DNA of 64,000 bases from Gemmatimonas sp. (lineage in GTDB: Bacteria; Gemmatimonadota; Gemmatimonadetes; Gemmatimonadales; Gemmatimonadaceae), in assembly GCA_011390885.1 (NCBI GenBank), contig JAABRO010000005.1, positions 1 to 64,000 of the forward strand, read 5' to 3'. Each line of letters opens with the position of its first letter. Positions within the stretch are counted from its first letter, which is position 1. This document shows positions 1 through 64,000 of the stretch, one piece after another. The notes beneath the pieces were generated by a model. It made no database searches, was not told the DNA's origin, and saw nothing but the letters and a program-made list of their open reading frames with translations. The translations under genes and the position numbers were made by a program.

Positions 1-926
1 GGCTCGCCGGTGGTCATGCCGCCCTCGAGTCCTCCGGCGCGGTTCGTGCGCCGATGGACATGTCCGGTGGCCGTGTTCCCCGGTGCCGGCTCGATCTCGT
101 CGTGCACCTCGGCGCCCGTGCGCCGAGCCGCCTCGAAGCCGATGCCGATCTCCACGCCCTTCACCGCCTGGATGGAGAGCATCGCCTGCCCGAGCCGCCC
201 GTCGAGCTTGCGGTCCCAGGACACGTGCGAGCCGAGGCCAACCGGCAGGCCGGTGACCACGATCTCGCAGATGCCGCCCAAGGTGTTGCCTGCGCGCTTG
301 ATCTCGTCGATGCGCGCGATGAGCCGGGCCTCGGCCTCCGGGTCGAGCATGCGCACGGCGGAGGCGTCGGCCGCGGCGTTGAGGTCGTCGGGCCAGGACG
401 CCGGCGGCGCCGCATCGATGCCGCCCAGGTGCACCACGTGGGATCCGATGCGCACGCCGAGCGCTTCGAGGAAACGGCGACAGACCGCACCGGCCGCGAC
501 GCGCGCCGTCGTCTCACGCGCGGAGGCGCGCTCGAGGATGTCGCGCGCATCGTCGCGGTCGTACTTGAGCACGCCGGTGAGGTCGGCGTGGCCCGGCCGC
601 ACGCGCGTGACGGTGCGCTTGCGCGGCCCCTCGGCATCGGTGTCGCGAGGTGCCGGGTCCATGATCTCGACCCAGTTCTTCCAGTCGCGATTGTGGATGA
701 TCATCGCGATCGGCGAGCCCAGCGTCTCGCCGGCGCGCACGCCGGCGAGGAACTCGATGCGATCGGTCTCGATCTGCATGCGACGGCCGCGTCCGTATCC
801 CTGCTGGCGACGGGCGAGCTGGGTGTCGACGTCGGCGGCGAGCAGCGGCACGCCGGCCGGCATGCCTTCGAGGGTGGCGACGAGGGCCGGGCCGTGGGAT
901 TCACCCGCGGTGGTGAAGCGCAGCAT
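1..926 (-). CDS. aroC: Chorismate synthase, C-terminus cut by window edge
   Basis: Last step of the shikimate pathway: EPSP to chorismate with reduced FMN as cofactor, in the cytoplasm. The reverse-strand reading from ATG 926 gives MLRFTTAGESHGPAL, the first family signature, then an Arg-rich FMN/EPSP-binding stretch (RRQQGYGRGRRM), a second signature (RPGHADLTGVLKY) and, at the edge, NRAGGLEGGMTTGEP. About 308 codons are present; complete proteins are usually 350-390 residues, so only the C-terminal tail is missing. It lies after the pilMNOPQ-lipoprotein genes on the same strand, separated by 135 bp with a hairpin. Shikimate genes downstream of pilQ are known in other bacteria, although usually aroK/aroB rather than aroC. 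Identity is very secure. Confidence 0.96.
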   Translation of the reverse strand, partial: MLRFTTAGESHGPALVATLEGMPAGVPLLAADVDTQLARRQQGYGRGRRMQIETDRIEFLAGVRAGETLGSPIAMIIHNRDWKNWVEIMDPAPRDTDAEGPRKRTVTRVRPGHADLTGVLKYDRDDARDILERASARETTARVAAGAVCRRFLEALGVRIGSHVVHLGGIDAAPPASWPDDLNAAADASAVRMLDPEAEARLIARIDEIKRAGNTLGGICEIVVTGLPVGLGSHVSWDRKLDGRLGQAMLSIQAVKGVEIGIGFEAARRTGAEVHDEIEPAPGNTATGHVHRRTNRAGGLEGGMTTGE

Positions 927-993
927 GGCAACAGGGAAATGCGTGACGTTGGCGTCGGACGTGACGCCGCCCGGATAACGTAACCGATGCGAG

Positions 994-1027
994 ACGCGCC
1001 GCGCCTCCCGGGGGAGACGCGGCGCGT
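994..1027 (-). terminator. GC-rich hairpin between the pilus-linked lipoprotein gene and aroC
   Basis: ACGCGCCGCG (994-1003) pairs perfectly with CGCGGCGCGT (1018-1027), and an inner CTCCC/GGGAG extends the stem across a one-base mismatch. It starts 35 bases beyond the stop codon of the minus-strand gene ending at 1062. There is no T-run after it, so it may be a weak terminator or a processing or attenuation hairpin rather than a classic intrinsic terminator. Confidence 0.5.
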
Positions 1028-1061
1028 GTCGGCCGACTGGTGCACGCGTGGTCGCGCGCGA

Positions 1062-3491
1062 TCAGTTGCAGGTGGTGGTGAAGTTGTCCGGCAGCTGCAC
1101 CAGCGTGACCCCCCGGATGGTGGCACCCACCAGCACGAGTGACCCGTCGGCAAGCTGCGACGCGCGCACCGGACCGATGATCGGATCACGGATCGGCACG
1201 CTGGCCACGCGCTTGAAGCACCAGCTGTCATAGATCTCGATGACCGGCTCCGACGAGGCCACGAAGGCAAGGCGCGTGTTGAGCTGGCCCGTGTTGAGCC
1301 CCTTGTTGAGCGGGTGGAAGTCGAGGCCGCCGGTGCTGCCACGCGACTGGAAGAGCCCCTGCAGGCGCAGCGTCCGGTCGAAGACGTACGTGGAGTCACC
1401 CTTGATGGCCGCAAGCTCGCCATCGAAGTTGATTCCGACGCCCTGCACGCGGGCGAAGCTGTTGGCGACGTAGTCACTCACGTCCATCGACCGCGAGACA
1501 CCACGGTCGATCACCGGCAGCGGCGTCAGCGAGTCCAGCCCCGCCAGGGCGTCGAACATGATGCCGCGGCTGCCGAGCACCGGACCGCCCTCGCCGATCA
1601 CGGCGCGACGGAAGTTCCCCGAGTTGCGCACGTAGGTCGTGTCACGGAACGCGAGGCGATCGATCCGGATGACCACGGAGTAGTCGAAGAACGAACCGTC
1701 GGGCAGCGGCACCCGCTGCTTGAAGGGCACGAGCGTGGAATCGGAGCCGACGCCGCCCGCCGCGAAGCGCTCGACCTCGAGCGTATCGGCGCGACCCGCG
1801 GTCTGGCCGATCGCCTGTTCGAAGAAGAAGTGCGACGTCTGCTTCGACAGGTTCTCCCAGCGCACGGTGCCGCGGCTCGGGAACGGCAGGGACTGGCCGG
1901 GCGTCGGTGTCGTCGAGTAGACGACGACGACGTCGCCGCATGCCGAGGAGGCGTCAGCGCTGCCCGTGCACGTGGACGCGAGGAACTGCGGGCGATCGGA
2001 GAAGTCGTACGCCGTGCGCTCCGTGATCACCTGGTCGGTCGTTTCGGACTTCACCGACGTCACGCTGTAGGCGATGATGTTCGGCAGCGGATACCGGTAG
2101 ACTTCCCGGCCGGTCGTGCCGCGCAGCAGGTCCACGTAGCTGATGGTGGTACCGCCGGAGTTCGCCACGAGCAGCGTGTCGCCCATCTCGCCGTCGCGGC
2201 TGCGCGGCCACGCCGAGATACCCCAGGGGCGCGACCCGACGATGATCGGCTGTCGGAAGGTCGAGTCGGCGAGGTTGTAGACTTCGAGCTGGTTGCGCTC
2301 GATGTTCGACAGGTAGAGCCGGTTGTTGCGCGGCACGTAGATCGCGTCGGCGATCTTGCCGCCGTCCGGAAGCGGTCGCGTGTAGCCGGCCACGACCTGT
2401 GCGGTGTCGATGCGCACGGCGCCGGAGGTGAAGCGCGCCACGTCGCGCCGACCGTTGGCGTTCCGCGCAAAACCCTGCACCGTCACGGGCGTCGGGAACA
2501 CCGAGATCGGGATGCGCGTGGCGAAGGTCCGCACCAGCGTACTGAAGCTGCCATTGGACTGCACCGAGTCGGCCACCACGAGCGCCCCCGCGAGGGTACG
2601 CACTTCATAGCCAAGCGTGGTGATGCCCACCGGATCGGTGGCTTCGACGAAGATGGTGTCGGAGACTTCGAGGCGTCGTGATGCGCCCGTGGTCACCTTC
2701 GGCACGGTCTGCACCTGATCCGGACGCTGCACGGTGTAGGTGACCGGCGCGCCGAGCACGCGCTGGTTGAGCGAATCGACGATGAAGGGCGTCACGGTGA
2801 GCGCGGTGCCGGAGACGGAGTCCGGCACGGAGAGCGTATCGAGTGCCGTGGCCGACTCCTCGAGCGGGCCGCCGAAGACGATCGAGTCGGCCGATGCGTA
2901 GGCGCCGCTGGTGACATAGCCCAGCGTGCGGACGCGATAGGCCGCGCTGCCGGCGAGCGAGAGCACCAGGGCCTTGCCGGTCACGACCGGGCTGCCGGCG
3001 GCGGGACTGGTGATCACGGCCGTGGGCGGCGTGAGGTTGCCCACCGTGAGCACGAGGGCGGCCGTGTCGGACACGTTGCCGGCCCCGTCTTCAGCGAAGG
3101 AGGCGACGAACACGGTGCTGCCGAGTGGCGCCGACGACGGCACCCTCGCCTGCACGGCGTAGGTGAACTCCTGCACCGCGCTGGTGAAGGTCGTGTCGAT
3201 GCTGGCGGTGAAGCCACCGGTCAGCTGAATACGGATGGCCTTGAGGCCGATGTCGTCCTTGGCCTGCACCGAGAACGTCAGCAGCGAATCCGGCGGGTTG
3301 TTGCCGCGCGCGATGGAGACGCGCGGCTTGGCCGTGTCGCGGAAGGGCGGGTCGATGACCTCGTCCCCGTCGCAGGCCGCCAGTCCGCTCGCCGCCACCG
3401 CGATCACCACCGCGCGTCGCAGGGCGGCGCGCAGCGCGAGCGCGCGGGCGCCGCGGGGGGGTCGGGAGTTGGTCATGGGAGATGCACGCAT
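1062..3491 (-). CDS. Large surface lipoprotein with Ig-like repeats and beta-propeller
   Basis: The 809-residue product has a long basic N-terminus, a hydrophobic stretch and a lipobox ending LAAC (Cys40), so it is probably a lipoprotein. After the Cys come Ig/cadherin-like segments (repeating VSDT, VTGK and 'ITSP' style strands, about 50-350). A YVTN-type beta-propeller follows, with blades such as YVPRNNRLYLSNIERNQLEV and TLLVANSGGTTISYVDL. The gene follows pilQ by 22 bp on the same strand and is probably in the pilMNOPQ transcript. Its role could be surface adhesion, pilus-associated binding, or an accessory of the secretin; none is shown by sequence. The start at 3491 is preceded by AGGAG; an in-frame ATG at 3476 is the alternative. 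Confidence 0.8.
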   Translation of the reverse strand: MRASPMTNSRPPRGARALALRAALRRAVVIAVAASGLAACDGDEVIDPPFRDTAKPRVSIARGNNPPDSLLTFSVQAKDDIGLKAIRIQLTGGFTASIDTTFTSAVQEFTYAVQARVPSSAPLGSTVFVASFAEDGAGNVSDTAALVLTVGNLTPPTAVITSPAAGSPVVTGKALVLSLAGSAAYRVRTLGYVTSGAYASADSIVFGGPLEESATALDTLSVPDSVSGTALTVTPFIVDSLNQRVLGAPVTYTVQRPDQVQTVPKVTTGASRRLEVSDTIFVEATDPVGITTLGYEVRTLAGALVVADSVQSNGSFSTLVRTFATRIPISVFPTPVTVQGFARNANGRRDVARFTSGAVRIDTAQVVAGYTRPLPDGGKIADAIYVPRNNRLYLSNIERNQLEVYNLADSTFRQPIIVGSRPWGISAWPRSRDGEMGDTLLVANSGGTTISYVDLLRGTTGREVYRYPLPNIIAYSVTSVKSETTDQVITERTAYDFSDRPQFLASTCTGSADASSACGDVVVVYSTTPTPGQSLPFPSRGTVRWENLSKQTSHFFFEQAIGQTAGRADTLEVERFAAGGVGSDSTLVPFKQRVPLPDGSFFDYSVVIRIDRLAFRDTTYVRNSGNFRRAVIGEGGPVLGSRGIMFDALAGLDSLTPLPVIDRGVSRSMDVSDYVANSFARVQGVGINFDGELAAIKGDSTYVFDRTLRLQGLFQSRGSTGGLDFHPLNKGLNTGQLNTRLAFVASSEPVIEIYDSWCFKRVASVPIRDPIIGPVRASQLADGSLVLVGATIRGVTLVQLPDNFTTTCN

Positions 3492-3513
3492 GGTGTGGAG
3501 TCTCCTCGTGGCG

Positions 3514-5859
3514 TCAGCGGCCCGGAGGCGGCGTCGCGCCGTCCTCGAGGATGTGTGGCGTGACCAGGATGAGCAGGTCGCGCTTGGTCTCGTTCGTGGT
3601 GTTCTGCGAGAAGAGACGGCCGGCGAACGGGATGTTCATGAGGAACGGAATCCCCGACCGGAAGCGCGAGACTTCCGTCACCGTCAGGCCGCCAATCACG
3701 GCCGCCTCACCGTCGGCCACCAGCACCTGGCTCTCGGCGCGCTGCTGGTTGAAGATGATGCCCACGTCCGACGGACCGACCTCGGCGTTCGAGTTCTCGG
3801 CCTTGATGCTGAGCACGACCATGCGGTTGTTCGTGACCTGCGGCGTCACGCTGAGCCGAATGCCGGCTTCCTTGATCTGCACCGAGGCGCGCGGGAAGAA
3901 CGTCTGCGCGTTCGGCTGCTGCGCACCACCACCAGCCGCGCCGCCGCCGGCCGCACCACCGCCACCCGCACCGCCCGCGCTGGCGTCGATCACGCGGATC
4001 GGGATTTCCTGACCGACGAAGATCTCGGCCGTGCGATTGTTCAGGATCGTCACGCTCGGCTCGGACTGCACGTCGGCCAGCGACGAGGTCTGCAGCGCGT
4101 TCAGGAAGGCCGTCAGCTGGTAGCGGCCAAGCGCGGTGGAGTAGATCAGGTTGAGCGCGTTCGGCTTGATCGCGTTGTTGGCGTTGGCGATGCCGGAGAT
4201 GGCGTTGCCGCCGAGCGCGATGCGCGCCGGCCCCTGGAAGGGCGTGCCGCCGCCGCGCGAATCGGGCACCCCGTCACCGTCGGTGTCGACCGGGACGAGC
4301 GTGTTCGGATCGACGCGCGGGACGAGCTGCTGGAAGAACTGCTTCGAACCCGTGCCGAGGTCATAGGCGAGGCCGATGTCCTGGATGCCCGTGCGGTTGA
4401 TGAAGATGATCTTGGCCTTGATCGCGACCTGCGGCGTGCGCACGTCGAGCTCCTGCAGGCGCTTGATCAGCTCAGGCAGCCGCGTCGGCACTTCGGAGAT
4501 GATCAGCTTGTTGGTGGAGCTGTCGGCGCTCACCGAGCCGCGCAGCACGCACCCCTGGCTGTCCTGACCACCGCCCGCACCGCCGCGACCCGCCATGCCT
4601 CCCTGCTGCCCGCCCATGCCCAGCTCACGCCCGACCGCCATCGTGGTCAGGTTGGAGCAATCGCGGGCGAGCAGCCGCTGCACGGTGGGCACGAGGCTGG
4701 CGGCCTTGGCGTAGTTCACGTTCACGATCTGCGTCACGAGCGGCTCGAGCGACTGATTCTGGGCGAGTGCGCTGTAGCTGTCGACCGTGATGATGCCGCT
4801 CGGGTCTTCGGTGGCGGCGAGTCCCTGCGCCTGAAGCAGCGCCTGCAGCGCCACGTCCCAGGGCTTGTCGGTGATTTCGGCCGTGACGGTGCCGCTCACG
4901 TTCTTGCCGACCACGATGCTGCGCCCCGCGAAGGTGGCGAACGTCGCGATGACGTCGCGGATGTCGGTGCCGTCGAAGTTGATGGAGATGCGCGCCTGCT
5001 GCGCGGGCTGCTGCAGGCGTGCGGCGCGCACGGACTCCGGCGCCGGTGGGATGGCGAGGGGAACCGTGATCGAGACGGGTGCATCGGCTGCCGAGAACGA
5101 CGCCGTCGACGACTCGAGGCGACCAGCGCGTTCCTCACGCACGACGGGAGTCTCGACGCGCGGGGGCTGCGCGACGACCGACGAGGGCGCGGGTGCCGAG
5201 AGCGCCTCCACCGGAACGTTGGGCAAGCCGGCCGTCTGCGAAGCGAGCGTCGCCGTGGGCGCGGGCAGGGTGATCGTGGACGCCGCCGGGATGGCGGGCG
5301 CCGCGACGGGCTCGTCGATCAGGTCGGCCGGCGTGGCGATCGCCGAGGCGACACGGGCCTCCGGCGCGAACGCCTCGGGGCGCATGTCCCAGCGTGCGAA
5401 CTGGGCGGCGCCGCCGATCGCAACGCGGACCTCGCCCGCGCCCTGGCGGATGACGTAGGACTCGCGGCGCGCCACTTCGACCACCACGCGCACCGTATCC
5501 ACGGCGAACTGTGCGATGCGCACGTCGCGGATCGCACCGCGCACCGTGCGATCGTACGCTCGCGGCTTGACGGCGAGCTTCGCACCGATGACGTCAACGA
5601 CGATGCGGCTCGGATTCGAGAGCGTGAAGTCCGTGACCTTCGCCGTCGCGTCCACACCGATGACGAGCTCCGCGCCGTCCTCGCCCGCCACGAGTGAGAC
5701 ACCCGTGACGTTCGTGGCGGCCGTCGTGCCGGGCTGGGTCCAGAGCGCCGCGGAAGCGGCGGGGAAGGCAGTGCCGGGTTCCGGGCGCAGGGCGGCATCA
5801 GATGCCACGGCGTGCATCAGGGCCACGGTCAGCACCGCGGCCATCGACTGAACGATCAT
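3514..5859 (-). CDS. pilQ: Type IV pilus secretin PilQ
   Basis: Outer-membrane secretin that forms the channel for the type IV pilus. Of its 781 residues, the first are a signal peptide. An AMIN domain follows (about 45-145, TNVTGVSLVAGEDGAELVIG), then an Ala/Pro/Val-rich linker, an STN/N0 domain (about 290-360, ISINFDGTDIRDVIATFATF) and an N1-like domain. The secretin beta-domain occupies the C-terminal third (PSVTILNNRTAEIFVGQEIPI, FNQQRAESQVLVADGEAAVI, and DLLILVTPHI at the end). Two oddities are a DTDGDGVPDSR loop, resembling a thrombospondin-3 calcium site, and a Gly/Ala-rich insertion just after the IPIRVID strand. It overlaps the upstream pilP by ATGA, which implies translational coupling. 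Confidence 0.95.
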   Translation of the reverse strand: MIVQSMAAVLTVALMHAVASDAALRPEPGTAFPAASAALWTQPGTTAATNVTGVSLVAGEDGAELVIGVDATAKVTDFTLSNPSRIVVDVIGAKLAVKPRAYDRTVRGAIRDVRIAQFAVDTVRVVVEVARRESYVIRQGAGEVRVAIGGAAQFARWDMRPEAFAPEARVASAIATPADLIDEPVAAPAIPAASTITLPAPTATLASQTAGLPNVPVEALSAPAPSSVVAQPPRVETPVVREERAGRLESSTASFSAADAPVSITVPLAIPPAPESVRAARLQQPAQQARISINFDGTDIRDVIATFATFAGRSIVVGKNVSGTVTAEITDKPWDVALQALLQAQGLAATEDPSGIITVDSYSALAQNQSLEPLVTQIVNVNYAKAASLVPTVQRLLARDCSNLTTMAVGRELGMGGQQGGMAGRGGAGGGQDSQGCVLRGSVSADSSTNKLIISEVPTRLPELIKRLQELDVRTPQVAIKAKIIFINRTGIQDIGLAYDLGTGSKQFFQQLVPRVDPNTLVPVDTDGDGVPDSRGGGTPFQGPARIALGGNAISGIANANNAIKPNALNLIYSTALGRYQLTAFLNALQTSSLADVQSEPSVTILNNRTAEIFVGQEIPIRVIDASAGGAGGGGAAGGGAAGGGAQQPNAQTFFPRASVQIKEAGIRLSVTPQVTNNRMVVLSIKAENSNAEVGPSDVGIIFNQQRAESQVLVADGEAAVIGGLTVTEVSRFRSGIPFLMNIPFAGRLFSQNTTNETKRDLLILVTPHILEDGATPPPGR

Positions 5860-6395
5860 CGCGTCCTCGCTGTGGTGGAATCGCTGGTCAGTGGCAGCGT
5901 TTCCTGCCGGCTGAATCCGAACTCGTCAATGGAGAAGATCACGGCCTTCTGGCGAATGCCGGACACACGGAGGCGTCCGAGCGTCTGGCCGACGCGGACA
6001 CGGTACTGGGCCTGCGAGACGACGTCGCGCAGGATGGCGACGGAACCGCGCCCGTTCGGGTCGTAGGCGACGGCGGTGAGTCGCAAGTCGCTGACGAGTG
6101 GGCGGAGCTCGCCGCTGGCCATGAGCGACTCGTACGGGTCGCGGCGACCCGCGCCCCGGTAGCTGAAGACTTCCCGATCGATGCTCATCGTCGGTGCGGC
6201 CTCGCTGCCGCGGCTGACCGGCGTCAGGGTATCGACCGCGCCCGCGGACACGCGCACCTCGGCGCGCTGGCGCGCCCCCTTGCTGCTTGTGGCCTGCGCG
6301 TCCAGCGTCGCTGGCGCCGCGAGCGCGAAGCTCGCGGCGGCGACCGCCACCACGAGGGTGTGGCAGCCGTGACGGACCGTGTGGCAGATGCTCAT
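5856..6395 (-). CDS. pilP: PilP-like pilus assembly protein
   Basis: Periplasmic protein expected to link the inner-membrane PilN/PilO complex to the PilQ secretin. The product is 179 residues with an N-terminal hydrophobic signal (VVAVAAASFALAAPATLDAQ). No lipobox Cys is visible, unlike many PilP proteins. The second half has the beta-rich PilP-type core, with DPYESLMASGELRPLVSDLRL, then VAILRDVVSQAQYRVRVGQTL, then IRQKAVIFSIDEFG. Assignment rests on this core plus position: it overlaps pilO by ATGA upstream and pilQ by ATGA downstream. Direct sequence similarity to PilP is modest. Confidence 0.82.
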   Translation of the reverse strand: MSICHTVRHGCHTLVVAVAAASFALAAPATLDAQATSSKGARQRAEVRVSAGAVDTLTPVSRGSEAAPTMSIDREVFSYRGAGRRDPYESLMASGELRPLVSDLRLTAVAYDPNGRGSVAILRDVVSQAQYRVRVGQTLGRLRVSGIRQKAVIFSIDEFGFSRQETLPLTSDSTTARTR

Positions 6396-7036
6396 CGGGA
6401 GACCTCCGACCGGGCGCTGGCGACGCGCTTCGGCGCCGCCTCGGGCGCGGTACGCTCGACGTAGGTTTGTAGGGTGATGGTGGCCTCGAGACCTTCCCGG
6501 TGGCCGTTCCTCGATCGCGAGGAGACCCGGCGGGAGACGCCGTTCGCCGGTGCCAGCTGGAACGTCACCGGCGCCACGATGCGCGGCAGCGAACCGACGT
6601 TCGCCAGGAAGCCCCCGATGTCGTGATAGCCGCCGATGATCGTGACCTTGTAGCGATGCGTGTCGAACTTGTCGCCGCGGATGACGGGCTCCGGCGTGAA
6701 GCCGCCCACGTCGAGACCGGCGCGACGCGCCGCGGTCGACACCTCCTCGAGCAGCGCCGGCACTTCGTTGCTCGTGGGCACGAGGCGGCGCATCGCGGTG
6801 AGCGCGGAGCGCTGTTCGGCCGCCTGCGCACGCAACTCTTCGACACTGCCCGCCTTGAACTCCTTCATGGCGAGGCCGTTCGCGCGCTCGAGCGCTTCGA
6901 CGCGCGACGTGTCGGCCACCAGTTGTTCCTGGGCCGCCGCGTAGGGGTACATGTAGTAGACGACCGCAAGCGCCACGGCGATGACGCCGACGACGAACTT
7001 GAGCTGGTCGCGCTGGTTCTGGGGAAGCAGGGACAT
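6392..7036 (-). CDS. pilO: Type IV pilus inner-membrane protein PilO
   Basis: Bitopic inner-membrane protein of the pilus alignment complex; it pairs with PilN. The 214 residues start with a short cytoplasmic segment (MSLLPQNQRDQLK). One membrane helix follows (about 13-34, FVVGVIAVALAVVYYMYPYAA), then a coiled-coil region (about 35-90). A ferredoxin-like periplasmic domain completes the protein, with KVTIIGGYHDIGGFLANVGS, the typical PilO core. It starts 12 bp after pilN and overlaps pilP. Gene order and core motif make the call strong. Confidence 0.93.
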   Translation of the reverse strand: MSLLPQNQRDQLKFVVGVIAVALAVVYYMYPYAAAQEQLVADTSRVEALERANGLAMKEFKAGSVEELRAQAAEQRSALTAMRRLVPTSNEVPALLEEVSTAARRAGLDVGGFTPEPVIRGDKFDTHRYKVTIIGGYHDIGGFLANVGSLPRIVAPVTFQLAPANGVSRRVSSRSRNGHREGLEATITLQTYVERTAPEAAPKRVASARSEVSR

Positions 7037-7048
7037 GAGGGATCTCGG

Positions 7049-7822
7049 TCAGCGGACGGGAACGACGAGCGGCTCGGTGGTCAGCATTTCCTTCGGGGCA
7101 ACCTCGTATTCCGCCTCGAGCTGGAACTGCGTGATGTCCTTGTTGTCGACCACCACGATCTCGGACTTCATGAGCATGACGTTCTTCACGAACGGCGACG
7201 CCTCGAGGTCCTTCATGAACTGCGTGAGTGCCTGCATGTCGACGGTCTGGCCGGTGAGGCGGAACGCGATCGGCTGATGGATGACGATCGTGTCCTGGAT
7301 CGCCTCGGCGCCCGAGGCCTTCTCCTTGCCCGCCGCCTTCGCCGCGGCCTTCCCCGTCGCCGGTGCCGCCGTGGGCTGCGCACCGGGCGGCAGCGCGGGC
7401 GCGCTGGTCTGCTCCAGCGTGACCAGCCAGGTGTACGACGGCAGCGCGGCGCTCACTTCATCGAGCAGGTGCGCCCAGATGTAGCGGTTGTCGTCGATCG
7501 TGCGGATGATCTGCACCTGGCGCTGCACCGAGTCACGTTCGGCCGTGACGGCGCGACGCGCCTCGAGCACGTTGGTGAGGCGCGTGGAATCCCGCACCGC
7601 CTTGTCGAGGCGGTGTCCGAGCTCGGTGGCACTCGCCTGCTGCGTCGTGAAGAGCAGCCCGACCGCCGCCACCGACAGCACGACGGCGCCGGCCGCACCG
7701 AGCAGCCACGGGTCCCTGACCTTGTCGGACAGGCCGCTGAGCGCGGCGCCGACGTTGAGGGACTTGCCCTTGGCGGACGTGCCCTTCCGGGCGCCCGGCA
7801 GGAGGTTGACCTGGATCTGCAT
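7049..7822 (-). CDS. pilN: Type IV pilus inner-membrane protein PilN
   Basis: Partner of PilO; its cytoplasmic N-terminus binds PilM. The start at 7822 is chosen because the protein then begins MQIQVNLLPG, the conserved PilN tail that docks into PilM; longer readings in this frame run back into pilM. The product is 257 residues: docking peptide, short linker, membrane helix (about 40-60, LLGAAGAVVLSVAAVGLLF), coiled coil, then a periplasmic domain. That domain is split by an Ala/Lys/Pro-rich insertion (about 150-175) before the conserved core IAFRLTGQTVDMQALTQFMK. It lies 15 bp after pilM. Confidence 0.94.
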   Translation of the reverse strand: MQIQVNLLPGARKGTSAKGKSLNVGAALSGLSDKVRDPWLLGAAGAVVLSVAAVGLLFTTQQASATELGHRLDKAVRDSTRLTNVLEARRAVTAERDSVQRQVQIIRTIDDNRYIWAHLLDEVSAALPSYTWLVTLEQTSAPALPPGAQPTAAPATGKAAAKAAGKEKASGAEAIQDTIVIHQPIAFRLTGQTVDMQALTQFMKDLEASPFVKNVMLMKSEIVVVDNKDITQFQLEAEYEVAPKEMLTTEPLVVPVR

Positions 7823-7838
7823 GATTGTCGTCCTCGCC

Positions 7839-8882
7839 TCAGGCGACCGACCGGAGGGCGAGCCCCACCGGCAACATGAGCAACGGCGCCACCTCATCGG
7901 TGGCCATGAACTCGAGCGCCCCGTCGCGCACCGCGAGGCGCGCGAGCGGGTTGGCCAGCTGGACCTGCAGGCGCAGGCGCTCGCCGAGCCAGGGCAGCAG
8001 CCCCGGCGTGCGCGCCCCGCCACCGCACGCATACGCTGCGCGCACCTGACCGTAGTGCCGCGACGACGACGCCAGGAACGACATCGCGCGCTCGAGCCCG
8101 ACCGCGAGCTCCTCGCCGCGCATGGTGATCACCTCGTTGAGGGCCGGCGTGCGATCGAAACCGCGCACGAGCTGTTCCGCCTCCTCGGAGGTCAGGCCAT
8201 GGTCGCGCTGCAGGTCCTCGCGCATGCGCCGCGTGCCGACCGTCAGGTCGCGCGTGAGAATCGGAACGCCGTCGTCGAGGATGTTGAGTGTCGTGACGTC
8301 GTTGCCGATGTTGAGCAGCGCCACGACGCCGGACATCGCGTCGGGGTAGTTGACCGCGAAGGCGTTGTGGAGTGCGAACGCATCGACATCCATGATGCGC
8401 GGCGTGACGCCGGCGTCGGCGATCAGATGGCGCTTGATCTCCACCAGGTCCCGCTTGGCCGCCACGAGCAGCACGTTCATCTCGAGGCTGTCACCCTCGG
8501 GATCGAGGATCTGATGATCGAGTTCGACGGAGTCCATGTCGAACGGCACATGCTGCTCCGCTTCCCACCGGATCAGCTCCGCGGCCTGCGCCTCCTTCAC
8601 CCGCTCGACCTGGATCTTCTTCACGATCACGTCACGCCCGCCCACGGCCGCCACGACTTCCTTCTTCTTGCCTCCGATCGTCTCGAGCGTCTGCCGGATC
8701 GCGTCCGCGACCATGGCATGATCCATCACCTCGCCTTCGACGATGGCGTTTTCGTTGAGCGGCGTGATGACGACCTTCGTGAGTTCCGGTGTCGCACCGG
8801 CATGATCGATGACCACGGCCTTCACGAGGCCCGACCCGATATCGAGTCCGATGGTCGTCTTCTTTCGGCCGAAGAGCTGCAT
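7839..8882 (-). CDS. pilM: Type IV pilus actin-like ATPase PilM
   Basis: Cytoplasmic actin-fold protein that binds PilN and forms the inner ring of the pilus machine. Its 347 residues begin MQLFGRKKTTIGLDIGSGLVKAV, with the first phosphate-binding loop at IGLDIGSG. Later come LLNIGNDVTTLNILDDG and AYACGGGARTPGL, matching the actin/FtsA phosphate-2 and adenosine motifs. The start at 8882 is chosen by analogy with other PilM proteins; a GTG at 8984 is possible but adds an unrelated basic tail. It is the first gene of the pilMNOPQ cluster on this strand. Confidence 0.95.
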   Translation of the reverse strand: MQLFGRKKTTIGLDIGSGLVKAVVIDHAGATPELTKVVITPLNENAIVEGEVMDHAMVADAIRQTLETIGGKKKEVVAAVGGRDVIVKKIQVERVKEAQAAELIRWEAEQHVPFDMDSVELDHQILDPEGDSLEMNVLLVAAKRDLVEIKRHLIADAGVTPRIMDVDAFALHNAFAVNYPDAMSGVVALLNIGNDVTTLNILDDGVPILTRDLTVGTRRMREDLQRDHGLTSEEAEQLVRGFDRTPALNEVITMRGEELAVGLERAMSFLASSSRHYGQVRAAYACGGGARTPGLLPWLGERLRLQVQLANPLARLAVRDGALEFMATDEVAPLLMLPVGLALRSVA

Positions 8883-9159
8883 ACGGCGGGGGGTTGCGCG
8901 GTGGTGGTCGGAGACCGGGAGATCACGGACGAACGTCACGTGAACGGAACGGGACACTTTGACCTGAGGGGTCGGGCGATTCACCCTCCATACGACCGGC
9001 GGCGGTACAGGTAACGTGCGTCAGAGGGTGTCCCCCCCCGGTTGCAGCAGGATCTGTGACACCCTTGGCCTGCGTCGTGCCGTCGCCTGGCTCCCGCCGC
9101 TGCCGCCCGTCACAGGACGCGCGTCCCGCGCCCTCCCCTGCTCCACCGAGTGTCGGTCG
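8883..9159. other. Intergenic region between pilM and the minor pilin genes
   Basis: This 277-bp stretch carries no supported gene. It should hold the pilM promoter and the end of the minor-pilin transcript. A run of eight C on the + strand stands near 9033-9040. CTGTGAC (about 9054) and GTCACAG (about 9110) could pair over a long loop. No convincing -35/-10 or -24/-12 promoter was recognised here. Confidence 0.4.
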
Positions 9160-10263
9160 CTACGGCCGCTCGCTCCAGCCATGCCACCCGACCGGCTCCG
9201 GATCCCCGGCCGCCGCGAGGGCGCGCCGGATGGCACACTGGCTGGCCTGAATGCGCGGCTGGTCCAGCTCGGAACCGCGCGCCCGCTCGTCGCGCACGAC
9301 GAGTGCCCCCGTGACCTGCGCCGCCTGCACGTGAACGCGTCCGCGCACGAGCAGCAGGCCGTGAAACGCGACACTCGCGTCGAGGTGCAGGTCACCGTCG
9401 ACGAGCAGCACACCCTGCACCGGTCCGACGCCGGTCAGGCGCAGTGAACCGGTGTGCGTCGCGTGCAGCACAGGCCACGCGCGCGTGCATGCTGGATCGG
9501 CCGGCGAACCGCGCCGGCCCTCGCCAAGCCAGCGCGGGCACGACAGCGTCGACGGTGACGCCAGTACGAGCACGCTGTCCGCCGTGCTGACCGTGGCCAC
9601 CCGCACCAGCGCCGTGTACGCCGAGTCGAACGTCAGCTCGAGGTCACGTGCCTGCGACGCACTGAGCATGAGAGCCGCGCCGGCGAAGCCGCTCACGACG
9701 GCACCCGGCGCAACCGTCGCCGATCGCGACACCAGCGCCGCGAGGGGCTGCACGCGATGATCCATGGCGCACTCGTCGGCCCACCCGGCCGGCACCGCGT
9801 CGGCCCCGAGCACCTCCGTCCCGTCGCGCAGCTGCACCGCCCCGAGCACGGTCACGGCCGCGGCGACGGGCGGGAGCGGCCACGCGAGGCGCGCCGTGCG
9901 ACCCACAACGCGACGCGCGCGTCGGAGTCCGCCATCCTGCACCTCGGCCCATGCCTCGAGCGCGAACTGACGCGCCGACAGACGCGTGCGGTGCACGCCA
10001 GTGCGCACCTCGCCGTCATCCGCGATGGAGAGCGTGTCGCTCTCACCGGGACGCAGCGCCGCGGCGGCGCTCCGGTCCCATGACGCAAGCGCGCGCAGCA
10101 GCACCGCGTCGGCCACATGTCCGGCTCGCTCGCCCTGCCACCCAAGCCGCGACGTGCGCAGCGCCTGCTGCACGGCGTCGGCGAAGGTGAGCGCAACGAA
10201 GAGCAGCGCCGCCATGAGCACCACCACGGGTACGAGCGCGAGTCCACGGCGAGGGCGCGTCAC
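9160..10263 (-). CDS. PilX-like minor pilin component
   Basis: The 367-residue product starts MTRPRRG followed by a 20-residue hydrophobic helix (LALVPVVVLMAALLFVALTF). This is the layout of PilX-type prepilins, with cleavage expected after Gly7. Position +5 of the mature chain is Pro instead of Glu, as seen in some PilX/GspK proteins. The rest looks extracellular and beta-rich, with three or more Cys (DECAMDH, STLSCPRW, DPACTRAW) that could form disulfides. It starts with GTG one base after the stop of the preceding pilin gene. It is the last gene of the minor-pilin operon, followed by pilM. The family name is inferred mainly from context. Confidence 0.68.
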   Translation of the reverse strand: MTRPRRGLALVPVVVLMAALLFVALTFADAVQQALRTSRLGWQGERAGHVADAVLLRALASWDRSAAAALRPGESDTLSIADDGEVRTGVHRTRLSARQFALEAWAEVQDGGLRRARRVVGRTARLAWPLPPVAAAVTVLGAVQLRDGTEVLGADAVPAGWADECAMDHRVQPLAALVSRSATVAPGAVVSGFAGAALMLSASQARDLELTFDSAYTALVRVATVSTADSVLVLASPSTLSCPRWLGEGRRGSPADPACTRAWPVLHATHTGSLRLTGVGPVQGVLLVDGDLHLDASVAFHGLLLVRGRVHVQAAQVTGALVVRDERARGSELDQPRIQASQCAIRRALAAAGDPEPVGWHGWSERP

Positions 10264-10264
10264 G

Positions 10265-11155
10265 TCAGCGCCCTCCCCGCAAGGCGAGCCGGACCACGAG
10301 CGAATCGTCGCGCACGATCGCCGCAGCAGCGCGTCGTGCCGCGCGTCGTGCCGCGCGCCGTGGCGCGCGCAGCGTCACCACCAGCATCCGTGCATCGGAG
10401 CGCGCGGGGCTCGCAGGCGTGCCATCGGCTCGCAGCACGCGCAGCACGAAGCCGCCATTGACCGGCGCATCGAGGGGCCCGGCCACCGGCTGCACCGTCG
10501 TCCACGCCGAGCCATTCCAGTCGCGCCGTCCGAGGTAGTGCGCACCGTCGCCCGCACGGTAGATCCGCCACTCGACGCGGCGACGGACCACCACGAGGCT
10601 TGCCGGCTCGGGCGGCAGCACTGGCGGCGCCATCAGGCGCAGGCGCCACGGCGATGCCGCGCCACGCAGCGGTGAACCAGCACACGCCGCGGCGGCGCGC
10701 TCGACCCCACCGACGACGGCCAGCGAGAGGCTGCTGTCGAGGATCGGTGCATCGACTCCCTGCACGGCGGTATCGGGTGCGCTCCACGCCAGCTGGTCAC
10801 CGACGCTCGGCTCGGCGACGATCATCGCGCGCGACGCGCGCCCGGGATCGCCGACGGCCACATCGACCACATCGCCGGCCGGCACGCCGCAGACATAGCC
10901 GACGAGCACGGGCACATGCGCCACCACACCGCTGTCCGACCAGGCCTCCAGGTCGCGCGCCGCGAGCGGGCGCAGATCGGCGGCGAACGCGAGCGCAGCG
11001 TGCTCGAGCTCGCGGGCAACCGCAAGCCGCGACTCCTGCAGGCCGGCCACGCGCAGCTGCGCCGTGAACAGCTGCACCGCGAGCGCGCCCACGAGCAGCA
11101 CGAGCGGAATGGCCACGACCAGCTCCAGCAGCGCGGCCCCACGATGCGCCCTCAT
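10265..11155 (-). CDS. Prepilin-like minor pilin (PilW-type)
   Basis: The 296-residue product begins MRAHRGAALLELVVAIPLVLL. Prepilin peptidase would cut after Gly6, giving mature AALLE with Glu at +5, then a hydrophobic helix, as in PilW-type minor pilins. The start at 11155 overlaps the upstream stop as ATGA; an ATG nine bases earlier is also in frame. The C-terminal end contains a low-complexity Arg/Ala stretch (RAPRRAARRAARRAAAA) encoded by near-repeats of 12 bp (about 10325-10370). It sits between two other pilin-like genes. Confidence 0.75.
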   Translation of the reverse strand: MRAHRGAALLELVVAIPLVLLVGALAVQLFTAQLRVAGLQESRLAVARELEHAALAFAADLRPLAARDLEAWSDSGVVAHVPVLVGYVCGVPAGDVVDVAVGDPGRASRAMIVAEPSVGDQLAWSAPDTAVQGVDAPILDSSLSLAVVGGVERAAAACAGSPLRGAASPWRLRLMAPPVLPPEPASLVVVRRRVEWRIYRAGDGAHYLGRRDWNGSAWTTVQPVAGPLDAPVNGGFVLRVLRADGTPASPARSDARMLVVTLRAPRRAARRAARRAAAAIVRDDSLVVRLALRGGR

Positions 11156-11562
11156 CGGCACCATCCCGCGGCCAGCGCGGCAAGCGCGCGCGGCGGCACC
11201 CCGGCTCCGGGGTGTGCCGCCGCGGTTGCCGTGAGCGCGACCGTGACGAGCGGCGCCTCGACGGAGGCGGACCAGGCGACCGTGCTGTGCGCAAGACGCC
11301 CCGTGCCCGCGGACGTCGCGCAGGGCGCCGCCTGCACGTCCTCCGCCACATTGCGCAGCAGGGCGCGGCTCTCGGAGACGAAGGCGATGCGCGACGTGGC
11401 CACCACCGAGCTGCGGACGAGCGTGAGGGTGGCGCCCGCGCTGACGGCGAGTACGGCGAGGGCGACGAGTACATCGATGAGGGCGCGCCCTGCTCGACAG
11501 CCTGCGCGCGCGTGGCGCAGCCGGCGGGAGCGGACGGGGATGACGGCGTGGTCGGTGAGCAT
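11152..11562 (-). CDS. Prepilin-like minor pilin (PilV/GspI-type)
   Basis: The 136-residue product has a basic leader of about 25 residues, then GRALIDVLVALAVLAVSAG. It resembles a class III-type prepilin signal, with cleavage after Gly25 and Asp rather than Glu at +5. The remainder is short and has two Cys (APCATS, AGWCR). The start is uncertain: the ATG at 11562 is used here, while a TTG at 11589 lies 9 bp after the kinase stop and is also possible. It overlaps the next gene by ATGA, so both are probably translated together as minor pilins. Confidence 0.68.
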   Translation of the reverse strand: MLTDHAVIPVRSRRLRHARAGCRAGRALIDVLVALAVLAVSAGATLTLVRSSVVATSRIAFVSESRALLRNVAEDVQAAPCATSAGTGRLAHSTVAWSASVEAPLVTVALTATAAAHPGAGVPPRALAALAAGWCR

Positions 11563-11598
11563 GGCGCAACATGGCGCGAGCCCGAGCAACCCCCGTCA

Positions 11599-12558
11599 TC
11601 AATTCACTGCGGCCTGCACCTCCGTTGCGCCAAGCAGCGGCAGCAGCAGCACGAACGCGGCCCCACCTTCGCGCGCCCGTTGCACCCAGATCGTACCGCC
11701 CAGTCCCTCCACGGTCTGCGCGACGATCGCGAGTCCAAGTCCGGTGCCTCGCCCGGCGGGCTTCGTGCTGTAGAACGGCTCGAACACCAGCTCCGCGTCC
11801 GACTCGGGGACGCCCGGGCCGGAATCCGCGACGACGACCTGCAGCACCGCCTCGGGGCGATTCCGGCGGGACAGCCAGACAAGTGCCCGCTGGCTCGGCG
11901 CGTGCCGGAACCGCTCCTCGGCGGGATCGTCGTGCCGCCTCGACGTGGCGGCGAGCAGCGACTCCGCCGACACGACGCGGGATCGCAGCATGAGCCGGCC
12001 CGCGCCGTGCATGGCATCCACCGCGTTCAGCAGCAGGTTCACGAAGGCCTGCTCGAGATCGTGCCGCTCGGCACGAATGGCCGCCTCCCGCTGCTCCACA
12101 TCCCACGTGACCTCCACACGGCGCAGCAGCCCCTGATCGCGGACCAGTCGCACCACGTCGTTGAGCACGACATCGACGCGCACGGCCCCTGGCGTCGCGC
12201 GCCGCGGACGCGCGAAGTCGAGCAGGCCGCCCACGATGCGCTCGATGCGCTCGACCTCCCGGTCGAGCGCGTCGAGGGCCGTGTCGACACCGTCGCTGCC
12301 ACCCGCGCGAAGGCGCACGACGTGGGAGTAGCCGGCGATGGCGGCGAGCGGATTGCCCACTTCGTGGGCGATTCCGGCCGCGAGACGCCCGGTGCTGGCG
12401 AGCCGATCCGCTCGCGCCAGCGTCTCGGTGGCGGCCGCGATCGCCGCATCGGCACGGCTCCGCTCGCGCCGAACCACGGCGCGCAGGGCGAGCGCCCCCA
12501 CGGCAAGGGCCGCGAGGAGGAGCAGGCCGATCAGGGCGAGGACGAGCGGGAGGGGCAC
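11599..12558 (-). CDS. Small membrane histidine kinase in the minor-pilin operon
   Basis: The product is about 319 residues: one membrane helix at the N-terminus (VLALIGLLLLAALAVGALAL), an H-box AAGIAHEVGNPLAAI (His65) and a C-terminal ATPase domain. That domain has an N-box (VNLLLNAVDAM), a G1 box (DSGPGVPESDAELVFEPFYSTKP) and a G2 box (RGTGLGLAIV). No sensor or PAS domain is present. The start is a GTG (VPLPLVLAL) at 12558. The longest reading would use a TTG at 12618, which lies in the T-run of the pilA terminator. It has no adjacent response regulator of its own; PilR, encoded 900 bp upstream, is a candidate partner. The role in pilus control is inferred. Confidence 0.82.
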   Translation of the reverse strand: MPLPLVLALIGLLLLAALAVGALALRAVVRRERSRADAAIAAATETLARADRLASTGRLAAGIAHEVGNPLAAIAGYSHVVRLRAGGSDGVDTALDALDREVERIERIVGGLLDFARPRRATPGAVRVDVVLNDVVRLVRDQGLLRRVEVTWDVEQREAAIRAERHDLEQAFVNLLLNAVDAMHGAGRLMLRSRVVSAESLLAATSRRHDDPAEERFRHAPSQRALVWLSRRNRPEAVLQVVVADSGPGVPESDAELVFEPFYSTKPAGRGTGLGLAIVAQTVEGLGGTIWVQRAREGGAAFVLLLPLLGATEVQAAVN

Positions 12559-12616
12559 GGAGCGGAAACTGGGCGACGTGCCGCACCGTGGCCAGCGGTG
12601 GACCTCCCCCGAACGC

Positions 12617-12645
12617 AAAAAGGGGCCGGGCTTTCGCCCGACCCC
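12617..12645 (-). terminator. Intrinsic terminator of pilA
   Basis: Read on the minus strand: GGGGTCGGGC, a GAAA tetraloop, GCCCGGCCCC, then TTTTT. The ten-pair stem has one G-U wobble. It begins 36 bases after the pilA stop codon. It should end most pilA transcripts, so the kinase and minor-pilin genes beyond it depend on read-through or on their own promoter. Confidence 0.9.
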
Positions 12646-12681
12646 CTCTTGCCCCGGTCCAATGGACCGGCAGGGCCGTGA

Positions 12682-13065
12682 TTACGGCGTGGTGCAGATC
12701 GGCTCACCCTCGACCTCGACGCCGTCGGCGTTCGCGACCGCCTCGTCGCCGACACCGATCTCGCACGTCACTCCCGTCGCGTCGTGCTCGGCCGAAGCGG
12801 TCCAGCCCGTCGCGGTGCCCGACTGCGTGAGGCGGACGCCCGACGAGCCCTGCGGGTTGGCCTCGATGTTCGCATACGTGTTGTCATCGGAGAACTGCGC
12901 CTCGTTGGCCGAAACCAGGTTCTTCAGGTCCGACTTCATGGCCGTGATGTACGCCTTCTCCTTCGTGTTCGCGAACTTCGGGATCGCGATCGCGGCCAGA
13001 ATGCCGATGATCACAACGACGATCAGGAGTTCGATGAGGGTAAAGCCTTTGCGGGTCCGGGGCAT
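12682..13065 (-). CDS. pilA: Major type IV pilin
   Basis: Structural subunit of the pilus. The start at 13065 gives a short leader, MPRTRKG, cut by prepilin peptidase before FTLIELLIVVVIIGILAAIA; Glu12 is the +5 Glu of the mature pilin. The 127-residue precursor has a small head with two Cys (Cys101 and Cys124) placed to close a C-terminal disulfide loop. GGAGA lies about 10 bases before the start. It is monocistronic by layout: a strong terminator follows and a sigma-54-type promoter precedes it. pilS and pilR lie upstream on the same strand. Confidence 0.95.
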   Translation of the reverse strand: MPRTRKGFTLIELLIVVVIIGILAAIAIPKFANTKEKAYITAMKSDLKNLVSANEAQFSDDNTYANIEANPQGSSGVRLTQSGTATGWTASAEHDATGVTCEIGVGDEAVANADGVEVEGEPICTTP

Positions 13066-13138
13066 GTTCCTATCTCCGTGAGGTGAGAGTTGGATCGACG
13101 CAGTCTCATCCGAGTCCTGCGCGACACCATCACCTAGG

Positions 13139-13153
13139 GCAATGCGCGGGCCA
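13139..13153 (-). promoter_or_regulatory. Sigma-54 (-24/-12) promoter of pilA
   Basis: On the minus strand the 15-mer is TGGCCCGCGCATTGC. The RpoN consensus is TGGCACG-N4-TTGC, so only one position (A to C) differs, and the invariant GG and GC are in exact register. It predicts a transcript start near 13127 and a leader of about 62 bases to the pilA ATG. The adjacent pilR encodes a sigma-54 activator, as in known PilS/PilR-controlled pilin genes. Confidence 0.82.
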
Positions 13154-13175
13154 CTCGGAATGACACAAGCAAACA

Positions 13176-13190
13176 CGTTGCACCGCAACG
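13176..13190. promoter_or_regulatory. Inverted repeat upstream of the pilA promoter (proximal)
   Basis: CGTTGC-ACC-GCAACG, a perfect 6+3+6 dyad centred about 56 bp upstream of the predicted pilA transcript start. Spacing and the TTGC core are like those of the distal dyad at 13251-13265. It could be a weaker activator site. Confidence 0.5.
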
Positions 13191-13250
13191 ACTTGCATCA
13201 TTCCACCGCAGCCCGCACCACGACCATGCACGCTGCGTTTCGCAAGCTCC

Positions 13251-13265
13251 CTTGCAGCGTGCAAG
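13251..13265. promoter_or_regulatory. Inverted repeat upstream of the pilA promoter (distal, probable enhancer)
   Basis: CTTGCA-GCG-TGCAAG, a perfect 6+3+6 dyad about 131 bp upstream of the predicted pilA start, a usual distance for enhancer-binding proteins. The same arms recur at 16627-16641 in front of pilS. Probable PilR site; this is inference. Confidence 0.62.
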
Positions 13266-13312
13266 ACCTCCGTCGTTCCGACGCATCGGCGTGGCAGGCC
13301 CGGGATGTGACA

Positions 13313-13340
13313 GAGGCGCGCGTCGTGTGACGCGCGCCTC
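13313..13340 (-). terminator. Hairpin after pilR
   Basis: GAGGCGCGCGTC, a GTGT loop and GACGCGCGCCTC form a perfect 12-bp stem, beginning 77 bases after the pilR stop on the minus strand. No T-run follows. It would separate the pilSR transcript from the pilA enhancer region. Confidence 0.55.
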
Positions 13341-13417
13341 TTCGCAATCCTTCGCCGTGCCTGCGACGGCCCGTGCCCGCCGGACAATGCGCCCCGCTCG
13401 GCGCTTCGATCCGGCCG

Positions 13418-14797
13418 TCAGGCCGCGTCCTCACCGTACCGCGCCAGCTTGCGATACAGCGTGCTCGGGTCGATGCCGAGCACTTCCGCGGTGCGGCTCT
13501 TGTTGCCGCTCTCATTGTGCAGCACCCACGAGATGTACGCCCGCTCGATCGCCTCGAGCGTGGGCGTGGTCGGGGTGCGCTCCGCCACCAATGGCTCCGC
13601 CTTTCGTTCGATCACGCGAGCGGGCAGCGCGCTCACCTCGATCGAGCCGCCCGGCGACAGGATGACCGCGCGCTCCAGTGCGTTCTCCAGCTCGCGCACG
13701 TTGCCGGGCCAGGCGTACGACTGCATGGCGTCCTTTGCCGACTCGGTGAGCTGCTTGGGCGACTCTCCGCGCTGCTGTGCGACGCGCGACAGGAAGTGCT
13801 CGGCCAGCAACGGAATGTCGTCCACCCGCTGACGCAGCGGCGGCAGGTGCAGCGCGATCACGTTCAGGCGGTAGTACAGGTCGCCGCGGAAGCTGCCACG
13901 CTTGATCTCCTCCTCGAGGTCGCGGTTGGTGGCGGCCACCACGCGCGCGTTGATCGGCACCGCCTCGGTCGCACCCACCGGGATCACCTCACGCTGCTGC
14001 AGCACGCGCAGCAGCTTCACCTGCGTGGCGGCCGTGGTCTCGCCGATTTCGTCGAGAAAGAACGTGCCCCCCGACGCAGCGGCAAAGAGTCCCGTCTTGT
14101 CCTTCACGGCACCGGTGAAGGAGCCCTTCACGTGGCCGAACAGTTCGCTCTCCAGCAGGGACTCCGGCAGCGCGCCGCAGTTGATCGACATGAACGGCTG
14201 CTCGTGACGGCCGCTCAGCTCATGGATGTACCGCGAGATCACTTCCTTGCCGGTCCCCGATTCGCCGGTGATGAGCACCGTGCTGTCGGTCGGCGCCACC
14301 ATCTCGGCCATGCGCAACGCCTCCTGCCACGCGCGGCTCTTCCCGATGGCGGACACGCCCGTGACCCGATCGCGGCGGCGGATCTCCTGCTTGAGCACCG
14401 TGTTCTCCACGCGCAGCCGGCGATGCTCCACCGCGCGGCGCAGGATCGCCAGCAGTTCGTCGTTGCGAAACGGCTTCTGGATGTAGTAGAACGCGCCCTC
14501 GTTCACCGCCTGCATGGCCGACTGCAGCGATGCCTGCGCTGTCATGAGGATGACGGGACACGACGGATAGCGCTCGCGCACCGCCGCAAGTACCTGCACG
14601 CCGGTCACGTCGGGCATGCGAATGTCGGTGAGCACGACATCCGGCTCACCATCGTCGAGTCGATCGAGACCGGCACGCCCGCCGAGCGCGACGGTTGGGT
14701 GGAATCCCTCACCCTTGAGCAGGATGCGCAGGCTCTCGAGAATGCCGGTCTCGTCGTCGACGAGGAGCACGCGGGGGGCGGCAGCGGTGGTGGTCAC
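13418..14797 (-). CDS. pilR: Sigma-54-dependent response regulator, PilR-type
   Basis: NtrC-family activator of 459 residues. The receiver domain comes first, with acidic pair DDE (14-16), phosphorylation site Asp58 in VVLTDIRMPD and Lys108 in QKPF. The AAA+ domain has Walker A GESGTGKE (178-185), the sigma-54 contact loop as GSFTGA (225-230, Ser for the usual Ala) and Walker B FFLDEIG. A C-terminal Fis helix-turn-helix (SRTAEVLGIDPSTLYRKLARYG) ends it. GTG at 14797 is chosen as start because the receiver begins at once; the open frame further upstream overlaps pilS. It follows pilS by 37 bp, and pilA with a -24/-12 promoter lies downstream. PilR is preferred over other NtrC-like names by context. 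Confidence 0.9.
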   Translation of the reverse strand: MTTTAAAPRVLLVDDETGILESLRILLKGEGFHPTVALGGRAGLDRLDDGEPDVVLTDIRMPDVTGVQVLAAVRERYPSCPVILMTAQASLQSAMQAVNEGAFYYIQKPFRNDELLAILRRAVEHRRLRVENTVLKQEIRRRDRVTGVSAIGKSRAWQEALRMAEMVAPTDSTVLITGESGTGKEVISRYIHELSGRHEQPFMSINCGALPESLLESELFGHVKGSFTGAVKDKTGLFAAASGGTFFLDEIGETTAATQVKLLRVLQQREVIPVGATEAVPINARVVAATNRDLEEEIKRGSFRGDLYYRLNVIALHLPPLRQRVDDIPLLAEHFLSRVAQQRGESPKQLTESAKDAMQSYAWPGNVRELENALERAVILSPGGSIEVSALPARVIERKAEPLVAERTPTTPTLEAIERAYISWVLHNESGNKSRTAEVLGIDPSTLYRKLARYGEDAA

Positions 14798-14834
14798 GAG
14801 CGGGATAGGGGCAGGAGAGAAAGGAGGTGGCCGA

Positions 14835-16532
14835 TCACGCGGCCGCCGACAGAACGGGAGCAACCGCTGGCGCCGTGGCGTCGCCCGGCTGCGACCGAGG
14901 AATGAGCAGGGTGAAGCGGGTACCACGCGGTAGCGCATCCACGAGCACGACGCCGCGATGCGCCTCGGCCGCGCGATGCACGATGGCGAGGCCGAGCCCG
15001 CTGCCACCGGGCTTGTCCGTCACGAATGGCTCGAAGAGGCGGTCGCGCACGGCCGACGCGATGCCGGGGCCGTCGTCGGCCACATGCACGGCCACGGCAT
15101 CGCCGTCGAGCGCGCTGTCCCGGGCCGCCGCCACCGTCACGCGCACCGTGCCGGACGCGCCCACCGCCTGCACGGCGTTGAGCACCAGGTTGAACACGGC
15201 GCGGTGCAGCAGGTCGTCGTCACCGGCCACCTCGCAGGCGTCGTCGGTCGCCTCGAGGGAGACGGTGACCCCAGCGTGCCGATCGGGGTGCTGGGTCACG
15301 AGCGCGACCGCCGAGCGGGCCACGGCCGCGACGTTGACGGGCGTGAGCTGGGCTGCCCGCGTGCGCGCGAAGTCGAGGAACTCGGAGAGGAGTCGGCTCA
15401 GGCGATCGGCCTCGCGCACGGTCAGTGCGAAGAGGGCGGTCTCGTCCTCGTCGCCGTCGGCGCGGCGCGCGTGCCGGCGCGCGAGCTGCTCGGTGGCGCT
15501 ACGAATGGAGGCGAGCGGGTTCTTGATCTCGTGGGCGAGCGAGGCGCTCAGCTCGGCTACCGCCTGCAGGCGCTCCGTGCGCACGTGCAGGGCCTGCAGC
15601 CGCTTGCTGTCGGAGATGTCCTGGAAGATGGCCGTGGCGGTGCGCCCCGCCCCGTCGCGATCGGCGAAGGTGGTGGTCACCCCCACCTGCACCGTGCGCC
15701 CGTCGCGGTGGATCACGCCTTCGGCGCGGCTGCGGCGCTCACCGTCGCGAGCTGTGCGCTCGAGCACCTCCGCCAGCGGCGGGGCCACCCGGGCAAGCGT
15801 GCCGAGCACCGGCCGCCCCACCAGCTCGCGCAGGCGTACGCCGAGCAAGTCGCTCGCCGCCGGGTTGGCGTACAGGAGGTGGCCGGTCGCGTCCACGGTG
15901 ATGATGCCGCTCTGGATGCTGCGGAGGATGTCCGCCGCCTCGAGCTGCACCTTCACGAGCTGCGCCGCGAGGGCGTCCCGACCGGCACCGGCCTCGCGCA
16001 GGCGCGCCGCGATCACGCCGCTCCCCAGCGACACCACCGCGAAGACGGCCAGCTGCACCCAGATGGCGAGCTGGGGCGCGGCCATGCGGAACCACAGCAC
16101 GTCGGCGGCGTAGAGCGCGCTGGCGGCGACGGCCACCAGCAGGCCATCCCGGAAGGGGAGCAGCAGCGCCGCGACGGCGATCACGAGGATATAGAGGGCG
16201 GCGAACTGGGAGCTCCAGCCGCCAGTCACGTGCACCACGGCCGTGACCAGCAGGAGATCCACGCCGCACTGGACGAGCACGAAACCGCGACCGGTCGGGC
16301 GGCGGTATATTTCGCGATACATCGCGGACGCCACCGTCGCGAGCACCGAGCCGGCGAACGCCAGGGTGGCCACGAGCGTATCTACCGGACGCGCCCGCTC
16401 CCAGACGAACACCGCCGCGACGAGGATCGCCACCCCCATGGCGACGCGCCCGACCCAGACCCAGCGCAGCACCTGGGTGGGGTCGAGCATTCGGCGAACC
16501 GCCAGTTCGGGATAGCTTGGGGTGTAGCGCAT
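14835..16532 (-). CDS. pilS: Membrane sensor histidine kinase, PilS-type
   Basis: Partner of the adjacent response regulator. The 565-residue protein has about six membrane helices in the first 200 residues, as in PilS. A PAS domain follows (about 215-320, SIQSGIITVDATGHLLYANPAA), then an H-box SASLAHEIKNPLASI. The ATPase domain has N-box FNLVLNAVQAV, G1 box VADDGPGIASAVRDRLFEPF and G2 box GGSGLGLAIVHRA. ATG 16532 (MRYTPSYPELAVRR) is the most plausible start; a longer reading to 16640 would run through the operator-like repeats. In known systems PilS senses unassembled pilin in the inner membrane and controls PilR; the same role is inferred here. Confidence 0.9.
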   Translation of the reverse strand: MRYTPSYPELAVRRMLDPTQVLRWVWVGRVAMGVAILVAAVFVWERARPVDTLVATLAFAGSVLATVASAMYREIYRRPTGRGFVLVQCGVDLLLVTAVVHVTGGWSSQFAALYILVIAVAALLLPFRDGLLVAVAASALYAADVLWFRMAAPQLAIWVQLAVFAVVSLGSGVIAARLREAGAGRDALAAQLVKVQLEAADILRSIQSGIITVDATGHLLYANPAASDLLGVRLRELVGRPVLGTLARVAPPLAEVLERTARDGERRSRAEGVIHRDGRTVQVGVTTTFADRDGAGRTATAIFQDISDSKRLQALHVRTERLQAVAELSASLAHEIKNPLASIRSATEQLARRHARRADGDEDETALFALTVREADRLSRLLSEFLDFARTRAAQLTPVNVAAVARSAVALVTQHPDRHAGVTVSLEATDDACEVAGDDDLLHRAVFNLVLNAVQAVGASGTVRVTVAAARDSALDGDAVAVHVADDGPGIASAVRDRLFEPFVTDKPGGSGLGLAIVHRAAEAHRGVVLVDALPRGTRFTLLIPRSQPGDATAPAVAPVLSAAA

Positions 16533-16604
16533 TCGAGGGTCTGAGGCGTTTGCCGCGTCGAGGGCCCCGACATCCAGGCCGGGTTCACCTGTGGCAACCT
16601 GCGA

Positions 16605-16641
16605 GACTCTCGGAATCCGGGAGAGTCTTGCAGAATGCAAG
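16605..16641. promoter_or_regulatory. Two adjacent inverted repeats before pilS and the CorC-like gene
   Basis: GACTCTC (16605-16611) and GAGAGTC (16621-16627) form one dyad. It touches a second, CTTGCA-GAA-TGCAAG (16627-16641), whose arms equal those of the pilA enhancer dyad at 13251-13265. They lie in the 147-bp divergent gap between pilS and the + strand gene at 16680. They could be operators for autoregulation of pilSR; no -24/-12 element was seen beside them. Confidence 0.55.
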
Positions 16642-16679
16642 AGGTGGACGACTCACCGGCTCGCCCGTTTCCACCATCC

Positions 16680-18023
16680 ATGTCCGTCGACCCTTCCAGT
16701 ACCGCCGAAACGCTCACGGCCGGCACGATCACGTTCCGGCTCGCCATGGTCCTGCTGCTCGTGGCCGCGAACGCCTTCTTCGTGGCCGCCGAGTTCGCGC
16801 TGGTCGCGGTGCGGCGCAGCCGCATCGATCAGCTCGCCGCCGAGGGCAACCGCAGCGCCGCCGTGGTCCAGCGCGCTCTCGGTGAGCTCGATCGCTACAT
16901 CTCCGGCACGCAGCTCGGCATCACCCTGGCCTCGCTGGCCCTCGGCTGGATCGGTGAACCGGCCATCGCCGTGCTCGTGGACGCCGGACTCGGCGCCGTC
17001 GGCATCGACGTGCCGCCCGGGGTGGCGCACAGCGGAGCGGCCATCCTGGTGGCCTTCACGGTCGTCACGTTCCTGCACATCGTCTTCGGCGAGCTGATGC
17101 CCAAGTCGGTGGCGCTCATCCGGCCGGAAGGGGTGAGCCTCTGGGTCACGCGCCCGCTCATCATCTTTTCGAACGTGATGTCGCCGTTCATCGCCCTGCT
17201 CAACGGCACGGCGAACCGGCTGCTGCGGCTGGTGGGCGTGGAGCCGGCGAGCGAGGGGTCGCATGTGCACTCGCCCGAGGAGCTTCGCCTGCTCGTGATG
17301 CAGGCGCGCGCGCACGGCACGCTCGACGAGAGCGACTCGGCCATGCTGGCCGGCGTCTTCGACTTCCACAACAAGAAGGCGTGGGACGTCATGCGCCCGC
17401 GCACGGACGTGGCCGCGATTCCGGAGGACGCCGACGAAGCCTCGCTTCGGCAGATCCTGCGGACGGAACGCTACTCCCGCTATCCGGTATACCGAGAGAC
17501 GCTCGACGACGTGGTGGGCGTGCTGCTCGCCAAGGACTTCTGGCTGTACGAAGCAACGACGCCCTTCGAGCTGCGCGAGCACTTGCGGGAGCCGCTGTTC
17601 GTGCCCGCCACGCGCGCGGCCGAGCGCGTGCTCGAGGACCTGCGCCGCACGCGCGCCCACCTGGCCGTGGTGCTCGACGAGTACGGCGGCACGGCCGGCA
17701 TCGTCACGCTCGAAGATCTCGTGGAGGAAGTGGTTGGTGACATCGCCGATGAATACGACCAGGTGGACCGCAACGCGATGGTCACCGATGGCGTGCTCGA
17801 ACTGGCCGGCGCGCTCTCCCTCGTGGACGTGCGCTCCGACTATCGCCTCGCCATTCCCGATGGCGACTGGACCACGCTTGGTGGCTACGCGTTCTCCGCG
17901 CTGGGGCGCCTCCCGAAGCTCGGCGACCGGGTGCCCTATCCCGGCGGAGAGCTCGAGGTCGTGGCCATGGACGGTCGCCGTGTGGCCGCACTGCGTGTGC
18001 TCGCCCGCCAGGAGCCATCGTGA
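16680..18023 (+). CDS. CNNM/CBS-domain membrane protein (HlyC/CorC family)
   Basis: The 447-residue protein has a DUF21/CNNM membrane domain at the N-terminus (about 12-195, starting FRLAMVLLLVAANAFFVAAEFALVAV). A pair of CBS domains follows (about 215-335, VMRPRTDVAAIPEDA and VLDEYGGTAGIVTLEDLVEE), then a C-terminal CorC/HlyC transporter-associated domain (GDWTTLGGYAFSALGRLPKLGD). Members of this family are linked to magnesium or cobalt efflux and to divalent ion homeostasis; the 'hemolysin' name is historical. ATG 16680 is used as start; ATG 16635, inside the operator-like dyad, is also in frame. Its last codon overlaps the next gene (GTGA). Confidence 0.9.
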   Translation: MSVDPSSTAETLTAGTITFRLAMVLLLVAANAFFVAAEFALVAVRRSRIDQLAAEGNRSAAVVQRALGELDRYISGTQLGITLASLALGWIGEPAIAVLVDAGLGAVGIDVPPGVAHSGAAILVAFTVVTFLHIVFGELMPKSVALIRPEGVSLWVTRPLIIFSNVMSPFIALLNGTANRLLRLVGVEPASEGSHVHSPEELRLLVMQARAHGTLDESDSAMLAGVFDFHNKKAWDVMRPRTDVAAIPEDADEASLRQILRTERYSRYPVYRETLDDVVGVLLAKDFWLYEATTPFELREHLREPLFVPATRAAERVLEDLRRTRAHLAVVLDEYGGTAGIVTLEDLVEEVVGDIADEYDQVDRNAMVTDGVLELAGALSLVDVRSDYRLAIPDGDWTTLGGYAFSALGRLPKLGDRVPYPGGELEVVAMDGRRVAALRVLARQEPS

Positions 18024-18865
18024 ACGCTGAGCAGTCTGCACGTCGCGTGCGCCGCGGCGCCGACGTGACGACGCGCTGGCTGCTGGTCGCACTCGTGGCC
18101 GCAGCGGCGTGCCGTCCCTCGGGCGACGTGCGCGACACGCGCCGCAACGCCGCGGTCGTGACCGAGGCGGACACCGGCATCGTGATGGCACCGCAGGGTG
18201 CCTCCGCCCGTGAGTTCCCCGCCCCGTCGCGCCCGGTGGCCGACATCGTGGCCCCGCGGTGGAGCAACGAAGACGATCGCGACGACATCGGCGAGGCCGA
18301 GCGCGTCCTGCGCATCCTGCAGCCGAAGGAAGGCATGCACGTCGCCGACATCGGCGCGGGGGACGGCTACTACGTCGCGCGTCTCGTGCCGCGCGTCGGC
18401 CCCACCGGCCGCGTGTACGGGGAGGACATCACCCCGCGCTACCTCGAGCTGCTCGCCGCGCGAGCGCGCCAGTCGGGATGGACGAACGTGGATGTGGTGC
18501 GCGGCGAGGCGCACGATCCACGACTGCCCGCGGGCAGGCTCGATGCCGCGATCATGATCCACATGTACCACGAGATTTCGCAGCCGTTCGGCCTGCTGTG
18601 GAACCTCGCGACGGCCATGAAGCCCGGCGGACGACTGGTGATCCTCGACCTCGATCGCCCGACCTGGGGGCACGGCACGCCGCTCAGCCTGCTGCGCTGC
18701 GAGCTGAAAGCCGTCGGGTACCGGGAGTCACGCGTGGACCGCGCGGTACCCGGCGAATACGTGGCCGTGTTCGTCGCGCCCACGCTCGAGACGCGACCTT
18801 CACCCGAGGCGATCTCGCGCGCGCTGGCCGAACGTCCCTGCGCCGCGCCCGGCGGACGCCGATGA
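18020..18865 (+). CDS. Lipid-anchored SAM-dependent methyltransferase-like protein
   Basis: The 281-residue protein starts with a GTG that overlaps the stop of the CorC-like gene. A basic N-terminus and a hydrophobic stretch end in a lipobox (VAAAAC, Cys31). After a 70-residue linker comes a class I methyltransferase fold: motif I VADIGAGDGYYVARL (108-122), acidic end of strand 2 VYGEDI, then MIHMYHEI and MKPGGRLVILDLDRP. The combination of an export/lipidation signal and an S-adenosylmethionine fold is odd, because SAM is cytoplasmic. Either the signal is not used, or the domain binds something else outside. Substrate unknown. The next gene overlaps by ATGA. Confidence 0.83.
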   Translation: MNAEQSARRVRRGADVTTRWLLVALVAAAACRPSGDVRDTRRNAAVVTEADTGIVMAPQGASAREFPAPSRPVADIVAPRWSNEDDRDDIGEAERVLRILQPKEGMHVADIGAGDGYYVARLVPRVGPTGRVYGEDITPRYLELLAARARQSGWTNVDVVRGEAHDPRLPAGRLDAAIMIHMYHEISQPFGLLWNLATAMKPGGRLVILDLDRPTWGHGTPLSLLRCELKAVGYRESRVDRAVPGEYVAVFVAPTLETRPSPEAISRALAERPCAAPGGRR

Positions 18866-19314
18866 GCACCCCGGAAACCGGGCTCGTGATCTCCGGACGA
18901 CTCACGATTCCCGACGAGGAGTTCGAGGTGCGTGCCAGCACCGGTGGTGGTCCCGGCGGGCAGCATGTGAACCGCAGCGCCACGCGCATCGAACTGCGCT
19001 GGCATCCCGCCACGTCACCCGCGCTCAGGCAGGCCCTCTCGTCGGAGCACCGGGAGCGGGTGCTGCAGCGGCTCGCGCCGCGCCTCGACGCCGATGGCAC
19101 GATTCGCCTGGTGGCGAGCGAGCATCGCAGCCAGCGCCGCAATCGCGACGCCGCGCTGCTCCGCCTGGGCTCGATCGTGCGCGGCGCGCTCCCCGATCCG
19201 GTCCCGCGCAAGGCCACCCGACCCACGCGCGCCTCCGTGGAGCGACGGCTGGACGAGAAGAAGCGCCGCAGCAGCGTGAAGCGGGACCGCGGGCGCGGCG
19301 GATACGATCACTAG
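18862..19314 (+). CDS. arfB: Alternative ribosome-rescue factor ArfB (ICT1/YaeJ family)
   Basis: Codon-independent peptidyl-tRNA hydrolase that frees ribosomes stalled on mRNAs lacking a stop codon. The 150-residue protein has the release-factor motif GGGPGGQHVNRS with the catalytic GGQ at 32-34. Its basic C-terminal tail (EKKRRSSVKRDRGRGG) in this family enters the empty mRNA channel. There is no codon-recognition domain, so it is not RF1 or RF2. The ATG overlaps the upstream stop, making this the last gene of a three-gene operon. Confidence 0.93.
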   Translation: MSTPETGLVISGRLTIPDEEFEVRASTGGGPGGQHVNRSATRIELRWHPATSPALRQALSSEHRERVLQRLAPRLDADGTIRLVASEHRSQRRNRDAALLRLGSIVRGALPDPVPRKATRPTRASVERRLDEKKRRSSVKRDRGRGGYDH

Positions 19315-19318
19315 CGGG

Positions 19319-20068
19319 TCAGAACACGATCGCGTGCACGCCGATCATGTACGTGTAGAAGTCGACCCGTGACCGCCGCGGCTGGAAGGGACGCCCCTCG
19401 TTGAAGGAGTTCCGCACTTCGTTCGTGGTCAGGTACGTCACGTCGTCGTGCCGCAGGTATCGCACGCCGAGTTCCATGCGCACCGGCCGCGGGCCGTCCT
19501 GCACGCGGATATAGGCGCCGGCCGCGCCGCCGTACGTCCAGGCGAAATCGCTCGAGTTGGTCGTGGACGCAAACGGTTCGGTCTGGTTGGAGCCTTCCAC
19601 ACTGCTCGTCGTCCAGAAGGCCGAGAAGCCGCCGAGCGCGGCCGCGTACGGCGTGAACGCGCCCGTCGGACCGAGCAGCTGCGGACCGACCACGAACGAG
19701 GCAATGTTGCTCGACGTGCGCAGGTCCACCTGGATGAGGTTGCCCGTGGTGGGGCTGAGCGGCACCCGACGGCGGGTGTTGCCGTTGTTGAGGAACGACA
19801 GTTCGGTGCGGATGTTGAAGATCGCGTTCTCGTCGAGGCGGAAGAGCGCGTTGCCGCTCAGCCCCCAACCGATGCCGGTGTCCTCGTCGAAGGCGCCGCG
19901 CGGCTGCGAGATGTTGAGCGCCGCGCCAGCGGTCACCGGCCCGCGCGGTCGGTCGCCCTCCTGCGCGCGCAGCGCATCGGGTGCCCCGACCAGGAACGCC
20001 GCGACGAGCGCGACGGCTGCCGATGACGATGTGAACGAGCGCCGCGGAACGCTGCCAGGACGCGTCAT
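19319..20068 (-). CDS. Small outer-membrane beta-barrel protein
   Basis: The 249-residue product has a signal peptide ending LRAQ (about residue 36). A chain of alternating amphipathic strands follows (VTAGAALNISQPRG, NALFRLDENAIFNIRTELSF, VRMELGVRYLRHDD) and a final strand ending in Phe (YTYMIGVHAIVF), a common outer-membrane insertion signal. No specific family was recognised; it resembles OmpW/OprF-type 8-strand barrels in size. GGAG precedes the start. It lies 142 bp downstream of the TolC-like gene on the same strand, with a hairpin between them, so it is probably a separate transcript. It is convergent with arfB, with only 4 bp between. Confidence 0.75.
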   Translation of the reverse strand: MTRPGSVPRRSFTSSSAAVALVAAFLVGAPDALRAQEGDRPRGPVTAGAALNISQPRGAFDEDTGIGWGLSGNALFRLDENAIFNIRTELSFLNNGNTRRRVPLSPTTGNLIQVDLRTSSNIASFVVGPQLLGPTGAFTPYAAALGGFSAFWTTSSVEGSNQTEPFASTTNSSDFAWTYGGAAGAYIRVQDGPRPVRMELGVRYLRHDDVTYLTTNEVRNSFNEGRPFQPRRSRVDFYTYMIGVHAIVF

Positions 20069-20144
20069 GCCGTGAACTCCGAAAGGAGGGAACGATGGCG
20101 GAGGGTGTCACTCGCTACTACGCGCATCGCGCCGAAAAGTGGCA

Positions 20145-20174
20145 ACGCGGCGCCGACCGGGGTCGACGCCGCGT
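20145..20174 (-). terminator. Probable terminator after the ABC/HlyD/TolC operon
   Basis: On the minus strand ACGCGGCG-T-CGACC, a CC loop, GGTCG-G-CGCCGCGT form a 13-pair stem with one mismatch, followed by TGCCACTTTTC. It begins 36 bases after the TolC-like stop. The T-tract is short and offset, so efficiency is uncertain. Confidence 0.6.
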
Positions 20175-20210
20175 GTGCTCCGCGTGCGATCCGTGCCAGA
20201 GCAGTCTGGA

Positions 20211-21728
20211 TCAGGGTGCGGCGAGCAGCCCCGGCACGCGCGTGGGGTCGCCGATCGCGAGCGCCAGCGCGGCGCGGGCAGCCGCGACGCGCGCCTCGAG
20301 TTGCGCGAGGCGCGCCGCCTCGTCGAGCACCGCCCGTTCCCGGAGGTTCACCACCAGCAGCGTGCTCTCGCCGTTGTCGAAGCGCGCCTGCTCCGCATCG
20401 CGGAGCAGCACCGACCGTTCCACGTTCCCTGCCTGCTGGGACACGATGCGCCGCAGCACATCGAGGTCGTTGGCCGCGATCCGCACCGCATTCTCCACTT
20501 CGCGGCCGAGCCGGTCGCGCTCCACCCGCCGGATGTCGAGTCGCGCGCCGGCGCTGCCGAAGCGGCCGCGCTCCTTGAGGAACAGCAGCGGAGACTTGAT
20601 CTCGAGCGAGGCCTTGTAGTTGTCCTCACGCACGCCCGTGTCGAGGAAGTCGGGCGACTCGCCGCGCGCCGCCAGCGTATACACGCCCGCTTCGGCAAAG
20701 GGGATGAGCTGCTGCGCCGTGAGCAGGCGCAGCGCCGACGCGGAACGCACGTCGGCCTCCACCTTGCGGAGCGACGGGTTGGCGGCGCGCGCCGTCGCCA
20801 GCCATGCCCGCACCATGGCGCTGTCCACCGGCGCCTCGGCGGCCGCATCGAGGCCGGCGAGCGAAGGGCGCACCGAGGGCGCCAGTTCCACCGGCCGGCC
20901 GTCGGCGTCCCACAGGTATGCGGTGAGGGCCAGCTCCGCCGCGAAGTACGCCGCCTCGGCCTCCTCACGCGTCACCTCCCGTCGCTGCACCTCGAGTGAC
21001 GCTTCGACCGTGTCCACCGGTGGGCTCTCGCCGTTCTGGACACGATTGACGACGGCCTCGAGGCGAAAGCGCGCGAGCGCCACGCCATCACGCGCGATCG
21101 CGGCGCGACGCCACTGCTCGTACCACGCCCCGTAGGCGCGCGATGCATTGAGCAGCAGGCCGTTGTAGATCGCGATGCGATCGGCCTCGCCCGCGTCACG
21201 CACCGCCCGGGCCTGCACCAGCGCGGTGCGCCGTTCGTCGGTGATCAGCCGCTGGCCGAGCGGCACACTCATGCCCACGGACAGCAGCCCGAGGTCCGGC
21301 GTGCGTCGGTCGGAGCCGATGTACGTGCCGCGCGCCGACTCGAACCCCACCTTGAGGTCGCTGCCGATCGGCGTGGGAATCTTGAGCGAGATGTCGCTGT
21401 AGGCGTAGTAGTTGGTGCCGCTGAACCGCTTCTGGTCCCACGTCGCGGAGAGCGTGGGATCGAACGCGCCCCAGGCGGTGCGCAGCTGGCTGCGCACGTC
21501 TTCGGCGAGCAGGTCGGCCTGCCGCGCGATGGGGTGATCGGCCATCACCTGCGCGATGAACGTCGCATAGGTGTACGGCACGCCGGACGTGTCCCCGACT
21601 GCGCTGAACGTCGGCGCCTGCGCCGCAGCCGGCTCGGCCAGCACCGCGGTGACACACAGGGCGAGCAGGAACGCGCGACCGGACCGGCGTGGCTGCCGGT
21701 CGCGCCTGCCAGCGTCCGCCCCGCTCAC
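20211..21728 (-). CDS. TolC-like outer-membrane channel protein
   Basis: Outer-membrane component of a tripartite exporter. It has 505 residues from a GTG that overlaps the stop of the HlyD gene (GTGA). A signal peptide ends PAAAQA (about residue 37). Two TolC-type repeats follow, with long helices such as DEAARLAQLEARVAAARAAL at the C-terminal end and strands such as YKASLEIKSPLLFLKERGRF. The longer open frame to 22031 is rejected because it overlaps hlyD and lacks a signal. It is third in the coupled ABC-HlyD-TolC order and is expected to form a continuous channel with the adaptor. Confidence 0.87.
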   Translation of the reverse strand: MSGADAGRRDRQPRRSGRAFLLALCVTAVLAEPAAAQAPTFSAVGDTSGVPYTYATFIAQVMADHPIARQADLLAEDVRSQLRTAWGAFDPTLSATWDQKRFSGTNYYAYSDISLKIPTPIGSDLKVGFESARGTYIGSDRRTPDLGLLSVGMSVPLGQRLITDERRTALVQARAVRDAGEADRIAIYNGLLLNASRAYGAWYEQWRRAAIARDGVALARFRLEAVVNRVQNGESPPVDTVEASLEVQRREVTREEAEAAYFAAELALTAYLWDADGRPVELAPSVRPSLAGLDAAAEAPVDSAMVRAWLATARAANPSLRKVEADVRSASALRLLTAQQLIPFAEAGVYTLAARGESPDFLDTGVREDNYKASLEIKSPLLFLKERGRFGSAGARLDIRRVERDRLGREVENAVRIAANDLDVLRRIVSQQAGNVERSVLLRDAEQARFDNGESTLLVVNLRERAVLDEAARLAQLEARVAAARAALALAIGDPTRVPGLLAAP

Positions 21729-23086
21729 TTCTTGCTCCCGCCGCCCTTGGCGGGGGTCATGCCACCCGCGTAGCCACCGGTGCTCCCCTCCGCGGCGCTC
21801 GGGTCGATCGACGGCGGGAAGCCGTTGAGCTGACGCCAGATCTCGAACCACACGCGCACCGTGTCGAGCATCGCCCACCCGTACACGCCCGAGCCGGCGC
21901 GCAGCTGCGCGGGCCAGGGTTCGTCGTCGGGGTCCGGCACCACGAGCACGCGGAACTGCCCGTTGGTGCTCGCGACCTGATCGATCACCGCCACCTCCCC
22001 ACCGAACGTGCCCACCGCCACACTGGGCCACCCCGAGAACTGCAACGCCGGCCAGCCGTCGAAGGTAAGGCGCACCTTGCGACCCGCCCGGAGCAGCGGT
22101 ACGTCCATGGCGCGCACGTACAGCTCCACCGCCTGTCGCGGGGTGGCCGGCTGCACGGTCACGATCGGCTCGCCCGCCTTGACGAGCTCGCCCACACCCT
22201 GCCGCATGGCCTTCACCACGTACCCGTCCTGCGGCGCCTCGATGCGGTAGTACGACTGCCGCACCTCGAGCGACGAGACCTTGTTGCGCAGCTTCGCAAT
22301 CTCCGCCTCGCCCTCGCCCACCTCGGCGAGCGTGCCGGAACGGTCGGAGCGGGCCTTCTCGATCTTCTCACGGTACTCGGCTTCGAGCGAGCGCAGCTCG
22401 ATCTCGGCATTGAGCAGCTCATTGCGACGCTGCACGAGCGCCGCCGACGCCGACTGCGCGCGCATGCGCGACGACTGCAGGTCGTTGAGCGAGACCAGGC
22501 CGAGCGGTGAGCGATACAGCGAGTCGCGACGGGCAAACTGGTCAGTGGCGATCGAGTCCTCGAGCGTGACCTGGGCGACGACGGCGTTGAGCTGCACCAC
22601 CTTGTTGCGCGCCTGCTCGAGCTTGAGCTCGAGCACGTCTTCGAGGGCCTCGATCTGCTCGGCAAGCGCCGCGGCCTTGCGTCGCTTGTCCTGCACGGCG
22701 CTGCTCTTGGCCGCGAGTTCCTCACGCGTGCGCGTGACGACCTCGGGATCCATGTACTCGTCCTTGATTTCCGAGATCTGCACGATGGGCGTGCCGCGCG
22801 CGACGAACTGTCCCTCCGCCACGAACCACCGCTCGATGCGGCCGTCGATGCGCGACGGCAGCGTCTGCGGACGGTCGGACGGGCTGAGCGCACTCAGCAC
22901 CCCGGTCCCCTGCACGTTCTGCTGCCACGGCAGGAATGCCGCCAGCACGATCGCGACGAACAGTCCCACCACCCACCGCGCCACCACGCGGTACGACTGC
23001 GACTCGTACAGGAGGCGCGACGAGCGCAGCGGCAGGGTGGCCGGATCGAACGCGTTGCCCCCGGCCTTCTTCGACGGCGCGCTCAT
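21725..23086 (-). CDS. HlyD-family membrane-fusion adaptor
   Basis: Periplasmic adaptor joining the ABC protein to the TolC-like channel. It has 453 residues: short cytoplasmic tail, one membrane helix (about 35-54, VARWVVGLFVAIVLAAFLPW), a half lipoyl domain (GTGVLSALSPSDRPQTLPSR) and a long coiled-coil hairpin (about 115-260). The second half-lipoyl (IEAPQDGYVVKAMRQGVGEL) and beta-barrel follow. The end is Gly/Lys-rich (GGMTPAKGGGSKK). The start at 23086 overlaps the ABC stop by ATGA, so the three subunits are probably made in fixed proportion. Confidence 0.9.
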   Translation of the reverse strand: MSAPSKKAGGNAFDPATLPLRSSRLLYESQSYRVVARWVVGLFVAIVLAAFLPWQQNVQGTGVLSALSPSDRPQTLPSRIDGRIERWFVAEGQFVARGTPIVQISEIKDEYMDPEVVTRTREELAAKSSAVQDKRRKAAALAEQIEALEDVLELKLEQARNKVVQLNAVVAQVTLEDSIATDQFARRDSLYRSPLGLVSLNDLQSSRMRAQSASAALVQRRNELLNAEIELRSLEAEYREKIEKARSDRSGTLAEVGEGEAEIAKLRNKVSSLEVRQSYYRIEAPQDGYVVKAMRQGVGELVKAGEPIVTVQPATPRQAVELYVRAMDVPLLRAGRKVRLTFDGWPALQFSGWPSVAVGTFGGEVAVIDQVASTNGQFRVLVVPDPDDEPWPAQLRAGSGVYGWAMLDTVRVWFEIWRQLNGFPPSIDPSAAEGSTGGYAGGMTPAKGGGSKK

Positions 23087-25353
23087 GCGTTGCTCCCGAG
23101 CGTGCGGGCGCGCACGTCGCGCGCCACGGCAGCAGACCGTTCGTGCGAGTCGAGCAGCTGCTCGCAATACGGGTCGTTGCGCACCTCGGTGAAGGTGCCA
23201 TCGGCGGCGATCGCCCCGTCACGCACCACGAGCACGCGATCGAAGGACTCCAGCAGCACCGGGTCGTGCGACACCGCGATCACCGTCCAGTCGCGCGACG
23301 GATCGCTGAGGATGCCCAGCAACCGGCGCCGATCGTCGGCCAGCAGGTTCATGAACAGGTCGTCGAAGAGTACCAGCCGCGGATTGCCGGCGATGCCCTG
23401 CGCCAGCAGCAGCTTCGTGGCCACGTGCGACGGCAGCGACCGGCCGCCGTTGACGATGCGCGTTTCGAGCCCCTCGCGCATGCCCTGCACCTCGGCCTCC
23501 AGCCCCACGAGCCGCAGCGCCTCCCACACATCGGCCTCGCCGATGTGCTGGCGCCCCACCGCGATGTTCTCGGCGATGGTGCCCTCGAACAGGTCGGTGA
23601 GGGAGAGCACCTGGCCCACCCGCTCGCGCATCTGCTCGCGATCGATCTCGTGCATCGAGATGCCGTCCACCAGCAGCGTGCCGTCGTAGTCCTCGAGCAA
23701 TCCGGACAACAGGCGGAGCAGCGTGCTTCGCCCCGCGCCCTTGAAGCCGGTCAGCGCCACGCGCTGGCCCGCCGGAATCGTGAGCGAGACATCGTTCAGC
23801 ACGAGCGAGCCGCCATCGCCGTACTCGTAGGTCACGCCGCGCGCCTCGACCTCCATGCCGGTGGCGCGGAACGGCAGGGCGGTTCGCCCCGGCTCGTCGA
23901 GCGGCAGGGCGGTCACATGTCCGGCCTTCTCCACCGACGTGAGCATGTCGTACACCACGCTCATGGAGAACACGAGCTTCTCCACACCCGCCAGCACCGT
24001 CACCACCACGAGCTCCGAGGCCACGAACTGGCCCAGCGTGATCTGCCGGTTCACGACGAGCACGGTGCCCACGATGAGCAGCGCGGCCGTGATGAGCGTC
24101 TTGAACGCCACGATCGAGACGGCCTGCTGCACCAGCACACGGAAGTGCTTCTGGCGGTACTTGAGGTACTTGGTGAGGATGGCGTCCATGCGCCCGAGCG
24201 CCAGCTCGGAGCGCCCGGCGAACTTGAAGGCGTGGAACGAGCGCGCGATTTCCTCGAGCCAGTGCACGGCGCGGTACTTGTACTTGCTCTCGAGCAGGCT
24301 GGTGGCGAGCCCCTTCGGTCCGGTGATCCACACGATCACGGCGAGCGTGGCCACGAGCAGCAGCCCCACCAGCGTGAAGTACGGGTGGTAGAACGTGAGC
24401 AGCACGAGGCCGAAGAAGATCGTCAGCAGCGCCTGCGACGTGTCGAGCAGGAACTTCGCGAGACTCTTCTGGATGAGCGCCGCCTCGAAGAGGCGGTTCA
24501 TGCTCTCCGGCAGGTCCTCGCGCAGCGACACGGAGTAGCGGATGCGCGGCAGGTGGAAGGCGTACTCGAGCGCCAGGCGCGCGAAGACGCGCTGCTGGAT
24601 GCGCTCGACGACGCCGAGCTGCAGCACCTGCAGCACGCCGGCCACGATCGTGCCCACGATGACGTAAGCGATGAGGATGGACGCCGACTGGATCAGCAGC
24701 CCGCCCTGGATGAGCTGCACGATCGCACCCACGCTGAGCGGCAGCGTGAGCGAGAAGAGTCCCGCCAGGCCAGCGTAGAAGAACACCACGAGAATCTCGC
24801 GGCGGTCCTTGTTGATCAGCTCCCAGAGGCGCGACACGGCACTCGAGACGTGTTCGCGCGCTTCGGCCTCGGCCTGTGCCTCATCGGACGGCTCCTCGAC
24901 CTGCGACGCGGCGTACGAGGGCGTCGGCATTCGCATGGCAGCCGGGCTCATGGCGAAGGGGCGGTCGCCGAGGCGGGCCGTCACTTCGCGGGCGATCTCC
25001 GCCGGCGTGCGCGCGGCCAGCGGCGTGGCCTCGCCCTGCGGCGACACGACCGTCAGCAGCGCGCGACCCGGGGCGTCCTCCGCCAGCACGAGCACGTCCC
25101 CCTCGGCCGCGTTCGGACCGGACAGCAGGACGACGGGATAGTCCCGCTGCTCCACCGCTCGCTCCACCGCGTCGGGGCCGACGATGCGCGTGAGATAGGT
25201 CAGCCCCAGGGCCTGACCGGCCATCTGCAGCTGCTCCGCGACGGACGCCCCGCGAGTCCGCGAAGCGAGCGCGTCCCAGGTGGCAGGCGCGATGTCGAGA
25301 CGAAGCGCGCTCGCAAGCAGTTGCGACGCGCGCGTGGACTGTCGAACGGTCAT
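23083..25353 (-). CDS. ABC exporter (HlyB-like) with degenerate ATPase domain
   Basis: The 756-residue protein has an N-terminal C39-like region (about 1-160, no obvious catalytic Cys), an ABC type I membrane domain (about 185-490, six helices) and a nucleotide-binding domain (about 510-756). The catalytic motifs of that last domain are altered. Walker A reads GFKGAGRST (536-544), with Arg542 for the invariant Lys. The Q-loop Gln is Ser (GQVLSLTDLF). The LSGGQ signature is missing (GGRSLPSH, 636-643). Walker B ends in Asp664-Asp665, with Asp for the catalytic Glu. His696 of the H-loop is kept. It is the first gene of a coupled operon with HlyD and TolC-like partners; cargo unknown. Confidence 0.88.
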   Translation of the reverse strand: MTVRQSTRASQLLASALRLDIAPATWDALASRTRGASVAEQLQMAGQALGLTYLTRIVGPDAVERAVEQRDYPVVLLSGPNAAEGDVLVLAEDAPGRALLTVVSPQGEATPLAARTPAEIAREVTARLGDRPFAMSPAAMRMPTPSYAASQVEEPSDEAQAEAEAREHVSSAVSRLWELINKDRREILVVFFYAGLAGLFSLTLPLSVGAIVQLIQGGLLIQSASILIAYVIVGTIVAGVLQVLQLGVVERIQQRVFARLALEYAFHLPRIRYSVSLREDLPESMNRLFEAALIQKSLAKFLLDTSQALLTIFFGLVLLTFYHPYFTLVGLLLVATLAVIVWITGPKGLATSLLESKYKYRAVHWLEEIARSFHAFKFAGRSELALGRMDAILTKYLKYRQKHFRVLVQQAVSIVAFKTLITAALLIVGTVLVVNRQITLGQFVASELVVVTVLAGVEKLVFSMSVVYDMLTSVEKAGHVTALPLDEPGRTALPFRATGMEVEARGVTYEYGDGGSLVLNDVSLTIPAGQRVALTGFKGAGRSTLLRLLSGLLEDYDGTLLVDGISMHEIDREQMRERVGQVLSLTDLFEGTIAENIAVGRQHIGEADVWEALRLVGLEAEVQGMREGLETRIVNGGRSLPSHVATKLLLAQGIAGNPRLVLFDDLFMNLLADDRRRLLGILSDPSRDWTVIAVSHDPVLLESFDRVLVVRDGAIAADGTFTEVRNDPYCEQLLDSHERSAAVARDVRARTLGSNA

Positions 25354-25496
25354 GCGTTGTCGGAAAAAGGGGGCGCCGGCGTCTACCGCAACTGACGCGT
25401 CAGCGACTCAACGGTGTGAGGCCTGCGAATGGTCCCGAAACGTCGCGCTTCAGGACGCCGTGTCCGGCTCCGCACGGCAAGCGCGCGGCGCCCGCC

Positions 25497-27434
25497 TCAC
25501 TGCCGCAAAGGTAACCCCGATGATCCGGCCGGGATCCATCGGTTTTCTCTATGCGGAACCGCGGCGTCACCAGCGCTCGCCGCCGTCCCCACGCCCCCTG
25601 CCGGATCGCGCCACACTCGTACCGTGCGCACGTGCACACTGCCCGCGGTCGCGTGCGCCCCCGGCAGGGCGGTCACCGCTGCGTTCGGGCCGACGCCCTG
25701 CAGCAGCGCCGCCGACAGGTCGCCCACGGGCACCGTCAGGCGCACTACCGTGACCCGACCCGGGAGCAGGTGCCAGGCGCGCGTGTCGGCCCGATCCACC
25801 GCCGAGACCAGCAGTCCGGCCAGCAGGCCGGCCGCCTCCCCATGCTGGTCGCGCACGGCCTCCACGGCCGCCATGCGCGTCACCGTGCGCGCGGTGAGGC
25901 GCGCGATGCGCGCCCCCCGCAGCCGGCGAGCGTCCGCCCCCACGGCATCGCTCACCGACGCGATGGCACGCGCGCTGCCAGCGAGCGTCCGGGACAGCGC
26001 CCACGTGCCATCGGCAGGCGCGCGGTCCGCCGCGCTGTCCGCCGCGCGCGCCTCCGCCGGAGGCCGCACACCCGAGAGCGCGATCTGCAGCGGGACGCGC
26101 GGCAGCAGCGGGCGAACGAGCGTGGGCCAGGCGATCTCCATCCATGAGCGGTGCGCCCAACGATCGCCGAGGTAGTGCGTGCGCACCACGCGGCGCGGCG
26201 TCCAGTCGTGCGCCACGGAGGTTTCGACGGCTGCAAGCGGCATCGGGTCGGCCCACGACAGGTCGTCGTCGAACACGCCGCCGTCGGGGAGCGCGTCCAG
26301 CGCCGCCAGCCAGTTCGACTGCACCGCCACGCGCGGGCGCACCGTGCGCACCGCGAGGGTGTCGTGCAGGCCACCGCGCTGCTCCGCCGCGAGCGGCCCT
26401 GCAGACGTGGGCCCCGTGGCCGTCGGCGTCGCCGGCGGCACGGGAGGCGCGGCCGCCGCCGAATCGCGCGGCGCATTCACGCCAGCTGCGATGGCGTCGC
26501 CGATCGACACCGGGCCGCGACCCGGCGTCTCCGACGCGTCGCGCATGCCGCGCCCCGACGAGCGGCCGCGACCGACCGTGGCCAGCACATCGGCGATCGC
26601 GCCGGCGGTGTTCGAGTCCGCGCGATGCCGACCCGCGCGAGGCGCGCCGAACTGCCACGCGAGTCCGTCATCGAGCGGAATGGCCAGCGTGCGCGCCACG
26701 TAGTGTGCCACGAATCCCTGCTCCACCACGAGCACCAGCGTGGCGCTGTCTCCGTCGGGGCGCGCGGCCACGATCGTGTCCACCGCCGCGCGCGGCTCGC
26801 CCCGCAGCAGCGCCGCGTTGCGATAGGCGACGCCGGCATCGTTCCACTCGCCAGCCGCCTCGAAGACCGCACCGGCCACCTCGCGCAGCGCCGCATGCGT
26901 CTCCCGCTCGGCGGCCTCGACGTCGTGCGCCGCGTCCTCGAGCAGTGCGGAGAGGCGCCGCGCTTCCACCGCGGCCCCCGACACGTCCCCCGACTGCACG
27001 CGACCGAGCATCGCGTAGTAGCGCGAGAACAGCCGCTCCGTGCGCGGCGGCACGTAGCGCAGCGCACGGTCATTCACGAGCAGCGAGAGCGCACCGCGCG
27101 ACACGCTCTTCGTATACCGCTCTTCGGTGAGGCGATCCGCCTCGGCAAAGGCCCGCGCGCTCTCGTCGTACTGCCCGGCGTAGAACGCGACCTGCCCGCG
27201 GAACAGCGCGCGCAGCAGCGCGTCCTCGGGCGCGCCATCGGCCTTGGGCAGCGTGCGCGCCAGCGCCTGCTCGAACGATCCCATCACCAGCGCACGGCGC
27301 ACGAACTCCTCTCCCCAGGGCAGTCCGCTCGGCGCCACGTTCGCACTGCGCGCCGCACCGCGCCACATCGACGCGCAGCCGCTCGCCGACAGTGCGGCGA
27401 GCGACAACGCGAGGAGGGGCACGAGGCGGCGCAT
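25497..27434 (-). CDS. Large lipoprotein with TPR-like N-terminus (COG3014-like)
   Basis: The 645-residue product has a lipobox SASGC (Cys20). Helical repeats resembling TPRs follow (about 50-240, FRGQVAFYAGQYDESARAFA, LLEDAAHDVEAAERETHAAL), then a long Pro/Ala/Thr-rich linker. The C-terminal domain contains VVRTHYLGDRWAHRSWMEIAWPTLV and ends in a beta-rich RAWHLLPGRVTVVRLTVPVG. The general layout, and its place next to an LpoB-like gene, fit the uncharacterised COG3014 lipoprotein family; the match is by memory and not checked. It follows the small TPR lipoprotein by only 3 bp. A role in cell-envelope or peptidoglycan upkeep is inferred. Confidence 0.68.
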   Translation of the reverse strand: MRRLVPLLALSLAALSASGCASMWRGAARSANVAPSGLPWGEEFVRRALVMGSFEQALARTLPKADGAPEDALLRALFRGQVAFYAGQYDESARAFAEADRLTEERYTKSVSRGALSLLVNDRALRYVPPRTERLFSRYYAMLGRVQSGDVSGAAVEARRLSALLEDAAHDVEAAERETHAALREVAGAVFEAAGEWNDAGVAYRNAALLRGEPRAAVDTIVAARPDGDSATLVLVVEQGFVAHYVARTLAIPLDDGLAWQFGAPRAGRHRADSNTAGAIADVLATVGRGRSSGRGMRDASETPGRGPVSIGDAIAAGVNAPRDSAAAAPPVPPATPTATGPTSAGPLAAEQRGGLHDTLAVRTVRPRVAVQSNWLAALDALPDGGVFDDDLSWADPMPLAAVETSVAHDWTPRRVVRTHYLGDRWAHRSWMEIAWPTLVRPLLPRVPLQIALSGVRPPAEARAADSAADRAPADGTWALSRTLAGSARAIASVSDAVGADARRLRGARIARLTARTVTRMAAVEAVRDQHGEAAGLLAGLLVSAVDRADTRAWHLLPGRVTVVRLTVPVGDLSAALLQGVGPNAAVTALPGAHATAGSVHVRTVRVWRDPAGGVGTAASAGDAAVPHRENRWIPAGSSGLPLRQ

Positions 27435-27437
27435 GGG

Positions 27438-28277
27438 TCAGCGTCCGCGGCGGTCGAGCACCACGATGCGCTGCTGCGCGAGCGCGATGGCTTCGGCCAG
27501 CTTCGCGTTCTGCGTGCCGACGGCGTCGATCCGCTGCAGCTCCAGCGAGAGCAGGAACTTCTGGTAGCGCATGAGCGCCTCCACCGGCCGCAGCTGCTGG
27601 TCGAGCAGCTGCCCCACCTTGTAGTTGAGCAGCGCATCATCGGGCGCGAGCACGAGCGCGCGATCGTACCGCTCGAGGGCGCGCGTGCGGTCGCCCGCGG
27701 CCACGAAATCGTCGCCTTCGCGCACCAGCGCTTCGGCCAGCGCTGCCGTGCGCGCCGTGCGCGTCGTGTCGGCCGCTCGGCTCTCCACGCGTAGCCCGGT
27801 GCGGTCACGCCGTGCCACGCTCGTCACTCGCTCGCCATCGAGTTGCACGAGCGCGACCGTGCCCTGCGCGTCCGTCGGCATCGCATCGAGCGACGCCGGC
27901 GTCATCACGGTGCTGCCACCGGTGCGGCGCATGCTCCACGCCTCCGGGGCCGAACGGGTCGCCGCGAGCACCTGCGCCGACGACATGCCAAGCGCCACCT
28001 CGCCGCGGCCGATCGCGTCGCAGATCGCGCCGCTGCAGGAGGCCACGGCCACGGCGGTCAGCGAATCCTGCGTGGCCTGCCGCGCGCGTCGCGCCGAGGA
28101 TTCACGCGCCTGCGCGTCGGCGATGGCGTCGTCGGCCATCGCCACGCGGTCGCCGGTCATGAGCACCGGCGCTTCCTGCACCACACGCGGGCCATTGCAG
28201 GCCGAGAGCACGGCCGTGCCCGCGAGCAGCGCGAGCGGCAGCCACCGATTGGACTGGATCATGGGATTGCGGGGCAT
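27438..28277 (-). CDS. TPR-containing lipoprotein
   Basis: The 279-residue product has a signal peptide with lipobox LSAC (Cys27). A coiled-coil region rich in Ala/Arg follows, then a small central domain with two Cys (ASCSGAICDAIGRG). At the C-terminus a TPR-like pair (GDDFVAAGDRTRALERYDRALVLAPDDALLNYKVG) and a helix end the protein. TAGGAG sits 7 bases before the ATG at 28277. It lies 9 bp after the LpoB-like gene and 3 bp before the large lipoprotein, so the three are surely one operon. Confidence 0.75.
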   Translation of the reverse strand: MPRNPMIQSNRWLPLALLAGTAVLSACNGPRVVQEAPVLMTGDRVAMADDAIADAQARESSARRARQATQDSLTAVAVASCSGAICDAIGRGEVALGMSSAQVLAATRSAPEAWSMRRTGGSTVMTPASLDAMPTDAQGTVALVQLDGERVTSVARRDRTGLRVESRAADTTRTARTAALAEALVREGDDFVAAGDRTRALERYDRALVLAPDDALLNYKVGQLLDQQLRPVEALMRYQKFLLSLELQRIDAVGTQNAKLAEAIALAQQRIVVLDRRGR

Positions 28278-28286
28278 GGGGTTCTC

Positions 28287-28982
28287 CTACCAGCCGATGC
28301 GGCGGCGGTCGACGTACTTCTTGATCTTGTGCTGACCCACCCAGACCTTGGCGTTGCTCGTGAGGTCCACGAGCGTGGCGTCGACCTGGTAGGTGACCAC
28401 CCGTTCACGCCCCTGCGCGTCCTCGATGGCCTGCACGTCGCCCTGCAGCATGAACTGGGCGCCCTGCTCCATCGCGAGGCGCGCCCGCGACTCGGCCACC
28501 GCGTTCGCCTGCTGGTCCGCGCGCTCGGCGCGCACCGAGGTGCGCTCGTCGGCGCTCGCCACCACGCGCACCGCCCCCGATGTCACGTAGGCGCGTTCGA
28601 GGTCGCGCGTGAACGTCTGCACCGGGATGTGCTCGAGCGTGCGGTTGGTGAACGGGCCGATGATGACGGTGGGTGTGCGGCCGCCGTTCGAGGCGGCGAA
28701 CTGGGCGGCCCAGGTCGCATCGAGCGATTGCGTGATGAGCGCGTTGGCGACGAGCCGCGAATCGGCATCGTTCCAGCGGCCGGAGAGGTCGGTGACCGAG
28801 GTCGGGTCGATGCGGGCGACACGAGTGCTGCCACAGGCGGCGAGCGTGAGGAGCGCCGCGAGCGCCCCGGTCGCGCGGAGCGCGGCGCGCCGTCGCGATG
28901 GACGGAGCACGGCACGGCGCGGCCCCCTCACGGCCACGCGCGCGCCCGGGGACGCGGAAAGCGGAAGGAGAGGATCGGGCAT
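28287..28982 (-). CDS. LpoB-family penicillin-binding-protein activator lipoprotein
   Basis: LpoB in Enterobacteria is an outer-membrane lipoprotein that reaches through the peptidoglycan to activate PBP1b. This protein has a lipobox LAAC at Cys50 after an unusually long, Arg-rich leader. The family core follows: DLSGRWNDADSRLVANALI, VIIGPFTNRTLEHIPVQTF, then AQFMLQGDVQAIEDAQGRER and QVDATLVDLTSNAKVW. Total 231 residues. AGGAG precedes ATG 28982. It is first in a three-lipoprotein operon. The same family also holds proteins of unknown partner, so PBP activation is inferred. Confidence 0.85.
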   Translation of the reverse strand: MPDPLLPLSASPGARVAVRGPRRAVLRPSRRRAALRATGALAALLTLAACGSTRVARIDPTSVTDLSGRWNDADSRLVANALITQSLDATWAAQFAASNGGRTPTVIIGPFTNRTLEHIPVQTFTRDLERAYVTSGAVRVVASADERTSVRAERADQQANAVAESRARLAMEQGAQFMLQGDVQAIEDAQGRERVVTYQVDATLVDLTSNAKVWVGQHKIKKYVDRRRIGW

Positions 28983-29246
28983 GGCAGCAACTCCTGGACA
29001 GGTTCTGGGTGGGGAATGGAGACACTCCACTACGGTGCACGGGCCGCGCCAGTGACGGAGGGCACACACGCACCGCGCAACCCGTTGTGATCACGGACGT
29101 TACAGATCACCCTCCCACGCCACCGTCCCGTGGGCTGGACGGCAGGGCGTCGCCTGCGGGGGACACCCGGTGCCGCCGCGCGCCGAGACGGTCTGACGGC
29201 GCATGGGCCCACGGGACAGCACCGCCCGCGGCGGGTACCTTACGCC

Positions 29247-29570
29247 ATGGTCATGCACGCACACGATGAGCCCGCCGAGCCGTTCGACGAGCGCGGCAAG
29301 CCGGAATGGGAAGCGGCGCTGGACGACGACCTCGACGAGGCGCTGCTCGACGAAGCATTTCCCCTCGGCGACGGCACCGCCGACGACGGCGCGCTGGTGT
29401 ACTGCCCGTACTGCGGTGAGCCGAACGAGATCACCCTCGACCCGGGCTCCGGCGCACGGCAGGAGTACGTTGAAGATTGCCATGTCTGCTGCCAGCCGTG
29501 GCAGGTGATCGTCTGGTATCGCGCCGACGGTTCCGCCGACGTGTCCGTGCTCACCACCGACGACGCCTGA
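29247..29570 (+). CDS. CPXCG-type cysteine-rich small protein
   Basis: The 107-residue product has a very acidic N-terminal half (DEPAEPFDERGKPEWEAALD), then a probable zinc ribbon: CPYCGE (Cys53, Cys56) and CHVCCQPW (Cys78, Cys81, Cys82), with YCPYCGEPNEITLDPGSG typical of the CPXCG family. Function unknown; small soluble proteins of this kind are widespread in Proteobacteria. It precedes the CHAD-CYTH gene by 19 bp and may share a transcript. ATG at 29247 or 29253 could serve as start. Confidence 0.82.
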   Translation: MVMHAHDEPAEPFDERGKPEWEAALDDDLDEALLDEAFPLGDGTADDGALVYCPYCGEPNEITLDPGSGARQEYVEDCHVCCQPWQVIVWYRADGSADVSVLTTDDA

Positions 29571-29589
29571 CCCTGCCCCGCCGCCCCGC

Positions 29590-31020
29590 ATGAGCGATCC
29601 CACCGCCCTCCTGACCGCCGACGCCCCCGAAGGCGCGCGCCAGCTCGCCCTCGACGGGCTGGAGCAGCTGCGCACCGCCCGCGCGCTGCTCGACGCCACC
29701 CCCGAGGACCCGGAGGCGGTGCATGGCGTGCGCGTGGCGCTCACGCGCCTGCGCGCAACGCTCCGCGCGTACCACGAGCTGCTCGACGACGCGCTGCAGC
29801 GCGCGGACCGACGCGCCCTGCGGCGCGCCAACCAGGCGCTGGGGCCAGTCCGTGACCGCGATGTGTACGCCGCCCTCCTGCAGTCGTTCGCGACCCCGGA
29901 GCTCGACGCCGAGGTGCGGGCCGCCGTCGACTGGCTCGCTCGCCGCCTGCAGGTGCAGCGCACCCGCCGGCTGCCGCGTGCCGCGCAGCAGCTGGCGCGG
30001 CACCTCGATCCGCACCTCGACCGCTGGCAGGACCGCCTGTCGCACTACACGGTGCATCGCGTCGTGGGCGCCACCATGACGGCGCACCCGCTGGCCGCGG
30101 TGGTCACGGAGCGACTCGGGCGCGCCACGGCGCGCATCGCGGCGAGCGCGCAGGTCGCGGCGGCGGCGCTCGGGTCTCCCGGTGAGGCCGACGCGCTGCA
30201 TCGCCTGCGCATCGACGTGAAACGACTGCGCGCCCTGCTGGTGCCGTGGCGTGCGGCCGTGCCCGAACTGACGCCGCTCTTCGACCTCGCCACGCGCGCG
30301 CAGGACGCGATCGGCGCCGAGCGCGACGCCCGATCGCTCGCGCGACGGGTACGCCGCGCCACCGAGGTGGAGCCCGCGCTCGCGGTGCCGTTGCACGTCC
30401 TGGCGGACATCATCGACGCGCGACGCGTCACGCTCGCTGAAACGGTGCAGCGCGAGTGGCTGCAGGGCGACGCGATCGCCGAGCTGGCCGCCCTCGTGCC
30501 GGCCGCAGCGGACGCCCTCACGCGGGCGCTGCGCCGCGACGTGGAGATCGAGCGCAAGTACCTGCTGCACACGCTGCCCGACATCGCGGCGCACACGCCG
30601 GGCATCCGCATTGCCCAGGGGTGGTTGCCCGGCGAGCGGCTGCGCGAACGCCTGCGTCGCAGCGTGCACCCCGATGGCCGCGTGGAATGGACGCGCACCG
30701 TCAAGCTCGGCACCGGCGTGCGTCGCGTCGAGCTCGAGGAGCCGACCGACCCGATGCTCTTCGAGTCGCTCTGGCCGCTCACCGCCGCTGCGCGCGTCGA
30801 GAAGGTGCGGCACGCGGTGCCCGAGGGCGCCGTCACGTGGGAGATCGACGTGTTCCTCGACCGGCCGCTGCTGCTCGCCGAGGTCGAACTGCCGTCCGAA
30901 GACACCGAGGTCGAGCTGCCAGCGTGGCTGGCACCGTGTGTCGAGCGCGAGGTCACCGGGGATCCGGCCTACGTGAACGCGAATCTCGCACGCGCGTCTC
31001 GTCCCGCGTCGCACGCATGA
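29590..31020 (+). CDS. CHAD-CYTH domain protein
   Basis: The 476-residue product has two polyphosphate-linked domains. The CHAD domain (about 15-300) carries two sets of conserved His/Arg helices (EAVHGVRVALTRLRATLRAY, DALHRLRIDVKRLRALL) that bind polyphosphate. The CYTH domain (about 315-470) starts at DVEIERKYLL with the ExExK metal/triphosphate motif (Glu319, Glu321, Lys323) and has further basic strands (RERLRRSV, KLGTGVRRVELEE). CYTH enzymes act on triphosphates, for example as inorganic triphosphatase. The order CHAD then CYTH is the reverse of the common CYTH-CHAD proteins such as YgiF. Confidence 0.9.
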   Translation: MSDPTALLTADAPEGARQLALDGLEQLRTARALLDATPEDPEAVHGVRVALTRLRATLRAYHELLDDALQRADRRALRRANQALGPVRDRDVYAALLQSFATPELDAEVRAAVDWLARRLQVQRTRRLPRAAQQLARHLDPHLDRWQDRLSHYTVHRVVGATMTAHPLAAVVTERLGRATARIAASAQVAAAALGSPGEADALHRLRIDVKRLRALLVPWRAAVPELTPLFDLATRAQDAIGAERDARSLARRVRRATEVEPALAVPLHVLADIIDARRVTLAETVQREWLQGDAIAELAALVPAAADALTRALRRDVEIERKYLLHTLPDIAAHTPGIRIAQGWLPGERLRERLRRSVHPDGRVEWTRTVKLGTGVRRVELEEPTDPMLFESLWPLTAAARVEKVRHAVPEGAVTWEIDVFLDRPLLLAEVELPSEDTEVELPAWLAPCVEREVTGDPAYVNANLARASRPASHA

Positions 31021-31051
31021 GCCACGCCGTTCCCCGTCACGCGTCGCCCGC

Positions 31052-32290
31052 ATGAGCACCGCCGCACCACTCGTCACCCTGCTGCCCATTCGCGACGCGC
31101 GCGAGCGCACGATCGCCTTCGAGCTGCGGGCGCACCCGGTCAGCGGTCACACGTCGCTCGACGTCGACGCTGAAGCGCGGGCGCTGCTGTCGCTGCTGCA
31201 GCGGCGCGACCTGCTGCGCGCCGTGCGCGGCCGTCCCCTGCACGTGCCCATCACGCCTGCGGTACTGCGCGGCGGCGCGATCACCGGTTTCGCCTCCGCC
31301 GACGTGGTGTTCACCCTCGCCGCAGACGCGCTCGACGAGGATGACACGCGACGCGCGCTCGAGCGGTACGCCACCGCCGGCTTCCGCTTCGCCTTCGTGC
31401 TCGACGCGTCGCGCGCGGCGGCGCCGCCCGTCCTCTCCCCCGCGCTGCACGGCTCGTGGGTCGCGCTCGACGCCAGCCAGGAGTCCAGCGGGCTCGCCCT
31501 GGCCAGCACGCTGCAGCGGCTGCTCGAGGCCGGCGCGCGACCGATCGCCCGGCAGGTCGACGATCGCGCGACGCGCGAGCGGCTGCGCGCCTCCGGTGTG
31601 CAGGGGTTCACCGGCCGGCCGCTGCCACGCGGCCACTCGGCCTCCGATGAGGCCCGCGTGCGGGCCGTGGCCGCGCTCACGCTGCTCGCGCGCTTCGCCG
31701 ACGGCCGGCCGGCCGATGCCTCCATCGAGGCGTTCATCACCAACGATCCCGAGATCGGCCGCAGCGTGTTCCGGGCCACGAGCTCCGCGGCAATGGGCAC
31801 CACGCGTCCGCGCACGCTCACGCAGGCCTTCCTGCTGCTCGGCCGTGACGCCATGCTCGACCGGCTGCTCGTGGCCACCGCCTTCCTGCTCGGCGACAGC
31901 GCCGGCGACCCCGACGTCGCGGCCATCGCGATTCGCCGCGGGCGCACCCTGGAACGCCTCGGGGCCGCGGTCGAGCGCGCCGGCCATCCGCGGGCGCGCA
32001 TGGTGGCCGGCCTGCTGTCGGTCGCCGACGTGGCCACGGGCATTCCGCCCGTCATGCTCGCGGACACGCTCGGTGCCACCGCGGTGGTGCGCGACCTGCT
32101 GATCGAACGCCAGACGCCGCTCGGCACGCTGCTCGACGTGGTGGAGGCGCATGAGTTCGCCTGGTGGGACGACCTCTTCACGCGCGCCGACCGGCTGGGG
32201 CTGGCCCCGCAGGTGGTGGGGGACGCCTGGCTCGCCAGCTGGATGGACGCACGCAGCGAAACGTCCGCGCGCGCGACCGCCGACGCGTAG
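31052..32290 (+). CDS. EAL/HDOD signalling protein, degenerate EAL
   Basis: The 412-residue protein is of YuxH type: a shortened EAL-like N-terminal half (about 10-195, with IRDARERTIAFELRAHP and FAFVLDASRAAAPPVLSP) and a C-terminal HDOD domain (about 200-405, ARVRAVAALTLLARFADG, DVATGIPPVMLADTLG). The catalytic E-A-L signature and metal-binding acids of active phosphodiesterases are not visible, so it probably does not cut cyclic di-GMP and may bind it or a partner protein. It is 31 bp after the CHAD-CYTH gene. Target unknown. Confidence 0.78.
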   Translation: MSTAAPLVTLLPIRDARERTIAFELRAHPVSGHTSLDVDAEARALLSLLQRRDLLRAVRGRPLHVPITPAVLRGGAITGFASADVVFTLAADALDEDDTRRALERYATAGFRFAFVLDASRAAAPPVLSPALHGSWVALDASQESSGLALASTLQRLLEAGARPIARQVDDRATRERLRASGVQGFTGRPLPRGHSASDEARVRAVAALTLLARFADGRPADASIEAFITNDPEIGRSVFRATSSAAMGTTRPRTLTQAFLLLGRDAMLDRLLVATAFLLGDSAGDPDVAAIAIRRGRTLERLGAAVERAGHPRARMVAGLLSVADVATGIPPVMLADTLGATAVVRDLLIERQTPLGTLLDVVEAHEFAWWDDLFTRADRLGLAPQVVGDAWLASWMDARSETSARATADA

Positions 32291-32342
32291 CGGGGCGTCA
32301 CCGCCACTGGCGTCACCTCGTGGTGCCGTGCATACGTTCGAC

Positions 32343-32780
32343 ATGACCGCCGATCCTCGCAGCTACCTGCTCGACCGCTTCCGCACCGACGCCGAGACGC
32401 TGCGCGCGCGCGCCGCGCAGCTCGCCGGCAAGCCCGCGCCCGCGCACGGACCGGACGCGAGTGCGTCCAACCGCATGGCGGACGCCTGCGATCACATCAG
32501 CGCCCTTCTGCAGGCGCTGCCCGACGACGTGGCCGGCCAGCTCTCGGCGCTCGAGCAGATCACGATGCAGCTCAAGCCGCTCGTGGAGCGTGCCCCCGAT
32601 CCGTTCGTGCGCAGCGTGTACGGCGGGGCCGCCACGCGCATCGCGGAGATCGTGACGAAGGAACGCACGGCCGAGGAGGACGCGGACGAGGATGCGGAGC
32701 TGGACCCCGAGGACACCGACCTCGACACCGCTGATGATGATGACGAGGACGACGACGCCCTCGCCGCCGATGACGCCTGA
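32343..32780 (+). CDS. Hypothetical protein with very acidic tail
   Basis: The 145-residue product has helical segments (YLLDRFRTDAETLRARAAQL, ALLQALPDDVAGQLSALEQI) and a C-terminal third almost only Asp/Glu (DEDAELDPEDTDLDTADDDD). No family recognised. The acidic tail suggests binding to a basic partner or cation, or just solubility. It lies between the HDOD and Hsp15 genes on the same strand, 11 bp before the latter. Confidence 0.72.
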   Translation: MTADPRSYLLDRFRTDAETLRARAAQLAGKPAPAHGPDASASNRMADACDHISALLQALPDDVAGQLSALEQITMQLKPLVERAPDPFVRSVYGGAATRIAEIVTKERTAEEDADEDAELDPEDTDLDTADDDDEDDDALAADDA

Positions 32781-32791
32781 CCGCGCCGTCC

Positions 32792-33184
32792 ATGGCTGAA
32801 CCGCTCGCCTCCGTGCGCCTGGACAAGTGGCTGTGGGCCGCGCGCTTCTACAAGACGCGCGCCCTGGCCGCCGAGGCGATCGACGGCGGCAAGGTGGACG
32901 TGAACGGCGATCGCGCCAAGCGGTCGCGCCACCTCGCGCCCGGTGATCGCGTGGCGCTGCGTCTTGGCCAGTACGAGTGGCACGTCGTGGTGCGCGGCGT
33001 CTCGGAGCGCCGCGGGCCGGCGACCGAGGCGCAGCAGCTCTACGAGGAGACGGCCGAGAGCGTCGCGCGCCGTGCCGCGCTCAAGGTGCAGCTCGAGAGC
33101 ATGCCCAGCTTCTTCGGTCCCGGCGAAGGGCGCCCCACCAAGCAGAACCGGCGCGCGCTGCGCCGCCTCAAGGGCGACTACTAG
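32792..33184 (+). CDS. hslR: RNA-binding S4-domain protein Hsp15
   Basis: The 130-residue protein begins with an S4 domain: VRLDKWLWAARFYKTRALAAEAIDGG, then KVDVNGDRAKRSRHLAPGDRV, and a basic C-terminal helix (TKQNRRALRRLKGDY). In E. coli Hsp15 binds 50S subunits carrying a nascent chain after they split from the mRNA and helps recycle them. Length and motifs fit the family closely. It is the last gene of the + run starting at 29247, convergent with the esterase gene. Confidence 0.92.
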   Translation: MAEPLASVRLDKWLWAARFYKTRALAAEAIDGGKVDVNGDRAKRSRHLAPGDRVALRLGQYEWHVVVRGVSERRGPATEAQQLYEETAESVARRAALKVQLESMPSFFGPGEGRPTKQNRRALRRLKGDY

Positions 33185-33209
33185 CGCACGACCAGCGCGT
33201 CGGCGTCGC

Positions 33210-33983
33210 TTACCCGGCAGGCGCGCGCAGCAGCGCCGCCAGCAGCGTGGCGTCCAGTCGGTGCCCGCCCTCGAACGTGTGCAGCTGCGGTCCCACCCCG
33301 ATCGCGGCGAACCGCGTCCGCGCACTCGCCTGCGCCGCGTCGCTCGCGAAGCGATCGCGCGATCCCCACACGGCATGCAGCGCCGTGCCGTGCCACGCGC
33401 TGCGCAGTGCGGCATCAGGCACATCGTGCGCGAGCCCGCCCGCCCACAGCACGTGCGACTGCACGCGCGCGTCGCGACTGAGCGCCGGGTTCTGCGCGGC
33501 CTGCACCACCCAGCGCATGCTCATGGCCACGCCCTGCGAGAAGCCCAGGACGTGCAGCGCGGGCGGAGTGCCGCGTGCCGCGGTGATGGCCGCGTGTTCG
33601 CGCGCGACCACCGCCTGCAGCATGCCGAGCGCGTCGCGCAGTTCATCGTCGCGATCGTCGCGCGTGAGCCAGGAGGCCCCGGTGCGTGCGAGGTGGCCGC
33701 CATCGGGGCGCGGCATCTCGAGGTAGAAGCGCGAGAGCCCTTCCGGCGCGACCACACGCGCGTCGGGCGGCACGACGGACGCGAACGGTGCGATGAAGTC
33801 GGCGGCGCGGTGTCCGTAGCCGTGGAACGCGACCCACAGGTGCGCCGACTGCGCCGGCTCCGCGCCCACGGTGGCGTAGCGCGCGGTGCGCGCCACCGTC
33901 ACGCGGTGCATCATCGGCAGCGGCGCGGTGTCCGCCACCGACACCTCCGCGTTGGCATCGGTGGCCTCGCCCCGTTCGCTCAC
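33210..33983 (-). CDS. Alpha/beta-hydrolase, phospholipase/carboxylesterase-like
   Basis: The 257-residue protein has an oxyanion region LWVAFHGYGHRA (about 49-60), the nucleophile elbow LGFSQGVAM with Ser149, and a late His in FEGGHRLD (about 242). These match the carboxylesterase/phospholipase family (PF02230-like). A 25-residue N-terminal tail precedes the domain. Substrate is not evident; members cleave short acyl esters or lysophospholipids. The start codon overlaps the ridA stop by ATGA, so the two are coupled. Confidence 0.85.
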   Translation of the reverse strand: MSERGEATDANAEVSVADTAPLPMMHRVTVARTARYATVGAEPAQSAHLWVAFHGYGHRAADFIAPFASVVPPDARVVAPEGLSRFYLEMPRPDGGHLARTGASWLTRDDRDDELRDALGMLQAVVAREHAAITAARGTPPALHVLGFSQGVAMSMRWVVQAAQNPALSRDARVQSHVLWAGGLAHDVPDAALRSAWHGTALHAVWGSRDRFASDAAQASARTRFAAIGVGPQLHTFEGGHRLDATLLAALLRAPAG

Positions 33984-34375
33984 CCGCCGACCGCGGCGAT
34001 CGCCGTGATCTCCACCTTGATGCCGCGTAGCCGCGCCCCCACGGCCGTGCGCGTCGGAAACGGCGGCGTCATGAACTCGCGGTACGTGCGGTCGAACGCC
34101 CCCCAGTCGCTCTCGTCGGCCAGGTGCACCGTCACGCTCACCACATCCTGCAGCGTGGCGCCCCCGGCGTGCAGCACGCGCTGCAGGTTCTGCATCGTGC
34201 GGCGCGTCTGCGTCTCGATGTCGTCACCGGCCAGCTCGCCCGTGACGGGATCGCGCGGTACCTGACCGGAGACGAAGAGCAGGTTGCCCACCCGCACCCC
34301 CGGGCTGTAGGCTCCCGCAGGTGGTGGCGCATCGGACGGCTGGATCGGCGTCCAGCGGCGGGTTGATTCTGACAT
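33980..34375 (-). CDS. ridA: RidA-family enamine/imine deaminase
   Basis: RidA hydrolyses reactive enamine/imine intermediates from PLP enzymes, such as 2-aminoacrylate. The 131-residue protein has APPPAGAYSPGVRVGNLLFVSGQVPRDP at the start. NLQRVLHAGGATLQDVVSVTVHLAD lies in the middle, followed by an end RTAVGARLRGIKVEITAIAAVG that has the usual Arg of the active site (R in PTRTAVGA). The ATG at 34375 is favoured over a longer reading. It is divergent from a PLP-dependent aldolase-type gene 29 bp away; RidA would protect that enzyme's pathway. Confidence 0.9.
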   Translation of the reverse strand: MSESTRRWTPIQPSDAPPPAGAYSPGVRVGNLLFVSGQVPRDPVTGELAGDDIETQTRRTMQNLQRVLHAGGATLQDVVSVTVHLADESDWGAFDRTYREFMTPPFPTRTAVGARLRGIKVEITAIAAVGG

Positions 34376-34404
34376 GATGGCTGGGTTGAGGCCCGGGAGA
34401 GCAT

Positions 34405-35544
34405 GTGGCGACGCACCTCGAAACGCTCGAGACGCCGGTTCCGATCGTGGACCTCGATCGGCTGACACACAATCTGGACCGGATGGCGGCCTACGCCACC
34501 CTGCACGACCTGCGCCTGCGTCCGCACGTGAAGACGCACAAGTCGCCGCGCATCGCCACCGAACAGCTGCAGCGGGGCGCCGTGGGGCTCACCTGCGCGA
34601 CCACGCAGGAGCTCGAGGTCATGGCCGAGGTGTGCGACGACCTGTTGTTCGCGTATCCGCCCGTGGGGGCCGCGCGCCTGGAGCGGCTCATGCGCCTCCC
34701 CGAGCACGTGCGCCTCACCGTGGCGGTGGACCATGTGGACTCGCTGCCGGCCCTCGGCATGGCCGCGCGGCTCGGCCGGCGCGACGTGGAGGTGTACGTC
34801 GAGGTGGACGTCGGCATGAAGCGCGTGGGTGTGCCGTCCTCGGCCGCCGCCGTGGCGCTGGCGCGAGCGGTGCGCGAGACCGACGGGCTCGACTTCGCCG
34901 GGATCACCTTCTATCCCGGCCATGTGCGCGAACCGGTGGACGAACAGGGACGCGGCATCGCGCAGCTGTCGGCCGCGCTCGCCGAGCTGCAGGAAGCGCT
35001 GCTCGACGCCGGCCTCGCGCCGCGGGTGATCAGCGGTGGCTCCACGCCGCTCGCCTGGCGCATTCATGAAGTGGCGGGGGTGACCGAAGTGCGTCCCGGC
35101 ACCTACGTGTACAACGATCGCACCACCGCCGCGATCAACGCCTGCGATTGGGACGACTGCGCGCTCACGGTGCTCGCCACCGTGGTGAGCACCGCCGTGC
35201 CGGGGCAGGCGGTGGTGGACGCCGGCACGAAGGCGCTCGCGCGCGAACCGCTCCGTGGCGACGGCGACGGGTGGGCCGCGGTGCTCGACCGCCCCGAGGT
35301 CGTGGTCACGCGCATGAGCGAGGAGCACGGCGTGCTCGACCTCTCGCACTCCGACTGGCGCCCGCGCGTAGGCGACCGCGTGCGCCTCGTGCCCAACCAC
35401 GTGTGCATCGTGGTGCAGCAGTTCGACGAGGTCGTGGGCGTGCGCGGGGATTGGGTGGAAACGTCGTGGCCGGTGGCAGCGCGCGGACGTGGCGCGATCG
35501 CGCTCACGCAGGACAGCGGCCCGAGACGGCCCCGCATCGCGTAG
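34405..35544 (+). CDS. D-threonine aldolase-type PLP enzyme (DSD1 family)
   Basis: The 379-residue protein has an alanine-racemase-type barrel with the PLP lysine in RPHVKTHKSPRIA (Lys in HVKTHK), a second motif EVDVGMKRVGV, and a C-terminal domain with the metal-site signature SEEHGVLDL and VPNHVCIVV (His and Cys as in D-serine dehydratase/D-threonine aldolase). The family cleaves D-3-hydroxy amino acids or dehydrates D-serine using PLP and a divalent metal. GTG at 34405 with GGGAGAG upstream is the start. Exact substrate is not decided by sequence. Confidence 0.88.
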   Translation: MATHLETLETPVPIVDLDRLTHNLDRMAAYATLHDLRLRPHVKTHKSPRIATEQLQRGAVGLTCATTQELEVMAEVCDDLLFAYPPVGAARLERLMRLPEHVRLTVAVDHVDSLPALGMAARLGRRDVEVYVEVDVGMKRVGVPSSAAAVALARAVRETDGLDFAGITFYPGHVREPVDEQGRGIAQLSAALAELQEALLDAGLAPRVISGGSTPLAWRIHEVAGVTEVRPGTYVYNDRTTAAINACDWDDCALTVLATVVSTAVPGQAVVDAGTKALAREPLRGDGDGWAAVLDRPEVVVTRMSEEHGVLDLSHSDWRPRVGDRVRLVPNHVCIVVQQFDEVVGVRGDWVETSWPVAARGRGAIALTQDSGPRRPRIA

Positions 35545-35567
35545 CGGACGGCGCGCAGAACGTCGCG

Positions 35568-36401
35568 TCAGCGCGCTTCAGCCTGCCAGATCCGCCCCTC
35601 GAGCCGCTCCGCCGTCGAGCTGTCGTCGGGCAGGCGGGCGAGCGCGTCTCGCGCGCGCCACAGCGCCACCGCCGCCATGAGCGCGTCGAACGCGTCGTCG
35701 CTCCGACGCACGGCGGGCTCGCACGCCGCGAGCCCCTGCACCACCTCGAGCAGCGATCGCACGTGCGCCACCCGCTCCTCCGCGCTCGACTTGTTCACCT
35801 GCGGCGCGGCGAGCCGCGGCCACACTTCGGCCACCACGGCGCCCGCCCCGCCCGCGTCGTCGTCGAACGGCCACACGCGCGCGCCCGCCCGCGAGAGCGC
35901 GTGCAGCGTGGCCATGCCGCGCAGCGAGGCCGTGCCGACGGCGCCGGCACCGACCAACTGAAACACCGAGAACGGACGCGCCCGCCCCGCGAGTCGCCGC
36001 TCGGTCTCTCGCAGTGGCGGCGTGTCCGAGTCCTCACGCAGCGCCGCCGGCCGCGTGCGCAGCGCGCCGCGTCCCCAGAACGGGAATGCTGGTGCCGCGA
36101 GCATCGCATCGACGACGGGGTCGGTGAACTCGCGCCACACCTCGTGCGCACACGTCCAGCCGCGCGATCGCACGTACCACGCCGGAAAGCCGAAACTGAA
36201 GTCCAGCCCGATCACCACGCGCTCGCCGGCACGGTGCGCCTCGACGGCCACACGCACGAGTTCCTCCGTGATCGCCGCGCGCGAGCGCCCGTCCTCCAGC
36301 CGCTGCACGCCGCCGCCGGACACCTCGGCCAGCCAGAGCTTCCGCTCGGCACCCGTGCGCGCCCCGGACCAGTCCACAGCGATCACCCGTGTCGGTTTCA
36401 C
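35568..36401 (-). CDS. DUF429-like protein
   Basis: The 277-residue product starts with VKPTRVIAVDWSGARTGAERK, an RNase-H-like first strand with an Asp, as in DUF429 proteins. It also has RVVIGLDFSFGFPAWYV, an acidic second strand, and SDDAFDALMAAVALW near the end, a likely third acidic site. Function unknown; a nuclease-like fold is inferred. The start is a GTG at 36401 (a TTG two codons earlier is the alternative). Its start region is part of an 11-bp inverted repeat shared with the divergent dinB gene. Confidence 0.8.
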   Translation of the reverse strand: MKPTRVIAVDWSGARTGAERKLWLAEVSGGGVQRLEDGRSRAAITEELVRVAVEAHRAGERVVIGLDFSFGFPAWYVRSRGWTCAHEVWREFTDPVVDAMLAAPAFPFWGRGALRTRPAALREDSDTPPLRETERRLAGRARPFSVFQLVGAGAVGTASLRGMATLHALSRAGARVWPFDDDAGGAGAVVAEVWPRLAAPQVNKSSAEERVAHVRSLLEVVQGLAACEPAVRRSDDAFDALMAAVALWRARDALARLPDDSSTAERLEGRIWQAEAR

Positions 36402-36439
36402 GTGCAACCAACGGGACCCGCCGCAGAGTGGTTGCACGT
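36400..36439. promoter_or_regulatory. 11-bp inverted repeat between DUF429 and dinB
   Basis: ACGTGCAACCA (36400-36410) and TGGTTGCACGT (36429-36439) are perfect inverse copies, 18 bases apart, in the 51-bp divergent gap; the left arm covers the DUF429 start codon. It could be a shared operator, for instance of an SOS-type repressor, or an mRNA hairpin covering the leaders. No known LexA box matches it. Confidence 0.6.
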
Positions 36440-36452
36440 AATTTCCGGCATC

Positions 36453-37775
36453 ATGCCTGCCGCCGAACGCCGCATCCTGCTCGCCGACGCCGACGCGTTC
36501 TTCGTGGCCGTCGCGCGCCAGGAAGATCCCGAGGGCGCGGGCCGTGCCGCGCTGCTCATCGTGGGCGGCCGCCCCGGCAGCCGAGGCGTCGTGTGCTCCG
36601 CCTCGTACGAGTGCCGCGCGTACGGCGTGCGCTCGGCCATGCCCATCGCGCGCGCGCTGCAGCTCTGCCCTGACGCCCTGTGCGTGCCGGTGCCACGCAC
36701 CGCGTGCAGCCGACGTAGCCGGGATATCGCCGCCGTGCTGCACCAGTTCGCTCCGGTGGTGCAGCCCTCGAGCATCGACGAGTGGTACCTCGACCTCTCC
36801 GGCACCGAGGCGCTCTACCATCACGAGCCGCTGGCCGTGACCGCCGCGCGCATCCGTGAGGCCGTGCGCGAGGCAACCGGCCTGACGGTGTCCATCGGGG
36901 GCGGCACGTCGCGCCTGGTGGCCAAGATGGCGGTGGAGGACGCCAAGCCCTCACGAGGCGCCAGCGGCGTGCACTGCGTGGCCCCCGGCACGGAGGCGGC
37001 GTACCTCGCGCGCTTCCGCCTCGCCGACCTGCCCATGGTGGGGCCGCGGCTGGCTGAACGCCTCGAGCGCACGGGGCTGGTCACGGTGGCCGAAGCGCAG
37101 CAGGCCGGCGAGGCGCGGCTCGTGCGCGCGCTCGGCGAGCGGGCGGGGACGTGGCTGCACGCGCGCGTGCACGGCGTCGACCCCAGCGTGGTGGAGCCGC
37201 GCGAGCGGCAGAAGTCGGTGAGCCGCGAGGACACCTTTGCCCGCGACCTCGACGACGAGGCGCTGCTCGAACGCGAACTGCTGCGCCTCGCCGTGCGCGT
37301 GTCGGCCGACCTGCGCGGGCAGGCCCTGGAGGCGCGCACCGTGACGGTGAAGCTCCGCAACCGCGGCTTCCAGACCCGCTCGGCGCAGCGCTCGCTGCCG
37401 CTGCCGATCACCACGGAGCAGGCCGTCTTCCGCGTGGCCCGCACCCTGCTGCGCAAGCTGCGGCGCAGCGACCGGACCCCGGTGCGGCTGCTCGGCATCG
37501 GCCTGTCGCACTTCGAGGGGAGGGACGCCGAGGCCACGCAACTGGGGCTGTTCGAAGACATGCCGGCGGCCGGGGCGGCGCGGGGCGTGGGCGGTGGCCC
37601 GGCGGACGCCGTCCGCGCGCCGGAAGACGACGCCCGGGAGGACGTGCGCGACAGGGCGCTCACGCAGGCGCTCGACCGCATCCGGGCCCGCTTCGGGGCG
37701 GCCGCCATTCTGCCGGCCGGCCTCGTGGACCGCCGACAGGATCCGGGGCCGCGCGTGGAGGAGGACCCGGCGTGA
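36453..37775 (+). CDS. dinB: Y-family DNA polymerase IV
   Basis: Error-prone translesion polymerase. The 440-residue protein has the palm motif ILLADADAFFVAV (Asp12, Asp14), then the second catalytic site SSIDEWYLDLS (Asp109, Glu110; Trp where Ala is usual). A helix-hairpin-helix region (LADLPMVGPRLAERLERTGL) and a little-finger domain follow (about 250-350). A beta-clamp-binding motif QLGLF stands at 363-367 and is followed by an extra tail of about 70 residues (GGGPADAVRAPEDDAREDV) that many DinB proteins lack. It could also be called ImuB-like by some methods, but both catalytic acids are present, so an active polymerase is favoured. Confidence 0.92.
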   Translation: MPAAERRILLADADAFFVAVARQEDPEGAGRAALLIVGGRPGSRGVVCSASYECRAYGVRSAMPIARALQLCPDALCVPVPRTACSRRSRDIAAVLHQFAPVVQPSSIDEWYLDLSGTEALYHHEPLAVTAARIREAVREATGLTVSIGGGTSRLVAKMAVEDAKPSRGASGVHCVAPGTEAAYLARFRLADLPMVGPRLAERLERTGLVTVAEAQQAGEARLVRALGERAGTWLHARVHGVDPSVVEPRERQKSVSREDTFARDLDDEALLERELLRLAVRVSADLRGQALEARTVTVKLRNRGFQTRSAQRSLPLPITTEQAVFRVARTLLRKLRRSDRTPVRLLGIGLSHFEGRDAEATQLGLFEDMPAAGAARGVGGGPADAVRAPEDDAREDVRDRALTQALDRIRARFGAAAILPAGLVDRRQDPGPRVEEDPA

Positions 37776-37913
37776 ACTGCCAGTGGAACCAAAGCGCCGG
37801 CGATGTTAGTTTGCAGGAATGGACGTGGACGGCGTCGGCGCTCCCGCGCCGTCGTCCCGGATCGGCACCGCTCCACACGTCATCGTGACCTTCGCCCCTG
37901 CACATTTCCGCGC

Positions 37914-38156
37914 ATGAGCAAGCCATACAATCCGAACACGCAGGGCTGGGGCTTCGCCCTCGTCGTCTGTGCGATGACCGCCGGCCTCTTCGGCTGGGCC
38001 TACAGCGTGCACAGCGCCAACTACCTGCATCCGCGCAATCCGATGATGCAGCAGGTGTACGCCGAGAAGGATTCCGTGAAGAATGCGGGCGGCGAGTCCC
38101 ATGAGGGCGAGGAGCACGCCGACGAGTCGCACGACGAGGCAAAGAGCGATCACTGA
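37914..38156 (+). CDS. Small membrane protein with His/Glu-rich tail
   Basis: The 80-residue product has one membrane helix (about 12-33, WGFALVVCAMTAGLFGWAYS), then a short tyrosine/proline region and a charged tail (ESHEGEEHADESHDEAKSDH) with alternating His and acids that might bind metal. No family recognised. It stands alone between dinB (138 bp before) and a strong terminator 24 bp after its stop. Confidence 0.75.
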   Translation: MSKPYNPNTQGWGFALVVCAMTAGLFGWAYSVHSANYLHPRNPMMQQVYAEKDSVKNAGGESHEGEEHADESHDEAKSDH

Positions 38157-38179
38157 TCGCGCACGGCCCTGAACGAACG

Positions 38180-38218
38180 AACGCGCCACACCCCCTGCTG
38201 CGGGGTGTGGCGCGTTTT
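38180..38218 (+). terminator. Intrinsic terminator after the small membrane protein gene
   Basis: AACGCGCCACACCCC (38180-38194) pairs perfectly with GGGGTGTGGCGCGTT (38202-38216), loop of 7, followed by TT. The 15-bp stem is symmetric enough to also end the convergent kinase transcript. Confidence 0.88.
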
Positions 38219-38253
38219 CGTCGTGGACGCTGGCACGCGCCGCGACGACCTCG

Positions 38254-39867
38254 TCAGGCCACCGGCAGCGTGAGCGTGAAGGCTGTGCCCTCGCCCAGCG
38301 TGGTCGACACCTCGATCGTGCCACCATGCGCTTCGATGATGCCCTTGGCGATGAAGAGGCCAAGCCCCGAGCCGGCGCGCAGCAGGCGCGGCGCCTGCCA
38401 GTAGCGCTCGAAGAGGCGCGGCACATCGTCTGGCGCGATGCCAGGCCCGGTGTCGCACACGCTCACGCGCAGGTACTGCCCTTCGTCGTCGAGCGCCGCG
38501 GCCACGTGCACGCGTCCGCCTGGCGGCGTGAACTTGATCGCGTTCACCAGCAGGTTCGACAGCACCTGCTGCACGCGCGGAATGTCCGCGATCACGCGCG
38601 GCAACTCGCGCGGTACGTCACACGACAGCTCGAGGTCGGCCGCCTCGGCGCTCGGCTCGAACAGCTCCACCGTCTGCGTGATCGCATCGCCGATTGCCGT
38701 GGGGCGCGCGTCGATGCGCAGGCGTCCGGCGGAAATGCGCGACACGTCCTGCAGGTCCTGAATGAGCCCATCGGCCTGGCGCGCCGCGCCACGCATCGCC
38801 TCGAGCTGTTCGAGCTCCACCGGCACGGCCGCGCCGGCGTCGCTGCGCGCCATGAGCGCGCCGGTGAGCATCACGATCGCGTTCACCGGATTGCGCAGGT
38901 CGTGCGACACGATGGCCAGCAGTTCGTCGCGCTCGCGCACCGCGGCGCGCGCTTCCTGGTAGAGCCGCGCATTCTCCAACGCGAGCGCTGCGCTCGAGCC
39001 GAACTGCTCGGCCACCGTGAGCTCTTCCGGTGTGTGACCGGAGCCCGGCGAGACGCGCACCAGGCTGAGCGCACCGAAGCCCCGTCCGCCCGCGCGCAAC
39101 GGCACGACGAGCACGCTGCTCGCGCCCAAGGCGCGCGCCTGCGCGTTGGCGTCGGCCTCGGGAAACGTGGTGTCGAGCCAATTGGCCGCGTCGGTGATGA
39201 CCGTCGGCGCCCCTTCATGTGCGACGCGCGCGGTGCTGCCGTAGCGCAGATCGTCGGGAAGCGCCGACGCCGTGGCGGAGGTCAGTCCGGCAAGGTCGAC
39301 GCCGGCCGTTGCGTGCGCCGCGGACGCGCGGCGCGCCCGGCCGTCGTCGGTGAAGAGCTCCACCACGCTCCAGTCACCGAGCAGCGGCAACGGCATCTCG
39401 GCGATGGTCGCGAGCGTGGACTCGACGTCGAGCGAGCCGGCGAGCACCCACCCGGCCATCGCGAGCATGCGCTGACGATCCTCCGCGCGCTTGCGCTCGC
39501 TCACGTCGCGGATCATCACCATGAAGGTGCGCTCGCCCGCCACGGTCACGCGAGAGATCGAGGCGTCGGCGGGAAACTCCTCGCCGTTGCGGCGCAGTCC
39601 CGAGATCACGCGGCGCTCGCCCATGCGCCGCGCCTCTTCGGGGCCGGAGGCGAAGCCGCGCATGTGGCCGCGGTGCACCGCGCGCATGGACAGCGGCAGC
39701 AGCCGGTCGAGCGGCTCGCCGAGCATGTCGGCCTCGGACCAGCCGAAGATGCGCTCGGCCCCGCGGTTGTAGCGCACGATGCGAAAGGCCTCATCGAGCA
39801 CGATCACGCCGTCGGGCGCGATGTCGATGATCGCTTCGAGGGCTGCCTGCGAGTGTCGTTCGCTCAT
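38254..39867 (-). CDS. PAS-GAF sensor histidine kinase
   Basis: The 537-residue cytosolic-type kinase has a PAS domain (about 5-125, APDGVIVLDEAFRIVRYNRGA with PAC end FMVMIRDVSERKRAEDR) and a GAF-like domain (about 145-290). The H-box is ELLAIVSHDLRNPVNAIVML. The ATPase domain has N-box LSNLLVNAIKFTPPGG, G1 box VCDTGPGIAPDDVPRLFERYW and G2 box RAGSGLGLFIAKGI. No membrane helix and no receiver domain. ATG 39867 (MSERHSQAALEAI) is chosen; the open frame continues far upstream without coding character. No partner regulator adjoins it. Confidence 0.9.
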   Translation of the reverse strand: MSERHSQAALEAIIDIAPDGVIVLDEAFRIVRYNRGAERIFGWSEADMLGEPLDRLLPLSMRAVHRGHMRGFASGPEEARRMGERRVISGLRRNGEEFPADASISRVTVAGERTFMVMIRDVSERKRAEDRQRMLAMAGWVLAGSLDVESTLATIAEMPLPLLGDWSVVELFTDDGRARRASAAHATAGVDLAGLTSATASALPDDLRYGSTARVAHEGAPTVITDAANWLDTTFPEADANAQARALGASSVLVVPLRAGGRGFGALSLVRVSPGSGHTPEELTVAEQFGSSAALALENARLYQEARAAVRERDELLAIVSHDLRNPVNAIVMLTGALMARSDAGAAVPVELEQLEAMRGAARQADGLIQDLQDVSRISAGRLRIDARPTAIGDAITQTVELFEPSAEAADLELSCDVPRELPRVIADIPRVQQVLSNLLVNAIKFTPPGGRVHVAAALDDEGQYLRVSVCDTGPGIAPDDVPRLFERYWQAPRLLRAGSGLGLFIAKGIIEAHGGTIEVSTTLGEGTAFTLTLPVA

Positions 39868-39982
39868 GCCATTCCGTGTCGGACTGCCGCTGCGTAGCGT
39901 TCCGTTGGTCGCGCCGGCGTCGGCAGGAATCGACTCGCCTGAGTGTAACCGCCTGACCCTTCCCCGACCAGCCGCATTCACT

Positions 39983-41815
39983 ATGAGTGATGGACGCCGA
40001 GTGCCCGTGATCCCCGTGGTGGCTGCCGCCGCGCTGCTGCTCGGCGCCGTGATCGGGGTGGGCACCGGTGATGCTGAACTGCGGAGCCGCGTATGGCTCT
40101 TCGCACTGCTCGGCACCGGCGCGCCCGTCGTGTGGAAGACCGTGCGCGGCATGCTGCGCGGCGAGTTCGCCGCCGACATCGTCGCGTCACTGGCGATCGT
40201 GGGCGCGGCTCTGCTGGGCGAGCCGCTGGCCGGTCTGGTGGTCGTGATCATGCAGACGGGCGGTGAGGCGCTCGACGAGTGGGCCGTGGCGCGCGCCTCG
40301 AACGCGGTGGCCGCACTCGAGGCCGACGCGCCGCGCACTGCGAGCCGGGTGCTCCCGGACGGACGGGTGGAGGAGATCGAGGCGGCGGCCATTCGTCCCG
40401 ATGACACGCTGCTGGTACGCCCGGGCGCACTCGTGCCCTGCGACGCCAGGGTGATCGACGGCGCGTCGCATGTGGACACCTCGCGTCTCACGGGCGAGCC
40501 GCTGCCGGTGCGCGCCGTGGCGGGCACTCCGCTCCCCTCGGGCGCAGTGAACGGCACCGGCGCGCTCACGGTGACTGCGGTGCGCCTGGCAGCCGAGAGC
40601 CAGTACGCGCGCATCGTGGAACTCGTGCGATCGGCGCAGGCAAGCAAGAGTCCGCTCCAGCGGCTGGCCGACCGCTGGGCCGTGTGGTTCACGCCGTTCA
40701 CGCTGCTGGTGTGTGCCGCCGCGTGGTTCGTGTCGCACGACCTGACCCGCGTGCTGGCGGTGCTGGTGGTGGCCACCCCTTGCCCGCTCATTCTCGCCGC
40801 ACCCGTCGCGTTCATTGGCGGGGTGAGCCGGTCGGCGCGGCGCGGCATCATCGTGCGGCACGGCGGCGCACTCGAGGCGCTGGCCACCGTGAACGTGGCG
40901 GTGTTCGACAAGACGGGCACGGTCACGGTGGGCAAGCCGAGCGTGGCCTCGTTCACGGTCGACGACGGCGTCGAACCGCGGGCGTTGCTGGCTCAGGCGG
41001 CGGCGATCGAGCAGGGGTCGGGGCACCTGCTGGCGCGCGTCGTGGTGGCGCACGCCGAGGCGGAGGGGATCGCGGTGCCCACGGCGCGTTCGCTGCGCGA
41101 GGAGGCCGGGCGCGGTGTGCAGGGGGAGGTGGACGGGGTGCACGTGGCGGTGGGCTCGCCACGCTTCGTGGCCGAAGCCATGCCGGCTCTGGCCGACCGG
41201 CTGCACGCGTGGGATGCCGGGCACGACGGCCTGCGCGCGTACGTGGGCACGAGCGGGGGCGCGCTGGGGCGCATCGCGTTCGCGGACGCGCTGCGCACCG
41301 ACCTGGCGGGGCTCTTCTCGCGGCTGGCGGCACTCGGCATCGAGCGCACGCTGCTGCTGTCGGGCGACCAGACGGCGAACGTGGCGCGCACGGCCGCCGA
41401 GCTCGGCATTCACGAGTTCGCGGGCGACCTCACGCCGGAACAGAAGGTGGAGCGGGTGGCGGCGCTGCAGGACGAGGGCGCGCGCGTGCTGATGGTGGGC
41501 GACGGCACCAACGACGCGCCGGCGCTGAGCACGGCGCGCGTGGGGGTGGCGCTGGCAGGGCACGGAGGCGGCGTGAGCGCGGAGGCCGCCGATGTGGTGC
41601 TGCTGGTGGACGAGCCGCAACGAGTGGCCGACGCGGTGGAGATCGGGCGCTACACCATGCGCATCGCGCGGCAAAGCATCGGTGTGGGGATCGGGCTGAG
41701 CGTGGTGGGGATGGGGTTTGCGTTCGCCGGTGTGCTCCCGCCCACGATGGGGGCGTTGGCGCAGGAAGTGATCGACGTGGCGGTGATCGTGAACGCGCTC
41801 AGAGCGGCGCGGTGA
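39983..41815 (+). CDS. P1B-type heavy-metal-translocating ATPase
   Basis: The 610-residue membrane pump lacks any N-terminal metal-binding domain. Seen in order are membrane helices, the actuator loop TGEPLP, the transport-site motif ATPCPLILAAPVA (Cys267), the phosphorylation site FDKTGTVTVG (Asp309), the hinge VGDGTNDAPALS, and a final helix pair with AQEVIDVAVIVNALR. The usual His-Pro dipeptide of the nucleotide site reads GSGHLLARV (His348-Leu349). TPCPL and the late Asp suggest Zn/Cd-type rather than Cu export, but the ion is not certain. ATG 39983 is used as start. A hairpin follows the stop. Confidence 0.88.
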   Translation: MSDGRRVPVIPVVAAAALLLGAVIGVGTGDAELRSRVWLFALLGTGAPVVWKTVRGMLRGEFAADIVASLAIVGAALLGEPLAGLVVVIMQTGGEALDEWAVARASNAVAALEADAPRTASRVLPDGRVEEIEAAAIRPDDTLLVRPGALVPCDARVIDGASHVDTSRLTGEPLPVRAVAGTPLPSGAVNGTGALTVTAVRLAAESQYARIVELVRSAQASKSPLQRLADRWAVWFTPFTLLVCAAAWFVSHDLTRVLAVLVVATPCPLILAAPVAFIGGVSRSARRGIIVRHGGALEALATVNVAVFDKTGTVTVGKPSVASFTVDDGVEPRALLAQAAAIEQGSGHLLARVVVAHAEAEGIAVPTARSLREEAGRGVQGEVDGVHVAVGSPRFVAEAMPALADRLHAWDAGHDGLRAYVGTSGGALGRIAFADALRTDLAGLFSRLAALGIERTLLLSGDQTANVARTAAELGIHEFAGDLTPEQKVERVAALQDEGARVLMVGDGTNDAPALSTARVGVALAGHGGGVSAEAADVVLLVDEPQRVADAVEIGRYTMRIARQSIGVGIGLSVVGMGFAFAGVLPPTMGALAQEVIDVAVIVNALRAAR

Positions 41816-41827
41816 CCCCTGAACGAC

Positions 41828-41853
41828 AACGCCCCGCCGGGTGGCGGGGCGTT
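41828..41853 (+). terminator. Hairpin between convergent ATPase and PEP-CTERM genes
   Basis: AACGCCCCGCC (41828-41838), GGGT loop, GGCGGGGCGTT (41843-41853): perfect 11-bp stem, 13 bases after the ATPase stop. It lies between two convergent genes and can act for both; T-runs are short. Confidence 0.78.
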
Positions 41854-41881
41854 CTGGAAAGCGATGGGATACGTTCGGCCC

Positions 41882-42130
41882 TTATGAGGACCGACGCCGA
41901 AGGGCCGACACACCCACGGCGCCCATGCCGGCAAGCAGCAGGGCAAGCGAGGTCGGCTCGGGCACTTCGACGGGACTCGGACCACCGCCACAGTGCGGGT
42001 TTCTCGCACCAGCCGGCCCTGAACACACGTGGGACGGCAGGTCACGCGACCGTCCTTGCGCGTCTAGCGCCGAGAATGGACCGACCACCAGCGTGAGGGC
42101 GACGACGGCCAGCAGATGGGAGGGACGCAT
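41882..42130 (-). CDS. Small PEP-CTERM exported protein
   Basis: The 82-residue precursor has an N-terminal signal peptide (LLAVVALTLVVGPFSALDAQ), only about 30 mature residues with two Cys (HVCSGP, NPHCGGG), then VPEPTSLALLLAGMGAVGV and a basic end ALRRRSS, a textbook PEP-CTERM sorting tail. Such tails are handled by exosortase (EpsH) and are linked to exopolysaccharide; no exosortase is in this window. CGGAG stands 7 bases before ATG 42130. The mature part is too small to be an enzyme. Confidence 0.85.
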   Translation of the reverse strand: MRPSHLLAVVALTLVVGPFSALDAQGRSRDLPSHVCSGPAGARNPHCGGGPSPVEVPEPTSLALLLAGMGAVGVSALRRRSS

Positions 42131-42326
42131 ATTGGTGCTCCGGAAGGCGTACGAGATTGACAGAGGCACCGCCGCGCAGCACGACGTCAGATCGCGAAGC
42201 AGATCATGCACCTGAGCGGCTCCTGACGCACACGGACCCACACCGCCTCCGTACATAATGGAGCGGCCAGTATCGCATCGCAAGTCAAGCAATGCGCCGA
42301 CTCGTGATGTGCGCCCTGCCGGCCCC

Positions 42327-42806
42327 TCACCCCACGGACGCGATGCACTCGATCTCCACCCGCCCCATCCGCGGCACCCCGATCCCGCCCACCGCCGTGC
42401 GCGCCGGCTTCCGACCCGGGAAGAACTTCGCGTACTCCACGTTCATCGCGTCCCACTCCGCGATGTCCGCAAGAAAGACCGTGCACTTCACCACCCGGTC
42501 CATCGTGCTTCCCTCGCTCTCCACGAGCGCCTGGATCTTCTCCAGCGCGCGGCGCGTCTCAGGCTGAATCCCGCCCGGCACCAGCGTGCCGTCGTCCCGC
42601 GTGCCCAGCTGCCCGGCCAGGAACAGCAGCCCGCCCCCACGGCGCACCGCCTCATAGGGGCCGGCCGGCGGCGCCGGCGACCCGCCGCCGCCGACCGCGC
42701 TGATCACCGAGCACCCTGAGAGCGCCCCCACGGCCAGCGCCACCGACGCGACACCGCGCACCCAGCTCCTCGAGCGCCGCGGCGCTGCCCATGCACGTTC
42801 CGTCAT
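42327..42806 (-). CDS. RidA-like lipoprotein
   Basis: The 159-residue product has a leader with lipobox LSGC (Cys32), a Gly/Pro linker, then a complete RidA/YjgF fold: AGPYEAVRRGGGLLFLAGQLG, ALEKIQALVESEGSTMDRVV, KCTVFLADIAEWDAMN, then ARTAVGGIGVPRMGRVEIECIA with the usual active-site Arg (PARTAVGG). A RidA domain placed outside the cytoplasm is unusual. Another, cytosolic RidA is at 33980. Partner unknown. Confidence 0.87.
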   Translation of the reverse strand: MTERAWAAPRRSRSWVRGVASVALAVGALSGCSVISAVGGGGSPAPPAGPYEAVRRGGGLLFLAGQLGTRDDGTLVPGGIQPETRRALEKIQALVESEGSTMDRVVKCTVFLADIAEWDAMNVEYAKFFPGRKPARTAVGGIGVPRMGRVEIECIASVG

Positions 42807-42912
42807 CCGTCCCCCGCATTCGTGGTCCCGGTCGCGCCCGAACGCATCACGGGCGCAGCTCTCCGCCGGAAAGCTCCGCCCGCACCCCCTCCCCCACAAC
42901 TCCCAATCGCGA

Positions 42913-44139
42913 TCAGCTCGACGCCACCGTCGACTCCGCCACCGCGATCCGATCCGCCCCGGAGTGCTTGGCCGTGTACAGCGCCCGGTCCGCACGCGCG
43001 ATCCACGCGTCCAGCTGCTCCTCGCCGTCGTACTCCGCGATCCCCACCGACGCACCCACCGCGAACTCCATCGACGGATGCGGCGACGGCATCGTGGCCA
43101 CCGCCTCGAGCAGCCGACGCGCCAGCATGTGCGCGACCTTGAGGTCGGTGTTGTTGAGCACTACCGCGTACTCGTCGCCGCCGTAGCGGCAGACCACATC
43201 CGTCTGCCGCATGAACACCTTCGACAGGCAGCGGCCCACAGTCACCAGCGTCTGGTCGCCTGCCTGGTGGCCGTACATGTCGTTCACGAGCTTGAACTTG
43301 TCGAGGTCTACCATGAGCAGCACCACGGGCTGACGCGAGAGCGCGTGCATATGCACCGCGCGCTGCGACATGGCGTCGAAGAGCTTGCGGTTGCCGAGCC
43401 CGGTGAGCGGATCCGTGGTGCTCTCCCGCTTCGCCTCTTCCAGCTGCGTGCCCAGCTTCTCGATGCGCCCCGCCAGCGTGGTGTACTGCTGCTGCATCTG
43501 CTGCTGCCGCACCCGGAACGCCTCCTCGATCGCCGAGAGCGCGCCGAGCACCTCCTGCTTGATCTGCCCCGTCTGCAGCCGCGAGAGCGCCGTGCGCGCG
43601 CGATGCACCTGCACGTCGGCCACGCGATCGGCCGACTGCTCCGCGCGCACCGCGTGGTGCACCGTCTCCACGACCGCCCAGAGCGCGTCACGGAGCTCCG
43701 ACACGGCCGTGTCGACGTAGCGCGACTCCTCGCGCCGATGCTCCGTGAAGGTGCGCGCCACGCCGTCCCAATCGCGATCGCGCACGCCCATCGAGTTGCC
43801 CGACGCTTCGTGCACGGGCACGCCCAACGTGGCGTGACGCTGCCAACGCTGCAACTCCGCCGTGATCTGCTCGGCCGAGCGATCGGGGAGGTCGAAGGTG
43901 TGCCGCGTGAGGGCGGTCAGGATGCTGCCGAGGGTGTCGAGCACGAGCCCGACTTCGTCCACCTGGCCGTCGACCGTGCGCAACGAGAGGCCGTGCGCCG
44001 GCGTGGGGCGCGACCGCGCGGCACCACCGGGAATGGCGGTGAGCGTGGGTGCGGTCGAAGGGCGGGCATCCGATCCGCTCGTCGACGGCGACGCCGGCTT
44101 CGCGGGGCCACGATCGAGGGTGAACTTGCGGAAGAACAT
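42913..44139 (-). CDS. GGDEF diguanylate cyclase
   Basis: The 408-residue protein makes cyclic di-GMP by inference. The N-terminal 230 residues are helical and charged, including a coiled coil (RVRQQQMQQQYTTLAGRIEKL), with no membrane helix. The GGDEF domain (about 240-400) starts TDPLTGLGNRKLFD, has DLDKFKLVNDMYGH, and the active site RYGGDEYAVV (Tyr for Phe, a common active variant). RQTD five residues before it is an inhibitory-site RxxD. A cyclic di-GMP network with the EAL/HDOD protein and pilus is possible but not shown. Confidence 0.93.
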   Translation of the reverse strand: MFFRKFTLDRGPAKPASPSTSGSDARPSTAPTLTAIPGGAARSRPTPAHGLSLRTVDGQVDEVGLVLDTLGSILTALTRHTFDLPDRSAEQITAELQRWQRHATLGVPVHEASGNSMGVRDRDWDGVARTFTEHRREESRYVDTAVSELRDALWAVVETVHHAVRAEQSADRVADVQVHRARTALSRLQTGQIKQEVLGALSAIEEAFRVRQQQMQQQYTTLAGRIEKLGTQLEEAKRESTTDPLTGLGNRKLFDAMSQRAVHMHALSRQPVVLLMVDLDKFKLVNDMYGHQAGDQTLVTVGRCLSKVFMRQTDVVCRYGGDEYAVVLNNTDLKVAHMLARRLLEAVATMPSPHPSMEFAVGASVGIAEYDGEEQLDAWIARADRALYTAKHSGADRIAVAESTVASS

Positions 44140-44261
44140 GAGCGGAAGGAGGGAGGGTTGCTACCGGTGAGGTATCGTCACCTCCCCCCCGCCGCTTGAA
44201 TCGGGCCTCCGCTGGCGGACTCCGTCGCGCCCGGCACAGGACGCGACGGCGCTCCCGCGCG

Positions 44262-46052
44262 CTAGAACTCCGACGGCGCCGGCGCCATGATCGTGCCCGC
44301 GCCGGCCTGGATCTGTGCGAGCAGCGCCGCCGTCTGCGGCATGAGCCGCGCCATGTAGAACTGCGCCGTCTTGAGCTTCGCGCCGAGGAACGCCGCGTCC
44401 CCTTCACCAGCCGCGCGCCTCGCCTGCGCCACGCGCGCCATCTTGAGCCACTGCCACCCGATCGCCGTGTACCCCATGAGGTGCAGGTACTCCGTGGCCG
44501 CGGCACCCGCCTCATCGGGATTGGCGAAGCCCTTTTCGGCCAGCACCATCGTGGCCTTCTGCAGGCGTCCGAGCGCCTCCCCCACCGGCTTGGCCAGCGC
44601 CTCGAGCACGTCGTCGTCGGCCGCGGCGTCCACGTCGGCCTTCACGAGCGAGAAGAAGCGGCGCACGAGCCGCCCCCCTTCCATGGGCAGCTTGCGCCCC
44701 ACGAGGTCGAGCGCCTGCACCGCGTTCGTGCCCTCGTAGATCTGCGCGATGCGCGCGTCGCGCACGTACTGCTCCACGCCGTACTCGCGAATGTAGCCGT
44801 GTCCGCCCAGCGTCTGCAGCGCGATGTTCGTGCACTCGAAGCCGAGGTCGGTGAAGAAGGCCTTGATCACGGGCGTCATGAGTGCGACCAGGTCGGCCGC
44901 CTCCTGTCGCACGGCCTCATCAGGATGCCGGTGCTCCGTGTCGATGAGCATGCCCACCCAGTAGGCGAGCGCGCGCGCCCCCTCGTTGAACGCCTTGATG
45001 CGCAGCAGCCCCTTGCGCACGTCGGGGTGCACGAGGATCGGGTCGGCCGGACCGTCCGGGTTCTTCGTGCCCGTGAGCGCGCGCCCCTGCAAGCGCTCCT
45101 TCGCGTAGGCGAGCGCGTTCTGGTAGGCCACCTCCGACAGCCCGAGCCCCTGCATGCCCACGGCCAGACGGGCGCCATTCATCATCACGAACATGGCGCG
45201 CATGCCCTTGTTGGGCTCGCCCACCATGTACCCGATCGCGTTGTCGAAGTTGAGCACGCAGGTGGCCGATCCCTTGATCCCCATCTTGTGCTCGATGGAG
45301 CCGCAGGACACACCGTTGGGCGCGCCGGGGCGCCCGTCCTCGGTGGGGAGGAACTTGGGCACCACGAAGGTGCTGATCCCCTTGGTGCCCGCAGGTGCGT
45401 CGGGGAGCCGCGCCAGCACGAGGTGCACGATGTTGTCGGTGAGGTCGTGCTCACCGGCGGAGATGAAGATCTTGGAGCCCGTGATGCGATACGACCCGTC
45501 GGCAGTCGGCTCCGCGCGCGTGGTGAGGATGCCGAGGTCGGTGCCGGCGTGCGCCTCGGTGAGGCACATGGTGCCGCCCCACTCACCACTCACCAGCTTC
45601 GGCAGGTAGCGCGCCTTGAGCTCCTCGCTGCCGTGGCTCATGAGCGCGCTGTACGCGCCGTGGGAGAGCCCGGGATACATGCTGAACGAGAGGTTCGCGG
45701 AGCACTGCATCTCCTCGAACACGAACCGCACCGCTTCGGGCAGCCCCTGTCCGCCGAACGCCGGGTCGGCGGAGATGCCCGTCCAGCCACCGGACGCGTA
45801 CTGCCGGTAGGCGTCGATGAAACCGGCGGGCGTGCGCACCGTACCGTGATCGTAGGTGCACCCTTCGGCGTCACCGGACTGGTTGAGCGGGAAGAGCACC
45901 TCCTCACACAGCTTGGCTCCCTCGGCGAGCACGGCGTCGACCACGTCGGGCGTCGCCTCCTCGAAACCGGGCAACTCGGCGAGCTTGCCGACCCCGTGCA
46001 CGTCGTGGAGCACGAAACGGATGTCATCGAGCGGAGCACGATACGTCGGCAT
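44262..46052 (-). CDS. Acyl-CoA dehydrogenase, long (DmdC-like) form
   Basis: The 596-residue flavoprotein oxidises an acyl-CoA at the alpha-beta position. FAD-linked motifs include MCLTEAHAGTDLGILTTRA and YRITGSKIFISAGEHDLT. The C-terminal catalytic region has AQIYEGTNAVQALDLVGRK, whose Glu is the usual base, followed by an extra domain of about 130 residues present in the long, DmdC-like members (usual length about 590-600). ATG 46052 preceded by GAGGTG is the start. It stands alone between a cyclase and sppA. Chain-length choice is unknown. Confidence 0.92.
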   Translation of the reverse strand: MPTYRAPLDDIRFVLHDVHGVGKLAELPGFEEATPDVVDAVLAEGAKLCEEVLFPLNQSGDAEGCTYDHGTVRTPAGFIDAYRQYASGGWTGISADPAFGGQGLPEAVRFVFEEMQCSANLSFSMYPGLSHGAYSALMSHGSEELKARYLPKLVSGEWGGTMCLTEAHAGTDLGILTTRAEPTADGSYRITGSKIFISAGEHDLTDNIVHLVLARLPDAPAGTKGISTFVVPKFLPTEDGRPGAPNGVSCGSIEHKMGIKGSATCVLNFDNAIGYMVGEPNKGMRAMFVMMNGARLAVGMQGLGLSEVAYQNALAYAKERLQGRALTGTKNPDGPADPILVHPDVRKGLLRIKAFNEGARALAYWVGMLIDTEHRHPDEAVRQEAADLVALMTPVIKAFFTDLGFECTNIALQTLGGHGYIREYGVEQYVRDARIAQIYEGTNAVQALDLVGRKLPMEGGRLVRRFFSLVKADVDAAADDDVLEALAKPVGEALGRLQKATMVLAEKGFANPDEAGAAATEYLHLMGYTAIGWQWLKMARVAQARRAAGEGDAAFLGAKLKTAQFYMARLMPQTAALLAQIQAGAGTIMAPAPSEF

Positions 46053-46336
46053 GGGAGCACCTCGAGGGTGGGGCGTTCGAACGCCGGACGCCGCCGCGCC
46101 CTCGCGCGGGGGTCGGCCGGACATTCCGGCAACTCTCCTGCAAACTGGGGGTCGGCACGAACGCCGACAAGATGCAAATCACGACGGTGCCGTCATGTTT
46201 TTTGCACCCCGGGCTCCAGCGTCGGGGTCCGTACGGGCTCGCCGCTTCCCGCCCGCGGGCCGGGCGACGCGCACCGGGCGGCCTCCCGGCGCGTTAGACT
46301 CCCCACAAGCCTGAGTTTTCCCGCATTGGAGCCCTG
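46053..46336. other. Divergent intergenic region, acyl-CoA dehydrogenase / sppA
   Basis: 284 bp without a supported gene. It must hold promoters for both divergent genes. Small inverted pieces such as GTCGGC/GCCGAC around 46151-46170 were seen, but no clear promoter was recognised. Confidence 0.35.
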
Positions 46337-48319
46337 ATGAAGCAGTTTTTCACCAACGTCGCCGCCAATCTCGCCACGGTGGCGCTGCTCGTCCTCGTCG
46401 GCGTCGTGCTGATCATCGGCCTGTTCGCTTCCGCCGCGCGCACGTCGGGACCGACGGTGCCCAAGAACGCGGTCCTCGTGGTGGACCTGTCCATGCCGCT
46501 CGCCGACCGACCGGCGGAGCGCGCACCCACGAGCGCGATCGACCGAGCCCTCACCGAGCCAGGTGGGTCGCGGCTCTCGCTGCGCGCCGCCGTGGTGGCG
46601 CTGCAGGAGGCCGCGCAGGATGAGCGCATCTCGGCCGTGCTCCTGCGCGGCAACGTGGTGAGCGACGGTCTCTCCTCCGGCTACGGCGGCCTTGTGGAGT
46701 TCCGTGAGGCGATCGACGCCGTCACGGCTGCCGGCAAGCCGGTGCACGCCTGGCTCGTGAACCCGACGGTGCGCGACTACTACGTGGCCAGCGCCGCGTC
46801 GACCATCACGCTCGATCCGTTCGGCACGCTCACCTTTGGCGGCCTCTCGGCCACGCAGCTGCACTTCGCCGGCTTCCTCGAGAAGTACGGCATCGGGGTG
46901 CAGGTGAGCCGCGTGGGCAAGTTCAAGGCCGCCGTCGAACCGTTCACGCGCGCCGACCGGAGTCCGGAGAATCGTGCGCAGACGTTGCAGTACCTCGGGT
47001 CCACCTGGAGCACGATCAAGCGCGGCGTGAGCGCCTCGCGCAACCTCGACACGCTGCAGCTGCAACGTCTCGCCGACTCCGTCGCACTCTTCCTCCCCGC
47101 CGACGCCGAGCGCCTCGGGCTGGTGGACCGCGTGGCGCACTTCGACGTGCTGCTCGCGGACCTGCGGCGTGCCACGCTCGGCACCGCGAGCCCGGCGGCG
47201 CTGCCGGCGGGAGAGCCGTCGGACACCGCGGTGCCCGCGCTCGCCGCCGACTCGACGGCCCTCGAGGACACCGCGAGCGCCGCCGACCTGATCGATCAGC
47301 TCCCGTCCACCATGCCGCAGGTCATGCTGCGCGACTACGCGCGCATCGCGGTGGGGCGCAGCGACGATCCCACGGCGCGCCGCAAGATCGCGGTGGTGTA
47401 CGCGCAGGGCGAGATCGTGGACGGCGAGGGCGGCGTGGACGCGGTGGGCGGCCGCGCGATGGCGCGCGAACTGCGCGCGTTGCGGAACGACAAGAACGTG
47501 CGCGCCGTGGTGCTGCGCATCAACAGCCCCGGTGGCAGCGTGGTGGCGTCGGAGCAGATCCACCGCGAACTCGCGCTCATGAACCGCGAGAAGCCGGTCG
47601 TGTCGTCCATGGGCACGCTCGCGGCCTCTGGCGGCTACTGGATCGCCACCGCGTCGCGTCGCGTGTTCGCGCAGCCGAGCACGCTCACCGGCTCGATCGG
47701 CGTGTTCGGCATCTTCCCCAACCTGCAGGGGATCGCGCGCAAGAACGGCATCACCGTCGACACCGTGACCACGGGGCGCTACGCCGACCTGTTCGGGCTG
47801 TCGCGTCCGCGCACCGACGCGGAGCTCGCGCTCATCCAGCGCAGCGTGGACGCGGTGTACGACGCCTTCCTCGACCGTGTGGCGCGCGCCCGCAACCTGC
47901 CGCTCGACTCGGTGCGCGTGATCGCCGAAGGACGCGTCTGGGCCGGTGACGACGCGCTCGCGCTCGGGCTGGTGGACGAGATGGGCGACCTCGACGATGC
48001 GATCCGGCACGCGGCCACGCTCGCCAACCTCGCGGAGGGCGACTACGGCCTGCTCGAGGTGCCGCGGGTGAAGGGGGCCAGCGAGATGCTCGGCGAGTTC
48101 TTCGACGACTCGCCGCCGCCCCTCGTCGGCCGCCTGCGGGCCGCGCTCGGATTCGGTGCCCCCGCCCTGCCGCTCGCGGCCACGACGGCGGCGCTGCCGG
48201 AAACCGGACCGCTCGCCGACGCCGTGCGCGCGCTCTCACGCGAGTTCGGCGCCCTGCTCCAGCTCAACGACCCACGCGGGCTCTACGCGCGCGTGCCCTA
48301 CGCGCTGCAGCTGCCCTGA
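46337..48319 (+). CDS. sppA: Signal peptide peptidase SppA, double-domain 67K type
   Basis: Inner-membrane serine protease that degrades leftover signal peptides. The 660-residue protein starts with one membrane anchor (about 15-36, VALLVLVGVVLIIGLFAS). The first protease-like domain contains RVGKFKAAVEPFTRADRS, with the probable catalytic Lys. The second domain contains VLRINSPGGSV and SSMGTLAASGGYWIATAS, with the catalytic Ser in ASGG. This is the long form as in E. coli, where Lys and Ser come from different halves. The start at 46337 is the only good one before the anchor. It converges on a small hypothetical gene. Confidence 0.94.
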   Translation: MKQFFTNVAANLATVALLVLVGVVLIIGLFASAARTSGPTVPKNAVLVVDLSMPLADRPAERAPTSAIDRALTEPGGSRLSLRAAVVALQEAAQDERISAVLLRGNVVSDGLSSGYGGLVEFREAIDAVTAAGKPVHAWLVNPTVRDYYVASAASTITLDPFGTLTFGGLSATQLHFAGFLEKYGIGVQVSRVGKFKAAVEPFTRADRSPENRAQTLQYLGSTWSTIKRGVSASRNLDTLQLQRLADSVALFLPADAERLGLVDRVAHFDVLLADLRRATLGTASPAALPAGEPSDTAVPALAADSTALEDTASAADLIDQLPSTMPQVMLRDYARIAVGRSDDPTARRKIAVVYAQGEIVDGEGGVDAVGGRAMARELRALRNDKNVRAVVLRINSPGGSVVASEQIHRELALMNREKPVVSSMGTLAASGGYWIATASRRVFAQPSTLTGSIGVFGIFPNLQGIARKNGITVDTVTTGRYADLFGLSRPRTDAELALIQRSVDAVYDAFLDRVARARNLPLDSVRVIAEGRVWAGDDALALGLVDEMGDLDDAIRHAATLANLAEGDYGLLEVPRVKGASEMLGEFFDDSPPPLVGRLRAALGFGAPALPLAATTAALPETGPLADAVRALSREFGALLQLNDPRGLYARVPYALQLP

Positions 48320-48336
48320 CGGGCCGAGACCTCTCG

Positions 48337-48720
48337 TCAGACTTCCTGCGGGAAGTCGAACGGGCTGGTCTTGATGGCGTACCAGTCGGCTACGCGCGCG
48401 GCCTCCATGACCCGCGCGCGGGCCACCAGGTCAGCGAGGCGTGCGCGGATCGCATCCCGCTCGGCCACGGCGTGGCTCGCGCAGGCCGCGAGGCGCGACC
48501 GCGTGGCCTCGCTGGCTCCTTCGTTGGCGGCCAGGCGCGCCGCCGTGTCGGCCACCGTCCATTCCGCCACGCGCAGGCGCTCGCGGAACTCCGTCATGCG
48601 GGCGGCCAGCGCGTCGGCGTGGTAGTGGCTCCAGATGGCCATCGGCTTCTCGTCGTCGATGGTGATCGCACCGAGCACGCCGTCGTACACGTTGAAGAAC
48701 TTCTCGTTGGGGAACAGCAT
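48337..48720 (-). CDS. Conserved-looking hypothetical protein
   Basis: The 127-residue cytosolic product begins MLFPNEKFFNVYDGVLGAIT, then mostly Ala/Arg-rich helices (RMTEFRERLRVAEWTVADTA) and ends WYAIKTSPFDFPQEV. TGGAG lies 7 bases before ATG 48720, so this start is better than MEKP at 48732. No family recognised. It is convergent with sppA, 17 bp apart, and divergent from the secreted protein gene. Confidence 0.68.
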   Translation of the reverse strand: MLFPNEKFFNVYDGVLGAITIDDEKPMAIWSHYHADALAARMTEFRERLRVAEWTVADTAARLAANEGASEATRSRLAACASHAVAERDAIRARLADLVARARVMEAARVADWYAIKTSPFDFPQEV

Positions 48721-48837
48721 CGGTTTCTCCATTCGGGACACGCGGACGCCGCATCTCGGCGCCACGGTTGAGAGTGGAACGGGTCGATCGTGACGCCCGT
48801 TCCTGCGCGCCGGCGTGTCGGCGAGGTATCGTTCGGC

Positions 48838-49779
48838 ATGCCGACCTCGCCCCGACTCTCCGCCCTGGCCGCACTCGCGCTGCTCGCTGTCGCGGCTGCG
48901 CCGCTGTCCGCGCAGCCCGACACGCCCACCACACCACCCGCGGCCGAGGCGCGCCCCGACCCGGTGTGGCCCGTGCCCGGCCCGGCCCCGCTGCCCGGCT
49001 CGCTGCTGCCGGAGCGGCGGATCATCGCCTACTACGGCAATCCGCTGTCCAAGCGCATGGGCATTCTCGGCGAACTGCCGGTGGACCAGATGCTCGGCCG
49101 GCTCGATCGCGAAGTGGACGCGTGGCGCAAGGCCGATCCGGCCACGCCCGTGCAGCCGGCGCTGCACCTCATTGCCATGGTCGCACAGGGCGACAAGGGA
49201 CGCGACGGCAAGTACCGCGCGAAGATGGCCGACACGCTCATCGAGCGTGTGTACGGCTGGACCAGACGGCGCGACGCCGTGCTCTTCCTCGACCTGCAGG
49301 TGGGGCTGAGCACGATCCAGGCCGAGACGCCGCGTTTCGAGACGTTCCTCGCGCGCCCCGACGTGCACCTGGGCATCGACCCCGAGTTCGCGATGCACGA
49401 CGGGACGCCGCCGGGAAAGAAGATCGGCTGGTACACCGCCGACGACATCAACTGGACGATCGACTACCTCGCCGCCCTGGTCACGAAGCACAACCTGCCG
49501 CCCAAGGTGCTCGTGATCCATCGGTTCACGCAGCGCATGGTGCGCGACACCGAGCGGATCAAGCGCGATCCGCGCGTGCAGGTGGTCATGCACATGGACG
49601 GCTGGGGCGGACCGCGCCTCAAGCGCGACAGCTACCGCGCGTTCATCTACAAGGAACCCGTGCAGTTCGCCGGCTTCAAGATCTTCTACAAGAACGACAC
49701 GCGCGGCGGCAACCCGCTCATGACGCCGGCCGACCTGCTCGCGCTCACACCGGTGCCGCTGTACATCCAGTACCAGTGA
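48838..49779 (+). CDS. Secreted TIM-barrel-like protein of unknown function
   Basis: The 313-residue product has a signal peptide ending PLSAQ (about residue 25), a Pro/Thr-rich linker, then a compact domain. Its strands are RIIAYYGNPLSKRMGILG, HLIAMVAQGDKGRDGKYR, VLFLDLQVGLS, VHLGIDPEFAMHDG and VQVVMHMDGWGG, the last two bearing acids at strand ends. This resembles a glycoside-hydrolase-type barrel (possible Glu in DPEFA and Asp in HMDGW), but no family is recognised. It stands between two minus-strand genes. Confidence 0.72.
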   Translation: MPTSPRLSALAALALLAVAAAPLSAQPDTPTTPPAAEARPDPVWPVPGPAPLPGSLLPERRIIAYYGNPLSKRMGILGELPVDQMLGRLDREVDAWRKADPATPVQPALHLIAMVAQGDKGRDGKYRAKMADTLIERVYGWTRRRDAVLFLDLQVGLSTIQAETPRFETFLARPDVHLGIDPEFAMHDGTPPGKKIGWYTADDINWTIDYLAALVTKHNLPPKVLVIHRFTQRMVRDTERIKRDPRVQVVMHMDGWGGPRLKRDSYRAFIYKEPVQFAGFKIFYKNDTRGGNPLMTPADLLALTPVPLYIQYQ

Positions 49780-49845
49780 TGCTTCCGTGACGCCGTCGCG
49801 GGCGCGCACCGCACGTGATGCGCGACGCGATCGGTCGTCGGTCGC

Positions 49846-51978
49846 TCAACGTGTCTCGAAGCGGATGCCCGCGAAGATCGTGCGCGGCGGCGCGGGCTCG
49901 TAGAAGCGGCCGCGCGTGGCGTTCACGAGCACCGCGCTCGCGTAGCGCGCGTCGAACAGGTTTTCCACGCCGATCATGGGCGCCGCGTACCAGCCGCTGC
50001 GCAGGCGCACTCCCTCGCTGCCGAGGCGCACGTTGATGGCGTGCCACCCCGGCGCGCGCTCGGTGCCCGCATCGTTCACCACCACGCTCGAGGCGGCCGT
50101 GGCGTCGAGGGTGGTGAACCAGTGCGATCGGCGCAGCGTGATCCAGGCCTGCGCCTGCTGCGACGGGCTGCCCGGCACCACATTGCCGTCGAACGAAACC
50201 GCGCCCACCTGGTAGTCCACGAAGCGGAAACGCGACGCGGTCCACGACACGCCGACGTCGCCGAGCACGGCGTCGGCGCGGCCAAGCAGCGTGCGCGCGG
50301 TGGCCTCGAGCCCGCGGCGCGAAGTCCGGCCGGCGTTGCGGAACGCGCGGCGACCGGGGGCGCCCGGCACGTCGAAGGGCACGAGCTCGTCGGTGCTGCG
50401 CGCATCGAAAACGGCCACGTCGATCCAGGTGCGCGTGCCCACCACGCCGCGCACGCCGGTCTCGAGCGTGCGCGTGCGCTGCGGCGCGAGCGCGCCGTTG
50501 AGCCCCGCACTGCCGTCCGCCTGCGTGGTGAGCTCGGTGACCGTGGGTGTCTCGAAGGCCGTGTTGGCCGTGGCGTACACCGAGATGGACGGACGCACGC
50601 GCCACGCAATACCGAACATGGGATTGAGCGCGGTCTGCCCTTCCTCGCCGCTGTCATCACGGTCGGTGGCGGTCGTGAACCGGTCGGTCACGCGAAAGCG
50701 CACCTGGTCCCAGCGCAGCGCCACACTCACGTCGAGACGGCGCGGCACGGCGAGTTCGTAGCGCACGAACGCGCCCTCCGACTGCACCACCTCGCGCTGG
50801 TCGAGGCGCAGCGCCCCGCGGTCGGAGCCGGCGACGGGGCACGTCGCCGTCGTGGGCTGTCCCACGCAGTTCGCGAGGTTGCGGCGCTCGTCGCGCACCG
50901 ACTGCACGTCGAGGCCGGCCGACATGCGTCCGGTGAGCCCGCGGAACTGGTAGCTCGACGTGCCGCGCACCCAGAGCCCCATGTTGCGGCGGTCCACCGT
51001 GACCACGGCGAACGGCAGCGGATTGTCGAGATCGCGCGCCCCCAGCCACACGGCGCCGGCGACGCCGTCATCGGAGGTGCCCTGCTCCGCCACGAGGCCG
51101 AGCTGGGCGTGGCGCACCACCTTGTTGGCACCGCGCGTGATGTTGAGCGAGTCGGGGAGGCGCACGTCCCGATCGAGCTCGGCGAGGGTGAGCGCGCCCG
51201 GGTTTTCGGCGCGCGGCATGTCGAACGCGCTCGCGAAGAGGCGCAGCCGGTTGCGACCGATGGTCGCGTCGGCGCGCGCGAAGGCGCTCGTGGCCTCCTG
51301 CGCGGCGTAGGTGCGGGGGCCGTCGGTGCGGGTGTGCGTCACGCTGGCGAGCCAGCTGGCGGGCGCCACGGCGTCGCCCTGCCGCGAGCCGGAAGCCATG
51401 AGCTGCGCGCGGCGCGCCGATCCGCCATCCCAGAATCGCGCCTGGGTGGCGAGCGGTTCGGGCGACGCCTCACGGGAACGGAAGTCGAGCACGCCGCCCG
51501 CCGCGTTGCCGTAGAGCGCGGCGGCGGTGCCGCGGATCGCCTCCACGCTGCCCACCGTTTCGAGGTCGAGCCAGTCCATGGGGGTCTGGCCGTCGGGAAG
51601 CGAGATGGGGATGCCGTCGCGCAGCACCTTCACGCCGCGCACGCCGAACGCCGCGCGCGCGCCGAAGCCGCGCACGGCGATGCGCGCGTCCTGCGTAGGG
51701 TTGTTGCGCGATTGCACCTGCACGCCCGGGATGCCGAAGAGCAGGTCGGCGACGCCGGCGCGCCGCAGCTGCGGGCGCAGGCTGTCCGGGGTGATGCGGC
51801 TGATCGCGAAGGGGAGCGTCAGCACGGAGCGCTGCGCATCGCGCGCGATCTCCACGCGCACCGCCTCGATCGTGGGGGCGGGCGGGCGCGCGGTGTCGGC
51901 CTGTGCCGCGAGCGGACGGGCCGCGACCAGCGCGACGAGGAGCGGGAGAAGAAGCGGAGCGAAGGAAACGCGCGTCAC
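49846..51978 (-). CDS. TonB-dependent outer-membrane receptor
   Basis: The 710-residue protein has a signal peptide ending PLAAQ and a plug domain (about 45-165, GVADLLFGIPGVQVQSRNNPTQDARIAVRGFGARAAFGVRGVKVL, VEAIRGTAAALYGNAAGGVLDF). A 22-strand-type barrel ends PRTIFAGIRFETR. Family length is normal. It takes up an unknown ligand (siderophore, cobalamin or a sugar) with TonB energy; nothing nearby names the ligand. The start is GTG 51978; a TTG at 52005 would give a nine-residue longer leader. Confidence 0.93.
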   Translation of the reverse strand: MTRVSFAPLLLPLLVALVAARPLAAQADTARPPAPTIEAVRVEIARDAQRSVLTLPFAISRITPDSLRPQLRRAGVADLLFGIPGVQVQSRNNPTQDARIAVRGFGARAAFGVRGVKVLRDGIPISLPDGQTPMDWLDLETVGSVEAIRGTAAALYGNAAGGVLDFRSREASPEPLATQARFWDGGSARRAQLMASGSRQGDAVAPASWLASVTHTRTDGPRTYAAQEATSAFARADATIGRNRLRLFASAFDMPRAENPGALTLAELDRDVRLPDSLNITRGANKVVRHAQLGLVAEQGTSDDGVAGAVWLGARDLDNPLPFAVVTVDRRNMGLWVRGTSSYQFRGLTGRMSAGLDVQSVRDERRNLANCVGQPTTATCPVAGSDRGALRLDQREVVQSEGAFVRYELAVPRRLDVSVALRWDQVRFRVTDRFTTATDRDDSGEEGQTALNPMFGIAWRVRPSISVYATANTAFETPTVTELTTQADGSAGLNGALAPQRTRTLETGVRGVVGTRTWIDVAVFDARSTDELVPFDVPGAPGRRAFRNAGRTSRRGLEATARTLLGRADAVLGDVGVSWTASRFRFVDYQVGAVSFDGNVVPGSPSQQAQAWITLRRSHWFTTLDATAASSVVVNDAGTERAPGWHAINVRLGSEGVRLRSGWYAAPMIGVENLFDARYASAVLVNATRGRFYEPAPPRTIFAGIRFETR

Positions 51979-52078
51979 GGCAGGGCGGGCAGGAGTCGAA
52001 GGCAATCCACCCCGGATTCAAGCGCGACACGCCGCGCGAGGCAACGGCCCCCCGTGACTTGGTGGCCTGAGGAACGCC

Positions 52079-52531
52079 TCAGGGCCGTCGGCAGGTGGGG
52101 CGCACCGGCGCACCCGGCTCATCGGTGAGGGTGCCGATTCCGTCGCAGGTGATGCCGGTCGCGCTGTCCTTGAGCCGCAGGTACCAGTGCGAGGGCGTGG
52201 CGGACGAGGCATCCACCGCCATCGCCGCCGGTAGCCGCACCCCGTGCACCAGCAGCTCGTCCCAGAGCGCGAAGCGGCGATGGCGCGCCTGGAACTCCAT
52301 CTGGGCGAGCGACGCGCGGCCAATGGCACCGCCGGCGCGCGCTTCGACGTTGCCCGCGACGACCGTGGCGCGCACACTCACCCCTGCCAGCAGGAGCGCG
52401 GCCAGGGTGAGCGCGAGCAGCAGCGCCGCGACGGCGCGCTGCTCGCCGCGCGCGCGGGCCTGTCGCGTGCGATCCGACGGCGCGCCGGCCGGCCCGTCGG
52501 GCGGGCGACGTGAGGAGGAATCCGGAACCAT
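52079..52531 (-). CDS. Hypothetical protein with one membrane helix, minor-pilin-like
   Basis: The 150-residue product has a basic, Pro-rich N-terminus of about 35 residues, one hydrophobic helix (AVAALLLALTLAALLLAGVSV), and a small head with two Cys (GITCDG, RPTCRR). WYLRLKDSATGITCDGIGTL looks like the C-terminal loop of pilins, but no prepilin cleavage site with Glu +5 is seen. Function unknown. ATG 52531 preceded by GGAGGAA is the likely start. It stands alone between the TonB receptor and the sulfur operon. Confidence 0.55.
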   Translation of the reverse strand: MVPDSSSRRPPDGPAGAPSDRTRQARARGEQRAVAALLLALTLAALLLAGVSVRATVVAGNVEARAGGAIGRASLAQMEFQARHRRFALWDELLVHGVRLPAAMAVDASSATPSHWYLRLKDSATGITCDGIGTLTDEPGAPVRPTCRRP

Positions 52532-52653
52532 GGTGCCAGCGAGTCTCGGTCGCGGTACCGAGAACGCGCGCCGCCGTGCCACCGAGCTGATGGATTGCGC
52601 CCGTTGCGTGACACGGCGCGACGCGCCCCTTGCTCGCGCTCGACAGGCGTAGT

Positions 52654-52665
52654 ATTCTTCCGAAT
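52654..52665. promoter_or_regulatory. ATTC-N4-GAAT inverted repeat before the sulfur operon
   Basis: ATTC TTCC GAAT lies 28 bp before the tauE start, in an AT-richer patch with TTGATCATTACATC. Regulators of the ArsR type bind short dyads like this, so it is a possible operator for the ArsR protein encoded by the third gene of the operon. Confidence 0.42.
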
Positions 52666-52692
52666 GGTTGATCATTACATCTTCCGCCGCGC

Positions 52693-53487
52693 ATGCTGAC
52701 GCTGGCCTTCGCCATCGTCATCGGCGTCGCCCTCGGCATGCTCGGCGGCGGCGGGTCGATCCTCACCGTGCCCGTGTTCACCTACGTGGCCGGCCTCGAT
52801 CCGAAAGTCGCCATTGCCTCCTCGCTACCCGTGATCGCCGTGATCAGCGCGGTGGGGGCCTTCGGGCACTGGCGGGCGGGACATGTGCAGGTGCGCACGG
52901 CGCTGGTGTTCGGGGTGCTGACGATGCTCGGCGGGTTCACCGGCGCGCGACTGGCCGTGCTGCTGTCGGGTCGCCTTCAGCTGTTGATCTTCGCGGCCAT
53001 CATGCTCGTGGCGGCAGTCTCGATGCTGCGCGCCGGCCGGGAACGTGCAGCGGACGCCGAGCCCGTGTCGCTCAAGTTCGGCACGCTGCTGCCGCTCGGC
53101 CTTGGCGTGGGCGCACTGACCGGGCTGGTGGGCGTGGGGGGCGGCTTCCTGATCGTGCCGGCACTCACACAGCTGGGCGGCCTGCCCATGCACCGCGCGG
53201 TTGGCACGTCGCTGCTCGTGATCGCTCTCAACTCGTTCGCGGGCACGCTCGGCTACCTCGGGCAGGTCGCGTTGCCCTTCCCCCTGCTCATTCCGTTCAC
53301 CGCGCTCGCGGTGGGCGGCATCCTGATCGGCAGCGTGGCCGCGCGCCGCGTGCCGCATGCGGCGCTCCGCCGCGCCTTCGCCGTGCTGCTGCTCCTCGTG
53401 GCCGCCTTCATCCTCAGCCAGAACTGGGCGTCGGCGTCCACGCCGGCCCCCGTCTCGAACACCACCACCACGACCCCGGAGGCGTGA
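52693..53487 (+). CDS. tauE: TauE/SafE-family sulfite exporter-like permease
   Basis: The 264-residue membrane protein has about eight helices in two repeats, each starting with the Gly-rich family motif ([40 protein letters not shown]). Members export sulfite, sulfoacetate or related sulfur anions. It is the first gene of an operon: the CstB-like gene starts one base after its stop, then an arsR gene. The same three functions occur in the bigR-blh operons of other bacteria, where the permease removes sulfite made from persulfide. Confidence 0.88.
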
Positions 53488-53488
53488 G

Positions 53489-54946
53489 ATGTTCTTCAAG
53501 CAGTTCTACGACCAGCCCCTCGCGCAGGCCAGCTACCTGATCGGCTGCCAGGCCACCGGCGACGCCATCGTGGTGGACCCGCTGCGCGACATCCAGCAGT
53601 ACCTCGACGTGGCCGCGCGCGAAGGGCTGCGCATCACGCACGTCACGGAGACGCACATCCACGCCGACTTCGTGTCCGGCGCGCGGGAACTCGCGGCCGC
53701 CGCGGGCGCGCAGCTCTACCTGTCGGCCGAGGGCGGGCCCGATTGGCAGTACGCCTTCGCGCAGGCTGACGGCGCCACACTGCTGCGCGATGGCGACGTG
53801 ATCATGGTGGGCAACATCCGCCTCGACGTGATGCACACGCCCGGCCACACGCCGGAACACCTGTCGTTCGTCGTCACCGACCAGCCGGCCGCCGCCGGCG
53901 CGATGGGGATCATCACGGGCGACTTCGTCTTCGTGGGCGATGTGGGCCGTCCCGACCTGCTCGAGAAGGCCGCCAAGGTGGTCGGCACCATGGAGGCCGG
54001 CGCCCGCACGCTCTTCCACTCGCTCGAGCGCTTCCGCGCGCTCCCCGATCACCTGCAGGTGTGGCCGGGCCACGGCGCGGGCTCCGCGTGCGGCAAGGCG
54101 CTCGGCGCGGTGCCGTCGTCCACGGTGGGCTACGAGAAGCGCGCAAACTGGGGCGTGGCCACCACCGACAAAGCGGAGTTCGTGCGCATGGTGCTCGACG
54201 GGCAGCCGGAACCGCCGGCGTACTTCGCACAGATGAAGCGCATCAACCGCGAAGGGCCGCGCGTGCTCGGTGGTCTCACGGTGCCCGCGCGTCGCGAGCC
54301 GGCCGCGCTCGATCCGCTCGTGCACGAGCGTGCCTGGATCGTGGACCTGCGCAGCGCCGACGCCTTCGCGCGCGGTCACGTGCCCGACACGCTGTCCATT
54401 CCCTACAACCGCAGCTTCGCGACGTGGGCCGGCTGGCTGTTGCCGTACGACGCCGATGTGTGGCTGCTCACCGACGCCTCGGGAGCGGACGGCAGCACGC
54501 CCGCCGTCATCCGCGAGGCGGTGCGGGACCTCGCGCTCATCGGCCTCGATCGCGTGGCCGGCTGGTTCGACGCGTCGGCGTTCGAGGCGTGGCAGGCGCG
54601 TGGCCTCGAGTGGCGCGACGTGCCGCAACTGGGCGCCCACGACCTGGCCGCACTGCGCATCCGGGAGAACGTGCAGGTGCTCGACGTGCGCGGTGCGACG
54701 GAGTGGGAAGCGGGACACCTGCCTGACACGCAGAACATTCCGGTGGGCCTGCTCGCCGACGCCGCACGATCGCTCGATCCGCTGCGCCCGATCGTGCTGC
54801 AGTGCCAGAGCGGCGCGCGATCCATGATCGCCAGCAGCGTCCTGCTGCGCGCCGGGCGGCTCGACATCCAGAACCTCACGGGCGGCTTCGTCGCATGGCG
54901 CGACGCCGGGCTGCCGGTGGATCGCACTCCGAGGGCCATCGCATGA
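53489..54946 (+). CDS. Persulfide dioxygenase-rhodanese fusion (CstB-like)
   Basis: The 485-residue protein oxidises persulfide to sulfite and moves sulfane sulfur. The metallo-beta-lactamase fold domain (about 1-245) has ETHIHADFVSG, HTPGHTPEHLSF, TGDFVFVGDVGRPDLL and WPGHGAGSACGKALGAVPSST, giving a mononuclear Fe site as in ETHE1/CstB. The two-rhodanese part follows. The first (about 265-360) has no Cys in its active loop (LLTDASGADGSTP); the second (about 375-480) has VLQCQSGARSMIAS with a Cys. This order, with a dead then a live rhodanese, equals that of staphylococcal CstB. Its stop overlaps the arsR start. Confidence 0.92.
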   Translation: MFFKQFYDQPLAQASYLIGCQATGDAIVVDPLRDIQQYLDVAAREGLRITHVTETHIHADFVSGARELAAAAGAQLYLSAEGGPDWQYAFAQADGATLLRDGDVIMVGNIRLDVMHTPGHTPEHLSFVVTDQPAAAGAMGIITGDFVFVGDVGRPDLLEKAAKVVGTMEAGARTLFHSLERFRALPDHLQVWPGHGAGSACGKALGAVPSSTVGYEKRANWGVATTDKAEFVRMVLDGQPEPPAYFAQMKRINREGPRVLGGLTVPARREPAALDPLVHERAWIVDLRSADAFARGHVPDTLSIPYNRSFATWAGWLLPYDADVWLLTDASGADGSTPAVIREAVRDLALIGLDRVAGWFDASAFEAWQARGLEWRDVPQLGAHDLAALRIRENVQVLDVRGATEWEAGHLPDTQNIPVGLLADAARSLDPLRPIVLQCQSGARSMIASSVLLRAGRLDIQNLTGGFVAWRDAGLPVDRTPRAIA

Positions 54947-55293
54947 CCACCACCAAGCGTCGTCCCCCCAAGGTGCTGTCGCCTGCCATGCTCGACCAGG
55001 TCGCCGACCGCTTCAAGGCGCTGGCCGAACCGAACCGCCTGCTCCTGCTGCAGGCGATGCAGGAGGGTGAACTGGCCGTGGGCGACCTCGTGGCGCGCAC
55101 CGGGATCTCGCTCGCGAATGCGTCCAAGCAGCTGCAGCAGCTGCACGCGGCCGGCTTCATCCAGCGCCGCAAGGACGGGCTGTTCGTGTACTACCGCCTT
55201 TCCGACCACGACGTGATGACGTTGTGTGACCTGATGTGCGGTCGCGTCACGCGCGACGTGAAGGCGCAGGAGCGCGCACTGCTGCCGAGGTAG
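54943..55293 (+). CDS. ArsR-family repressor of the sulfur operon
   Basis: The 116-residue winged-helix protein has the family core: RFKALAEPNRLLLLQAM, then recognition helix ISLANASKQLQQLHAAGFIQRRKDG, and wing LFVYYRLSDH. Two Cys sit close together near the end (Cys95 and Cys99, TLCDLMCG); the N-terminal Cys of BigR/SqrR-type persulfide sensors is absent. It overlaps the CstB-like gene by ATGA and probably represses its own operon, released by reactive sulfur. Confidence 0.87.
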   Translation: MTTTKRRPPKVLSPAMLDQVADRFKALAEPNRLLLLQAMQEGELAVGDLVARTGISLANASKQLQQLHAAGFIQRRKDGLFVYYRLSDHDVMTLCDLMCGRVTRDVKAQERALLPR

Positions 55294-55311
55294 GCCGTCA
55301 CCTCCTCGTCC

Positions 55312-55349
55312 CCGACGGCACGCCGTGCGCAGTCAGCGCGTGCCGTCGG
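55312..55349. terminator. Shared hairpin between convergent genes
   Basis: CCGACGGCACGC (55312-55323) and GCGTGCCGTCGG (55338-55349) form a perfect 12-bp stem with a 14-base loop. It starts 18 bases after the arsR stop, and its right arm lies inside the end of the convergent gene. It could end transcription from both sides. Confidence 0.65.
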
Positions 55350-55893
55350 CGCCCCAGAGAATGCGTTCGGCGAGATAGTCCCCGATCACGCGGCGCACCG
55401 GCGAGGAGCCGGCGCGCACCGCGTCCACGGCGGCGAGCAGCACATGCAGCCGCGGGTCGCGCTGCACCACGCGTGACGCCCCGGGGAAGAGCGGCACGAG
55501 CAGTTCCCCGCGCGCCGTGCCGCCCTCGTCCGGCCACACGACACCGTGCGACAGGTCCGGCACCTGCTCGGCCTGCAGCAGGTCTCCGATGGGGCCGAGC
55601 GACCACGCCGTGGCGACGCCGCTCACCTCCTGTCCGCGCACCGGCGGGAACGCGTAGCGCACGCCGTGCAGCAGGAACTCCCGCAGCGCGGGGCGCGCGA
55701 CCGTGCGGCTGCGCGGGCGCAGCAGTGACGCGCCCTGCAGCCGCGCCACCGCGCGATGCACGGCGCTTGTGCTCGTCGCCAGCGCCTCGGCCAGCGGTTC
55801 ATAGCGGTCTTCCGGCTCGAGCAGCAGCCGAAGGGCGACGGCCACATCGAAGGGCCGCAAGGTGGGCTGCGACGGCACGCGAAGTCGGACCAT
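55333..55893 (-). CDS. Winged-helix DNA-binding protein, unknown role
   Basis: The 186-residue product has a helix-turn-helix near the N-terminus (FDVAVALRLLLEPEDRYEPL, then EALATSTSAVHRAVARLQGA as recognition helix). A beta-rich part follows (ALREFLLHGVRYAFPPVRGQ) and a C-terminal domain of unclear kind. It resembles transcription factors or the DNA-binding half of a toxin-antitoxin regulator, but no partner gene adjoins it. Family not recognised. It converges on the sulfur operon; the end of the gene lies in the shared hairpin. Confidence 0.7.
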   Translation of the reverse strand: MVRLRVPSQPTLRPFDVAVALRLLLEPEDRYEPLAEALATSTSAVHRAVARLQGASLLRPRSRTVARPALREFLLHGVRYAFPPVRGQEVSGVATAWSLGPIGDLLQAEQVPDLSHGVVWPDEGGTARGELLVPLFPGASRVVQRDPRLHVLLAAVDAVRAGSSPVRRVIGDYLAERILWGADGTR

Positions 55894-56088
55894 GCGAGTG
55901 ACGACGAAGGGCGCAGAAGTGACGGACCGGCCACGGGCCGATGGCGGACCTTCCCAAACTACCGGTCGGCGCGACGGGCGCCATGAGCCGCCGTGTCGAT
56001 GGCCGTCCCAGAGCGCGCGCGGTAGTATTCGCGGCACCTCCTCAAGCTACCGCGCGCCTGAACGCGACGCGGCCCTCCACCACGTCCC

Positions 56089-57489
56089 GTGAGTCACATT
56101 CCGGTCTCGCTCGCCCCGTCGCGCGCCAGTGTCACAACCTCGGCTCAAGCACCGCGCACGCTTGCCACACACGCTGTCACCACAGCGGCCTCGGCGAGTC
56201 CTCTCGGTGCGTTCGCGGAACTCGTGCGGCAGGCGCTCGGCGTGGCGTTGGTGCGGGTGGCATTCCCCTCGGATGGTACGGCGGCCCGGCCGGCGGACGT
56301 GCCGGATTCGGCGCCGGATCCGCTCGACCCGTGGTTTGGTCCCGAGGATCCGGTCGGGCGGGCGCTGTTCGCGGAGGTCGAGCAGCTGGGCGGGCCGCTC
56401 GCGATCGAAGACACGCGCGCTGCACCGCCGCTGCGCGGCACCGCGACCATCGGCGCGCTCCGCATCATGGCTTGTCTCGCCGTGCCGGCGCGCGATGCCA
56501 CTGGCAAGGTGCAGGCGGTGCTCTGCGCGCTCGACGGGGTGCCGCGGTGGTGGAGCGAGCGCGATCTTGCGCTCACGGCGTCGATCGCGCAGGCGTTTGC
56601 CGCACTGCTCGCGCCCGGGACGCCATCGGTGCAAGCGCCGTCGGTCGACGCGCCGTCGGTCGACGCGCCGTCGGTCGACGCGCCGTCGGTCGACGCGCCG
56701 CCGGCGGCGCGTCCGCCCGCAGCGGCGGTTCGTACCGAGGGATCGCCCTCGCGACAGTCACGGGAGGCCCTGCGCGCGGTGGGTGAGCTCGCCGGCGGTG
56801 TGGCCCACGACTTCAACAACCTGCTCACGGTCATTTCGGCCAACGCCGAACTGCTGCGCCAGGTGCTCGACGAGCGCGTGCCGCGCGAGCTCGTGACGCG
56901 CGAACTCGACGAGATCGAGCGGGCGACCGGCGATGCGTCGGAGCTCACGTGGCAGCTGCTCGCCTTCGGGCAGCAGCTACCACTCGAGCCCGTGCACCTC
57001 GACCTGCACGAAACCCTTGGCGCGCTGTACGGCTGCGTGCGCTCCGCCCTGCCCGACCGCGTCGCGCTCGAGATGGCACTCACCGCCCCGCGCTCGCATG
57101 TGCGCCTGGACCCGGCGCACTTCGAGCACGCGCTGCTCGCGCTCGTGTCGAACGCGGCCGATGCCATGCCCGACGGCGGCGTGCTGCGGCTGCACACGGC
57201 GCTTCGCACCACGGCCGGAGGTGACGGCCGGAATGGCGCCGCTGACGAATGGCTCACGCTCTCGGTACAGGATACCGGCATCGGCGTGCCCGCTTCGGAG
57301 ATCGGTCGCTTGTTCGACCCGTTCTACTCCACCAAGGAGGTCGGCCGCGGTCGGGGACTCGGCCTCGCTTCGGTGCACGGCATCGTCGCGCAGGCAGGCG
57401 GGCACTGCACGGTGGAGAGCGTGGCCGGCAGCGGCACGACAGTGGTGGTGTGGCTGCCGATCTCCCGCGGCGAGCACGGCGCGCCCTGA
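56089..57489 (+). CDS. GAF-domain sensor histidine kinase
   Basis: The 466-residue cytosolic-type kinase has a GAF-like sensor (about 40-185, LAIEDTRAAPPLRGTATIGALRIMACLAVPARD), a low-complexity linker of SVDAP repeats, the H-box ELAGGVAHDFNNLLTVIS (HisKA of the NtrB/hybrid type), and an ATPase domain. That domain has N-box ALVSNAADAMPDGG, G1 box VQDTGIGVPASEIGRLFDPFYS and G2 box RGRGLGLASVHGI. No receiver or membrane part. GTG 56089 is the start. It converges on another kinase gene that ends in a receiver domain; they might share a regulator. Confidence 0.9.
   Translation: MSHIPVSLAPSRASVTTSAQAPRTLATHAVTTAASASPLGAFAELVRQALGVALVRVAFPSDGTAARPADVPDSAPDPLDPWFGPEDPVGRALFAEVEQLGGPLAIEDTRAAPPLRGTATIGALRIMACLAVPARDATGKVQAVLCALDGVPRWWSERDLALTASIAQAFAALLAPGTPSVQAPSVDAPSVDAPSVDAPSVDAPPAARPPAAAVRTEGSPSRQSREALRAVGELAGGVAHDFNNLLTVISANAELLRQVLDERVPRELVTRELDEIERATGDASELTWQLLAFGQQLPLEPVHLDLHETLGALYGCVRSALPDRVALEMALTAPRSHVRLDPAHFEHALLALVSNAADAMPDGGVLRLHTALRTTAGGDGRNGAADEWLTLSVQDTGIGVPASEIGRLFDPFYSTKEVGRGRGLGLASVHGIVAQAGGHCTVESVAGSGTTVVVWLPISRGEHGAP
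56626..56700 (+). repeat. 15-bp tandem repeat inside the GAF kinase gene
   Basis: Four exact copies of TCGGTCGACGCGCCG (56641-56700) follow one diverged copy (56626-56640, SVQAP). They encode SVDAP units in the linker between the GAF domain and the kinase core. Unit length is a multiple of 3, so copy-number change keeps the frame. Confidence 0.95.
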
Positions 57490-57520
57490 GCGCCGCGCGC
57501 ACCGCGTGGATGGCGCACCG

Positions 57521-59467
57521 TCAGCGGTTCGGCGGCACGACGGCGGGCGGGGCGTCGAGCGCGGCGCGCACCGTGCGCGCGAGATCCTCGTCGGTGAACG
57601 GCTTCTCGAGCAGCACGATGCCCGGCTCGAGCACGCCATGGTGCACGATCGCGTCCTCGGTGTAGCCCGACATGTACACCACGCGCAGCTCCGGACGCAT
57701 CATGCGCAGCCGTTCGGCCACACGACGCCCGTTGGCCTTCGGCATCACGACGTCGGTGAGCAGGAGATCGATCGTGCCGAAGTGATCGGCCGCCACTCGC
57801 ACGGCATGATCGCCGTCGTGGGCGAGCAGCACCGTGTAGCCGCGCCGCACGAGCATGGCCCGCGTCACGTCGCGCACGAGCGCTTCGTCCTCCACCACCA
57901 GCACCGTCTCGGTGCCACCGAGCGCGCCGACGTCGGTCACCGCCGGCTCGAACTCGGGCACGTCGTGCGTGGCCACGGGCAAGTAGATCTTGAACGTGGT
58001 GCCGATCCCCTGCTCGCTGTACACCCACACATAGCCGCCACTCTGCCGCACGATGCCGTACACCGTGGAGAGGCCGAGGCCGGTGCCGCCCGCCTTGGTC
58101 GTGTAGAACGGCTCCCAGATGCGCTCGCGCGTGGCGCGGTCCATGCCCACGCCGGTGTCGGTCACGGTCAGGCATACGTAGTGCCCCGGTTGCACGCCGT
58201 GGTGCCGGTGCGCGTACGACTGCCCGAGCGCGACATCGCTCACCTCGATGGTGAGCATGCCGCCGGTCGGCATGGCCTCGCTCGCATTCACCGCCAGGTT
58301 GAGCAGCACCTGCTCGAGCTGCGTGGGGTCGGCCAGGACCGGTGACGTGAATGCTGCCACCGTCATGCGGATCGTGACCTCCTCGGTGACCGTGCGCTCG
58401 AGCAGACGCTCCATGTCGCGCACGAGCCCCCCCACGTTCACGAGGCGCGGCCGCATGATCTGCTTGCGGCTGAACGCCAGCAGCTGCCGCGTGAGCGCCG
58501 TGGCCCGCGCGGCCGCCGCGCGGATCTGCTGCACTTCCTCGTGCGGCCCGCTCCCCGCGGGCAGCTCTTCGAGCAGCAGTTCACTGAAGCCGCTGATCGC
58601 CGTGAGCACGTTGTTGAAGTCGTGCGCCACGCCCCCGGCGAGTCGCCCCACGGCCTCCATCTTCTGCGCCTGGAAGAGCTGCTCCTCGAGCGCCTTGCGC
58701 TCGGAAATGTCCCGGTGCACGGCCACCCAGTGCGTGTGTACGCCGTCCGCATCGTACACCGGCACGATCACCATCTCCACCCAGTACTCGCGCCCCTCGC
58801 GCGTGTAGTGCATGAGCTCCGCGCGCACGGACTCGCCGCGCCGCAGGAACTCGTGCACGCGCGCGATGAGCGCCGGGTCGGTGCCCGGGCCATCGAGGAG
58901 GGTGCTCGGCTTTCCGATCACGTCGTCCCGATGCCACCCGGTGTGGCGCTCGAAGGCCTCGTTCACGAACACGATCGGCGGCGCGCCGTCCGGCCCAGGC
59001 GTCGCGCTCGTGATCACGAGCAGGTCGTTGATGCACGCCACGGCGGCTCGCAGGAGCGAGCGCTCGGCTTCGGCTCGGCGCAGCGGGGTGGTGTCGCCCA
59101 ACTCGTGGAACACCAGCGCGACGCCGTGGGGCACCGGCATCACGCGCACGCGCGTCTGCAGCGGCTCGGGGCCGGAACGCATCACGAACACGACCTCGAC
59201 CTGCGCGGCGTCCGTCGCCGCGAGTGCCCGTGCGATCGCGGCGTCGAGCGTCACGTCGGCGAACGCCGGGCACGCATCGCGCAGCGACCGGTCGAGCAAC
59301 GTCGCGGGATCCGCATCGCACGTCGCCACGGCCTGCCGGACGGCCGCCGCGTTCATCCAACAGAGGCGCGCCTCCCGGTCGAGCAGCACGACCACGTCCT
59401 CGACCGCCCCCAGGAGGGCGATCGACGTGGCGAGATCGGGAGAACACGGGCGCGTGGCGACGGACAT
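57521..59467 (-). CDS. Hybrid histidine kinase with C-terminal receiver
   Basis: The 648-residue protein has a first sensor region (about 10-135, AVEDVVVLLDREARLCWMNA), a PAS domain (about 140-260, IVFVNEAFERHTGWHRDDVI with PAC end HWVAVHRDISERKALEEQL) and an H-box RLAGGVAHDFNNVLTAISGF. The ATPase domain has N-box NLAVNASEAMPTGG and G1 box VTDTGVGMDRATRERIWEPFYT. A receiver domain ends it (VLVVEDEALVRDV, phosphorylation site in LLLTDVVMPKANG, Lys in LLEKPF). No membrane helix. ATG 59467 is used. It is separated from the DUF481 genes by 85 bp on the same strand. Confidence 0.92.
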   Translation of the reverse strand: MSVATRPCSPDLATSIALLGAVEDVVVLLDREARLCWMNAAAVRQAVATCDADPATLLDRSLRDACPAFADVTLDAAIARALAATDAAQVEVVFVMRSGPEPLQTRVRVMPVPHGVALVFHELGDTTPLRRAEAERSLLRAAVACINDLLVITSATPGPDGAPPIVFVNEAFERHTGWHRDDVIGKPSTLLDGPGTDPALIARVHEFLRRGESVRAELMHYTREGREYWVEMVIVPVYDADGVHTHWVAVHRDISERKALEEQLFQAQKMEAVGRLAGGVAHDFNNVLTAISGFSELLLEELPAGSGPHEEVQQIRAAAARATALTRQLLAFSRKQIMRPRLVNVGGLVRDMERLLERTVTEEVTIRMTVAAFTSPVLADPTQLEQVLLNLAVNASEAMPTGGMLTIEVSDVALGQSYAHRHHGVQPGHYVCLTVTDTGVGMDRATRERIWEPFYTTKAGGTGLGLSTVYGIVRQSGGYVWVYSEQGIGTTFKIYLPVATHDVPEFEPAVTDVGALGGTETVLVVEDEALVRDVTRAMLVRRGYTVLLAHDGDHAVRVAADHFGTIDLLLTDVVMPKANGRRVAERLRMMRPELRVVYMSGYTEDAIVHHGVLEPGIVLLEKPFTDEDLARTVRAALDAPPAVVPPNR

Positions 59468-59552
59468 CGGGGATCGGCACTCCTCGGGAGATGGAACCGC
59501 ATGCCCCGAGAAGTGTCGGCACCGATGCCGCGGCCCTGAACCGCGGCCCGCG

Positions 59553-60344
59553 CTAGAAGGAGACCTGCAGCCCCGACGTGAAGATGCGGTCGGTGGAGAA
59601 GAAGCCCGCCTCCGGCAGGTTGTCGAACCGGACGATGTAGCCGAGCTTGATCGCAACCTTCTGGGAGAGCGGGGCCACCAGCGCCGACTCGCTGTTGATG
59701 CGATAGTCCTCGCGCACCTCGAGGTTGGGAATCGCCTCGAGGGTCTGCAGGAAGAAGGCGCTGGCCCCGAAGGTGCGCTTGTACCAGGCGGCCGCGCGCG
59801 CGGCCGGAAAGTTGTTCGCGAGCCCGTCCACGCCCTGCTGCTGGGTGAGCGAGGCGCCCGTCTCGACGCGCAGCGTGTCGCGCGCCGACTGGTGCACGCG
59901 GAACACGAGCCCGAGGTACTCCTCCGTGCGGCGTGCGATGCCGGCGAAACGGTTGCGGTCGTAGAGCGCGCCCGTAGCCAGCGACACCCACGGCCGCAGT
60001 GCGTACTGGGCGCCGAGCCCGGCCCGCAGCAGGTTGGCGTTCTCGACGCCGTCGTTTTCGCCGTAGATGATGCCGAGCGTCTGCTCGAAGCGCCAGAAGC
60101 CGCGCGAGTGCACGATGCGCTCGCCGAAGTTCACCGTGGAGACGCGCGTGTTCCCCGACGTGGCCACGTAGCCGAGGTCGGCGGTGAAGCTCGTGGTGGG
60201 GGACTCGGCGGCGGCCGCGGATGCTGCCCGCACGGTCGCGGCGGTGGGCGCGGCTTGCGCGCCAAGCGTGCCGGCCATGAGGGTGGTGGAAACCAGCAGG
60301 GCGACGCACCGGGCGCGGCGGTCGATGGCGGCGAGACGAGTCAC
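59553..60344 (-). CDS. DUF481 outer-membrane protein (second of a tandem pair)
   Basis: The 263-residue product has a signal peptide ending TLGAQ, then a DUF481-type barrel: DLGYVATSGNTRVSTVNFGER, WRFEQTLGIIYGENDGVENANLLRAGLGAQY, then YDRNRFAGIARRTEEYLGLVFRVH and C-terminal FSTDRIFTSGLQVSF. It starts with GTG 60344, 35 bp after its paralogue, and has the same plan throughout. DUF481 proteins are porin-like barrels of unknown cargo. The Phe end is an outer-membrane sorting mark. Confidence 0.87.
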   Translation of the reverse strand: MTRLAAIDRRARCVALLVSTTLMAGTLGAQAAPTAATVRAASAAAAESPTTSFTADLGYVATSGNTRVSTVNFGERIVHSRGFWRFEQTLGIIYGENDGVENANLLRAGLGAQYALRPWVSLATGALYDRNRFAGIARRTEEYLGLVFRVHQSARDTLRVETGASLTQQQGVDGLANNFPAARAAAWYKRTFGASAFFLQTLEAIPNLEVREDYRINSESALVAPLSQKVAIKLGYIVRFDNLPEAGFFSTDRIFTSGLQVSF

Positions 60345-60379
60345 GGGATGCTCTCGACGAATGGAGGAGTGGGAGAGAC

Positions 60380-61210
60380 TCAGAAGGAAACCTGGATGCC
60401 GGTGGTGAAGATGCGATCGGTGGCGCGGAAGGTGGGCTCGGGGAGATTGTCGTACCGCACCTGGTACTCCACGCGCAGCGCCAGCGACTTCATGACCGGC
60501 GAGACGAGCGAGGCCACGGCGTTCACGCGGTAGTCCTCGGAGGTCTCGATGTTGGGCACGAGTTCGACGGTCTGCATGACGAACGCCTTGGGCGCGAGGC
60601 CGCGCTTGTACCAGAGCGCCGTGCGCGCCGCCGGGAAGCTGCGCGCCGTGCCATCGACGTTGCGCTGCTGTGTGAACGAGCCGCCCGCGTCGAGACGCAG
60701 CGTATCCCGCTCCCCCTCCACCACGCGCCACACGAGTCCGAGATACTGTTCCGATCGACGCAGCACGCCGGAGAAGCGGTTCTGGTCGAACAGCAGGCCG
60801 GCGGCCACCCCCAGCGAGGAGCGCACCGCGTACTCCCCGCCCACCGCCGCCCGGATGAAGTTGCTGTTCACGGTTCCCTCGCTCTCGCCGTACACCACCT
60901 GGACGAACTCCTCGAAGCGCCAGTGTCCCGTGACGAGGTTGAAGCGCTGGCCCACGTTGACTGTCATCACGTCGGTGTTGCCGGTGGTGCTCACATAGCC
61001 GAGGTCGGCGGCAATGGTCTGCTTGCGCGGGGCGGAGACGCGGCGCATCGAGGCGCGCGCCCGCTCGGTGGGCGGGCGCTGCGCCTCGAGCGCGGCTGGC
61101 GAGCCGAGCAGGAGGGCGAGCAGCGCGAGCGCGACGGGGGCGAGGCTGCGCGACCACCCCGACACGCGGCGAATCCGGCCGTGGGGCGCGGCGGGTCGTC
61201 GAGTGTGCAT
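60380..61210 (-). CDS. DUF481 outer-membrane protein (first of a tandem pair)
   Basis: The 276-residue product has a signal peptide ending ALEAQ, followed by DLGYVSTTGNTDVMTVNVGQ, WRFEEFVQVVYGESEGTVNSNFIRAAVGGEY, then FDQNRFSGVLRRSEQYLGLVWRV and end FRATDRIFTTGIQVSF. It matches its downstream neighbour in nearly every strand, so the two arose by duplication. ATG 61210 is the start; a reading from 61264 adds an unlikely tail. It is divergent from argJ by 117 bp. Confidence 0.87.
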   Translation of the reverse strand: MHTRRPAAPHGRIRRVSGWSRSLAPVALALLALLLGSPAALEAQRPPTERARASMRRVSAPRKQTIAADLGYVSTTGNTDVMTVNVGQRFNLVTGHWRFEEFVQVVYGESEGTVNSNFIRAAVGGEYAVRSSLGVAAGLLFDQNRFSGVLRRSEQYLGLVWRVVEGERDTLRLDAGGSFTQQRNVDGTARSFPAARTALWYKRGLAPKAFVMQTVELVPNIETSEDYRVNAVASLVSPVMKSLALRVEYQVRYDNLPEPTFRATDRIFTTGIQVSF

Positions 61211-61327
61211 GAACCCATTGTAATCGCCGTACCCGGCGCCAGCCCGCCGTCGGGCGCCCCTCACCTCCTCCGGCGGCGGCGGACTAGTTTTCGGCTCGCC
61301 TCACCAGTCCCCTTTCCCCTGTGCCCC

Positions 61328-62494
61328 ATGTCGTTCCACGAGACGCCCGTCTTCCCACGCGGTTTCCGTTGCGCGAGCCGCAACGTCGGCCTCAAGCCGA
61401 CGGCCAAGGATCTCACCCTGTTCACGAGCGACGTGGATGCCGCGGCCGCGGCCGTCTTCACCCGCAACCACTTCCCGGGCGCGCCGATCGTGCTGGGGCG
61501 TGAAACGATCAAGGGCGGCACCCTGCGGGCGATCATCGCGAACAGCAAGGTGAGCAACGTGGCGACGGGGGCGATCGGCGTGGAGCACGCGCGCCGCATG
61601 GCGCAGGCCGCGGCCACCGAGGTGGGCACCACCCCGGACCGCGTGCTCGTGAGCTCCACCGGCGTGATCGGCGTGCCGCTGCCGATCAAGATGATCGAGG
61701 CCGGCATTCCGGGCATCGCCGCGGAACTGCAGGCCGATCCGCTCGTGGGCGCGGAGGGGATCATGACCACCGACACGCACCCCAAGGCGCTCTCGATCGC
61801 CGTGGGCGACGCGACGATCACCTGGGTGGCGAAGGGCTCGGGCATGATCGAGCCGAACATGGCCACCATGCTTGCCTACATCTTCACCGACGCGGCGTTC
61901 GATGCGGCCACGCTCGACGCGATGCTGCGCGACGCGGTGGCCACCTCGTTCAACATGCTCTCGGTGGACACCGACACGAGCACCTCCGACACCTGCGTGC
62001 TCATGGCCAACGGCATGGCGGGCGCGGTGGACGAGGAGGCCTTCCGGGCCGCCCTGCGCGCCGGCTGCGCGCGCATGACGGAGATCCTCGCGCGCGACGG
62101 CGAGGGCGCCGAGCATCTGCTCAAGGTGCATGTGCGTGGCGCGCTCAACGACGCCGAGGCGCGCGTGGTGGCCAAGAGCATCGTGAACTCACCGCTGGTG
62201 AAGACCATGGTGCACGGCGCCGACCCCAACGTGGGTCGCCTGCTCATGGCCGTCGGCAAGTGCTTCGACTGCACGATCCAGCCGAGCACCACCGACGCCT
62301 GGATCAACCGGTTCCCCGTGGTGCGCGGCGGGCAACGGCTGCCGTTCGACGACGGCACCGTGCGCGCAGCGCTCAGCGTGGACCTCGTGGAGCTCGAGGT
62401 GGAGCTCGGCGTGGGCACGGGGCGCGCCACGGCCTTCGGCTGCGACCTCACCAAAGGCTACATCGACGAGAACGCGGCGTACTACTCGAGCTGA
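61328..62494 (+). CDS. argJ: Glutamate N-acetyltransferase / ornithine acetyltransferase
   Basis: Arginine biosynthesis: moves the acetyl group of N-acetylornithine to glutamate and, in bifunctional forms, uses acetyl-CoA. The 388-residue precursor cleaves itself before a Thr. The site is plain: WVAKGSGMIEPNMATMLAY with Thr180 as the new N-terminus and nucleophile. Other family marks are GFRCASRNVGLKPTAKDLTL at the start and VHVRGALNDAEARVVAKSIV, with TMVHGADPNVGRLL after. Other arg genes are not nearby. Length is normal. Whether it has both activities is not decided. Confidence 0.94.
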   Translation: MSFHETPVFPRGFRCASRNVGLKPTAKDLTLFTSDVDAAAAAVFTRNHFPGAPIVLGRETIKGGTLRAIIANSKVSNVATGAIGVEHARRMAQAAATEVGTTPDRVLVSSTGVIGVPLPIKMIEAGIPGIAAELQADPLVGAEGIMTTDTHPKALSIAVGDATITWVAKGSGMIEPNMATMLAYIFTDAAFDAATLDAMLRDAVATSFNMLSVDTDTSTSDTCVLMANGMAGAVDEEAFRAALRAGCARMTEILARDGEGAEHLLKVHVRGALNDAEARVVAKSIVNSPLVKTMVHGADPNVGRLLMAVGKCFDCTIQPSTTDAWINRFPVVRGGQRLPFDDGTVRAALSVDLVELEVELGVGTGRATAFGCDLTKGYIDENAAYYSS

Positions 62495-62548
62495 GCACGA
62501 CCGTGCAGAGCGCGCAGCCAGCCGCGCCGCTGCATCGCACCGAAAGCG

Positions 62549-64000
62549 TCATCCGCCGCCGATGAGGCGCGCCGCGCGCTCGGCGGCGCGCACGCCCTGC
62601 CACTGTGCTTCCTCGAAGATCGAGAAGCCGCTCACGTCGGCGTTCGCCACGAGCACGCCGGGCGCCGGACGCCACTCGTCGAGCGACGCCGTGCGCGCGA
62701 GCAACCCCGGCACCGGGCGTGCCATGGCGTGCCCCCAGCGCCACACGTCGAGTCGCGTGACGCACTCGGCCACGTCGGGATGCGCGCGCGCGAGGTCGGC
62801 GAGGATTTCGTCACGCCAGCCGCTCCACGGACGCTGCTCGAGCCACGCGCGTGCGTCCCTCGCGGGCCGGTCCACGACCGCGTGGTACCAGGTCCACACG
62901 GTGGCGTCACGCGGCTGCGCCACCGATTGGTGCGTGGCCGACACGTAGCCGAGCGACGCACTGCCGTACAGCACGTTGTCCCACGCGGGTGGCGCGCCGC
63001 GTTCACGCGGACGCCGATCGAGCGTGAGGTTGGCCACCACCCACGGCGCATACTCCGTGGTCACCGGCAGCGCGACACCGGGCAGCACCCGCGGCAGCAC
63101 GAACAGCGGAGCTGCCCAGATCACGGCGTCACACTCCACCACCGCGCGCGGCGTATGCACGCGCCATCGCGTGCCGACCCGTTCGAGTCGCACCGTGGGC
63201 GCCGAGTGCATGAGCCGATCACCGGCGCGCCGCGTGAGGTGACGCACGAGGAAGGCGTTCCCCTCGGGCCAGGTGAGCGGCCCGCCTTCGTCCGCGGGGC
63301 GGCCGGCGAAGTAGTGCGCTGCGGCCCACGCACTCACCTGCGTGAGCGACGCGCCGTAGTCGTCACGCGTGCCGTACTCGAGCCACCAACGCAGCGTGGG
63401 GGAGCGATAGCCATTCGCGCGCAGCCACACATCGGCGGTGATCGCGTCGAGTGCGTGCGTCTCGCGTGCGGCACTGCCCCCGAACGGGGCGCCGGCGAGC
63501 GGCACGCGAAACGCCCCACTCTCGCGCCACGCCGCCACCTGCGCGTCGAAGCGCTCCCACTCCGCGAGCTCCCACGCCGGCGCAGCATCGAGCGGCTCGA
63601 GCCCTTCGTGCCATGTCCCGTGCTGAAAGATGCGCTCCTGCGGCGCGTGACAGAGCGTGCGCTCGTCGAAGCGGCCGTCGGCGTGCAGCACGCCCACCTC
63701 GCGCAGCAGCGCGCGCACGTGCACGGCGTCTGGAGCCGGCAGCGGCAGGTAGTGCGCACCCCACGGGTACGCACTCACGGCGTTGCGACCGCCGCGGGCG
63801 TTGCCTCCCGCCTCCGGTGCGAGCTCGAGCAGCAGCCAGTCGCGCAGCCCGAGCGCGTCGAGGTGCCAGCCGGCCGAGAGCCCCGACACGCCGCCACCCA
63901 CGATGGCCACACGCGCGCGGCGCGTCGCTACGGCGCCAATGGCGGGGATCCGACCATCACGCAGGGCGTGTCCCACCGCCTGGTCGGTGTCGGCGAAGCC
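62549..64000 (-). CDS. FAD-dependent amine-oxidase-like protein, start beyond window
   Basis: A flavoprotein with the dinucleotide-binding fingerprint RVAIVGGGVSGLSAGWHLDAL, then LLELAPEAGGNARGG (the Glu binding the ribose) and a C-terminal end PGVLVANADVSGFSIFEEAQWQGVRAAERAARLIGGG, as in NAD(P)/FAD amine oxidases and phytoene-desaturase-like proteins. At least 483 residues are seen. The frame stays open to the window edge (FADTDQAVGHALRDGR), so a start beyond 64000 is likely, perhaps with an export signal; GTG 63976 is the alternative. Substrate unknown. Confidence 0.83.
   Translation of the reverse strand, partial: GFADTDQAVGHALRDGRIPAIGAVATRRARVAIVGGGVSGLSAGWHLDALGLRDWLLLELAPEAGGNARGGRNAVSAYPWGAHYLPLPAPDAVHVRALLREVGVLHADGRFDERTLCHAPQERIFQHGTWHEGLEPLDAAPAWELAEWERFDAQVAAWRESGAFRVPLAGAPFGGSAARETHALDAITADVWLRANGYRSPTLRWWLEYGTRDDYGASLTQVSAWAAAHYFAGRPADEGGPLTWPEGNAFLVRHLTRRAGDRLMHSAPTVRLERVGTRWRVHTPRAVVECDAVIWAAPLFVLPRVLPGVALPVTTEYAPWVVANLTLDRRPRERGAPPAWDNVLYGSASLGYVSATHQSVAQPRDATVWTWYHAVVDRPARDARAWLEQRPWSGWRDEILADLARAHPDVAECVTRLDVWRWGHAMARPVPGLLARTASLDEWRPAPGVLVANADVSGFSIFEEAQWQGVRAAERAARLIGGG

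Follow-up and report, generated by a model that had tools for sequence, protein, structure and literature searches.

A conserved sigma-54 promoter element before pilA in Gemmatimonas sp. and an associated palindrome as candidate IHF-type bending site

The window (i.e. the whole 64,000-nucleotide stretch of DNA that was analysed) carries pilS, pilR and pilA on its minus strand (Table 1), and the pilS and pilR homologues that the earlier note had placed just upstream of pilA on the same strand were borne out by the domain content of their products. The GSFTGA loop of PilR could be read in the translation, and a PilR-specific NCBIfam model was not among the 25 matches listed. Downstream of pilA, domain searches revealed PilM, PilO and a PilQ-type secretin. 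Because of the strong hairpin 3′ of its ORF, pilA probably forms a transcript of its own; a consensus scan missed this hairpin (12652-12615), probably because the T run lies within the stem. Directly behind pilA, and before the further pilus-cluster genes, lies a second histidine kinase gene (window 11599-12558, minus strand) with HisKA and HATPase domains and without PAS.

Table 1. Genes and predicted control elements at the pilA locus (window coordinates)
Feature	Position	Strand	Basis and remarks
pilS, sensor kinase (6TM_PilS, PAS, HisKA, HATPase)	14835..16640	-	domains; start codon tentative
pilR (receiver, sigma-54 activation with GSFTGA loop, Fis-type HTH)	13418..14797	-	domains; predicted GTG start at 14797
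distal dyad TTGCA-CGC-TGCAA, candidate PilR site 1	13252..13264	-	pilin-enriched; binder putative
proximal dyad TTGCG-AAA-CGCAG, candidate PilR site 2	13233..13245	-	pilin-enriched; binder putative
23-bp palindrome AAGTCGTTGCGGTGCAACGTGTT	13172..13194	-	10/10 conserved positions; proposed symmetric IHF-type bending site, binder putative
-24/-12 sigma-54 (RpoN) promoter element TGGCCCGCGCATTGC	13139..13153	-	consensus match and conservation; predicted transcript start ~13127
pilA, type IV pilin, 127 aa	12682..13065	-	N-methylation motif
strong hairpin 3′ of pilA, likely terminator	12615..12652	-	fold z -4.7

Direct reading of the minus strand confirmed the sequence that the earlier note had reported upstream of pilA, with 73 nt separating TGGCCCGCGCATTGC (13153-13139) from the pilA ATG at 13065. 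Its description as a near-perfect RpoN site with exact GG/GC spacing was also correct, as 10 of the 11 fixed bases of TGGCACG-N4-TTGC are matched (the RpoN consensus is quoted as mrNrYTGGCACG-4bp-TTGCWNNw in PMC2725144). When the 300-bp region upstream of pilA was shuffled with its dinucleotides preserved, 51 of 5000 shuffles attained the same score (~1%). Allowing up to two mismatches, the whole window yielded 27 matches versus a shuffle mean of 34, and a genome-wide scan with at most one mismatch yielded 61 matches versus 143 for the reversed pattern, so that there was neither an excess in the window nor an enrichment in the genome. The -24/-12 motif taken alone is therefore modest evidence and only suggestive, and the genome-wide scan, whose outcome the earlier note could not see, led us to drop motif frequency as an argument for a promoter.

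These counts and the ~1% of shuffles would equally be expected if GC-rich DNA had produced the -24/-12 match by chance and a housekeeping promoter read pilA. Such a coincidence is nevertheless very improbable, given that a sigma-70-type consensus scan of 12500-13450 revealed no site and that the element is conserved at a fixed position across the family. At least 9 of the 11 bases were present 45-120 nt before the ATG in 73 of 105 non-redundant Gemmatimonadaceae major-pilin upstream regions, versus 2 and 3 of 105 in control stretches (120-195 and 195-270 nt, respectively), 11 of 105 on the opposite strand and ~2.1% in shuffles. The other 32 of the 105 scored at most 8/11, some of them without a clear -24/-12 element. 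This set goes back to 191 pilin matches, which gave 120 distinct upstream regions with an identified start codon and no less than 120 nt of preceding sequence; 108 of these had a major-pilin N-terminus, and 105 remained after redundancy removal. Among the genus members examined, all five (L032-L035, L149) kept 10 of the 11 bases at 71-75 nt before the ATG. Since the -24/-12 element is kept at a fixed position across the family, the sigma-54 promoter appears real in the sense that selection keeps the element, and there is very probably such a promoter before pilA, as the earlier note had claimed; what bears this claim out is the family-wide conservation, not the motif match alone. Besides the 73 family upstream regions, the genome's own second pilin gene (on contig C43) has a sigma-54-like sequence, CGGCATCACCCTTGC.

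The earlier note had further proposed a check for rpoN, which was found in this genome (PF04552, E 4e-62) as well as in 139 of 148 family genomes; all 100 with a completeness of 90% or more and a contamination of 5% or less have it. Its tentative placement in the Gemmatimonadota also proved right, the named relatives being Gemmatimonadaceae MAGs. PilR orthologues were found across the family, with a pilin-type gene within ~1.5 kb in 38 of 123 downstream stretches examined (by row count); in the remaining stretches pilA lies elsewhere or the contig ends (3 of 96 PilR downstream regions were left out at such contig ends). The presence of rpoN, pilR and pilS, together with the conserved -24/-12 element, supports the suggestion that the PilSR-RpoN-pilA circuit is kept in this lineage, and we infer that RpoN and PilR drive pilA.

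Some family loci carry tandem pilin copies (L241, L243, L179, L245, L247), most of them with a -24/-12 element of their own that differs from the others, which suggests separately tuned pilin paralogues. At eight other loci (L039-L042, L044, L045, L048, L070), a divergent pilin-like gene follows pilR after only 0-26 nt; wherever sigma-54-driven pilin copies were observed as well, it precedes them.

Upstream of the -24/-12 element lies a palindrome that the earlier note had missed, as it had the candidate PilR dyads described below. Its consensus is AAGTnRTTG-N5-CAAYnACTT, and the window copy ends 18 bp before the TGG. Pilin promoters of the family were anchored on the T of this TGG (83 of the 120 upstream regions had a GG/GC site of at least 8/11, and 79 were left after redundancy removal), which revealed AA at -41/-40, TT at -35/-34, AA at -26/-25 and TT at -20/-19; in this set the -24/-12 columns arise partly by construction, but the palindrome and dyad columns do not. 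Dyad symmetry peaked at -30 from the T of TGG, with 0.39 complementary pairs versus 0.21-0.28 at other tested centres. At least 7 of the 10 fixed positions were matched at the exact register in 47 of the 79 promoters and one base over in 24 of 79, whereas other tested slides gave 0-3 of 79.

Further upstream, at ~105 and 86 bp from the TGG, the pilA promoter contains paired GCR-N3-YGC dyads. Such a dyad was found between -150 and -51 in 76 of the 79 pilin promoters, versus a shuffle mean of 29 and a maximum of 42 (the promoters are related by descent, so that shuffle statistics overstate their independence), and it was most frequent around -109 to -106 and -90 to -87. Among composites of palindrome and sigma-54 site, GCR-N3-YGC occurred in 22 of 27 before pilins versus 14 of 54 elsewhere, and the more specific TGCA-N3-TGCA in 8 of 27 versus 0 of 54. 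The paired dyads are thus likely to be PilR sites, as far as sequence can indicate. Several flagellar rod sites have CGGCA-N5-TGCCG-like dyads instead (L285, L296, L299, L312, L400), and because the pilin dyads differ from these, each activator seems to have distal sites of its own, with the palindrome in common. At four flagellar rod promoters (L296, L301, L302, L308), an inverted repeat resembling GGTCGGGCC...GGCCCGACC overlaps the -24 element and is possibly an operator.

The palindrome is not confined to pilin promoters. The genome itself has nine sites with the exact palindrome core, versus one for the reversed pattern, including one before the second pilin gene (L273), where the gap to the sigma-54-like sequence is likewise 18 bp, and one where a gene group leading up to fliF begins (contig C19, L272), followed 30 bp on by the sigma-54 site TGGCCCAAGCATTGC. 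We read this gene group as a flagellar operon because of the FliF downstream; an identification of its first gene as FlgB was dropped, as Pfam gave no match. Further copies lie at an ECF sigma gene (C43, L274), upstream of gyrB (C9, L270) and at a DNABII gene (C59:132252, L277), and some of the other sites in this genome may be due to chance. Across the family, a strict palindrome occurred in 62 of 148 genomes (control 2/148), and a palindrome followed by a sigma-54 site in 53 of 148 (reversed control 0/148). The latter arrangement was found in 78 of 298 genomes of the phylum (control 2/298), 33 of which are outside the family and three of those outside the class (by row count). The genes behind palindromes that were checked by Pfam include those for flagellar rod proteins, GroES, DnaK, Hsp20, ParB, an ECF sigma factor, GyrA, GyrB, ribonucleotide reductase, FliL and a Flp-type pilin. 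Sigma-54 sites with a palindrome upstream of dnaK, groES and hsp20-type genes were seen at L393, L397, L424 and L425 (assigned by Pfam) and at L398, L399, L402, L418 and L420 (from sequence similarity alone), a hint that sigma-54 may govern heat-shock genes in the Gemmatimonadota. One ribonucleotide reductase gene behind a strict palindrome (L363:1839-3023) contains an intein-like stretch (Pfam below cut-off).

As the palindrome is among the best-conserved elements of the pilin promoters, it could be thought a promoter-proximal PilR site. Its occurrence before flagellar, groES, dnaK and hsp20 genes makes this quite improbable, however, and it is the distal dyads that are enriched at pilins.

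The distance between palindrome and TGG was examined at 81 distinct composite sites (only composite matches at loci L284-L313 and L374-L425), and measured 15-19 bp in 50, 20-23 in 3, 24-31 in 25 and 33-34 in 3. Among the 55 composites that do not precede a pilin gene, the corresponding numbers were 25, 2, 25 and 3. None of 5000 uniform draws was as periodic, and the best period was 12.2 for all sites and 12.7 for the non-pilin sites, which approximates a turn of the helix but exceeds 10.5 bp. This suggests that the protein binding the palindrome has to occupy a favoured side of the DNA with respect to the polymerase.

The genome encodes one DNABII (HU/IHF) protein, which scored higher against IHF-beta (91 bits) than against IHF-alpha (87 bits) or HU (57 bits), all below the equivalog cut-offs. 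All 30 orthologues compared retain the motif IEVRGFGTF, whose Arg aligns with Arg46 of IHF-beta. In E. coli IHF, Arg46-beta enters the minor groove and the prolines intercalate 9 bp apart, the consensus being WATCARNNNNTTR (PMC8421141). The inner TT and AA steps of the palindrome are also 9 bp apart, and each of its arms resembles half an IHF site (CAANNNNTTR), an arrangement that might suit a homodimer whose halves are both of the beta type. Moreover, the DNABII gene's own promoter has a near-match to the palindrome over its -35. In 24 of 30 loci it covers 9 or more of the 10 positions (counted by row, one distant match being left out), although a TTGACA -35 box at this place makes the near-match ambiguous. 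Of the 15 such promoters left after redundancy removal, 13 had AA at -6/-5 and ~14 had CAA at 8-10. Since the single DNABII protein is IHF-beta-like and its own promoter carries a near-match, the palindrome would best be read as a symmetric IHF-type bending site, and we consider binding by an IHF-type protein about as likely as not, or slightly more so. Against this reading, the WAT part of the IHF consensus is not conserved. None of the papers listed by a literature search on IHF homodimers was relevant. CtrA-type and Fis-type sites were also considered but tentatively set aside on spacing and symmetry.

The main rival to this IHF reading accepts the sigma-54 promoter but takes the palindrome for the operator of a dedicated transcription factor coordinating surface organelles and chromosome genes. 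Two-fold symmetry over 23 bp is usual for a dimeric regulator and would suit such a factor, which could also account for the strict palindromes preceding gyrB, gyrA, parB, ribonucleotide reductase, ECF sigma and pilin genes. At gyrB, gyrA and parB no sigma-54 site of at least 8/11 was found within reach of the palindrome, as a dedicated factor would give, and no match to WATCARNNNNTTR, even with one mismatch, was found near pilA between the activator sites and the -24 element. Yet the palindrome keeps preferred spacings to the -24 element before very different genes, with probably different activators, which together with the 9-bp spacing of TT and AA would fit a bending protein; no candidate regulator gene was found. 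We regard a dedicated factor as rather unlikely. The strict palindromes before gyrB, gyrA and parB were seen at L270, L346 and L355 (confirmed by Pfam) and at L344, L361 and L366-L369, and those before gyrB are followed ~16 nt on by a TTGC, potentially a -35.

With the palindrome taken as an IHF-type bending site, the pilA promoter would be of the sigma-54 type in three parts. RpoN-RNA polymerase would wait in closed form on the -24/-12 element. Once switched on by PilS, PilR would occupy the paired TGCR-N3-YGCA dyads ~130 and 112 bp upstream of the start, while a homodimer of the single IHF-beta-like DNABII protein would occupy the palindrome centred ~56 bp upstream of the start, its bend letting PilR reach the polymerase. 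We favour this three-part arrangement with some reserve, as we infer from sequence which protein goes with which element, the bend itself, and the dependence on RpoN and PilR. A broader scheme, which we put forward tentatively and hold slightly more doubtful than not, is that throughout the Gemmatimonadota one homodimeric IHF-beta-like protein recognises a site of two-fold symmetry (a pair of inverted CAANNNNTTR-like halves, their TT and AA steps 9 bp apart) that is built at preferred distances into the sigma-54 promoters of pili, flagella and heat shock; the same protein would control gyrA/gyrB and parB, repress its own gene, and tie surface organelles to chromosome topology.

For this poorly studied phylum, the analysis offers a concrete promoter model and a searchable motif for sigma-54 genes; among the papers listed by literature searches on sigma-54 in Gemmatimonadota/Gemmatimonadetes and on Gemmatimonas pili, flagella, promoters and start sites, none dealt with these promoters. 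If the single IHF-like protein binds the palindrome, this would illustrate how a homodimeric IHF can become specific through the symmetry of its site, and the control of pili and flagella would be tied to a chromosome-shaping protein.

The PilSR-RpoN-pilA circuit is of an already known kind. In Geobacter sulfurreducens, pilA likewise lies directly downstream of pilR, with an RpoN element before pilA and PilR as activator (PMC2725144). That RpoN element was mapped by 5′-RACE, whereas the present one is read from sequence; the main text of the Geobacter report has no occurrence of IHF, and the report apparently describes no palindrome (PMC2725144). In Pseudomonas aeruginosa, a PilS/PilR pair also controls the major pilin, but its PilR sites are described as TGTN11AGA, with GTCT elements close by (PMC6058289) rather than the candidate TGCR-N3-YGCA dyads seen here. 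The placing of a bending protein between activator sites and a sigma-54 element is known as well, with IHF heterodimers: for the Desulfovibrio vulgaris orp operons, activator sites at -131 and -88 are described along with IHF sites at -42/-79 and -43 (PMC3897727). There, an IHF alpha/beta heterodimer uses asymmetric WATCAR-N4-TTR-like sites (PMC3897727), in contrast to the one DNABII gene and the symmetric site found here. What is new in the Gemmatimonadota is the symmetric element itself, which occurs across the phylum and keeps preferred distances to sigma-54 sites.

Follow-up and report, generated by a model that had tools for sequence, protein, structure and literature searches.

An HlyB-type exporter family in Gemmatimonadota and Bacteroidota with a degenerate or missing ATPase domain

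Introduction

The ATPase is the defining feature of ABC transporters. The window analyzed here, a stretch of 64,000 nucleotides from a Gemmatimonas sp. contig, contains an exporter gene in which the motifs of this ATPase are largely gone, and the question arises whether such a gene is decaying or has been changed into something else, and what would then power the transporter it encodes. A sequence-only reading of the locus had favored a changed gene, whose product might bind ATP without normal turnover, pair with a second ABC protein or act as a gated channel. Here, we examined the operon, the conservation of the altered motifs in related genomes and the explanations that could account for them.

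Results and Discussion

The exporter gene lies in an operon with the following layout:

23083-25353, minus strand: HlyB-type ABC exporter protein with a degenerate nucleotide-binding domain (NBD), 756 aa (open reading frame; Pfam ABC_membrane and ABC_tran; AF2)
24904-25353, minus strand: C39-like N-terminal domain, residues 1-150, peptidase-dead (AF2, VIA Z, sequence)
23884-24840, minus strand: transmembrane domain (TMD), residues 172-490 (alignment)
23164-23865, minus strand: NBD fold, residues 497-730, catalytic motifs lost (Pfam, VIA Z, motif counts)
21725-23086, minus strand: HlyD-family periplasmic adaptor, 453 aa (ATGA overlap with the ABC gene)
20211-21728, minus strand: TolC-family outer-membrane channel, 505 aa (Pfam OEP, 99 bits; GTGA overlap with hlyD)

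The exporter frame is open throughout from its ATG start and the gene is full length, as had been stated before. The ATGA and GTGA overlaps described for its coupling to the HlyD- and TolC-like genes were found in the sequence at 23086-23083 and 21728-21725, respectively, and thereby set the limits of both downstream genes. Exporter, adaptor and channel are co-encoded as in type I secretion systems, following the same three-gene logic as HlyB-HlyD-TolC, including its PCAT/LssB-type versions. Consistently, the AF2 model of the window protein (pLDDT 89) had HlyB (8dck) as top full-length structural match, including the peptidase-dead C39-like N-terminal domain. This domain contains neither Cys nor His, reached a pLDDT of 92.6 when folded alone and gave a VIA Z of 10.9 against the HlyB N-terminal domain and of 9-10 against the peptidase domains of PCAT1 and ComA. 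The membrane fold of type IV/ABCB exporters is present (Pfam ABC_membrane, 48 bits; VIA Z of about 29 over 560 residues against TM287/288 and others), and so is the NBD fold (Pfam ABC_tran, 65 bits; VIA Z 29.3 against the TAP1 NBD). In NCBIfam, the best matches were exporters of type I secretion systems and of bacteriocins, all scoring far below their cut-offs (LssB 186.5/693, HlyB 155.6/725, PrtD 149/510). Unlike HlyB-type exporters, however, the window protein is devoid of the catalytic ATPase motifs, and one clade of its family has no ATPase domain at all.

The relevant positions of the NBD are:

23821-23823, minus strand: A-loop Tyr511, kept (37/37 in the Gemmatimonadota core)
23722-23748, minus strand: Walker A remnant GFKGAGRST, residues 536-544, K542 replaced by R (sequence, alignment)
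23602-23604, minus strand: Q-loop position, Gln replaced by S584 (alignment, motif counts)
23422-23448, minus strand: signature region, residues 636-644, GGRSLPSHV in place of LSGGQ (alignment, motif counts)
23359-23364, minus strand: Walker B Asp664, kept, and catalytic Glu position, occupied by Asp665 (alignment, motif counts)
23266-23268, minus strand: H-loop His696, kept in 35/37 Gemmatimonadota core members and lost in Bacteroidota

The Walker A Arg, the Q-loop Ser, the absent LSGGQ and the catalytic Asp of the sequence-only reading were thus recovered as R542, S584, GGRSLPSHV and D665. Its statement that only the Walker B Asp and the H-loop His remain is right as to the retention of D664 and H696 but too narrow, as Tyr511 and, within Walker A (G536 to T544), the glycine frame and the Ser/Thr are kept as well. 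That the window protein retains Tyr511, D664 and H696 counts against independence from ATP.

Across the family, erosion of the ATP-binding residues differs between the phyla. In Gemmatimonadota, the Walker A Lys position is R, Q, E, S or A in 36 of 37 core members. It is retained in 84 of 85 Bacteroidota core members, where nucleotide binding may therefore persist, and the Walker B Asp is replaced by E, N or T in much of this phylum. LSGGQ, the motif that holds ATP from its other side when the NBDs dimerize, is absent from nearly all core members.

The altered motifs are by no means restricted to the window. A first alignment with nine other orthologues from Gemmatimonadota (44-73% identity) showed the same losses in every one of them, and more than 100 further family members share them; they extend to all Gemmatimonadota orthologues examined and to a large Bacteroidota family. 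Members were found in 35/298 Gemmatimonadota and 97/395 Bacteroidota genomes, nearly always as a single copy, and in 128/150 genomes of one bacterial family. The gene order ABC-HlyD-TolC is retained at every locus with a sufficiently long contig. A search for close homologues with intact motifs found none, near-intact motifs being confined to deep, distant Bacteroidota. Values of dN/dS were 0.01-0.09 for the TMD, 0.03-0.20 for the NBD and 0.04-0.19 for proteins lacking the NBD. Since the altered motifs are family-wide, TMD and NBD alike have dN/dS values far under 1 and no intact close homologues were found, the gene is not decaying, and both the homologue comparison and the dN/dS analysis that had been proposed as checks bear out the earlier view of a changed gene. 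Sequencing error and recent decay were ruled out on the basis of motifs common to relatives, open frames and low dN/dS. One family copy (genome G711, locus L200) is broken by an insertion. A relic in slow decay, which this broken copy and the lineage-specific motif erosion would suit, is barely credible, as frames are open in two phyla, purifying selection includes the NBD-less proteins, and the three-gene operon and the high prevalence in one bacterial family are maintained.

Moreover, the distribution of constraint within the protein is inverted. The NBD is less conserved than the TMD in more than 99% of 4,688 core pairs, while 190 pairs of intact exporters showed the reverse pattern, with the ATPase domain better conserved than the membrane domain.

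In fact, the family forms a graded series, from a near-intact ATPase in deep Bacteroidota through the degenerate form of the window to proteins without an ATPase domain. At the 25 loci examined, the latter consist of the membrane domain only (332-374 aa, about 335) and are coupled directly to hlyD, which their stop codon mostly overlaps by 8 bp. Short frames of this type occur in 32 of the 128 family-bearing genomes of one bacterial family, and the six members placed in the tree form a single clade nested among degenerate members. Misassembly or a frameshift behind the short proteins was ruled out, as the frames of all 25 loci share one end point, at the linker, and run up to or into hlyD. A split-off and relocated NBD was likewise excluded by a genome-wide search of 12 NBD-less genomes, which revealed no family NBD elsewhere (best match 152 bits vs. 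334-351 bits in controls). A further trait of this clade concerns one segment of the membrane domain:

24193-24228, minus strand: intracellular loop 2/coupling-helix-2 region, residues 376-387 (alignment; model)

This is the most divergent segment in the NBD-less clade; the AF2 model of the window protein has a short helix at residues 373-379.

Could the site nevertheless hydrolyze ATP slowly? The replacements in the window protein are conservative (Lys to Arg, Glu to Asp) and the H-loop His is kept, so that some activity might be left. Nevertheless, we regard this as highly improbable, given that the Q-loop and the entire signature are lost too, that relatives have Glu, Gln or Ser in place of the Lys, that the constraint on NBD and TMD is inverted, and that one clade deleted the NBD. 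Somewhat less remote, although still quite unlikely, is a switch formed by degenerate NBDs that take up ATP but do not turn it over, comparable to CFTR-like gating or to degenerate heterodimer sites. Such a role would fit the NBD fold retained under purifying selection, Tyr511 and the Walker B Asp kept in Gemmatimonadota and the Walker A Lys kept in Bacteroidota. However, the Lys is exchanged in Gemmatimonadota even for Glu, the Walker B Asp is frequently replaced in Bacteroidota and LSGGQ has vanished almost throughout. ATP binding without normal turnover, as put forward in the sequence-only reading, is therefore disfavored as a general explanation, because the binding residues erode differently by lineage and one clade has no NBD.

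An alternative option could be an ATPase acting in trans, by heterodimerization with another ABC half-transporter or via a stand-alone NBD. In heterodimeric exporters such as TM287/288, TmrAB, TAP and MRP1, a degenerate site with Glu-to-Asp exchange and altered signature is known (PMC7756269); the usual partner of a degenerate half-transporter is an intact one (PMC7756269), and each genome encodes many other ABC proteins. In contrast to these pairs of a degenerate and a working site, no intact partner was found in the operons examined here, and a homodimer would therefore have two dead sites. NBD genes neighboring the operon at three loci (L094, L096 and L159) were considered as adjoining partners and rejected; they encode canonical NBDs, and the one at L159 is followed by its own membrane protein and is thus not the engine of this exporter. 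The NBD-less members have, in addition, lost the coupling-helix-2 sequence on which an NBD would dock. We consider supply in trans very unlikely, although an unrelated partner might be encoded elsewhere in the genome. The earlier suggestion that the protein pairs with another ABC protein is disfavored by the absence of an operon partner, the mostly single-copy occurrence and a clade without a family NBD in the 12 genomes searched. Of the three mechanisms suggested earlier, a gated channel, or some other transport independent of ATP, may still apply.

As one clade deleted the ATPase domain and kept the rest, another energy source is probable. A precedent is SbmA/BacA (SLiPT), a proton-driven transporter derived from a type IV ABC exporter membrane domain by loss of the NBD and coupling helices, which relies on conserved acidic residues forming a glutamate ladder (PMC13316013). 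In the family described here, the most conserved acidic positions are:

24013-24015, minus strand: TM6 Glu447 (E in 127/128 and D in 1/128 core members; kept in 25/25 NBD-less proteins)
23977-23982, minus strand: TM6 Glu458-Lys459 (core: E458 128/128, K459 127/128)

Position 458 is acidic and 459 basic in the NBD-less clade as well, and E250, E447 and E458 are near-invariant. E447 and E458 also occur in most deep members with near-intact ATPase motifs and therefore did not arise together with the ATPase loss; they may serve structure or substrate binding instead. SbmA differs in being an importer, whereas the operon linkage to HlyD and TolC points to tripartite export. Furthermore, the window protein retains a degenerate NBD, i.e., evolutionary intermediates survive, and absence of the NBD is limited to the NBD-less clade. 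Neither the window protein nor the protein of locus L161 matched the SbmA/BacA Pfam family, and as their membrane domains match ABC_membrane only, the origin appears to be independent of SbmA on present evidence.

Taken at face value, the charged residues also bear on a passive role, in which the membrane domain would merely anchor and gate HlyD-TolC while the substrate moves downhill or is pushed, with no energy coupling. A clade that dispenses with the ATPase but keeps adaptor and channel, and an operon without a second energy module, would agree with such a conduit or scaffold. However, the charged TMD residues and the 319 aligned TMD columns, nearly gap-free in both phyla, are conserved beyond the needs of an anchor, and we judge this option unlikely.

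We therefore favor, with moderate confidence, a tripartite exporter that stems from an ATP-driven HlyB/PCAT-type ancestor, acts independently of ATP hydrolysis and, by analogy to SbmA, most likely draws its energy from an ion gradient. The parts of this proposal differ in strength. The sequence comparisons lend strong support to a loss of ATPase dependence; we infer that the family still exports a substrate and, from the SbmA precedent, that a proton or sodium gradient could act through membrane acidic residues, e.g., E447 and E458. The conserved working machine would consist of the inner-membrane domain, the HlyD adaptor and the TolC channel. The NBD would be a pseudo-ATPase that retains its fold, probably also its contact with the membrane domain, and is still under selection as scaffold or regulator, but plays no part in powering transport; one Bacteroidota clade has lost it altogether. 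A parallel exists within the same protein type: the C39-like domain of HlyB and other RTX-type exporters lost catalysis and retained its fold (PMC8277102), and the ATPase of the window family went the same way as the peptidase.

It is possible that the family is the second case, independent of SbmA, in which an ABC exporter became a secondary active transporter, here inside a HlyD-TolC machine and with intermediates still alive in the same operon. If this holds, gradient-driven "type I-like" exporters would add a new kind to the tripartite pumps. No specific published description of this family, or of homomeric exporters with two dead sites, was found in the open-access literature searched, nor any measurement of transport, substrate or ATPase activity for a member. 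In any case, the family is widespread in two phyla and locked into its operon, and it discarded its ATPase stepwise, with several stages still living. This makes the interconversion of primary (ATP-driven) and secondary (gradient-driven) transporters testable by comparison of its members, and the natural ATPase-less representatives offer a way to ask what the membrane domain does alone. Across many genomes of Bacteroidota and Gemmatimonadota, the annotation "ABC transporter ATP-binding protein/permease" will misname such systems, and counts of type I secretion systems by domain matches will likewise be misled.

Among the genes beside the operon, no linked substrate gene stood out. In Bacteroidota, the neighbors offer only a TetR-like regulator, and in the genus of the window only an LpoB/lipoprotein trio, neither of which is a clear cargo.

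The window operon and its altered ATPase site

At the level of sequence, the HlyB-type exporter family described here is shown to have given up ATP hydrolysis in its own nucleotide-binding domain (NBD) and to have retained the remainder of the tripartite machine. In the window, the genes concerned are:

23083-25353, minus strand: ABC exporter gene, intact ORF of 756 aa
21725-23086, minus strand: hlyD, ATGA-coupled to the ABC gene
20211-21728, minus strand: tolC-like gene, GTGA-coupled to hlyD

The sequence-only reading had claimed a full-length exporter coupled to HlyD- and TolC-like genes, as borne out by the ATGA and GTGA junctions GCATGAGC and AAGTGAGC. The motif losses it listed are likewise found in the ORF: Walker A reads GFKGAGRST, with Arg542 replacing Lys, the Q-loop position is Ser584, GGRSLPSHV occupies the LSGGQ site and Asp665 replaces the catalytic Glu. 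Besides Asp664 and the H-loop His696, already named as remaining, the A-loop residue Tyr511 and the glycines of Walker A are kept. Pfam matches across the operon comprise ABC_membrane, ABC_tran, HlyD and OEP; all NCBIfam matches fall well under cut-off, the top ones being type I secretion and bacteriocin exporters.

Directly upstream (25497-29069, minus strand) lie genes for a 645-aa lipoprotein-like protein without Pfam match, a TPR lipoprotein and an LpoB-like protein, the first two of which also precede the ABC gene in congeners (L031-L033). Nearby genes encode a methyltransferase-domain protein whose N terminus is lipoprotein-like (18020-18865, plus strand) and a CHAD-domain protein (29590-31020, plus strand), both ordinary as far as seen.

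An AlphaFold2 model of the exporter (43 sequences; pLDDT 89, pTM 0.83) has HlyB in the HlyB/D complex as its top full-length match, and its membrane domain (TMD) plus NBD match TM287/288 and others (Z ~29). Modelled alone (pLDDT 92.6), residues 1-150 resemble the C39-like domain of HlyB (Z 10.9) and the C39 peptidases of PCAT1 and ComA (Z 9-10), with weak Foldseek E-values of 0.005 and above. Because this domain contains neither Cys nor His, its peptidase is dead as well.

Conservation and distribution

Among 60 relatives, nine further genomes carry a true orthologue (44-73% identity, 578-1183 bits); a wide gap separates them from the ABC exporters ranking next, which are about 25% identical. 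The proposed check for conservation of the altered motifs came out in favour of a maintained change, as alignment places the dead motifs in all nine. A profile from the alignment of ten retrieved at least 517 relatives from the species-representative collection, the best 80 of which belong to Gemmatimonadota and Bacteroidota, apart from one labelled Kuenenia. This copy (L041 in genome G314, Candidatus Kuenenia stuttgartiensis) is of Gemmatimonadota type and shares its contig coordinates with the hit in G232, a genome of the window's own family, so that G314 is probably a mislabelled MAG.

TMD-only searches detected the family in 35 of 298 genomes from Gemmatimonadota and 97 of 395 from Bacteroidota, in one copy each except for a single two-copy genome, and the order ABC-HlyD-TolC on one strand holds at every locus with a sufficiently long contig. 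In one locus (L200, genome G711, 4477-8481), the family gene is disrupted by an insertion with transposase-like ORFs, and the adaptor and channel genes are kept.

In intact exporters (190 pairs), the NBD is better conserved than the TMD, in all pairs of the three lower filled identity bins and in 86% of the highest. The core family, whose members have lost nearly all ATPase motifs, reverses this in more than 99% of 4,688 pairs. Ratios of dN/dS (NG86) span 0.01-0.09 in the TMD and 0.03-0.20 in the dead NBD; those of ATPase-less proteins span 0.04-0.19. Together, reversal and ratios argue that the TMD is strongly constrained and that the dead NBD, for which a dN/dS check had been suggested, is relaxed yet still selected, as expected of a scaffold or regulator.

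Graded loss of the ATPase

Deep Bacteroidota members (L173, L175-L177) lack only the Q-loop Gln and possess GKST, LSTGQ, DEGF/DEAF and the His; six others (L169-L172, L174, L178) have lost the signature and kept GKT/GKS and the Glu. Lys and His are both missing from two Gemmatimonadota loci (L127, L128) that belong to another family. In the Gemmatimonadota core, 36 of 37 members have R, Q, E, S or A at position 542, and a mosaic protein (L129, 2199-4046) combines Q-loop Gln and catalytic Glu with a Walker A Lys-to-Glu change and a lost signature. Of the 85 Bacteroidota core members, 84 keep the Walker A Lys; the Q-loop Gln, LSGGQ and the H-loop His are gone, as is the catalytic Glu in most and the Walker B Asp in many. 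As the mosaic illustrates, motifs erode in a different order in different lineages. Gating by ATP, to be considered where such residues persist, is less likely for a series which ends in proteins without any NBD.

These are several Bacteroidota proteins of 332-374 aa, which stop at the linker (VTDLPL plus a short tail) and are followed by hlyD, mostly starting 8 bp before the stop. The bacterial family to which G480 and the Pontibacter genome G310 belong has the system in 128 of 150 genomes, 32 of these with frames of 337-409 aa. In a quick TMD tree, whose deep branching is to be taken cautiously, the phylum sample's six ATPase-less proteins come together as a single clade (SH-aLRT 100), which falls within the degenerate group and has Rhabdobacter- and Runella-type proteins as neighbours. 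An ATPase supplied in trans could power such proteins; however, this is less likely, as no family NBD was found in the operons of 25 NBD-less loci, and searching 12 ATPase-less genomes with the family NBD alignment returned at most 152 bits, from ordinary ABC exporters, versus 334-351 bits in three controls. Within these 12 genomes, the lost NBD has thus not been relocated.

Membrane domain and energy source

In type IV exporters, the NBD docks at the region of intracellular loop 2 and coupling helix 2. Comparing 25 ATPase-less with 128 core TMDs, the greatest change lies in precisely this region (segment 376-387, FKFAG onward), and E250, E355, E447, K459, D469, K476 and others are unchanged and position 458 is acidic in both. 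This pattern implies that, in core members, the dead NBD would still dock on the TMD and that the TMD's own chemistry may carry on without it.

We infer that the family still exports, and favour an ion gradient as the energy source, which would replace ATP by analogy with SbmA, a transporter that arose from an ABC membrane domain once the NBD and coupling helices were lost, and that runs on protons (PMC13316013; see also PMC12003926). SbmA uses a glutamate ladder, some glutamates of which are already found in its ATP-driven relative YddA (PMC13316013). Similarly, E447 and E458-K459 in TM6 are near-invariant in the family and already present in most deep members; seven intact outgroup exporters lack them at the corresponding positions. 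The main rival is a passive gated conduit, with which a TMD persisting without ATPase is also compatible; the conserved TM6 charges would rather fit the ion gradient.

SbmA already exemplifies the principle that an ABC exporter can lose its NBD. That a degenerate site can accompany a working one is well established for heterodimeric exporters (PMC7756269), and passages of an extensive review on tripartite and type I systems mention such sites for heterodimers such as TmrAB (PMC8277102). A search of open-access literature found no account of the family, and, as far as can be told, its tripartite setting, pseudo-ATPase stage and surviving intermediates are undescribed so far.

In many Bacteroidota members (L069, L071, L072, L078, L130-L158), a gene for a TetR-like regulator lies directly upstream of the ABC gene, often overlapping its start by a few bases, and in one further locus (L159) it is divergent. 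Its position suggests ligand-induced efflux.
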